This document shows, piece by piece, positions 1 through 29,253 of a stretch of 29,253 nucleotides of DNA. This DNA is from a virus: IMG/VR virus record IMGVR_UViG_3300044809_000064, positions 1 through 29,253 of that record, one strand, 5' to 3'. The position numbers and the translations under genes are program-made. The notes under the pieces were generated by a model. The model was not told the DNA's origin. It saw only the letters and a list, made by a program, of their open reading frames with translations, and did no database searches. Position 1 is the first letter of the stretch. Every line of letters begins with the position of its first letter.

Positions 1-24
1 GACCGCCAGGGGAATAGGGCATGA
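1..24 (+). CDS. 3' end of an upstream phage gene (partial)
   Basis: The first 24 bases read in frame to a TGA at 22-24 that overlaps the ATG of the next gene as ATGA. That 4-base overlap is the usual junction in this operon. A second possible stop is the TAG at 15-17 in another frame, so the frame of the upstream gene is uncertain. Nothing can be said about its product. Confidence 0.3.
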   Translation, partial: DRQGNRA

Positions 25-323
25 GCGATCGCTGCCCGGTGAACGCCTGCACCAACAGGCTCGGCGTCACCCGCCAGGGGGATCCGTGGGCTTTCTGCAG
101 GAAACACTGGCAGCGCCTCCCGGTCGATCGCCAGTACCAGCTCTGGCGGGCCTACAGGTCCTGGCAGCGCCTCGAGCGCCAGTACCTCGGCCTGTTGCCG
201 GACATGCGTCCGCCGGCACTCCTGGCCGCACGAGCGTCAGCGGTCCAGACGTACATCGACATCCGTGATGACTGCATTCGGCACGTCTCTGAAGGCGAGC
301 CACAACAAATGGAGATGGCATGA
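21..323 (+). CDS. Small Cys/His-rich protein of unknown function
   Basis: This encodes 100 residues. The N-terminus carries Cys5, Cys10, Cys26 and His29 in a pattern that could hold one zinc ion. The rest is rich in Arg, Gln, Trp and Leu and probably helical. It lies at the head of the visible early operon and overlaps the next gene by 4 bases (ATGA at 320-323). Small one-zinc proteins of this sort are common among early phage genes, but I recognise no named family. The function is unknown; DNA binding or a host-takeover role would be a guess. Confidence 0.65.
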   Translation: MSDRCPVNACTNRLGVTRQGDPWAFCRKHWQRLPVDRQYQLWRAYRSWQRLERQYLGLLPDMRPPALLAARASAVQTYIDIRDDCIRHVSEGEPQQMEMA

Positions 324-1132
324 GCGAGACGACGTTGAGCGCGATGTTGGATGCAGCCAAGTTCGATGAGAACGAGCCCGTGTTGCCGTTCCCCGCCACC
401 TACGACGGTGAGCGGTACATGGTCAAGGCGATCCACTTTAAGACCGCAGACCTCAAGGCAGTGCGCGATGGCTACGTCGTGACCCTGCGCACGGAGACGG
501 TCATGGTCGACACAGACCACGTTCAGTGGCGCGCGAAGCCAGGCAAGCAGCCCATCCCAGAGGTACCGGCGTTGCGGGTCGTAAGCCCGCCGCATGAGGA
601 GAAGGAAGCGATGACAACCCGGATTAGCACGACTGAGCGTCAGGAGCTCGCGGCGAGAGGTCTCAAGCGATGCTTCAAATGCAAGCGAGACTTGCCGCTC
701 GCCGAGCTCAATAGTGGCGGCTTCTGTCGAGATGGTCTGACCTGCCGGGCGATCCAAGCCGGCCAGCCTGCTGACAAGGCCCGAGCTGATGGCGTGCAGC
801 CGAAGGCCTTCGCGACAGGAGGCGTGGTTGGCAGCCCGATGCAGATCGTCGAGCCCGCCCCCCTCGCCGAGCTCGTCACCAATGCCAAGCGCACCTACAA
901 GAAGAGGAAGAAGGGTCGCCGGCTCGCCAACGGAGCCGTGCCCATCAGCCGCGTAGCCGCTGCCTCTTTGAAGGCTTCCGGACACAAGAACCGGCGGCCG
1001 GCGCTCACACTTTCTGAGCTCATCGGCGACCTCAAGAAGCACCTGGCGGCTCTGAAGTCAGAGTGCGACCAGCTGCGCGCCGAGAAGGCTGACCTCTTCA
1101 GCCAGTTGCAGGAGCTCGTCGCCTCAGCTTGA
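320..1132 (+). CDS. Zinc-knuckle protein with C-terminal coiled coil
   Basis: This encodes 270 residues in three visible parts. Residues 1-95 form a mixed N-terminal domain. Residues 115-142 hold a zinc-ribbon-like motif with Cys118, Cys121, Cys136 and Cys142, followed by a linker. A strongly basic patch (about residues 193-205, KRTYKKRKKGRR) precedes a C-terminal helix of about 230-268 with a heptad pattern of a coiled coil. The combination of zinc motif, basic patch and coiled coil suggests a dimeric nucleic-acid-binding protein, which is inference. Its place just before the replication initiator fits an early DNA-metabolism or regulatory role. No family is recognised. Confidence 0.7.
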   Translation: MSETTLSAMLDAAKFDENEPVLPFPATYDGERYMVKAIHFKTADLKAVRDGYVVTLRTETVMVDTDHVQWRAKPGKQPIPEVPALRVVSPPHEEKEAMTTRISTTERQELAARGLKRCFKCKRDLPLAELNSGGFCRDGLTCRAIQAGQPADKARADGVQPKAFATGGVVGSPMQIVEPAPLAELVTNAKRTYKKRKKGRRLANGAVPISRVAAASLKASGHKNRRPALTLSELIGDLKKHLAALKSECDQLRAEKADLFSQLQELVASA

Positions 1133-1163
1133 GCCGCATGGAGCTCGAGGAGGCACTCGACTG

Positions 1164-2024
1164 ATGGGCTGGGCCAAGTTCTCGGACGACACGCACGCCA
1201 ACGAGCACATCCTTCCGCTTAGCCATGCCGCCTTCCGACTGTGGGTTTCATCAGTCATGGACAACCGCGGTTACAAGGACGGCCGGTCGCCTTTCATCAG
1301 CACGGCGCGCGCAGAAGCTCTGTGCCGGCAACAAAGAATCCCGCGACGATCAATTAAAGACATCGAGGTCGCGGGTCGCTGGGAGCCAACGGAGGGCGGA
1401 TGGAACATTCACGACTACTCGAAGTATTTACCGAGCCGCAGAGAGGACCAAGAGGACCGCGAACTAGATCCCGTGAAGCAGGCAGCGGGCCTCAAGGGTG
1501 CGGCTGCTAGATGGCACACTGATGGCACACCTGATGGCAGGCCGATGGCAGAAGGTGGCCCTGCCAGTAGCAGACCTGTAGCCCCGCGCGCGCCCGCGCG
1601 TGTGGTTCCCGTTCCCGTTCCCGTTCCCGTTCCCGATGTCTCCAAAGAAGTACGTGGTGACATGCATGTAGTGGGGAGCAACGGCACAGCACCACCGTCA
1701 CCCCAGATCCAAGTGTTGCGTCTGCTCGACTGGCTGATGGCTAGGCACGGCTGGTCGACCTGGTCCTCGCCCGACACACAGAAGCGCGAGGCCTCGCTTG
1801 CAGTCAGCATCATCGAGCTGGCCATCCCACATGCGCAGCTCTACTCCAAGCTCGAGGACTGGTGGCAGCAGTCAGACCCTGACGACAGGCCATCCTCGCT
1901 TGGCTATTTCTGGACCAGGTTGCAAGACGAGGCACACGCTGCATTGAAGGCCACACGTCCCCACGCTGGAACATCAGGACCCACGAAGATCACGCCTGTG
2001 CTCCCAGCGAAGGGGGCGAAGTGA
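1164..2024 (+). CDS. Phage replication initiator / replisome-organizer-like protein
   Basis: This encodes 286 residues. The N-terminal 95 residues resemble the winged-helix domain of phage replisome organizers: a W-x-K-x-S-D-D opening, an AFRLWVSS helix, a DGRSPFI turn, and a closing GGWNIHDYSKY strand. A low-complexity linker follows (about residues 115-160), including five Val-Pro pairs in a row. The C-terminal part (about 175-270) is helical and may recruit helicase. A good ribosome site (GAGGAGG at 1147-1153) precedes the ATG. Direct repeats inside the linker-coding part (1510-1550) resemble iterons, as in lambda O, so the gene may contain the replication origin. The role is inferred from domain layout and position. 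Confidence 0.72.
   Translation: MGWAKFSDDTHANEHILPLSHAAFRLWVSSVMDNRGYKDGRSPFISTARAEALCRQQRIPRRSIKDIEVAGRWEPTEGGWNIHDYSKYLPSRREDQEDRELDPVKQAAGLKGAAARWHTDGTPDGRPMAEGGPASSRPVAPRAPARVVPVPVPVPVPDVSKEVRGDMHVVGSNGTAPPSPQIQVLRLLDWLMARHGWSTWSSPDTQKREASLAVSIIELAIPHAQLYSKLEDWWQQSDPDDRPSSLGYFWTRLQDEAHAALKATRPHAGTSGPTKITPVLPAKGAK
1510..1550 (+). repeat. Four iteron-like direct repeats GATGGCA
   Basis: The heptamer GATGGCA occurs at 1510-1516, 1521-1527, 1533-1539 and 1544-1550. The starts are 11, 12 and 11 bases apart, so all copies face the same side of the helix. The first two extend to GATGGCACAC. They lie inside the initiator gene, in the part that encodes its flexible linker. That arrangement matches origins embedded in initiator genes such as lambda O. 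Binding by the initiator is not shown. Confidence 0.5.
1605..1634 (+). repeat. Hexanucleotide tandem repeat (GTTCCC)x5
   Basis: Five perfect copies of GTTCCC run from 1605 to 1634 in frame and encode (Val-Pro)5 in the linker of the replication initiator. It is preceded by an alternating C/G run (about 1585-1600). Gain or loss of a unit would change linker length without a frameshift. Confidence 0.85.
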
Positions 2025-2368
2025 TGGGTATGGGAGGGGCTATGAAATCCTCGGGGCGCCCACATCTAGACCCGCTTCATCCCCGACGCACACGCCGTCA
2101 AAATTGCGAAATTTCAAAACCTGAGGTATCAGGCAGCAGAGCCATGGCTCTTCGCCTGGGTGCCCATGAAGGCCAGGTGGTCGACGTCGAGCTGGAGGAG
2201 TTACTACAAACACATGGGGTTCAAGCGGCATTAGAGGTGCTTTCCCGGCGGCGGTACGAACGGCACCTACTCGCTTACTTCCTGAATCCGATGCCGCCGG
2301 GCGCGGACCCCCTCCTGCCTACGATCGATCTCAAGCCGCTTTCCGGCGGAAAGGAGACCCCCCAATGA
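2024..2368 (+). CDS. Small phage protein of unknown function
   Basis: About 114 residues are encoded if translation begins at the ATG at 2024, which overlaps the stop of the initiator gene (TGATG). In-frame alternatives are GTG 2021, ATG 2030 and ATG 2042; the last has a GGGAGGGG ribosome site right in front and may be the true start. The N-terminal third is basic and looks disordered. Residues from about 45 onward form a compact region with an ELEELLQ-type helix. The 3' end overlaps the next gene by 4 bases. I recognise no family. Confidence 0.6.
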   Translation: MGMGGAMKSSGRPHLDPLHPRRTRRQNCEISKPEVSGSRAMALRLGAHEGQVVDVELEELLQTHGVQAALEVLSRRRYERHLLAYFLNPMPPGADPLLPTIDLKPLSGGKETPQ

Positions 2369-2682
2369 CCCAAGACCCCGGTCCGAGCGACCAGCCGAAG
2401 GAGCCGTCAATGGATCTCCGAGAGTTCAAGGCAGCCGGCTTTCTCCAGGAGGTCAATCGACGCTTCTTCCACCCGCTCGGCCTCGCGCTCAGTGTGCGGA
2501 CGGACAGTGACGGCTCAGTTCAACTGCACAGCATCTGGGACGGGCGTGACGACGAGGAAGGCTTCGTGTTCAAGGACCTCACCGACGACGAGCGGCTGCG
2601 CGGTAAGCGTATCGATTCGGAGCTCGAGCGGCGCTTGCGGATGCGCGAAGAGCGCCTGGGGTTTGGGATCCAGCCTCTGTGA
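2365..2682 (+). CDS. Conserved-looking phage protein of unknown function
   Basis: This encodes 105 residues. The core begins at an LREFKAAGFLQEVNRRFFHP segment, followed by a beta-like stretch and an acidic-basic C-terminal helix (ELERRLRMREERLG). Proteins with this LQEVNRRFFHPLG-like core are, from memory, common in early regions of phages and often annotated as hypothetical. It begins with an ATGA overlap with the preceding gene and ends in a TGATG overlap with the resolvase gene, so translation is probably coupled. No enzymatic motif is visible. Confidence 0.65.
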   Translation: MTQDPGPSDQPKEPSMDLREFKAAGFLQEVNRRFFHPLGLALSVRTDSDGSVQLHSIWDGRDDEEGFVFKDLTDDERLRGKRIDSELERRLRMREERLGFGIQPL

Positions 2683-3239
2683 TGCGAATACTCGGATTGG
2701 ACCTGTCACTCCGCTCAACCGGCTATGTGCTGCTCGACGAGGACGACGTCGCCTGGTATGGGGTGGTCGGCAGCGACACTCTGCGCGAATCGGAGCGCCT
2801 GGCCATGTTCGACCGGTGGATCCGCGAGCAGCTGCGCGACAAGCGGTTCACACACGTCGCGGTCGAGGGCTATTCATACGGCACGCCCCAAGGTCACACG
2901 CATGCCTTCGGGATCGGGGAGCTCGGCGGAGTGATGAAGCTGGCCATCCACCAGGCCGGCATTCCGATGCAGGTCATCGCGCCCGGGACCTGGAAGAAAG
3001 TGCTCTGCGGCAACGGGTCGCTCAGCAAGAAGAATTCGGCGGTCGAGCTCTACAAGCGATACGCGATCGAGTTCCACTCCCAGGACACGCTCGATGCGTG
3101 GGCGGTCGCCATGTGTCGCCGGCGCCAACTGCTCGGCCTCGACAAGCCGGAACCGAAGACTCGGAAAAGGCGTCCGGCGCCCGACGGAAAGTCCGATCCT
3201 TTGCCCCTACTGGAAACCGTCTCAGCCGGGCATGAGTGA
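2682..3239 (+). CDS. RuvC-like Holliday junction resolvase
   Basis: This encodes 185 residues counted from ATG 2682 (GTG 2679 directly before it is possible). The RNase H-fold signature is clear. Asp7 lies in ILGLDLSLRSTG, Glu62 in VAVEGYSYG, and Asp135 and Asp138 in SQDTLDAWAVA. The D...E...D-x-x-D set is the catalytic layout of RuvC. The enzyme should cut branched DNA in the cytoplasm, resolving recombination or replication intermediates before packaging. The C-terminal tail (from about 155) is basic and Pro-rich. It overlaps the upstream stop as TGATG and the next gene's GTG, so it sits within a translationally coupled early operon. Confidence 0.88.
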   Translation: MRILGLDLSLRSTGYVLLDEDDVAWYGVVGSDTLRESERLAMFDRWIREQLRDKRFTHVAVEGYSYGTPQGHTHAFGIGELGGVMKLAIHQAGIPMQVIAPGTWKKVLCGNGSLSKKNSAVELYKRYAIEFHSQDTLDAWAVAMCRRRQLLGLDKPEPKTRKRRPAPDGKSDPLPLLETVSAGHE

Positions 3240-3895
3240 CCAAACGCGGAAGGCGCCGGCATGGACCGAGGCGGCCGGGGCGATCACGCCCTGTCCTGCT
3301 CCAGGAGCAGACCCAGTGCGACACGTGTGGGCGCTATAGGCTCAAGGCCGAGGCCTGCTGGTTCTGTCGGCCGGCGTGGCCTGACCCCTGCTTGTGCGAC
3401 GACTGGCTGGCTCGGCATGTGCACCTCGAGCACGCGTTACTTGAGCGACTGAGCCAACTGGACTATGAGTCGATCGACGAGACGATCTTGCTCCCAACGC
3501 AGAACTGGCCGAGCTCCCCCGACGACATCATCGACCACGAGCACGAGGAGCTGGTGGGAATTGCCAACGCCGGCGAGAGCCAGCCGGCGCCGATGACCTT
3601 CCGGGCGCCGCGGATCCCTTGGCGCGACGCCCCTGAGTATCAAGCCTTTCTCACGCGCTACCCGCAACTGCGCGACCATGCTCGCTCAGGCATCGACTCG
3701 ATCTTCAGCTTCTTCGGCCTAACGTCGTCTGAGGCGGATGTCTGGTCGCTTGACGCGGCCGGCTACACGCGCGAATGGATCGCGAAAGAGACTCGCTACA
3801 ACCCCGGCGGAGTCGATCGCCTCCTCGAGAGCGTGCAGTCAAAGATCGGATCCAAGCTCGCTCGGATGGATGTAGCTGCGAAGGAAGCCGTCTGA
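3236..3895 (+). CDS. Zinc-ribbon protein with C-terminal sigma region 4-like HTH
   Basis: This encodes 219 residues from a GTG that overlaps the resolvase stop as GTGA. Cys28, Cys31, Cys41 and Cys44 form a probable zinc ribbon; Cys52 and Cys54 follow. Residues 65-150 have no recognised fold. Residues 160-209 match the spacing of sigma-70 region 4 or a LuxR-type HTH: L-T-S-S-E-A-D-V-W, then a G-Y-T turn, W-I-A-K-E-T and V-D-R-L-L followed by a K-I-x-x-K-L helix. It has no region 2, but the next gene is a region 2 alone, so the pair may act as a two-piece sigma factor. Other options are a late-gene activator or a DNA-binding packaging factor. Confidence 0.7.
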   Translation: MTKRGRRRHGPRRPGRSRPVLLQEQTQCDTCGRYRLKAEACWFCRPAWPDPCLCDDWLARHVHLEHALLERLSQLDYESIDETILLPTQNWPSSPDDIIDHEHEELVGIANAGESQPAPMTFRAPRIPWRDAPEYQAFLTRYPQLRDHARSGIDSIFSFFGLTSSEADVWSLDAAGYTREWIAKETRYNPGGVDRLLESVQSKIGSKLARMDVAAKEAV

Positions 3896-3933
3896 GATCA
3901 GGCGGGCGTCCGCCAAGACCTGGATCCGATCTC
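3894..3933 (+). other. Nested inverted repeats at the end of the sigma-4-like gene
   Basis: GAGATC (3894-3899) pairs with GATCTC (3928-3933), and inside it GGCGG (3901-3905) pairs with CCGCC (3910-3914) around a GCGT loop. No T-run follows, so a strong intrinsic terminator is unlikely. It falls in the 97-base gap that separates the early operon from the sigma-2-like gene and may be a weak terminator, processing site or operator. Confidence 0.4.
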
Positions 3934-3992
3934 AAATGTGATAGCGGTCCTTCCACCTGCCCCGTCGTAGGTAAGTAGGAGGGGATTGAGCA

Positions 3993-4217
3993 ATGGTCAC
4001 AACTGACGTTTTAGCAACGCTGCAGCCATCCCTCCTCGCTCGAGCGCGAGAACTCGATCCCGACGGAGCTGAGGATCTGCTCCAAAACGCCTATCTGCGT
4101 TTCGTCACCCATCCGCCTGAGGCGACAACCGCCAACGAAGTCAAGCGCTGGTTCCGCACCGTGCTCCAGAACATCCGTAAGGACATGTTTCGCGCTCGCC
4201 CGGTCGACTGGAAGTAG
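3993..4217 (+). CDS. Stand-alone sigma-70 region 2-like protein
   Basis: This encodes 74 residues, with an AGGAGG ribosome site 13 bases before the ATG. The sequence follows sigma region 2: a first helix LLARARELD, then the core-binding helix with DGAEDLLQNAYLRF (compare D-A-E-D-L-V-Q-E-x-F-L-R in ECF sigmas), then NEVKRWFRTVLQNIRKDMFRAR, matching the W-L-x-x-x-x-x-N-x-x-x-D-x-x-R helix of regions 2.3-2.4. The protein stops there, so region 4 is absent. ECF sigmas are usually about 160-200 residues. The gene sits between the sigma-4-like gene and the virion genes. A role in late transcription is inferred, by analogy with split sigma systems such as B. subtilis SigO-RsoA. Confidence 0.75.
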   Translation: MVTTDVLATLQPSLLARARELDPDGAEDLLQNAYLRFVTHPPEATTANEVKRWFRTVLQNIRKDMFRARPVDWK

Positions 4218-4224
4218 ACGCCAA

Positions 4225-4362
4225 ATGTGGCCCTTTGGGCATGAGGCGCCGCCGACCCCGCCTCCGACCGATCAGCCTCTCGTAATTCCAGACGACGAGC
4301 AGCCCGAAGAACGGCTGCCCGCCCAGCCCGAGGTCGACCACGACGAGGAGGAGCTCAATTGA
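4225..4362 (+). CDS. Tiny acidic, Pro-rich protein
   Basis: This encodes 45 residues beginning MWPFGHEAPP. The rest is dominated by Pro, Asp and Glu and ends in DHDEEELN, so it is strongly acidic and probably disordered. It starts 7 bases after the sigma-2-like gene and its TGA overlaps the TTG of the next tiny ORF (TTGA). I see no strong ribosome site, so coding status rests on frame, tight packing and the coupled overlap. The function is unknown; binding to a basic partner would be a guess. Confidence 0.5.
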   Translation: MWPFGHEAPPTPPPTDQPLVIPDDEQPEERLPAQPEVDHDEEELN

Positions 4363-4490
4363 GGGACCAGCGTCTGGCTCTGCTGTGGCACCTGGTCGAG
4401 TTCCTCGTGGCGCTCAGCCTCGTCGGCGTCGTCTGGTCAATCCGGCATCAGCGCCCAACTCTCGTGGAGACGCGACGCCCGGCAAGGTGA
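4359..4490 (+). CDS. Tiny single-TM membrane protein
   Basis: This encodes 43 residues from TTG 4359, overlapping the preceding stop by 4 bases. After a short N-terminus (MRDQR) there is one hydrophobic helix of about 20 residues (roughly LALLWHLVEFLVALSLVGVV), then a basic tail rich in Arg. The positive residues after the helix suggest the C-terminus is cytoplasmic. The stop TGA at 4488-4490 overlaps the GTG start of the next gene. The function is unknown; small membrane proteins in phages include holin-like, superinfection-exclusion and regulatory peptides. Confidence 0.5.
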   Translation: MRDQRLALLWHLVEFLVALSLVGVVWSIRHQRPTLVETRRPAR

Positions 4491-4669
4491 AGCGCGGTGA
4501 CCGGGTCGAGGTCATCGCCAAGGCCAATGAGTACTCCGGGTTCCATGGCGAGGTCCTCGACATAAGGCCAGATGGACATCTCGTCGTCTCGGTGGAGGTG
4601 AAGTCAGTCATGACCTGGAACGTCACGTTCGTTGCAACTGACGTCAAGCTCGAATCTAAGGAGGCCTGA
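4487..4669 (+). CDS. Small KOW-like (SH3-fold) protein
   Basis: This encodes 60 residues if GTG 4487, which overlaps the preceding stop as GTGA, is the start. The frame is open further upstream to 4385, but that part overlaps the membrane ORF and is Arg/Pro-rich like out-of-frame translation. The sequence K-R-G-D-R-V-E-V-I-A-K, then S-G-F-H-G-E-V-L-D-I, then G-H-L-V-V-S-V has the G-D-x-V-x-V...G-x-x-G-x-V pattern of KOW motifs (ribosomal L24, NusG). Such domains bind RNA or protein. It ends in a TGATG overlap with the next gene. The role here is unknown. Confidence 0.6.
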   Translation: MKRGDRVEVIAKANEYSGFHGEVLDIRPDGHLVVSVEVKSVMTWNVTFVATDVKLESKEA

Positions 4670-5364
4670 TGGCTGACAAAATCACGCTCGCTGATGCCCA
4701 ACAGGGTGTCGCCCGTCGATTCGTCGACATGGGAGACAACACCTTCGCCGAGCTGATGAAGGCCGTCCTTGGCCCCATCCCCTATCAGACTCTTGGCCAT
4801 TACCGAACGATTCACCGGACGGGCCTGGTGAACGCGCAGGCAGCGAACTCGCGGCTGTTTTCGATGCGCAATACACATGTGACCAACCTGATCATTCCAA
4901 CGCGGGTGCAGGTCAAGTGGCTTCAGACGGGCGCCCACACCGCCGCGCTCGAAGACAGCGTCGACATCTTCAAGTGCACAGGCTTCAGCGTCTCGGACAG
5001 CGTCAACACCGTCACCCCAACCGCGTCAAGGAAGCGGACGAGCTCAATGGCGGCTGCGCCTGGGGCAGCAGAGATCCGCGGCGTGACGGTCGCCGGCGCC
5101 GCAGCCGGTATGACCGGCGGGGCGCTCACCAAAGACGCCGCGCCTTATGGTCAGCTCCCTGCTTGGCTGCTCGCCGCGCTGCCCACGGCGGCGATGGTCC
5201 CGTTCTGGCTGTACGACGACGACCACGACGAAGCGACGTTGACGCACCCCTTCGTGTACGCACAAAACGAGGGCATCGAAATTGAGAACCGCGTCCTGTT
5301 GGGCGCGGCCGCGGCCTCGAGTCTCTACATCGACTTCTCGTGGGCCGAGGTCACCGTCTTCTGA
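4669..5364 (+). CDS. Probable virion-associated protein, unknown role
   Basis: This encodes 231 residues with a strong AAGGAGG site 5 bases before the ATG, which implies high expression. The N-terminal part is mixed; the middle holds Ala/Gly/Thr-rich low-complexity stretches (about residues 130-160); the C-terminus alternates hydrophobic and polar residues in a beta-like way, ending in YIDFSWAEVTVF. There are no signal peptide or enzymatic motifs. Its place before the packaging genes and its codon use like the structural genes suggest a virion component such as a head fibre or decoration protein. This is inference from context and composition; I recognise no family. Confidence 0.6.
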   Translation: MADKITLADAQQGVARRFVDMGDNTFAELMKAVLGPIPYQTLGHYRTIHRTGLVNAQAANSRLFSMRNTHVTNLIIPTRVQVKWLQTGAHTAALEDSVDIFKCTGFSVSDSVNTVTPTASRKRTSSMAAAPGAAEIRGVTVAGAAAGMTGGALTKDAAPYGQLPAWLLAALPTAAMVPFWLYDDDHDEATLTHPFVYAQNEGIEIENRVLLGAAAASSLYIDFSWAEVTVF

Positions 5365-5375
5365 TGGAGGGAAGG

Positions 5376-5570
5376 ATGAAGTTCGTGATCGAAGAGGTTC
5401 TCGAGGTCAAGCCGGACGATAACGGCAAGCGGGTCGAACTGCGTGCGCGGCTTGAGGACGGTCGCCTCAGCTGCATCACCACCACGAAGAGCACGGACGC
5501 TGCCTATGAAGTAGCGGTGGCCGAGTATCTCGAGCGTCACGTTCCGAAGGATGAGCAGGAAGGAAGCTGA
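5376..5570 (+). CDS. Small phage protein of unknown function
   Basis: This encodes 64 residues starting at ATG 5376, directly after a GGAGGGAAGG ribosome site. The frame is open upstream to 5340, but that part overlaps the previous gene and the site at 5366-5375 decides the start. The protein is charged: an N-terminal beta-like stretch (MKFVIEEVLEVK), then a strand (KRVELRARLEDGRL) and a C-terminal helix. The stop overlaps the presumed CTG start of the HNH gene. No family is recognised. Confidence 0.6.
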   Translation: MKFVIEEVLEVKPDDNGKRVELRARLEDGRLSCITTTKSTDAAYEVAVAEYLERHVPKDEQEGS

Positions 5571-5890
5571 AGCGCCCGTGCCTCGGGCTTCCCGGCGAGC
5601 CGTGCGGCATCTTGACCGATGGGAGCCGCTGCCCAGCCCATACTCGCGTTCTGAACCAAGCGAGAGGTAATTCCACTCAGCGCGGTTACGACTACGGCTA
5701 CCAGCAGCTGGCCAAAAGGGTCAAGGACAAGCATCTCGCGAACTTCGGCTGGATCTGTCCCGGGTGGGGAATCGAGGCTCATCCGTCAGCCGAGCTGAGC
5801 GTCGACCACATTCGGTGGCCAGCGAACACTGAAGACGACCTGCAGATTCTCTGTCCTGGCTGTCAGAACCGGAAGGGGGCCGCTCGATGA
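5567..5890 (+). CDS. HNH endonuclease beside terminase, probable CTG start
   Basis: About 107 residues are encoded if translation starts at CTG 5567; the first conventional start in frame is TTG 5612. The longer N-terminus carries a Cys pair (KRPCLGLPGEPC) and then SRCPAH, which is how phage HNH proteins typically begin (CxxC...RCxxH). The CTG lies just after AGGAAGG and overlaps the previous stop as CTGA, matching neighbouring junctions. The nuclease core has ICPG, then ELSVDHIRWP (the HNH histidine), then LQILCPGCQNRKG with the second zinc-binding Cys pair and Asn. HNH proteins beside terminase are needed for DNA cleavage during packaging in cos phages (HK97 gp74). Confidence 0.82.
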   Translation: MKRPCLGLPGEPCGILTDGSRCPAHTRVLNQARGNSTQRGYDYGYQQLAKRVKDKHLANFGWICPGWGIEAHPSAELSVDHIRWPANTEDDLQILCPGCQNRKGAAR

Positions 5891-6348
5891 CTCGAGGCCG
5901 CAAGCCTGTCCCCGCCGAGCTCAAGCGTCTGCGTGGAACCGCCCGCCCAGATCGGATGCCCGACGAGTCAAACGTCATCGCGCTGCCCGGCGCGATCGGC
6001 ACACCAACGCCGCCAGGCAGCCTCGGCCTCGAAGGCCTCAGCCTCTGGAAGCAAATTTGGGATGGCGGGCCGCTGTGGCTGTCGCCTCGAACCGACATGG
6101 CAGCCATCGAGGAGGCCTGTCGCCTCGAGGACGACATTGCCCTGGCGCGCGAACGTTATCGCGCGACACGAGATCCCAAAGACGCTCGCGCCCTGGTCGC
6201 CCTCAATCGATCGCTGACCGCAGGCCTCTCTTCTCTCGGGTTTGACCCCGCAGCTCGCACGCGGCTGGGCGTCGCGGAGGTGAAAGCTGCGTCAGCCATC
6301 GACAAGCTCCTTGCGAGACAGGAGCGCAGAAAAGCAGAACGCGAGTAG
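5887..6348 (+). CDS. terS: Terminase small subunit (P27-like)
   Basis: This encodes 153 residues, overlapping the HNH gene by 4 bases (ATGA). The N-terminus begins TRGRKPVPAELKRLRGTARPDRMP, a hallmark of P27-type small terminases (the K-P-x-P-x-x-L-K-x-L-x-G-x-x-R opening). A middle helical part and a basic C-terminal helix (LARQERRKAERE) follow. The small subunit recognises the packaging site on phage DNA and delivers it to the large subunit at the portal. The HNH, small and large terminase order supports the call. Confidence 0.85.
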   Translation: MTRGRKPVPAELKRLRGTARPDRMPDESNVIALPGAIGTPTPPGSLGLEGLSLWKQIWDGGPLWLSPRTDMAAIEEACRLEDDIALARERYRATRDPKDARALVALNRSLTAGLSSLGFDPAARTRLGVAEVKAASAIDKLLARQERRKAERE

Positions 6349-7849
6349 CTGGCCACCGCGGTGGCTGACCCCAGTTCCTCAGGCTGACATCGACCGTGGC
6401 GACGGCGCGCTATATAGCGATTTCATCGAGGCGCTTTGTCGAGCGACTGAGGATTCGATCGCGGCGAAACGGGGCGATCTACTCCAACTCCGTTACTGGC
6501 AGAAGTTTCTTTTGGGTCACCTGCTCGCTCGCCGGCCCGACGGGCGATACCTTCATCGCACCGGGCTGATCGGCGTCGGCCGCAAGAACACCAAAAGCAC
6601 AATCGGTAGTGGCGTAGGCCTCGGCGGCCTCATCCTCGGACCGCAGGGCGGCAAGGTCTATAGCTGCGCCGCTGACAAGGACCAGGCCAAGGTCGTCTTC
6701 GGAACGGCGAAGCAAATGGTCGAGCTCGAGCCAGAGCTCAGGAAGCTCATCACCCCGTACCGAGACGCACTCGAGTTCGCGGAGACCGGCTCGGTCTATC
6801 GAGCGCTCTCCGCCGAAGCCTTCACGAAAGAGGGACTCAACCCGACCCTCGTGCTGTTTGACGAGGTCCACGCACAGCCGAACCGCGAGCTCTGGGACGT
6901 CATGTCCCTCGCCCAAGGCGCCCGGGAAGAGCCGCTCATGATCGGGATCACCACGGCGGGCGTGAAGGTCGATAGCACTGGGCAGGAGTCGCTCTGCTAC
7001 GGCCTTTACCAGCACGGCTGCAAGGTCGCCACCGGAGAGCTGAAGGACCCCCAGTTCTTCATGGCCTGGTGGGAACCTCGCAATCCAGCTGCGGACCATC
7101 GCCTGGAGAGCACGTGGCGCGAAGGCAATCCCGGTTATGACGACCTCGTCGCCGCCGAGGACTTCAAGGCGAAGGTCAAGACCACGCCGGAAGCTGAGTT
7201 CCGGGCCAAGAGGTGCAACCAGTGGGTTGCCACCAAGCAAGCCTGGATCCCGACCGGCAAGTGGGAGGCATGCGAGAAGAACCGCAGGATCCCAAAGGGC
7301 GCCGCGGTCACGCTGGGCTTCGACGGTTCCTACTCAAACGACAGCACCGCACTGACGGTAGTGCTGATCAATCCGGTCCCCCACATCGATGTTGTTGCCT
7401 GTTGGGAGCGGCCGCCGAAGGCCGACGACACATGGAAGGTGCCGATCTCTGAAGTTGAGGATGCGATTCGCGAGGCGTGTAAGCGCTGGCAGGTCGAAGA
7501 GATCGTCTGCGACCCGGCCCGGTTCGCGAGGAGCTTCGAGGTCCTCGAGGACGAAGGCCTACCCGTAGTCGCATTTCCGCAGTCGCCGGAGCGGATGGTC
7601 CCCGCGACCCAACGCTTCTACGAGGGAGTGCTCAATAAACAGTTCACGCATTCGGGCGATCCTCGTCTGGCACGTCACGTCGGCAACTGCGTCGTCAAGG
7701 TCGACCAGCGCGGCTCACGCATAGCGAAGGAGACGAAGTCGAGCACTCGAAAGATCGACCTCGCTGTCTGCGCGGTCATGAGTCTCGAGCGGGCCGTGTT
7801 TCTGGCAACGCCAACCGTGTACGCCAAGCGCGGCATCGAATGGATATAG
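6311..7849 (+). CDS. terL: Terminase large subunit
   Basis: This encodes 512 residues. The only usable start is TTG 6311, which overlaps the small-subunit gene by 38 bases. The ATPase domain has a deviant Walker A at 88-97 (GVGRKNTKST), Walker B at 181-187 (VLFDEVH) and a coupling motif GITTAG at 212-217. The nuclease domain shows the RNase H-type acidic residues Asp338 (GFDGS), Asp401 (VCDPAR) and Asp483 (KIDLAV). The protein is the packaging motor: it pumps DNA into the prohead and makes the end cuts. The length is normal for an HK97-like terminase. Confidence 0.95.
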   Translation: MRDRSAEKQNASSWPPRWLTPVPQADIDRGDGALYSDFIEALCRATEDSIAAKRGDLLQLRYWQKFLLGHLLARRPDGRYLHRTGLIGVGRKNTKSTIGSGVGLGGLILGPQGGKVYSCAADKDQAKVVFGTAKQMVELEPELRKLITPYRDALEFAETGSVYRALSAEAFTKEGLNPTLVLFDEVHAQPNRELWDVMSLAQGAREEPLMIGITTAGVKVDSTGQESLCYGLYQHGCKVATGELKDPQFFMAWWEPRNPAADHRLESTWREGNPGYDDLVAAEDFKAKVKTTPEAEFRAKRCNQWVATKQAWIPTGKWEACEKNRRIPKGAAVTLGFDGSYSNDSTALTVVLINPVPHIDVVACWERPPKADDTWKVPISEVEDAIREACKRWQVEEIVCDPARFARSFEVLEDEGLPVVAFPQSPERMVPATQRFYEGVLNKQFTHSGDPRLARHVGNCVVKVDQRGSRIAKETKSSTRKIDLAVCAVMSLERAVFLATPTVYAKRGIEWI

Positions 7850-7858
7850 GAGGCGCCC

Positions 7859-8023
7859 GTGAAATTTCGCCTTCCTGACCGCAATGACGCGCTTGTTCTG
7901 CTCGGCGCCACCGCCATCGTCGCCGGCGTCTGGCAGGTACTGCCATGGCTGGCCATGGTGATCGCCGGCCTGATGGTGGCTTACGTCGGCGTAGTCACCG
8001 AGCGCGCGGAGCCCAAGGAGTAA
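7859..8023 (+). CDS. Small two-helix membrane protein between terminase and portal
   Basis: This encodes 54 residues from GTG 7859 with an AGGAGG site at 7848-7853. After a short polar start (MKFRLPDRND) the sequence is hydrophobic for about 37 residues, with a Pro-Trp kink near residue 29, so it probably makes two short membrane helices. The tail is charged (TERAEPKE). The stop TAA abuts the GTG of the portal gene. Small hydrophobic proteins occur at this spot in several siphoviruses; their role is not known to me. Confidence 0.7.
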   Translation: MKFRLPDRNDALVLLGATAIVAGVWQVLPWLAMVIAGLMVAYVGVVTERAEPKE

Positions 8024-9706
8024 GTGGGGATCCTCGCTCGAGCGGTGCGCGGTCACGCCCAATCCGGCGTGGCCAATCCGCAAGGATGGTTTGTCGACTG
8101 GCTCGGCGGCGGCCGCTCAGCGACTGGCTTGGTGGTCGACGAAAACACGGCGATGACCTCGACTGCGGTCTACGCCTGCGTGAAGATCATCGCCGAGACA
8201 ATCGCCTCGCTCCCGCTGCATGTCTACGAGGAGAAGTCGGACGGATCAAAGCTCAAGGCAACGAGCCACCCGCTCGACAAGACGCTGCATCAGCAGCCGA
8301 ATCCCGAGATGACGAGCCAGGAGTATTTCGAGACCAAGACCGGGCACCTCATGACCTGGGGCCAGTGCTTCAGCGAGATCCAGTTCAACAACGCCGGCCA
8401 GCCAATCGCGCTCTGGCCGCTTCGACCGGACCGGATGCAGATCTACCGGAATCCCGAGACTCTCGAGCTCGACTACCAGTTCAACCTCTACAAGGGCGGA
8501 ATGGTGCACCTCCGAAAGGAGCAGGTCCTGCATGTCCGCCTGATGAGCCGGGATGGCATCAACGGCCTCTCGCCCATCGGCCAGAACATGGAAACGGTCG
8601 GGCTTGACCTTGCCCTGCGTAGGTACGGCGGCAAGCTCTTCGGAAATTCAGGCGTGCCGATCGGCGCCATCAAGTACAAGCGAAGCCTCAACGAAAACCA
8701 GAAGACCGAGCTGCGCAAGAGCTTTGGCAGCAAGTACGACGGCCTCGACAACGCCGCCCGGACCGCGCTTTTCGAAGAGGACATGGATTGGGTCGCGATC
8801 GGCCTGCCTCCAGAACAGCTGCAGTATCTCGCTGCGCTCAGCTTCACCCTGCAGGACATCGCTCGAATGTTCCGGATCCCGCCGCACCTTCTGCAGGAGC
8901 TCACTCGATCGACCAACAACAACATCGAGCACCAGGGCATCGACTACGTCATCCACACCGTTCGCCCGCACATCGTTCGCTACGAGCAGCGGATGAAGGC
9001 AAGCCTGTTCTTCAACTCGCCAGACCACTACCCGATGTTCCGCGTCGACGGATTGCTGCGTGGCGACCTGGCCTCGAGGTACGCGGCATATGCGGTCGCT
9101 CGGCAGTGGGGCTGGTTGAGCGTCAACACCATCCTCGCCATGGAAGACATGAACGGGGTAGGGCCGGAGGGCGACGAGCTGCTGCGCCCGCTGAACATGG
9201 TGCCCGCTGGCACCCCGCTGAACTTCGCGCCACCCAAGGACCAACAGCCGACAGATGGCCAGGGTCCGGATGACGGAGGCGACGGGGATCCCACCGCGGC
9301 TCGGATGGCCATTCGCGACGTCCTCGGCGATGTCCTCCGTCGGGTGGCTCGCCGTGAGCGCAATGACGTAATGCGGGCAGCCAAACGCTTCATGTCGAAG
9401 TCGGACGTTGACGGCTTCAAGGCGTGGACCGTTGATTTCTTCGTCGAGCACCGCGCCTTCATCGAGCAGCAGCTCGAACCTGTGGTCAACGCAGCGCACC
9501 GACTGAAGGTGACCGACGCCTCGCCGGCGGAACTCGCGGATCGCATTGCCGCGCGCGGCCTCGGCCGGGTGGGCGGGTGGATCCAGGCAAGCGCGCAGCC
9601 ATCTCACGTAGTGCCTCAGCTGGAGGCCGCATACGAAACCGTCGAAGTCGACGAGGTTGAGCACGACGACGATCTGCCAACCCCAGCGCTCAGGAGGGCC
9701 AGTTGA
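8024..9706 (+). CDS. Portal protein (HK97 family) with long C-terminal tail
   Basis: This encodes 560 residues from GTG 8024. Residues 1-400 have the HK97-type portal signature: the STAVYACVKIIAETIASLPLHVYE opening block, RPDRMQIYR, the EQVLHVRLMS-DGINGLSPI block, and LSFTLQDIARMFRIPPHLL followed by the STNNNIEHQGIDYV segment. The portal is a dodecameric ring at one capsid vertex through which DNA enters and leaves and to which the tail attaches. After residue 415 comes an Asp/Gly-rich linker (QPTDGQGPDDGGDGDP) and about 130 helical residues, a longer tail than the minimal portal. Its 3' end overlaps the protease gene by 4 bases (TTGA). Confidence 0.95.
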   Translation: MGILARAVRGHAQSGVANPQGWFVDWLGGGRSATGLVVDENTAMTSTAVYACVKIIAETIASLPLHVYEEKSDGSKLKATSHPLDKTLHQQPNPEMTSQEYFETKTGHLMTWGQCFSEIQFNNAGQPIALWPLRPDRMQIYRNPETLELDYQFNLYKGGMVHLRKEQVLHVRLMSRDGINGLSPIGQNMETVGLDLALRRYGGKLFGNSGVPIGAIKYKRSLNENQKTELRKSFGSKYDGLDNAARTALFEEDMDWVAIGLPPEQLQYLAALSFTLQDIARMFRIPPHLLQELTRSTNNNIEHQGIDYVIHTVRPHIVRYEQRMKASLFFNSPDHYPMFRVDGLLRGDLASRYAAYAVARQWGWLSVNTILAMEDMNGVGPEGDELLRPLNMVPAGTPLNFAPPKDQQPTDGQGPDDGGDGDPTAARMAIRDVLGDVLRRVARRERNDVMRAAKRFMSKSDVDGFKAWTVDFFVEHRAFIEQQLEPVVNAAHRLKVTDASPAELADRIAARGLGRVGGWIQASAQPSHVVPQLEAAYETVEVDEVEHDDDLPTPALRRAS

Positions 9707-10776
9707 ACAAGAAGCGAGCATCTAAGCTCCGGTCGGTGGCCGCGGTCTGCGCCGGCCGCCGACAACTGCCGATGGCAGTCAAGCTGCGAGCGATCGCCAA
9801 GCGCCAGGACGAGCCGGCGGATGGAGATGTCGACGAGACTCCCGAAGGCCTGGCGGCCGCCGTCGACGCCGCGCTCGACGGAGCTCTTGACGCAATCCAG
9901 GCCGGCGAGGTCGATCAAGGCCTGGCCCTGGTCACCGCTGCCGCGACGAGCATCGATGAGCTGCTCGACGTTCTCGGCGTCACGGATGCCGACGAGGTAG
10001 GGGCTGAACCAGCCGGAGCTCGATCGGCAATCGCGTCGGTCGGCGGTGTTGAGCGGCGCTCGATCCTTCAGCCGATCAGGCTCGAGGAACGCGCGGACGG
10101 CGGTATGCCCAAGCTGCTCGGCCATGCGGCCGTATTCAACTCAAAGAGCGAGGACCTCGGCTTCTTCTATGAATTCATCCGGCCCGGCGCCTTCCAAGAC
10201 TGCCTCGGCATCTACGACACCGCCTGCCTGAAGAACCATGACCCCAACTACCTCATTGCTCGGCTGAGCAATGGGACCCTTCTGCTGCAGGAAGACAAGC
10301 GCGGGCTCTATCAGGAAGCGGAGCCGAACGACACGCAGTCGTGTCGAGACACGATTCAGGAGGTCCGCAGGCTCGACCTGAACGGCCAGTCCTTCTCCTT
10401 CGACATCGAAGACGACACCTGGCGCACCGAGAACGGCGTTCCCGTGCGCGAGATCTTGAAGGTCCGGACGCTCTACGACGTCGGGCCGGTCGTGTTTCCA
10501 GCCTATCCCGCCACCGATGTCAAAGCCCGCGGACTGATGGCGGCCCGCGGCCTCGACGTCGAGGGCTTCTCAAGCGCGATCGTCAAGCAGCTGAGGCGGA
10601 TCCCGCTGACGCCAGCCGATCGCGACATCGTCAAGCGCGCCATCGCCGTCCTGCAGCTCACGGAAGAGGACAACCGGCAGGAGCCCGTTGCCCCGGTCGC
10701 GGAATCTGCGGCGCCAGAGGCCTGGCGCTTTGCACACCTGCGGCGCCGGCTTGAGCTCGCAGCTCTGAGCGCCTAG
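9703..10776 (+). CDS. Prohead maturation protease (HK97 / peptidase S78-like)
   Basis: This encodes 357 residues from TTG 9703. The protease domain runs about 115-285: LLGHAAVFNSKSEDLGFFYEFI, then LKNHDP with candidate catalytic His179, then NGQSFSF with candidate catalytic Ser230, then the hydrophobic L-Y-D-V-G-P-V-V-F-P-A-Y strand. This is the layout of the HK97 prohead protease, which cleaves the capsid delta domain and then itself during maturation. The first 115 residues are an extra, highly acidic Ala/Asp-rich helical region not needed for proteolysis. It may act as scaffold or control timing, which is inference. It lies between portal and major capsid, as expected. Confidence 0.92.
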   Translation: MNKKRASKLRSVAAVCAGRRQLPMAVKLRAIAKRQDEPADGDVDETPEGLAAAVDAALDGALDAIQAGEVDQGLALVTAAATSIDELLDVLGVTDADEVGAEPAGARSAIASVGGVERRSILQPIRLEERADGGMPKLLGHAAVFNSKSEDLGFFYEFIRPGAFQDCLGIYDTACLKNHDPNYLIARLSNGTLLLQEDKRGLYQEAEPNDTQSCRDTIQEVRRLDLNGQSFSFDIEDDTWRTENGVPVREILKVRTLYDVGPVVFPAYPATDVKARGLMAARGLDVEGFSSAIVKQLRRIPLTPADRDIVKRAIAVLQLTEEDNRQEPVAPVAESAAPEAWRFAHLRRRLELAALSA

Positions 10777-10858
10777 CGCTCGCACTCGTCAACGAGATCT
10801 TCAGCGCCATCCGGCGCCGATTTCACGCATTCCATTCCAGCAAGGAGATCCGCACACG

Positions 10859-12184
10859 ATGAACGAAAGGATCCGGCAGCTCCAGGAGCGCCTCAACGCC
10901 ATGGTGACCGAGGCTCGCTCCATCGTCGACAAGGCCGAGGCCGAGAATCGCGACCTCAGCCAGGAGGAGCAGAACCGATACGACACGATCTACAACAAAG
11001 AAGTCGTCGCGCTCAAGGTGCGCATCGAGCGCGAGAGAGCGATCTTTGCCGAAGAGGCGCACCTCCAGGCAGCTGCGCCAACCGTCGCCGCCAGGGACGG
11101 CCAGCCCGACCGCGGGAACCAGCCCTCGAGCGCCGGCCTCCACCCCATCTTCGGACGCGCGAAGAAGTTCCTCGAGGACCGAGGCATCGTGCCAGAGTCG
11201 GAGCAGGTCGCAGGTGTGCGCCGGGCCGCGTGGGCACGCTACCTCCGCGGTGGCGCGCAGATGCTTTCCGAAAGCGAGCGCCGCGACCTCCAGATGGACG
11301 CGGACACCCAGGGCGGCTTCTTGGTCGCACCGCAGGAGTTCTCTGCCGCGCTGATCCAGGCCGTGGACGACCAGGTCTGGATCCGACAGTTCGCCACGGT
11401 CGAAACCGTGACCAACGCAGAGGGACTCGGCATCGCGTCCCTCGACGCCGACCCCGCCGACCCGGACTGGACGTCTGAGATCGGCACCGGCGGACTCGAC
11501 GCGACGATGAAGTTCGGCAAGCGCGAGCTGAAGCCGCACCCGCTGGCCAAGCGCGCGAAGATCTCGAACAAGCTCATCCGCGCCGCGAGGCTCGCCGTCG
11601 AGGCGAAGGTCATCGAGCGCCTGAGCTACAAGTTCCAGATCGCAATGGAGAAGGCCTATCTGCTGGGCTCGGGAGTCGAGCAGCCGCTGGGCGTCTTCAT
11701 CGCCACGACAGACGGCATCTCAACCGCCCGCGACGTTTCCACCGGAAACACGGCGACCGCGATCGGCGCGGACGGCGTGATCGAGGCCAAGTTCAAGCTC
11801 AAGGGCAACTACTGGGCCAAGTCGCGGTGGATCTACCACCGCGATGCCCTCAAGGGCATCATGAAGCTGAAGGACACCAACGGGCAGTACCTGTGGGTCT
11901 TCTCTGGCATCGGCCAGCGCGGTCTCCAGGACGGCCAGCCCGACACGCTGCTCGGCCTCCCCACCCATCTCTCCGAGTACGTGCCCAACACGTTCACCAC
12001 GGGCAAGTACGTCGGCGCCGTCGGCGACTTCTCGAAGTACGGGATCGTCGACGCCCTCACGCTGCAGCTGCAGCGCCTGGTCGAGCTCTACGCCGAGACC
12101 AACCAGATCGGCTACATCGGCCGGCTGGAGACAGACGGCATGCCCCTCCTCGAGGAGGCCTTCGTCCGCGTCACCCTCGCCTAA
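10859..12184 (+). CDS. Major capsid protein (HK97 fold)
   Basis: This encodes 441 residues with a CAAGGAGA ribosome site about 10 bases before the ATG. Residues 1-65 form a coiled coil (MNERIRQLQERLNAMVTEAR onward), the delta/scaffolding domain. The mature shell protein probably begins somewhere between 105 and 145. Typical HK97-fold capsid sequence follows: DADTQGGFLVAPQEFSAALI, then VETVTNAEGLGI, KRAKISNKLIRAA, GVEQPLGVFI, and near the end YAETNQIGYIGRLETDG. Many copies build the icosahedral shell. An 82-base gap before it and a strong hairpin after it suggest expression is tuned separately from neighbours. Confidence 0.95.
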   Translation: MNERIRQLQERLNAMVTEARSIVDKAEAENRDLSQEEQNRYDTIYNKEVVALKVRIERERAIFAEEAHLQAAAPTVAARDGQPDRGNQPSSAGLHPIFGRAKKFLEDRGIVPESEQVAGVRRAAWARYLRGGAQMLSESERRDLQMDADTQGGFLVAPQEFSAALIQAVDDQVWIRQFATVETVTNAEGLGIASLDADPADPDWTSEIGTGGLDATMKFGKRELKPHPLAKRAKISNKLIRAARLAVEAKVIERLSYKFQIAMEKAYLLGSGVEQPLGVFIATTDGISTARDVSTGNTATAIGADGVIEAKFKLKGNYWAKSRWIYHRDALKGIMKLKDTNGQYLWVFSGIGQRGLQDGQPDTLLGLPTHLSEYVPNTFTTGKYVGAVGDFSKYGIVDALTLQLQRLVELYAETNQIGYIGRLETDGMPLLEEAFVRVTLA

Positions 12185-12209
12185 GCGAGGTCTCTGTAGC
12201 TACCAATCC

Positions 12210-12233
12210 GGCGGGGCCGATCGCGGCCCCGCC
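12210..12233 (+). terminator. Perfect 10-bp hairpin after the capsid gene
   Basis: GGCGGGGCCG (12210-12219) and CGGCCCCGCC (12224-12233) pair perfectly around an ATCG loop. No T-run follows. It lies 25 bases after the capsid stop codon. It could protect the capsid mRNA 3' end, or attenuate transcription into the next genes; a full intrinsic terminator is less likely. Confidence 0.6.
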
Positions 12234-12268
12234 ACCACAAACCAAGACAAGGAGCTGATCCAACACCG

Positions 12269-12703
12269 ATGGCACAGAAGCTCAACTACGTCAAGCTCAC
12301 GCGACCGCTGAACGCGGTGGCGGCCGGCGTATCCGTGCAGAACGGGACCGGCGTCGACACCACCGACTTCGAGGGGGTGCTCTTCGTCTTCGCGATGGGA
12401 GCGCTTTCCGCGACCCAGGTCACCTCGCTCAAGGCGCAGCAGTCGCTCGACGACGGCGGCACCGACCCCTACGCCGACATCACCGGCGCCGTCACGGCCG
12501 CGGCGGCCGACGCGGACAGCAACAAGCTGCTCGTGCTCGACGTCTACCGGCCGCAGAAGAAGTTCGTCCGGCCCGTCGCCACCAGGGGCACCGCAAACGC
12601 CGTGATCGATGGCGTGATCGCGATCCTCTACGGCCCGAAGAAGGCCCCGACCTCACAGTCGGCGACTTTCGTCAGCCAGTCGAAGGCAGCGCTGGGCGTC
12701 TAA
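12269..12703 (+). CDS. Probable capsid decoration / head-stabilising protein
   Basis: This encodes 144 residues, with a CAAGGAG site before the ATG. The composition is Ala/Val/Thr/Asp-rich and predicted mostly beta (NAVAAGVSVQNG, FEGVLFVFAMGAL, NKLLVLDVYRP, KKFVRPVATRGTANAVIDGV). A similar small protein often directly follows the HK97-type major capsid gene, and several of those are minor or decoration head proteins. No conserved catalytic residue is visible. The call rests on position and composition. Hairpins lie on both sides of the gene. Confidence 0.6.
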   Translation: MAQKLNYVKLTRPLNAVAAGVSVQNGTGVDTTDFEGVLFVFAMGALSATQVTSLKAQQSLDDGGTDPYADITGAVTAAAADADSNKLLVLDVYRPQKKFVRPVATRGTANAVIDGVIAILYGPKKAPTSQSATFVSQSKAALGV

Positions 12704-12716
12704 GCAAGCGTGTCCT

Positions 12717-12745
12717 GATGGGGGTGGCAATGTGCTGCCCCCATC
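12717..12745 (+). terminator. Long hairpin after the decoration-like gene
   Basis: GATGGGGG (12717-12724) pairs with CCCCCATC (12738-12745). Two G-U pairs and GCA/TGC extend it to 13 pairs around an ATG loop. Only scattered T residues follow (GCTTCGTTCGG). It lies 13 bases after the stop codon and is probably an attenuator or RNA-stability element between head and connector genes. Confidence 0.55.
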
Positions 12746-12782
12746 GCTTCGTTCGGAGCTTCGTTTGGGAGGTGCATGAGAT

Positions 12783-13004
12783 ATGCCCAAAGTCGTGATG
12801 CTGACGACCGCCGCCGACGCCGATGGAGTGCGGCACGTCGAGAAGGTCTACACCGTCTCCAAGAAGGAAGCGGAAGACCTCATCGCCGCCGGCGCCGCCC
12901 GCGCGCTCGGCGCTTCGGAGTCGGCAGTGTCCGGTGCGTCCGAGAACGCGTCTGGTCGACGCGGCCGCAGCAACGCCGTGTCGGGTCCGGACGAGGACGC
13001 GTAG
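12783..13004 (+). CDS. Small protein before the head-tail connector
   Basis: This encodes 73 residues, with a GGGAGG site 11 bases before the ATG. It begins with a beta-like block (MPKVVMLTTAADADGV), then KVYTVSKKEAEDLIAAGAARAL, which looks like a small fold in which a strand is followed by a helix. The last 30 residues are low-complexity Ser/Gly/Ala. Short proteins with a KVYxVxxxEAxxLIxxGxA pattern are common before connector genes in phages, usually of unknown function (from memory). It may be a minor head or tail accessory protein. Confidence 0.65.
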   Translation: MPKVVMLTTAADADGVRHVEKVYTVSKKEAEDLIAAGAARALGASESAVSGASENASGRRGRSNAVSGPDEDA

Positions 13005-13014
13005 GGAGTAGCAG

Positions 13015-13716
13015 GTGCCCGGGCTCGCCAACTACGCACTGGCCGCGGACGTATCGGCATACCTGCCGAAGGTACCGGTGGCGCAACAGGCGACCTGGGC
13101 ACAGCTTCTCAGCGCAGCTTCCCGGGGCATCGACGGATTCTGCGAGCGCTACTTCTACAACGACACCGGCTCGACCCGCTACTTCGATGTGCCTGGTGAT
13201 CCCGATGGGTCGACGCCGATCCGAACCTTCCTGATGGGCAAGCACGACTTCTACGGCATCACGACCGTGAAGATCGCCGAGATCGAGAACGCGGACCCGG
13301 CGGTAACCGGAGATTGGGTGCAGCTGACCGGTGATGGCATCACGCCACCGTCCGACTTCTTCTTCGAGCCGGCAAACGAGGCCTATATCGGAAAGACGGG
13401 CGACGTGAACATCAAGCCCTGGAGTCGCATCGAGTTGCCCGCGACGCCAGGCCGAACATCCACCACCTTCCGCGATCGATTCGTGGTCGGCAAGCGGACG
13501 CTGGCAGTTACTCCGCAGTTCTGGGGCTGGCCAGCGATTCCTGACCAGATCAAGGACATCACCGCAAAGATCGTCGTTCGCATGCACAAGGCGCAGCCGA
13601 CAGGATTCACGGGCCAGACCGGCTCGCCTGAGGTGGGCGCCGGTACGATCCTGAACTTCCTCGACATCAACGACCTCAAGGTTCTGGCGAGCTACAAGAA
13701 GCAGAGCGCCGGCTGA
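13015..13716 (+). CDS. Head-tail connector protein (gp6/gp15-like)
   Basis: This encodes 233 residues from GTG 13015. The N-terminal helix-rich block (LAADVSAYLPKVP, then LLSAASRGIDGFCERYF) resembles the opening of adaptor proteins that sit beneath the portal, such as SPP1 gp15 and HK97 gp6. A beta-rich middle follows, then a C-terminal block IPDQIKDITAKIVVRM typical of these connectors (P-x-x-I-x-x-A-x-x-x-x-x-R). Its position between head and tail-completion genes agrees. It overlaps the next gene by one base (TGATG). Confidence 0.75.
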   Translation: MPGLANYALAADVSAYLPKVPVAQQATWAQLLSAASRGIDGFCERYFYNDTGSTRYFDVPGDPDGSTPIRTFLMGKHDFYGITTVKIAEIENADPAVTGDWVQLTGDGITPPSDFFFEPANEAYIGKTGDVNIKPWSRIELPATPGRTSTTFRDRFVVGKRTLAVTPQFWGWPAIPDQIKDITAKIVVRMHKAQPTGFTGQTGSPEVGAGTILNFLDINDLKVLASYKKQSAG

Positions 13717-14186
13717 TGGAGATCACGTACAAGATCGTTGGCCTCAAGAAGCTCCAGGCGGCTACGCGTCAGGCACCGGGCATCCTCTCGATTCGGACAA
13801 ATGAGGCGATGCACCGATCAGTCGAGCTCGTCGAGAGCTTGGCGCGGATCGGCTCGCCCGAGGGGCCCGGCCATTTCGGCTACCACGAATCAGAGCGCTG
13901 GTCGACTCGCGTGCGCTCCGGCCCCCGCCGCCTGGTCGGTGTTGTCTCGAACAGCGCGGCTCAGGCTCGCTGGCGTGAGTTCGGAACGCAAGCGCACGAC
14001 ATACGGCCGAAGAGCGCTGCAGCACTGAAGATCGGCGGGCGGTTTGTTTCCTTCGCCCACCACCCTGGCGTGAAGGCAAAGCACACCGGCAAGAAGGCTC
14101 TGACCGCATCGAGGAGCGCGATCACCGTCTTCTTCACGGATGCCCTCAAGGGCGTCACCCAGAGCCTCGCGACGAGCGGCGACTAG
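13716..14186 (+). CDS. HK97 gp10-like tail-completion protein
   Basis: This encodes 156 residues. The hallmark of the HK97-gp10 family is clear: an N-terminal MEITYKIVGLKKLQAA strand-helix, a W-R-E-F-G-T-x-A-H-x-I-x-P-K motif (about 90-105), an A-L-x-I-G-G-R-F-V strand, then HHPGVKAKH. Proteins of this family act at the head-tail joint or at tail completion in siphoviruses. The gene is flanked by the connector and a probable tail terminator, the usual order. The ATG overlaps the previous stop. Confidence 0.85.
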   Translation: MEITYKIVGLKKLQAATRQAPGILSIRTNEAMHRSVELVESLARIGSPEGPGHFGYHESERWSTRVRSGPRRLVGVVSNSAAQARWREFGTQAHDIRPKSAAALKIGGRFVSFAHHPGVKAKHTGKKALTASRSAITVFFTDALKGVTQSLATSGD

Positions 14187-14699
14187 ATGCCCGACTTTCA
14201 GGCAGATGTCATGTCCCATCTCGCGCACGTGATCGGCGGAACCGTCAGTGCGACCGACCCCACCTTCTTCTCGGGAGCGCTGGCCAACGCAGGCAACGGC
14301 GACGGGTCGGGCGTTGCAGGACTCCTGGGCTGCTACTCCGATGCGCCAGCTGGCATCGAGGCGCTGCCCGTCGGGATCCTGCTGCCGCCGTCGTTCAAGG
14401 CGGACCTGATGAGCCAGGGCGAGGAAGAGAACTTCGACGATGTAACCCTGGTCGTCCTGGTCGCGCCGGCGGACACCGAGTCAGCGATCAACGAGCTCAT
14501 GCCGTTTCGAGACTTGGTGCCCGCCGCGTTTCGCTCGCACATGAGGGCCTACGCGATGCCGAACACCGGATGGTGCTACGTGAGCGCCGGCGAGTCGGGC
14601 ATCCACAACTGGGGCGGCATCGATTACTACGCCTGGAAGTTCACTCTCAGCGTCCATCGCGACATGGCCGTGAACTACGTCGACGGCCCGACCTCCTGA
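14187..14699 (+). CDS. Probable tail terminator / tail-completion protein
   Basis: This encodes 170 residues beginning at the ATG right after the gp10-like stop codon. It has an N-terminal helical opening (PDFQADVMSHLAHVI), a long mixed middle with the beta block DDVTLVVLVAP, and a C-terminal beta block ending in YYAWKFTLSVHRDM. That last strand resembles the closing strand of tail terminator proteins (lambda gpU-like), which cap the tail tube and join it to the head. The call comes mainly from gene order between gp10-like and tail tube genes; sequence evidence alone is weak. Confidence 0.55.
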   Translation: MPDFQADVMSHLAHVIGGTVSATDPTFFSGALANAGNGDGSGVAGLLGCYSDAPAGIEALPVGILLPPSFKADLMSQGEEENFDDVTLVVLVAPADTESAINELMPFRDLVPAAFRSHMRAYAMPNTGWCYVSAGESGIHNWGGIDYYAWKFTLSVHRDMAVNYVDGPTS

Positions 14700-14742
14700 T
14701 CTAGTCCGACAACTTCATCTCGCCTGAGGAGGCTTTCACTGA

Positions 14743-15027
14743 ATGGCTCAATTTCGCTACAAGCACGTCGGCGACTCGCGCCTCCTGCTCGAAGGCAAGC
14801 TCGTCAAGCCTGGTGAGGAGATCGAACGCGACGAGGAGATCATCAACGGCAACTTCGAGCCGGCCAACGAAGCCGCGGTGGCAGCGAAGGCAAAGCGCGA
14901 CGAAGAGGAAGGGACCGCACGCGCCGCCCACGAGCTGAGCCTCATGGGCACCGGCGCGGCGCCAGAGCTCGAACCCGAAGTCGAAGCCGCGAAACCCAAG
15001 CGGGCTGCCAAGCCCAAGGAGGCGTAA
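14743..15027 (+). CDS. Small charged protein before the tail tube gene
   Basis: This encodes 94 residues, with a GAGGAGG site 10 bases before the ATG. Residues 1-45 look like a small beta domain (MAQFRYKHVGDSRLLLEGKL onward, then EEIERDEEIING). The rest is a highly charged Ala/Glu/Lys tail ending in PKRAAKPKEA, probably disordered. The lysine-alanine C-terminus resembles tails seen in some virion and DNA-contact proteins, but no family is recognised. Confidence 0.65.
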   Translation: MAQFRYKHVGDSRLLLEGKLVKPGEEIERDEEIINGNFEPANEAAVAAKAKRDEEEGTARAAHELSLMGTGAAPELEPEVEAAKPKRAAKPKEA

Positions 15028-15034
15028 CAGCTAG

Positions 15035-15979
15035 ATGGCCAATCCTACTTACCGCCAAATTTTGGGCCTCGCAAAGGAGACCACGTGGGGCACTCCTGTC
15101 GTTGCGACGTCGTTCTTCCCGACCCGTAAGCCGAGCGGTTTCGTGCCGCAGTACGAGGACCTGCTCGACGACTACTTCCGCAACAACGCGAGCGACGAAC
15201 AGGCCTATTACCAGGGCGTGGGTCTAACGCCATTCGATAGCGGCGAGATGCTCGTCTGGCCCGACGACTCGCTGCATTTCCTGATGGCTCTGTTCGGCGT
15301 CGACACCATCAGCGGGGCTGGCCCTTACACGCATCCGATCACCCTGCTCAACACTGCCGACCCGCCGTCGTACACGCTCACGCTTTTCGACAACCTGATC
15401 GCTACGGCGCGACGCATCTCTGGAGCCCAGATCACCGAGGTCCTTCTCAAGTGGTCCACCAAGGGCAAATTGACGATGCAGGTGAAGGGTATCGGCAAGG
15501 TCGCCGACACAGTCACCAAACCGACTGAAACCTTCTCGGCCGCATCTCCCTTCCTGGGCTGGCAGTACACGGCCAGCGTATCGGGCGCGAACACCCGAGT
15601 TGAGGAAGGCGAGATCCTCTTCAAGCGCGATGTGCAGCCGGTCTACGGCGGTGCTGGAACGCAGGACATGAACCAGCGAATGATCGACAGCCTGAACGGC
15701 AGCGGCTTCCTTACGTTTGCTGTGATCGACGACACGGAGAAGGGGTACTACACCGGCAACACCCAGCCGGCGGTCTCCATCGTCTTCACATCCGGAACCA
15801 ACGTCCTGACCTTGCAGATGAGCAAGTGCGCGTTCGTCAAGGGATCAGACATCGACCGCGGCAGTCTCTACAGCAAGGTGCGCCTGCCGTTCAAGGCGAT
15901 CGCAAATGCGACCGACGCGGGGACCGGAAATGCCCCCGCCAAAATCATCGGCGTCAACGGAAAGTCGACCGCTTACTAG
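15035..15979 (+). CDS. Major tail tube protein
   Basis: This encodes 314 residues, ATG 15035. The opening RQILGLAKETTWGTPVVATSFF is the hallmark start of Phage_tube_2-type tail tube proteins (G-x-A-x-E-x-T-x-G-T-P-V-x-A). It is followed by an acidic PQYEDLLDDYFRNNASDEQ stretch and beta-rich blocks (GEMLVWPD, SYTLTLFDNLI, EVLLKWSTKGKLTMQVKGIG). Rings of this protein stack to form the tail tube through which DNA passes. It directly precedes the chaperone frameshift pair and the tape measure, as expected. Confidence 0.88.
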   Translation: MANPTYRQILGLAKETTWGTPVVATSFFPTRKPSGFVPQYEDLLDDYFRNNASDEQAYYQGVGLTPFDSGEMLVWPDDSLHFLMALFGVDTISGAGPYTHPITLLNTADPPSYTLTLFDNLIATARRISGAQITEVLLKWSTKGKLTMQVKGIGKVADTVTKPTETFSAASPFLGWQYTASVSGANTRVEEGEILFKRDVQPVYGGAGTQDMNQRMIDSLNGSGFLTFAVIDDTEKGYYTGNTQPAVSIVFTSGTNVLTLQMSKCAFVKGSDIDRGSLYSKVRLPFKAIANATDAGTGNAPAKIIGVNGKSTAY

Positions 15980-16004
15980 CCGTCCGAAAAGAGAAGGAGA
16001 GAAG

Positions 16005-16448
16005 TTGCCAGAGCTCAAGACAGTCGAGGTCGCCGTCGACACGTTCACGCTGAAGAACAGCGGCGTCACCGTTGCCATGAGGCGTAAGGCGAGCGCAGCC
16101 GAGCATGACCAGTCGATCCAGGGAATGATTGGAGAGGGCTACGCCAACCAGCGCCACGGGTATCGGATCTATCTGCGTTTTCTGGCGGCGGCGATCATCA
16201 CCTTCTGGGATGCGACCCGCCCCGGCAAGGATGGCGAGCAGGAACCGATCCCGATTTCGCCGCAGACGCTCGAGCTGATCCAAGACGAGAAGGATTACGA
16301 GCAACTGCTCGACGAGGCCGAGAAGCGCGTCGTGTTGCGGGAGGCGGCAGATCCGGAGGGGGAGCGAAATTTCGAGACGTCCTCTACACCGTCTTCACCG
16401 GAAACGAGCTCGAGTCCGGAGACCTCCCCAGGCTCGTCCGCGAACTAG
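16005..16448 (+). CDS. Tail assembly chaperone, short form (gpG-like)
   Basis: This encodes 147 residues from TTG 16005 with an AAGGAG site about 7 bases upstream. The frame is open back to 15906, but that overlaps the tail tube gene. The protein has a beta N-terminus (LKTVEVAVDTFTLKNSGVTV), a helical core, and a Ser/Thr/Pro/Glu-rich last 25 residues that look like out-of-frame sequence. The small chaperone between tube and tape measure coats the tape measure during tail assembly. A slippery A AAT TTC in frame at 16367-16373 allows the longer product to be made. Confidence 0.85.
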   Translation: MPELKTVEVAVDTFTLKNSGVTVAMRRKASAAEHDQSIQGMIGEGYANQRHGYRIYLRFLAAAIITFWDATRPGKDGEQEPIPISPQTLELIQDEKDYEQLLDEAEKRVVLREAADPEGERNFETSSTPSSPETSSSPETSPGSSAN

Positions 16449-16612
16449 ACCTTCTGGAGTCGCTGGGGCAGCAGTTCCCGCATGTCGCCTGGACCCTCGA
16501 GGGGCTCCGCGCCCTGGATCTCCAGGATCGAGTTGACCTCCAAACGATCGTGAACTACCGCTTCGACATCGCAGAGAGCAGGAGGGTGGATGACGGACAG
16601 AGCGGAACTTGA
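16005..16612 (+). CDS. Tail assembly chaperone, -1 frameshift form (gpGT-like)
   Basis: Reading the first 123 codons of the short form and then shifting back one base at A AAT TTC (16367-16373) continues in the -1 frame from 16373 to TGA 16610-16612. It adds 79 residues, for 202 in total. The added part reads like real protein: RDVLYTVFTGNELESGDLP, then RELDLLESLGQQFPHVAWTL, then LQTIVNYRFDIAESRR. It has no good start of its own. This is the lambda G/GT arrangement, in which the extension recruits tail tube subunits. The last 23 bases overlap the tape measure gene. Confidence 0.82.
16367..16373 (+). other. Programmed -1 ribosomal frameshift site A AAT TTC
   Basis: The heptamer fits the canonical X XXY YYZ rule exactly in the zero frame (codons CGA AAT TTC), giving AAA TTT after slippage. 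A short inverted repeat, CCGGA (16398-16402) with TCCGG (16415-16419), follows 24 bases downstream. A G-run (16358-16362) just before could add an upstream Shine-Dalgarno-like stimulus. Confidence 0.8.
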
Positions 16613-18641
16613 ACTCGTTATTGCCAGCCAGGTCGATCGCGTCCTGGCTGGCCTTAGCTCGTTTGAGCGGTCCCTCAACCAAATCGAGAAAGCGCATGTA
16701 ACCACCGGCCAGCAGGCGCAAGTCCACGGCCAGAAGGTCGAAGAGTTCACCGGAAAGATGAGCCGGCTCGCCGACGTTGGCAAGCTCTTCGCGGCGTGGG
16801 AAATCATCGAGCGGGTGATGGGCTCGTTCAAGGGCCTGGAGAAGTTCAACACCGATCTCCTCCACACGACGCAGCTGCTCGGCGGGAATGCCGAGGCGGC
16901 GTCAACCTGGTCCGCGATCGCCAGCGTGATGGACATCGACATCGGTCAGGTTGACCGAGCTTTCGCCAAGCTCTCGACGAACCTCAACTCTGGCGCGAGC
17001 CCCGCGCTCAAGCAGATGGGCATCGCGGGCGAGGACGCCCACGGAAAGCTCCGGCCACTAAACGACGTCGTCAACCAGGCGGCCGACTATTTTCACGCCC
17101 ACGCCGGCGCGGTCAACAACGCCGCTCTTGCCAACGAGCTCTTCGGCCGTGGTGGGTACCAGCTGCTGCCCATCCTCGAGCAGGGCAGCGCGGGCCTGGC
17201 GGCATTCACTGCCGAAGCGCGAAAGTACGGCCTCATCCTCGACGCCGAGACCATTCAGCGCAACGCCGCGTTCACCTTCCAGCTGAAGGAAGCAGAGTTG
17301 GCGGGCCGCGGCCTAGCCGTCACCTTCGGCAACACCGTGCTCCCTGGCCTCGCCGCGTTCGGCCAGGCATTGTCTAGGGTGATCGCGGACAACCTGCCGG
17401 CCTTCATCGCCGGCGTGCAGCGCGCGGTCAGCTACCTGATCGGCTTCGTCGAGGCCTTCGCCGGCGTCACGTTGTCGGTCGACCAGGGCGCGATGGCACT
17501 CGGCGAGATGAGCGGCATGGCGTTGGATACCGGCTCCGCGATGGAGAAGAGTGGCGCCGCAGCGGCCGCCTTCGCTGAGCGCGAGCGCCAGGTCCGGGAC
17601 GCCGCTCGAGACACCACCAACGCGATCGACGACCAGATCCGCTCGCTGAACGCGCAGGTGGCAGCGACCCAGTTTGCTGACAAGCAGGACAAGCTCAACG
17701 ACCAGGTCGCCTCCAAAGAAAAGGACGTCCAGCGCCTGCGCGAGGATCAGTACCGCGAGTTCTGGCTGGGCAACTTTCAGAACGCCAAGAACATCGCGGA
17801 CCAGATCGTCGCGGCGAAGGCGCAAGAGGAGGACCTCAAGCTCCAGATCACTCGCTCGAGCGAGGAGAACGCGACCAAGCTGCGGATCTCCGGGCTTGAA
17901 GCTCAGAAGCGCAGCGTCAACGACGGGGCGCAGGCGCAGATCGAAGCGATTCAACGGGCAGCAGCTGCCGGGAGTGCCGCGGTTGGCGGCATGGCTGCGG
18001 GCTTCGCTCCAACGGTCGCCGCAGGCAGCGCCGCTGCCGCGGAGAAGTTCAAGTTCGCGATGGACGCCAGCGCCGAGGCGACTGGCCTTTCGATGGGCAA
18101 GAAGCTTCAGGACGCGCTCTTTGGTCCTCAGATCTGGGTCGATTCGGACCGCAAGATCGCCGGCCATTTCGAGCGCTCGGGCGGGCAGGGGTTCACCGCG
18201 ATTGGCACCGCTATCGGCGATGCCATCGCGACCGGGTTGACAACCGCGCTTGGCCGCGGGGTCCAGAACTGGTGGAACAACACCTTCATCCCCGGCCTCG
18301 CACGTCGGCTGAAGAACATTGCACCCGGAGGCGGTGGCGTCTTTGCCGATGACTTCGCGAGGCAGAGCGGCAACCTCAGCTTCGGTGGCGGGGGCATCGT
18401 CCCTGGACCCCGCGGTGCTTCCGTCTTCCCGGTCGAGGTCCATGGCGGCGAGGTCATTCAAACTCCCGAACAGGCCGCGGCGGGCATGGACGAAACCAAC
18501 GGGCTTCTCCGCCAGCTGATCGCCCTGATCGCGGCAGGTCAGTCCTCAGGCGGTGCAGGCACCGCGGCAGCGATTAGCGAGCTGATGGAACGTGTCGCCA
18601 CCGGCCGCCGGCGCGGCATGGTCGGCAGCTACGCGAGGTAA
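16590..18641 (+). CDS. Tape measure protein
   Basis: This encodes 683 residues, ATG 16590. The N-terminal 110 residues are helical and coiled (ELVIASQVDRVLAGLSSFER, then KLFAAWEIIERVMGSFKGL). Next come the GNAEAASTWSAIASVMDI and ELFGRGGYQLLPIL blocks typical of minor-tail/tape-measure domains. Hydrophobic segments lie near 255-300, a long coiled coil at about 340-450 (heptads such as LNDQVASKEKDVQRLREDQY), and a Gly-rich C-terminus. The protein sets tail length; at roughly 1.5 A per residue this suggests a tail of about 100 nm. It follows the chaperone pair directly. Confidence 0.92.
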   Translation: MTDRAELELVIASQVDRVLAGLSSFERSLNQIEKAHVTTGQQAQVHGQKVEEFTGKMSRLADVGKLFAAWEIIERVMGSFKGLEKFNTDLLHTTQLLGGNAEAASTWSAIASVMDIDIGQVDRAFAKLSTNLNSGASPALKQMGIAGEDAHGKLRPLNDVVNQAADYFHAHAGAVNNAALANELFGRGGYQLLPILEQGSAGLAAFTAEARKYGLILDAETIQRNAAFTFQLKEAELAGRGLAVTFGNTVLPGLAAFGQALSRVIADNLPAFIAGVQRAVSYLIGFVEAFAGVTLSVDQGAMALGEMSGMALDTGSAMEKSGAAAAAFAERERQVRDAARDTTNAIDDQIRSLNAQVAATQFADKQDKLNDQVASKEKDVQRLREDQYREFWLGNFQNAKNIADQIVAAKAQEEDLKLQITRSSEENATKLRISGLEAQKRSVNDGAQAQIEAIQRAAAAGSAAVGGMAAGFAPTVAAGSAAAAEKFKFAMDASAEATGLSMGKKLQDALFGPQIWVDSDRKIAGHFERSGGQGFTAIGTAIGDAIATGLTTALGRGVQNWWNNTFIPGLARRLKNIAPGGGGVFADDFARQSGNLSFGGGGIVPGPRGASVFPVEVHGGEVIQTPEQAAAGMDETNGLLRQLIALIAAGQSSGGAGTAAAISELMERVATGRRRGMVGSYAR

Positions 18642-18645
18642 CTGA

Positions 18646-19518
18646 GTGCCCCAAGCGATCATTACCGCCCAGACCTTCTTCGGCAACAACGCGCTGCCGG
18701 ACGGCCAAGGCACGATGGCCTGGACGACTCTCTCCGACTTCACCTCCTGGTTTCCAGCGGAGTGGCAGATCGATGGAGCGAGCCGCCAGCTCGGAGTCGC
18801 GCAGATCCCTTTCCGCGGGAAATCGTTCTACGTCTCGGACGACTTCGCGGGCAAGTCGATCATCGTGCCATCAAAATATTTCGAGGGCCCTGGAGTTTCG
18901 CTGGGAGCCGCGAAGGCCGTGCTTTCGCAGGCCGGTGAGCAGTACCTCAGCTTCGACAACAAGGTCACCGCCGCGCTTGTGAAGCTGAAGAGCTTCGGCG
19001 TGCCGAGGATGATGCGGCGGTTCTCGCCCTACTGGTGGGACCTGCCTGGCCTCGAGTTCTTTGCAAAGGAGCCCTTCTTCTCCGACGTCGCAACGACGAC
19101 GCCGGCGGGCTTCCCCATCGCGCAGGGCGGAGCGGTCGCACCTGGCACGACAGCGACGACGGCGATCGTTTACGCGGGGTCGGTCCGGACCTTCCCCGTC
19201 TTCACGCTGAACGTGCCGGTCGGCAACGGCGTGGTCATCAACCAGTTCGTCATCAAGAACAACATGACGGGCGAGACGCTGACGATCACCTTCGGCCCGC
19301 CCTTGGCGGCCGCGACCGCATACACGATCACGATCGACTGCGAGGCGATGACCGTCGTCGACCAGAACGGCCTTTTTCACGACATCGCCGGGTCATTCCC
19401 GAAGCTCACTGGCCCCGCAGGTCAATCGCAGAACGTCGCGACGACCTTGATCTCGGCCTCGGGCACGACGACCGGCGTAACGGTCGGCTGCACCTTCAAG
19501 AACAAATGGGAGCTCTGA
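18646..19518 (+). CDS. Distal tail protein (Dit-like)
   Basis: This encodes 290 residues from GTG 18646, just after the tape measure. It is beta-rich throughout. Features include a middle block LVKLKSFGVPRMMRRFSPYW and a second-half repeat-like beta domain (NVPVGNGVVINQFVIKNNMT, then ETLTITFGPPLAAATAYTIT). Dit proteins make the hexameric hub where the tail tube meets the baseplate; the C-terminal beta domain fits a galectin-like module. The call rests on position directly after the tape measure and on fold impression. Confidence 0.7.
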   Translation: MPQAIITAQTFFGNNALPDGQGTMAWTTLSDFTSWFPAEWQIDGASRQLGVAQIPFRGKSFYVSDDFAGKSIIVPSKYFEGPGVSLGAAKAVLSQAGEQYLSFDNKVTAALVKLKSFGVPRMMRRFSPYWWDLPGLEFFAKEPFFSDVATTTPAGFPIAQGGAVAPGTTATTAIVYAGSVRTFPVFTLNVPVGNGVVINQFVIKNNMTGETLTITFGPPLAAATAYTITIDCEAMTVVDQNGLFHDIAGSFPKLTGPAGQSQNVATTLISASGTTTGVTVGCTFKNKWEL

Positions 19519-19521
19519 CGC

Positions 19522-20433
19522 TTGCCAGCTAAACAACTCGCGAACTTTGTCCAGCACGCTCTCACGGTGCAACCGTTGGTGGGCGACACGGTTCTGACCT
19601 GGGATTCGGTCTCAGGCTGGCCGCCCGTCGGCGATTTCTCCCTGCGACTCGACAACCCGGCCTTGACGATCAGTGAACTCGTAAGGGTCACGTCGGTCAA
19701 CGTCGGGGCAAACCAGACGACGGTCGTGCGCGCACAGGAAGGAACATCGGCGAGCGGTTCGTTCGTCATAGGGAGCACGGGTGGGAACGACTTGACCGCG
19801 CAAACGCTGACCGACGCGATGCTCAGGCTTGACACCTCTCTCAGCCAGACGCTCACCGGGCCGTTGTCGATTCCAACCGCACTCGGCGGCTCGCCCGCCG
19901 CGACGAGCTACGGGACCGTCCCCTTGAAATTCGCGGAGACATTGCTCGGGGCACCCGCCGCGAGCGTGTCGTTCACCAGCATCCCGGCTACCTTCCGCAA
20001 CCTCAGCTGGGCCGGTTACGTGCGCGGCGACACTTCCGCCGTCAACCAGACGGTCTTCTGGCGACTCAACAACGATTCCGCCGCCAACTACGACACCGAG
20101 CAAAATAACTTTTTCGGCACAACGACTTCGGTCCCCGCTGAAGCCCTCGCTACTGCGAGTCCGGTCGTTGCCACGATGCCGGCCGCGACCGCCACGGCGA
20201 ACTACTTCGGCACGTTCCACGGGCGTCTTCATCAGTACGCCGGAACGACAGGTAACAAGATCTGGACAGCCGAGTCAGCCGAAGCGCGAAGTAACGCGAC
20301 CAGCAACCAGATCAGGACGATTTGGATGGGGAAGTGGCGCACGACCGCCACGGCCGTCAACCGAGTCGACTTCTTCCCCGGCGCCAACAACTTCGCTACT
20401 GGCAGCTACTTCGGAATTCTCTTGGAGCCTTAA
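19522..20433 (+). CDS. Tail fibre / receptor-binding-like protein
   Basis: This encodes 303 residues from TTG 19522. Residues 1-100 are a beta domain (ALTVQPLVGDTVLTWDSVSG onward, then RVTSVNVGANQTTVVRAQEG), the kind that attaches to the tail tip. A short helical stretch (LTDAMLRLDTSLSQ) leads to a Thr/Ser/Ala-rich C-terminal beta domain (about 130-303) with VSFTSIPATFRNLSWAGYVR, which resembles receptor- or sugar-binding fibre tips. The C-terminal domain probably decides host binding, which is inference. The next small gene starts 3 bases later. Confidence 0.65.
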   Translation: MPAKQLANFVQHALTVQPLVGDTVLTWDSVSGWPPVGDFSLRLDNPALTISELVRVTSVNVGANQTTVVRAQEGTSASGSFVIGSTGGNDLTAQTLTDAMLRLDTSLSQTLTGPLSIPTALGGSPAATSYGTVPLKFAETLLGAPAASVSFTSIPATFRNLSWAGYVRGDTSAVNQTVFWRLNNDSAANYDTEQNNFFGTTTSVPAEALATASPVVATMPAATATANYFGTFHGRLHQYAGTTGNKIWTAESAEARSNATSNQIRTIWMGKWRTTATAVNRVDFFPGANNFATGSYFGILLEP

Positions 20434-20436
20434 GAC

Positions 20437-20865
20437 ATGGCATTTGATGTTCAGAACACAAGGCGCCTCTACCCGACGAACCTGTACGAACCGCCCGCCG
20501 ATCCGCATCACATCCACCTTGCGCCCTGCCTTTCTGAATGCGACCTGGAACACGACCACGTCCCGGTTTGTGTAGACCATGGCATCGAGGCCTGTCCCGC
20601 GAGTCATTGGCTCGGCGGTCACCCCGTACCGAATCACCCTCATCACGTTGAGTTCGACGGCTCAACCGGGCAATGGGGATACACGCGGCTCACTCAAGAG
20701 GAAATCTCAGACCTCGAACAGCTCGCGGACTTTGAGCGCGAGTGCCAGCAAGAGCAGGAGGAGAGGGTTCGCCAGCGAATCGCACTCATCCGCGCGAAGG
20801 CGGAACACGACCCGGCGTTCCTTGCCCTTGCCGAGCATCTCGGTATTCGGTTCGACGAGGTCTAA
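20437..20865 (+). CDS. His/Cys-rich protein with C-terminal coiled coil
   Basis: This encodes 142 residues, ATG 20437. Residues 22-70 carry an unusual density of His and Cys (HHIHLAPCLSECDLEHDH, then CVDHGIEACPASHWLGGH), which could bind metal. Residues 82-135 form a charged helix (LEQLADFERECQQEQEERVR onward) likely to be coiled-coil. It lies between the fibre and hub genes, so it may be a tail-tip accessory. No family is recognised and no function is proposed. Confidence 0.65.
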   Translation: MAFDVQNTRRLYPTNLYEPPADPHHIHLAPCLSECDLEHDHVPVCVDHGIEACPASHWLGGHPVPNHPHHVEFDGSTGQWGYTRLTQEEISDLEQLADFERECQQEQEERVRQRIALIRAKAEHDPAFLALAEHLGIRFDEV

Positions 20866-22644
20866 GTGCCAGGACCTTCAACCTACGGCGGTCTCGGTGT
20901 TCGCGGCGGCGGCCTTGGGCTGATGGGCCTCGGCGGTCCGCAGCAGCCGCAACCCTTCGCGTTCGCGCCCATGCCGGCACAGGCGCTCCCTTACATCGCG
21001 CACCTATACACCAACGGAATGCAGTTCAAGCGCACGCTCGGCGACGCATCGAGCGCCGGCGGTGCCAGCGCCGCGATGATCACAAAGCCCGGGTTGAAGA
21101 TGACCCTCAACGGCGGCTATCATCCGATCACGCTGGAGCTCGCCGGCGCGCAGTTGCCAACAAACCTGGTCGTCGACCCAGGGTTCGAGGCGAGCGACGT
21201 ACTGGCGGATGTGCAGGCCAACTGGACCCTCACAACCCCAGGCGAATGGGCGCTATTGAGCACCGCGACTGATATGCGCGGCGGGCGTCGAGGGCTGAAG
21301 TGCACTCGGACGGCGCTCGGTCCCAACAGCTGGAACTTCTGCTATGGCAAGGTCGACATTCCGGTTGTCGCCGGAATGACCTACATGGCTTCGGGATGGG
21401 TCAAGCAGTCAGCGGGCGCCGTCAACGGACACATCAAGCTCAGTTGGCTTGACAAGGCTGGCGCAGAGATCTCGAACATCCTGCCGATCGGCCTGACCAG
21501 CGGCCTGAAGCCGTGGACTTTTGGAAGCGCTACGGGAATCGTGCCATCACACGCGATTACAGCCCGATTCCATTTCGCAGCGGGATGGTGGGACGGGGTC
21601 ACTGGCACGAACGCGCAGACCTGGTTTGACGATGCCCGCTTCGCCCAGGGCACCTCGCTCGACGATCCGATCCAGCTCGGCGACATCATCACGCTGACCG
21701 AGAACGGCGATAGCAGCGGCACGGTCCTCTACACCGGGATCGTCGAAGAAATGCCCGACGAGGTCGGGGCTGGGGCGGCGGGCTCGAAGCACCAAGTTTC
21801 GTTGACCCCCTTCGTGGCCGAGCTCGGCGACACGGACTTCAATCAGCAGTACTCGACGTTGACCGACGTGGCTCAAATGGTGCGCGACGCGGTTAACAAA
21901 ACGGGGCATTGCCGAGTTTCTCAGAAGTCCTGCGGCGACACCGGCGTCCTGGCCATCTACAACTTCAACCAGACCAACGTGCTCGAGGTCCTCAACGTCG
22001 CGAAGCGGATCGCCGGCGTGAACTTCTGGTGGTTCGTCGACGCGATGGGCCTGGTGTGGTTTCAGTCCGCCACGCCCACGAACCCGGCGAGGATCACCCT
22101 CAAGCGAGGTTCCGATTACACGAGAAGGCGTCGGACGCCGAGCATCGTTGGGCTGAAGAACAAGATTCGCGCCCTCGGCGGCTATCCGGTCGGGGCGTCC
22201 GTTCCCATTCAGTCGCTCTACAGCAACGCTGCTTCTCAAAAGGCTTACGGCGTGCGGACTCTGGACCCCGGCCTAGTCTTCCCGACCGTCACCGACCAGG
22301 GCACGCTCGACAAGATTGTCAACACGGTCGGCGCTGCGCTCGATCGAGTCCACACATCGATCGACCTTGACGTCCCTTTGTTGGATAAACGCCTGACGCT
22401 CGCGGTCCCCGGAGGGTTGACGGCTCGACTATTAGAACCATCACAAGAAGCGATCGCACAACCCACAGCCCTCGGCTCGGGCGGGTATTCCGGTCCTTAT
22501 GTCGCACAGGACATCGAGATGAATGGCGTCGAGCAAAAACTCCTCACCGGAGATGTTCCGATCTCGGGGTTGAAGGACATCGAGTTCGAGCTGGATCGAG
22601 TCGTCCAGCGATTGGGCGTCCTTTCAGCGGGGTACGGGGCATGA
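20866..22644 (+). CDS. Baseplate hub / tail-tip protein with inserted carbohydrate-binding-like module
   Basis: This encodes 592 residues from GTG 20866 directly after the previous stop. The first 40 residues are Gly/Pro-rich. Residues 50-95 begin a hub-like beta domain. Residues 99-255 look like a CBM_4/9-type jelly roll: NLVVDPGFEA, a W-T-L core, RRGLKCTRTA, AGMTYMASGWVK, IKLSWLDKAGAEI, then QTWFDDARFA. After the insert the hub pattern resumes (DPIQLGDIITLTENGDSSGT onward, GTVLYTGIVEE), with NVLEVLNVAKRIAGVNFWWF. Tail hub proteins join the tail tube to fibres and pierce the envelope. The inserted module could bind cell-wall sugars, which is inference. Confidence 0.7.
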   Translation: MPGPSTYGGLGVRGGGLGLMGLGGPQQPQPFAFAPMPAQALPYIAHLYTNGMQFKRTLGDASSAGGASAAMITKPGLKMTLNGGYHPITLELAGAQLPTNLVVDPGFEASDVLADVQANWTLTTPGEWALLSTATDMRGGRRGLKCTRTALGPNSWNFCYGKVDIPVVAGMTYMASGWVKQSAGAVNGHIKLSWLDKAGAEISNILPIGLTSGLKPWTFGSATGIVPSHAITARFHFAAGWWDGVTGTNAQTWFDDARFAQGTSLDDPIQLGDIITLTENGDSSGTVLYTGIVEEMPDEVGAGAAGSKHQVSLTPFVAELGDTDFNQQYSTLTDVAQMVRDAVNKTGHCRVSQKSCGDTGVLAIYNFNQTNVLEVLNVAKRIAGVNFWWFVDAMGLVWFQSATPTNPARITLKRGSDYTRRRRTPSIVGLKNKIRALGGYPVGASVPIQSLYSNAASQKAYGVRTLDPGLVFPTVTDQGTLDKIVNTVGAALDRVHTSIDLDVPLLDKRLTLAVPGGLTARLLEPSQEAIAQPTALGSGGYSGPYVAQDIEMNGVEQKLLTGDVPISGLKDIEFELDRVVQRLGVLSAGYGA

Positions 22645-23276
22645 GCGCCGGGGTTGGGGCGGTTGATACCACCAAGACGACCGACCACTACGACTTAGAC
22701 GACGGCGATGCGACCACGCCGATCTACCTCGACTACATCGTCCCGACGGGGATGTCGGGCATCATCAAAGTCACGCTGTCCTGGAAGCGCCGGCCTTTTC
22801 GATCCACTACCAACCTGAGTCCCTCCAGCATCGGGACCGACGCCACCGGCTCGAGCGGTCACAGCCACAGCCACGGGCACACTATCCCGATTGACGCTGG
22901 CCCCTTCACGAATGCGGCCGGTCAGAACGCCGCCGGCGGCAACCTCGCAACCGGGTTCGGTCCGACCACTGCGCCGGTCAACAGCAACGCGACCGGCGAG
23001 TCTGGTCATTCGCATTCCCACACCCACACCCTCTCGGGCTCGGGAGCGCAAGCGGTGACTGAGGCCCCCCCGCCGCTCGCGACGGTCACAGCGATTTCGT
23101 TCGATGGGATCGACCGGACGGCCGCGCTCGGCGGTCCGTGGAGTGGAGATGTCGCGGAGCTCGACATCACGTCGGTCTTCCTGAGGAGCGCCTCGACTTG
23201 GCACGCAATCGCCTTTAGCCTCAGTGGCCTCGGACGCCTGGTTAACCTGCTTCGGATTTACTACACGACCAGCTAG
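22641..23276 (+). CDS. Tail fibre with two HxHxHxH metal-binding motifs
   Basis: This encodes 211 residues, ATG 22641 overlapping the hub stop (ATGA). The N-terminal 60 residues look like an attachment domain. Residues 74-80 read HSHSHGH and 123-129 HSHSHTH; each follows a Ser-Gly and leads into a Thr-rich beta stretch. HxH repeats in trimeric fibres (T4 gp12, for example) coordinate iron or other metal ions along the axis. Gly/Asn/Ala-rich sequence joins the two motifs. The C-terminal 60 residues form a beta tip. It is probably the distal fibre of the tail and part of the host-range determinant. Confidence 0.75.
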   Translation: MSAGVGAVDTTKTTDHYDLDDGDATTPIYLDYIVPTGMSGIIKVTLSWKRRPFRSTTNLSPSSIGTDATGSSGHSHSHGHTIPIDAGPFTNAAGQNAAGGNLATGFGPTTAPVNSNATGESGHSHSHTHTLSGSGAQAVTEAPPPLATVTAISFDGIDRTAALGGPWSGDVAELDITSVFLRSASTWHAIAFSLSGLGRLVNLLRIYYTTS

Positions 23277-23279
23277 GGG

Positions 23280-23954
23280 CTACGCCGTCGCGGAAGGTAT
23301 GGAGAAGGTCGTCGACAAGCCATTAAACGTCGCGGTTCCTTGGCAAGCGTAATGCGTGCCTGAGCCCGGGCCAGGAAGCTGAGCCCAAAAGAAAAACTCT
23401 GGACTAGTAGGTGGCCTCGGACCATTGGCGGGTTGTGGCCAAGTTGCACTGGAAGCCGTAACGCCAGAGACCTGCTCACTCCAGCTCGTTCCAGAGCAAC
23501 TCACCGTCACAGTCGCCCCAGAGACCCAGTTGGACGCATAGAGGATGGCGACGGTAATGCCCAATTTCTCCCCAGTGCTGAAGGTAGTGAACGAGGCCTG
23601 AATCTGGCCCGTCGGTACGGTCGTCCCCGCCGGCGCCTGCGTGTTTGGGGGCGCGGATTCGGAAGTCGGAGAAGGTAGGGGTGCAAGGCTGGGTGGAGCT
23701 GGCGTCGACGAGCAGAGCGTGCCTTCACCCGGAACGCAACTGGTCGGCGCCGACGACGCGCACTGGTCGGCTGAGATGCAGGTCTGCGCAATCGGGCTCG
23801 GCGACGGCGAGGCCACCACATCCGCGGCGGTCAGGCGCGCCTGACGGATGAATTGCGAGCCGACGACCATCAGCCCAGCGACTGCGACGACGCCCACCAC
23901 TGAGCCGATGTACCCCAGGTATCGCACCGCTCGCGGCCGGCCTTGTTGGTTCAC
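23280..23954 (-). CDS. Membrane-anchored surface protein (moron)
   Basis: This encodes 224 residues on the strand opposite to the surrounding late genes, from GTG 23954. Residues 1-12 are basic, 12-36 form a signal-anchor helix (YLGYIGSVVGVVAVAGLMVV), and 48-105 are a Pro/Ser/Thr-rich linker with four Cys residues. Residues 112-224 form a beta-rich domain with two Cys (CSG and ACQG) like an Ig-type fold. It should sit outside the cytoplasmic membrane. Opposite orientation and independent promoter fit a moron expressed in the lysogen, possibly altering the cell surface or blocking other phages. It converges on the fibre gene with a 3-base gap. No named family. Confidence 0.7.
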   Translation of the reverse strand: MNQQGRPRAVRYLGYIGSVVGVVAVAGLMVVGSQFIRQARLTAADVVASPSPSPIAQTCISADQCASSAPTSCVPGEGTLCSSTPAPPSLAPLPSPTSESAPPNTQAPAGTTVPTGQIQASFTTFSTGEKLGITVAILYASNWVSGATVTVSCSGTSWSEQVSGVTASSATWPQPANGPRPPTSPEFFFWAQLPGPGSGTHYACQGTATFNGLSTTFSIPSATA

Positions 23955-23960
23955 ACCCTG

Positions 23961-23966
23961 AATTTA
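23961..23966 (-). promoter_or_regulatory. Candidate -10 box of the moron (possibly leaderless)
   Basis: On the - strand TAAATT fits the TANNNT pattern of a -10 element. Seven bases downstream of it is the G of GTG 23954, so transcription would start at or next to the start codon. No convincing -35 is seen 17 bases upstream. Only an imperfect AGGG lies before the GTG. Confidence 0.3.
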
Positions 23967-24014
23967 CACGCTGCTTAACGCAATCGATGAATTCCGGGCG
24001 AAAAGGAGGCGGGG

Positions 24015-24905
24015 TTGATTCGACAACTTAGCTCGGCCGTCTGGGGCGGCGTTCCCAAGGGCGTCTACCAGGAGTACGGGCCCACGACGGTGCAGGGCGA
24101 GCCGTATTCGTATCGGGACAAAAGCCTCTTCCACTGCGGCATCGACATCGGCGACCTGGGCATCGGGTGGCCGCTGCACGCAGCCCGCGCCGGCCAGGTC
24201 GTCAGCGTCGGCTGGGGCCAGCTCGGCATTCAGGTTGGCGGCGAGGTTGACTGGTACATCCACGTCGACTACTCCGTCGTGGGCGTTGGCCAGTTGGTCG
24301 ACCGGGATCAGCTGGTGGCGTACTCGGGCGGCAAGGTGCCCGCTGGCGGGGTGATCTACGGCGCACATCTCCACTTCGAGGTCCAGACGGCCACGCCGCC
24401 GACTTACAACCGCCCGCTCACCTCCGTCGATCCCGAGGCGGTGCTCACCCGCCTCTACGGCGCCGACGGGAATTCACTCTCAGGAGGATTTGGAACCTTG
24501 ACAGATCAGGAAATCCAGGAGCGCTTCGTCGCTGTCCTGGGAGCGATCACCATCGCCGTTCCGCTTCCGCCACGTCCAGCAAGGCTCTCGGCCTACACGG
24601 ACGCTCAACTGGACGAGTTAATCGCGCAGTCGTCCTGGGCGGACATCGAGAGGGTCTACGGCAAGGACTCGAAGGACTGGCTGAACCTGAAGGCGCATCC
24701 CCAAACGCAGGGCGTGGCTCAGGCCGTGCTCGACCTCGCCAAGAAGGTCGACGGCTTAACGCTTCCCGCGCCGACACCACTCAACCTGCAGCCGGTGATC
24801 GATGCGATCGCGGATCTCAAAGCACACCCTGCGGTGGCTCAGGACCCGGCTCTGACGGCCGCCGTCCAGGCGATCAGCAAACATGTCGGCGTAGGGACGC
24901 CCTAG
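24015..24905 (+). CDS. M23-family endolysin (LytM-type peptidase)
   Basis: This encodes 296 residues from TTG 24015 with a strong AAAAGGAGG site. Residues 30-125 are a zinc metallopeptidase of the M23/LytM type: His40-x3-Asp44 in HCGIDIGD, a His83 in YIHVDY, and His118-x-His120 in HLHFE. It should cut peptide cross-links of peptidoglycan. No signal peptide is evident, so export would depend on the holin. Residues 155-290 are a helical C-terminal part, probably for cell-wall binding or oligomerisation; it contains two KAHP-containing segments. It heads the lysis region. Confidence 0.88.
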   Translation: MIRQLSSAVWGGVPKGVYQEYGPTTVQGEPYSYRDKSLFHCGIDIGDLGIGWPLHAARAGQVVSVGWGQLGIQVGGEVDWYIHVDYSVVGVGQLVDRDQLVAYSGGKVPAGGVIYGAHLHFEVQTATPPTYNRPLTSVDPEAVLTRLYGADGNSLSGGFGTLTDQEIQERFVAVLGAITIAVPLPPRPARLSAYTDAQLDELIAQSSWADIERVYGKDSKDWLNLKAHPQTQGVAQAVLDLAKKVDGLTLPAPTPLNLQPVIDAIADLKAHPAVAQDPALTAAVQAISKHVGVGTP

Positions 24906-24908
24906 CAC

Positions 24909-25448
24909 GTGGCCCCGGGGCGCATGGTCAGCGAGCAGGAGCTCGAGCAGCTCATCGCCAAGCGCCTCAAAGAGCGCCAGGAGATCATCAACGAGGCGGT
25001 CGGGGCGCTGCGCCCTGAGCTCGATCGGATGAGCCGAGAGATCGCTTCAGCCAACCACATCAAGCAAACCCTCGGCAAGCAGGTCCTGGAGCTCACGCGC
25101 GAAGTGCGCAAGACAAACCTCGAGCTGACGAATCACGCCGCGCTAAAGGCTCACCCCGGGACCGCGGCCGACATCGCCGAGATTCGCGAGGAGCTCGCGG
25201 AGGGCGAGGGGATCATGCAGGAGTTTGGCATCAAGGATCTGAGCGCCGAGCAGCGCAAAGCCTTCCCATCTGTGCTCAAGGGCTTCGTCGTGAAGCGAGA
25301 GGAAGAACGCAAAGAACAGCAGACCGAGCTGAGGCGACAGGCCTGGATTCACGTCGGCTCCAGTTTCATCTCGGCTTTGCTCGGAGCCGCCACTACGGCG
25401 GCCGCGGTGATCGGCTGGATCGCGACCCACCCGTCGGTTGGCCCGTGA
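24909..25448 (+). CDS. Coiled-coil protein with one C-terminal membrane helix
   Basis: This encodes 179 residues from GTG 24909 (ATG 24924 is an alternative). Residues 6-140 are helical with heptads (SEQELEQLIAKRLKERQEII, then QVLELTREVRKTNLELTNHA). Residues 145-172 form a hydrophobic segment with GSSFISALLGAATTAAAVIG. The segment is flanked by a polar tail of few residues, so the protein is tail-anchored with a large cytoplasmic coiled coil. Between endolysin and holin-like genes this suggests a lysis regulator or antiholin-like partner, which is inference. It overlaps the next gene by 4 bases. Confidence 0.65.
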   Translation: MAPGRMVSEQELEQLIAKRLKERQEIINEAVGALRPELDRMSREIASANHIKQTLGKQVLELTREVRKTNLELTNHAALKAHPGTAADIAEIREELAEGEGIMQEFGIKDLSAEQRKAFPSVLKGFVVKREEERKEQQTELRRQAWIHVGSSFISALLGAATTAAAVIGWIATHPSVGP

Positions 25449-25909
25449 CCGAAGAGCACGACCGGCGGATCACAAACCACTACATACTGCATTTCCCTGC
25501 GCACGAACCTCGCGAGTCGGACCCGCATTACGCCGCGTTCAACGCTTACCACCGCCACCACTCGAAAACGTCGGTCTGTTATGTCGGCCGGCGCGTCGGA
25601 TTCGACCAGTGCGCGGACGCCAAGGGCAAGTCGATGAAGGATCAGCCCGGGCACCCCGGCCTCGAGCTCCACCACAAGGTCATCGAGTTCAGCCTGGTCA
25701 ACGGCGTCGACCTCGCCGCCATCAGCCTCGACTTCCCCGACCTCGACAACGCGGAAGAGCTCGCCGCCTGGTGCGAGTCCGAGCCGAACTTTATGTGGCT
25801 GTGCGCGAAGCACCATCGCGGCGCAGGCGGGATCCACCATGCCGCCTACGCCGATTTCGCCGGCGAGCTCTACGTGCGCGACCTCATCGGCCCATTCGAA
25901 TCTTCGTGA
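25445..25909 (+). CDS. HNH-type nuclease-like protein in the lysis region
   Basis: This encodes 154 residues from GTG 25445. The HNH-like core is in the second half: GLELHHKVIEFSLVNGVDL supplies the first His pair, then NFMWLCAKHHRGAGGIHHAA supplies Cys, His-His and the closing His-His. There are no paired zinc-ribbon cysteines as in the terminase-linked HNH. It may be a phage homing-type or packaging-accessory nuclease. Its place between a coiled-coil membrane protein and a holin-like gene is odd for a terminase-linked role. Confidence 0.7.
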   Translation: MTEEHDRRITNHYILHFPAHEPRESDPHYAAFNAYHRHHSKTSVCYVGRRVGFDQCADAKGKSMKDQPGHPGLELHHKVIEFSLVNGVDLAAISLDFPDLDNAEELAAWCESEPNFMWLCAKHHRGAGGIHHAAYADFAGELYVRDLIGPFESS

Positions 25910-25923
25910 GGTGAGGAGTCTAG

Positions 25924-26268
25924 GTGGACCGGAACCGGATCGATGTTGGGAGCGGCCACCTCATCTGGCTGCTGGAGGATGGAGCCGTCGCGAGCTGGGA
26001 GCACCCCACGTCCTCTGGTAAACACGAGATTGCGCCCGTCAGCCGAACGACCTGGACCGTCGCCTGTCGCGAGCCGCTGACGCTCACCCCGTCGCTCTTC
26101 TGCAACCCCAGCCGCGGTGGCTGCGGAATGCACGGTTTCGTGACGAACGGAAGGTACGCATTATGCCGGCGACCTCAAGGGCGATCGATCCGCGCGGTGA
26201 GCTGCGCCAGGACCCCGACGGTTCTTGGAACCTGCATTGCCCTCAGTGCGGCCATTGGGGGGAGATAG
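25924..26268 (+). CDS. Small Cys-containing protein, possibly with a lost stop codon
   Basis: This encodes 114 residues from GTG 25924, with a GAGGAG site 8 bases upstream. Residues 1-80 look real: HLIWLLEDGAVASWEHP, then PLTLTPSLFCNPSRGGCGMHGFVTNGRYA, a pattern reminiscent of DUF6527-type proteins that end near a C-x-x-H-G-F-x-x-x-G motif. After residue 80 the sequence becomes Arg/Ser/Cys-rich and overlaps 106 bases of the next gene, looking like out-of-frame reading. The original stop may have been lost by a mutation near 26160. The function is unknown. Confidence 0.5.
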   Translation: MDRNRIDVGSGHLIWLLEDGAVASWEHPTSSGKHEIAPVSRTTWTVACREPLTLTPSLFCNPSRGGCGMHGFVTNGRYALCRRPQGRSIRAVSCARTPTVLGTCIALSAAIGGR

Positions 26269-26402
26269 ACGAGGACCAGCTCCGCGGCCTCGTCTCGTGC
26301 GATCACACGAACTGCGGGGTCACCCGCGCGGGCTCCATCTGCGACTGCGCCTTCCACGAAACCCGCGACTGGTTGAACACAGCGATTCGCCTCAACCCCT
26401 GA
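26163..26402 (+). CDS. Small zinc-binding protein
   Basis: This encodes 79 residues; GGAAGG sits 8 bases before the ATG at 26163. Residues 23-52 hold a likely zinc site: NLHCPQCGHWGEI (Cys-x2-Cys), then SCDHTNCG, and later CDCAFHET. The pattern resembles a small zinc-ribbon fold. It overlaps the previous reading frame by 106 bases, so one of the two is probably read only to near 26163. The gene is followed by a 54-base gap before the holin-like gene. The function is unknown. Confidence 0.6.
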   Translation: MPATSRAIDPRGELRQDPDGSWNLHCPQCGHWGEIDEDQLRGLVSCDHTNCGVTRAGSICDCAFHETRDWLNTAIRLNP

Positions 26403-26456
26403 CGGCCTGAGCCGGCCGCCGTCACCAGCCTTTCGCCGGCACACAAGGAGGTCTCA

Positions 26457-26828
26457 GTGACCAAGCTCCTCTTCCGTCTTTTCGTCGCGCTCGTTCTCAT
26501 CCTCGCGCTCATGCAGATCGCCGCGGCCGGCGACACAGCGAAGTATGCCAACGCGATCGCCGCGGTCGTCATCCTCGTCTCGCCGTTCCTCATCCAGCTG
26601 GTGAAGGCGCGGTTCGGCATCGTCCTTGACGGGCGCGCCATGGTGGCGATCGCCTACGTGGTCTCCCTTCTGATTGCTCTCGGCGCTGGTCTGGCCGGCG
26701 GTGAATACCACCCCGACCTGTCAAGCCTGCCGGCGTTGCTCGCCTCGTCGACGCTGCTGTTCGGAGTCCAGCAACTCGTGTTTGCCAGCTTCAAAGACGA
26801 CAAGACGGTCGGGCCCCTGCTGAAGTAG
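26457..26828 (+). CDS. Multi-TM holin-like protein
   Basis: This encodes 123 residues from GTG 26457 with an AAGGAGG site. It is hydrophobic: helices at about 4-23 (LLFRLFVALVLILALMQIAA), 31-49, 63-82 and possibly 88-107. Both ends are charged, with a polar tail ending DDKTVGPLLK. Size, helix count and position at the end of the lysis region fit a phage holin, which opens the cytoplasmic membrane so the M23 enzyme can reach the wall. The sequence does not match a family I can name. A terminator follows. Confidence 0.7.
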   Translation: MTKLLFRLFVALVLILALMQIAAAGDTAKYANAIAAVVILVSPFLIQLVKARFGIVLDGRAMVAIAYVVSLLIALGAGLAGGEYHPDLSSLPALLASSTLLFGVQQLVFASFKDDKTVGPLLK

Positions 26829-26848
26829 ACCCCTACTCCTCCCTCTCG

Positions 26849-26879
26849 CCGCCGGCCAACGTGGTCGGCGGTTCTTTCT
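26849..26879 (+). terminator. Rho-independent terminator of the late operon
   Basis: CCGCCGGCCA (26849-26858) pairs with TGGTCGGCGG (26862-26871), ten pairs with one G-U, around an ACG loop, followed by TTCTTTCT. It ends the long rightward transcript just before the leftward genes and overlaps the stop of the converging gene at 26878. Confidence 0.8.
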
Positions 26880-27108
26880 ATTTCAGGGAGCTGTGGGTTT
26901 CCGGTGGAAAGAACAACCGGTCAGCTTCTCTCGCCTCGGCGTCGGTAGCAGTGGCGCAGAACTGCATCTTCCAGCGAGCCCACTCTAAGCAGAAGTCGTT
27001 CCAGCTGGCGGCCGCGTCCCTCATCCCGTCGGCGCCCCGCACGCTGGCCGCGGCCAGGTCATCCAAGGAAGCGACCAGCCGCGCCGGGTCGAACGCTCTG
27101 ACCTTCAC
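26878..27108 (-). CDS. Third gene of the toxin-antitoxin operon, unknown
   Basis: This encodes 76 residues if it starts at GTG 27108, which overlaps the antitoxin stop as GTGA. The frame is open to 27252, but that part overlaps the antitoxin gene and is Arg/Pro-rich. The protein is helical, with LVASLDDLAAASVRGADGMR and a Trp-rich helix DAAASWNDFCLEWARWKMQF, then a charged tail. No motif identifies a function. As the last gene of the HicA-like operon it could be a third component or an unrelated passenger. Confidence 0.55.
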   Translation of the reverse strand: MKVRAFDPARLVASLDDLAAASVRGADGMRDAAASWNDFCLEWARWKMQFCATATDAEAREADRLFFPPETHSSLK

Positions 27109-27659
27109 CGACTCTTCATTGCCGCGGGCCGCAGCTTCTTTTGCTGCATTGCCGTCGAAGTGCGGCCGCCGGTCTGGGACGACAGGGTCTTGAGCCGCCG
27201 GAGGCCGACGGGATGCCGCTCGAGGTAGCTCTCGATCGCGGGCTTGCGCCACAGCCGCCCTGATCGGAGCTCGAGCACAGCAGCGGGGAAATTCTTGTTA
27301 GCGGTCATCTGGAAGACGCGCTGACGGCTCGTGTTCGCGAGCTCCGCGATCTCGGCAATGCCGACCAGGTCAGGCAGATTAGAGATCTCGACCTCCTTCT
27401 CCTGGCGTTCTTCGGTCATTGCCTCCACACGATCGATGTCCAGCTTCACTCCCTTGAGCGCTTCAGACAGAGCTTCGTAAAGGAAGTCGAAGGCCGCCAT
27501 CGGAGTCCTTGCCGGCACGGTCGACGTCGTCGAGAGGAGCCCGCCTGAGTAGCTGACGACCGTATGGTGATCCGCCAGCTGCTCGAGCACGTCCTCGGGA
27601 TCGAGGGCCTTGGCCGCCCGACCCTCTATCGTCACAGTCCAATTCGGCGTCTTTGTCAC
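27105..27659 (-). CDS. HicB-like antitoxin with C-terminal DNA-binding HTH
   Basis: This encodes 184 residues, its ATG overlapping the toxin stop as ATGA. Residues 5-80 form an alpha/beta domain (WTVTIEGRAAKALDPEDVLEQ, then AAFDFLYEALSEAL), a possible HicB-like or ACT-like neutralising domain. Residues 95-150 are a MerR/excisionase-like HTH: PDLVGIAEIAELANTSRQRVFQM, then FPAAV, then GRLWRKPAIESYLERH. A basic tail follows. The HTH should bind the operator at 27892-27920 and repress the operon. HicB proteins normally carry a DNA-binding domain (HTH or RHH), so the fusion is consistent; the N-terminal assignment is weaker. Confidence 0.72.
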   Translation of the reverse strand: MTKTPNWTVTIEGRAAKALDPEDVLEQLADHHTVVSYSGGLLSTTSTVPARTPMAAFDFLYEALSEALKGVKLDIDRVEAMTEERQEKEVEISNLPDLVGIAEIAELANTSRQRVFQMTANKNFPAAVLELRSGRLWRKPAIESYLERHPVGLRRLKTLSSQTGGRTSTAMQQKKLRPAAMKSR

Positions 27660-27874
27660 TGCTTCTTAATTCTCCCTGCCCATGGCCAGATGAAACCCGC
27701 TCGCCGTAGCTTGCCGAGCAAGTTCAGGATCGCCCGCTGGTCTGACGGCGTGCCCGAGAAGAAGATCGGCGCAATCGAACGATCCGGTGGTAGGAACTGC
27801 CAGTGGCCCCGCTGGGTCTTGCTGACTCGAAACCCCTGGTCCTCGGCTGCGCTGACGACATCTCTGATATTCAT
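27656..27874 (-). CDS. hicA: HicA-type mRNA interferase toxin
   Basis: This encodes 72 residues, ATG 27874, with a GGGGAAG site 8 bases before it. HicA toxins are about 60-80 residues with a dsRBD-like fold and a catalytic His. Here GFRVSKTQRGHWQFLPP places His24 in the G-x-H position, followed by a strand (APIFFSG) and a final helix RAILNLLGKLRRAGFIW. HicA cleaves mRNA in the cytoplasm when not bound by its antitoxin. The toxin-first order and 4-base overlap with the antitoxin are typical of hicAB loci. It may stabilise the prophage or act against other phages. Confidence 0.78.
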   Translation of the reverse strand: MNIRDVVSAAEDQGFRVSKTQRGHWQFLPPDRSIAPIFFSGTPSDQRAILNLLGKLRRAGFIWPWAGRIKKQ

Positions 27875-27891
27875 TCTGTCACTTCCCCTTT

Positions 27892-27928
27892 ACGCTGTAA
27901 TGATACAGCGTATCAGATACGTCGTCAA
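27892..27928 (-). promoter_or_regulatory. Promoter and overlapping palindromic operator of the TA operon
   Basis: On the - strand, TTGACG (27923-27928) and TATCAT (27900-27905) are separated by exactly 17 bases, a near-consensus sigma-70 promoter. ACGCTGTA-ATGA-TACAGCGT (27892-27911) is a perfect inverted repeat covering the -10 box. TGATAC-AGC-GTATCA (27901-27915) and GTATC-A-GATAC (27910-27920) are two further perfect overlapping repeats in the spacer. This is the expected layout for autorepression by the antitoxin. Confidence 0.8.
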
Positions 27929-28131
27929 GAGTCGCCAGGGTCACGATCCTGGCGTAACCAGGCGATGCAGGCCGGGCAGACCATCTCATCGAACAGACCC
28001 CCAGCCGTGAGAGATGGTCGCGGAAGTCCGCACAGCGAAGCCTCTGCCCCATCGCGGATCAGGTGCAGAAGCGATCCGCCACCGGGACCGGCTGCTCGCC
28101 GGATGTACGCGCGGAAGGTTTCGCTTGTCAA
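27925..28131 (-). CDS. Small Cys-containing protein next to the integrase
   Basis: This encodes 68 residues from TTG 28131, overlapping the integrase stop as TTGA. The N-terminal 25 residues are basic and Gly-rich. SLCGLP and EMVCPACIAWLR place three Cys residues (C, then C-x2-C), close to a zinc-binding set but with only three clear ligands. Its 3' end contains the -35 box of the TA promoter. It shares the integrase transcript. It could be an excisionase-like or control protein, but no HTH is visible and no family is recognised. Confidence 0.55.
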   Translation of the reverse strand: MTSETFRAYIRRAAGPGGGSLLHLIRDGAEASLCGLPRPSLTAGGLFDEMVCPACIAWLRQDRDPGDS

Positions 28132-29066
28132 TCGTCCCGCCGGCGGGCGTGCACCATCGCGTCGTAGAGATCGTCGGTGCTCGGGTGCATGTAGTTCCGG
28201 ATGATCACCTCGATCGAGGCGCCCGTGATCTGGGAGATGTAGGCCGGATTCATCTTCTCCGCTCCCATGCGCGTCATGGCTGAGTGGCGGAGCAGGTGCG
28301 GGTAGATGCGCCGCGGCGACTTGCTGATGGCCGCGACATCCTTGACCATCTGATAGATGCCGCCGGCGGTCAGCGGCGCCGACTCGCCTTCCTTCTTGCG
28401 TTTGTGCAGAAAGATGTGATCGTCGTCGGCGCCCCGCGGTCGCTGGTGCTTGATGTAGAACCGCAGGCGCTCGTGGGTCCGGGGGATCGGGACCATGCGC
28501 TCGTCCGTCTTGCCGTCGACGCGCAGGAAGACGCGCTTGCCCTGGTCGACGACGTCGCGCAGCCGCAGCCCGGCGAGCTCGCCTTCACGCATGCCGGTCT
28601 CGGCCAGGATCGCGATGATCAGCTGATCTCGCACGTGCGGCGCGGCCACCTCGAGCTCGCGCATCTCCTTCGGCGTCAGGACCTCGCGCACGACCCTGCG
28701 CTTTTTCGGCATCGGTGCCTTGAACCGTGAGTCCTTGATGCCGTGCCATGAGAGGAACTGGTTGATGTTCCGGAGGTACGTGCTCACCGATGCCCGCGAG
28801 AGCTTGCGGGTGGGCGCGTGGAGCTCGGCGGCCAGGACGTTGAGGACGTCGGGCGTCAGCTGGTCGACCGCCTCCAGGCCGAGCCGCTCAGCGAAGGGGA
28901 GCAGCACCTTCTGCAGCGAAGGGGCGTAGCCGCGGTTCACCGTCGCCGGCGAGAGGTCCCGGTTGGCCACCCGAACGCGGCATTCATCCAGGAAGCGCTC
29001 GACGGCGCCGCGGAGTTGCACTGGGTTTCTGACCGGATCCGTTGCAGTAGACCTTCTAATCCCCAT
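28128..29066 (-). CDS. int: Tyrosine-recombinase integrase
   Basis: This encodes 312 residues, ATG 29066. Residues 15-110 are a SAM-like core-binding domain (SVSTYLRNINQFLSWHGI). The catalytic domain has Arg160 (TGMREGEL), Lys186 (VDGKTDER), His257 and Arg260 (HLLRHS) and the nucleophile Tyr292 (RNYMHP). The usual histidine of the LGH motif is replaced: the sequence is ITGAS with Ala283 there. The protein integrates and excises the prophage at the neighbouring tRNA. It reads away from the tRNA, with three direct repeats between. There is no in-frame upstream start; an AGGAGG site lies unusually far (about 18 bases) from the ATG. Confidence 0.9.
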   Translation of the reverse strand: MGIRRSTATDPVRNPVQLRGAVERFLDECRVRVANRDLSPATVNRGYAPSLQKVLLPFAERLGLEAVDQLTPDVLNVLAAELHAPTRKLSRASVSTYLRNINQFLSWHGIKDSRFKAPMPKKRRVVREVLTPKEMRELEVAAPHVRDQLIIAILAETGMREGELAGLRLRDVVDQGKRVFLRVDGKTDERMVPIPRTHERLRFYIKHQRPRGADDDHIFLHKRKKEGESAPLTAGGIYQMVKDVAAISKSPRRIYPHLLRHSAMTRMGAEKMNPAYISQITGASIEVIIRNYMHPSTDDLYDAMVHARRRDD

Positions 29067-29106
29067 TTCTGATACTCAGCTGTAACCCTCCTGGAGGCTC
29101 GGCAAA

Positions 29107-29147
29107 AGAACCTGTTTCGAATACGAAAGAACCTGTAGAGAACCTGT
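29107..29147 (-). repeat. Three phased direct repeats AGAACCTGT (arm-type site candidates)
   Basis: AGAACCTGT occurs at 29107-29115, 29128-29136 and 29139-29147, with starts 21 and 11 bases apart (two turns and one turn). They lie between the integrase gene and the tRNA 3' end. Short repeats at this spot in phages are usually integrase arm-type or excisionase sites. Confidence 0.6.
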
Positions 29148-29222
29148 TGGCTGGGGAGGAAGGATTCGAACCTTCAACCTTCTGATCCAGAGTCAGCTGC
29201 GCTACCGTTGCGCCACTCCCCA
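29148..29222 (-). tRNA. tRNA-Gln (CTG anticodon), probable prophage attachment site
   Basis: On the - strand from 29222 the sequence folds as a tRNA: acceptor TGGGGAG/CTCCCCA with all seven pairs, D arm GCGC/GCGC, anticodon loop CTCTGGA with anticodon CTG, T arm GAAGG/CCTTC with the TTCGAAT loop, discriminator G73 and an encoded CCA (29148-29150). The outermost pair of the anticodon stem is a G-A mismatch; otherwise it is a normal tRNA-Gln. The integrase and its repeats abut the 3' end, so attL or attR probably overlaps that end. Confidence 0.92.
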
Positions 29223-29253
29223 AACGAATACGACCGGGGCGCTATTCTATCGG

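Follow-up and report, generated by a model that had tools for sequence, protein, structure and literature searches.

Two adjacent genes of a phage from the IMG/VR collection (record IMGVR_UViG_3300044809_000064, positions 1 to 29,253; this whole stretch of 29,253 nucleotides is referred to as the window) appear to encode a two-subunit sigma factor for late transcription, a reading to which we give a probability of about 0.64. One gene encodes what sequence comparison and modelling indicate to be a stand-alone sigma region 2, and the other a protein ending in a helix-turn-helix of the sigma4/LuxR type. The argument draws on the identity of the small protein, the C-terminal domain of its putative partner, and the recurrence of the pair ahead of the virion genes in six distinct phages.

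Organization of the Locus and Its Phage Context

The pair lies on the + strand, downstream of a gene for a RuvC-like Holliday junction resolvase (2679-3239, +) that is a conserved neighbour and was the bait for fetching relatives. The GTG start of the first gene (3236-3895, +; 219 residues) overlaps the RuvC stop in a shared GTGA, and a gap of 97 nt separates this gene from the second (3993-4217, +; 74 residues), whose ATG stands 8 nt after a ribosome-binding site, AGGAGGGG (3977-3984, +), read from the sequence. The genes 3' of the pair are on the same strand and run into the virion genes, with an endolysin further along. PHROGs matches identified a late module (5612-18641, +) of HNH endonuclease, small and large terminase, portal, protease, major capsid and tape measure genes, and together with the coordinates these matches confirmed that the two genes are neighbours situated before the virion operon, as the initial annotation had placed them. 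The small HNH endonuclease gene (5612-5890) is immediately 5' of that of the small terminase, an arrangement shared by many packaging modules of the HK97 type.

The closest large terminase among named phages was that of Pontimonas phage phiPsal1 (47%), followed by those of phiC31-type Streptomyces phages, and on the basis of these sequence matches we suggest an actinobacterial host for the window phage. The presence of an integrase and a tRNA-Gln at the contig end indicates that it is a temperate phage or a provirus. The integrase, of the tyrosine type (28128-29222), adjoins a tRNA-Gln(CTG), and their junction is likely the attachment site. Two overlapping minus-strand genes (27105-27930), one of them HTH/excisionase-like (PHROG 66), are adjoined by an AT-rich stretch with operator-like repeats (ACGCTGTAATGATACAGCGTATCAGATACG) and probably represent the lysogeny control region.

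The comparisons below cover six distinct phages, all from metagenomes: the window and the loci L002, L003, L006, L008 and L010 (L007 and L009 are identical to L006, which was counted once). Scans with either sigma-like protein yielded only L002 and L003, both of which have both genes in the same order as the window. By contrast, L006, L008 and L010 were fetched by a scan with RuvC and, as the sigma genes were not used for fetching them, they provide an unbiased test of whether the two genes occur together.

The Small Protein Is a Predicted Stand-Alone Sigma Region 2

The product of 3993-4217 matched the Pfam Sigma70_r2 model over residues 10-69 of its 74 residues (E=5.6e-5; 23.3 bits against a Pfam cut-off of 24 bits), and in NCBIfam it matched the TIGR02983 SigE family (1.4e-6) and many other ECF models. 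Its core-binding helix (EDLLQ) and the helix with W53...N60...D64...R69 could both be read intact in the sequence, in agreement with the initial annotation, and D28 and Q31 occupy the sites at which known sigma factors contact the beta' coiled-coil. These D-L-x-Q core-binding residues are retained in five of the six region 2 sequences.

Structural comparisons pointed the same way. A search of the PDB with a three-member region 2 profile returned ECF sigma factors first (5uxx, 2.9e-4). The AF2 model of the protein (pLDDT 86) has three helices as in region 2, and its leading PDB fold matches were ECF sigma2 domains (5uxx, TM 0.71), with weak E-values that are expected for a chain of only 74 residues; in a viral structure library it matched full-length phage sigma factors. 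The chain resembles the region 2 of ECF sigma factors but begins and ends with that region, having neither the linker nor region 4. Based on these matches, the ECF-like fold and the orthologs that score over the Pfam cut-off, the proposal that this gene encodes region 2 only has held up, and we conclude from sequence and model that its product is a stand-alone sigma region 2. A profile search of the window for a further region 2 found none besides 3993-4217.

The Partner Ends in a Sigma4/LuxR-Type Helix-Turn-Helix

The 219-residue product of 3236-3895 is composed of a basic N-terminal tail, a zinc ribbon, a conserved middle (LERLSQLDYESIDE.ILLPT) and a C-terminal helix-turn-helix (3701-3865, +; about residues 155-212), the last delimited by hhalign and the AF2 model. 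The initial annotation had described it as a protein with a sigma region 4-like helix-turn-helix and without region 2. Region 2 is indeed absent, but the protein had no curated region 4 match in Pfam or NCBIfam (Sigma70_r4 and r4_2 included). In PHROGs the sole match of the first protein was to phrog_3282, 'sigma factor', over residues 161-210 and with a weak E-value (0.39).

Profile-profile comparison was more informative. The three-member partner family aligned to sigma4 by hhalign over residues 158-208 with a score of 30.5, and none of 200 column-shuffled versions of that family exceeded 18.7. The score against a LuxR-type profile was 29.7 and thus almost equal; with the L006 member added, the scores were 39.4 for sigma4 and 35.8 for LuxR. 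Given the distance from the shuffles and the closeness of 30.5 to 29.7, assignment of the partner to the helix-turn-helix superfamily appears secure, but its sequence barely prefers sigma4 over LuxR. The AF2 model had a pLDDT of 60 overall and of about 70-88 in the C-terminal 85 residues, and this C-terminal region matched both response regulators (RcsB, DosR) and sigma4 domains (SigR, SigE, SigD4) with weak E-values. The region 4 identity of the window partner itself is therefore weak, and our call is based on the profile-profile comparison and on the better-scoring positional counterparts in L008 and L010.

The zinc-ribbon segment, CxxC-x9-CxxC (3317-3367, +; residues 28-44, with C28xxC31 and C41xxC44), matched bL32 zinc ribbons weakly (E=0.19-0.8). 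A PDB sequence search with the partner produced bL32 zinc ribbons or chance matches only. The segment is kept in the window, L002 and L003 but is absent from the partners of L006, L008 and L010; the zinc ribbon that the initial annotation saw fused to the region 4 part is thus a conserved trait of one group of these phages and not a general one. The partners of L008 (10581-11084) and L010 (within ORF 4460-5221) have another N-terminal domain without a zinc ribbon. A segment of that domain, QPVVLTPAGDVIQGQVRVAEA, looks ParB-like by eye; Pfam gave no match.

Conservation of the Pair in Related Phages

In L006, L008 and L010, RuvC is followed by a protein ending in a helix-turn-helix-like segment and then by a stand-alone region 2. 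Both halves were consequently found in 6/6 distinct phages of the RuvC clade, in the order RuvC, sigma4-like protein, region 2, and co-conservation of the pair, which the initial annotation had made a matter of related phages, was borne out. The region 2 proteins of L006 (42.2 bits), L002 (33.6) and L010 (25.7) score above the Pfam cut-off, and those of the window (23.3), L008 (21.6) and L003 (15.8) under it. There was one region 2 per matching record, always stand-alone, that of L003 being under the reporting level of that search. A full-length sigma factor, whose presence in relatives would have counted against a split, was sought by profile in all of the records, some of them fragments, and none was seen.

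The L008 and L010 partners resemble sigma factors more clearly than does that of the window. The L010 partner matched the PHROGs sigma factor families phrog_351 (7.6e-4) and phrog_3512 (0.0075) and the L008 partner phrog_3512 (0.016); their hhalign score against sigma4 was 43.7, and they ranked first (L010) and second (L008) of 1570 ORFs by a sigma4 profile made from E. coli and phage phiM9 sigmas only. Their matches to Sigma70_r4/r4_2 were weak. Direct similarity between the window partner and the L008 and L010 partners was tested for and none was detected.

The two genes overlap in L008 and L010, and in L006 the region 2 gene starts right at the stop of the partner gene. The region 2 gene, which has an ATG in the window, apparently starts with CTG in L002 (5556) and with ATA in L003 (4937), and each of the three starts is 8 nt after a good ribosome site. 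The unusual start codons may limit region 2 translation in L002 and L003. The L006 region 2 protein (9364-9774) has a C-terminal extension of ~45 residues that is absent from the window protein.

Low scores against the curated models could be taken to mean that the pair is what remains of an ECF sigma factor, split by decay into two parts without function. However, the order, region 4 and then region 2, is the reverse of that in a broken sigma gene, and six phages retain the split although the identity of their proteins is low, the genes overlapping or abutting in L006, L008 and L010. In addition, third codon positions were the most changed in every pairwise comparison of both ORFs (3236-3895 and 3993-4217), a substitution pattern indicating that both are under protein-level constraint. 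Based on the reversed order and the constraint, we rejected this explanation as having a negligible chance of being correct.

The grouping of the phages differed between RuvC and the pair. By RuvC identity the window is nearest L006 (75%), and L008 is also nearest L006 (76%), whereas either sigma half joins the window to L002 and L003 and L008 to L010, leaving L006 as a third type that is nearer to the window. As these three groups are identical for the two halves and unlike the RuvC grouping, the pair seems to change together and independently of RuvC, although adjacency may contribute to the shared grouping. The downstream terminases of the six phages are of several dissimilar kinds, which indicates that the pair is not simply a component of one virion module.

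These observations bear on the possibility that the two genes are mere neighbours, namely a LuxR-like or Q-like late activator or antiterminator beside a sigma2-like decoy for polymerase or an anti-sigma factor. The near-equality of the LuxR-type and sigma4 scores favours such separate regulators, as does the location of a zinc- and DNA-binding protein right before the late genes, a position like that of lambda Q. On the other hand, the zinc ribbon is missing from half of the phages, contrary to a Q-like reading, and the 6/6 co-conservation and the matching groups of the halves argue against independent functions. Sigma mimicry is documented for PhyR, whose core-binding residues are reported to be degenerate (PMC8103513), while D-L-x-Q is kept in all but one of the six region 2 sequences. 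We consider two separate regulators unlikely, and the two-subunit sigma factor remains our preferred reading.

Beyond the six phages, the pair was not encountered. Distant RuvC phages, including those of a second RuvC scan (L011-L018, L024-L096), showed no such pair when searched with these profiles. Viral and genome contigs gave no match when scanned with the small protein as a single sequence, scans based on alignments recovered L002 and L003 only, a second genome scan found nothing, and a scan with the L008 and L010 region 2 sequences returned contigs already known. Tblastn searches of named phages and plasmids brought up no relatives, or at most weak similarity to complete phage sigma factors. 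Relatives were thus sought in phage, plasmid and genome collections, and none were found.

A Candidate Promoter Ahead of the Region 2 Gene

The gap between the two window genes contains a conserved two-box element, TGATAG-N19-CGTCGTAGG (3939-3972, +), which is a candidate promoter. It has a counterpart in L002 (5503; TGATAG-N19-CGTTGTTAG) and a looser one in L003 (4884), the general form being TGATAG-N19-CGTYGTWRG-like. TGATAG is unique on the + strand of L002 and L003, and the window has one more, at 28351. If the element is a promoter, which is speculative, it would put the transcript start just 5' of the ribosome site. Directly 3' of the first gene (3893-3934), nested inverted repeats, TGAGATC...GATCTCA, surround GGCGGGCGTCCGCC; RNA folding of this hairpin was no better than that of shuffles, and neither a sigma-70 promoter nor a terminator was found 3' of the first gene.

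A second copy of the element was sought upstream of the virion genes and none was seen, so that the late unit would begin with the region 2 gene, provided that the element serves the pair as its own promoter. The same result might instead mean that the split sigma factor is genuine but serves another gene set, such as early, replication, lysogeny or host genes. We think this improbable, as every member has the pair between RuvC and the virion genes, and the terminases that follow it differ. Its recurrence as a unit ahead of the virion genes indicates that the two-subunit sigma factor probably turns on late genes.

Comparison with Known Two-Protein Systems

Transcription initiation by SigO-RsoA of B. 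subtilis needs both halves. In this system, also named YvrI-YvrHa, sigma4 and sigma2 are on separate proteins encoded in the operon yvrI-yvrHa (PMC8103513). In all six phages, region 2 and the putative region 4 are likewise encoded side by side as two chains, a likeness tempered by the weak region 4 call. SigO-RsoA is, however, chromosomal in Bacillus, while the pair described here occurs in a lineage of phages whose hosts are probably actinobacteria, and its N-terminal part differs, with a zinc ribbon in some members.

Late transcription in SPO1 is served jointly by gp33 and gp34, whose genes are adjacent and overlapping. Gp34 is a sigma factor indispensable for the late infection genes (PMC9429907), and in our searches it reached 23.8 bits against the region 2 model and matched region 4 with E=0.058; scores this low indicate that weak matches are normal for real phage sigmas. 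SPO1 differs in having a sigma factor, gp34, with region 2 and a weak region 4, plus the accessory protein gp33 (Phage_Gene33), and not two half-sigmas. Neither product of the window pair matched PF25742 (Phage_Gene33).

The genes of T4 gp55 and gp33 are widely apart, and the gp45 clamp is required for their function. The two proteins have been called a 'split sigma' for late genes, a region 2 protein with a beta-flap protein (PMC2988020), of which gp33 is structurally unrelated to sigma region 4 and recognises no DNA sequence (PMC7892883, PMC2988020). By this precedent, the small protein could be a region 2-only promoter factor and its partner a flap co-activator or clamp that reads no -35 element, and the weak region 4 identity of the window partner would allow it. 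Gp33 lacks a DNA-reading helix-turn-helix, however, whereas the partner described here has one of the sigma4/LuxR type at its C-terminus and is encoded next to the small protein, and the L008 and L010 partners match sigma factor families. A gp33-like co-activator therefore seems distinctly unlikely. A two-subunit sigma factor, if confirmed, would act in the mode of SigO-RsoA and in the role of T4 gp55/gp33, a likeness of function that does not imply homology of the pair. The suggestion in the initial annotation of an undescribed phage late switch is supported by the recurrence of the pair in all six phages, but late control by two proteins as such has precedents in T4 gp55/gp33 and SPO1 gp33/gp34.

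Proposed Mechanism and Significance

From the position of the pair we infer its role in late gene expression, and we likewise infer the partnership of the two proteins, their DNA targets and their timing. The first subunit would be made with the early or replication genes, given the overlap of its start with the RuvC stop. On the host RNA polymerase, the small protein would bind the beta' coiled-coil, and it would recognise the -10 element and melt it. The C-terminal region 4 of the first protein would dock on the beta flap and recognise the -35 element, while the N-terminal part would tether this protein to polymerase or to its small partner. Both subunits would then jointly redirect the host polymerase to one or more phage late promoters. 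In the window clade, where the region 2 gene is behind the promoter-like element and heads the virion run, this gene may amplify itself together with the late operon.

More broadly, we speculate that a modular, exchangeable two-subunit sigma factor acts as the late switch in a lineage of temperate phages, with a minimal region 2 of ~74 residues, a region 4 subunit whose N-terminal domains are interchangeable, and halves that are swapped as one cassette controlling unrelated virion modules; we put this at somewhat under an even chance. The interchangeable domains, a zinc ribbon in one group, may couple late transcription to replication or to another signal.

Two-piece sigma factors are rare, and why any exist is a standing question; the T4 literature asks what keeps the tasks of region 2 and region 4 apart on two proteins (PMC2988020). 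In the phage pair both halves look like sigma domains, and the region 2 subunit is near minimal. As natural variants range from ~70% identity to barely detectable similarity, the question of why a sigma factor is split could be addressed by mixing halves. The pair is compact, recurrent and directly testable and, if confirmed, would be a small two-input transcription switch for high-GC bacteria.
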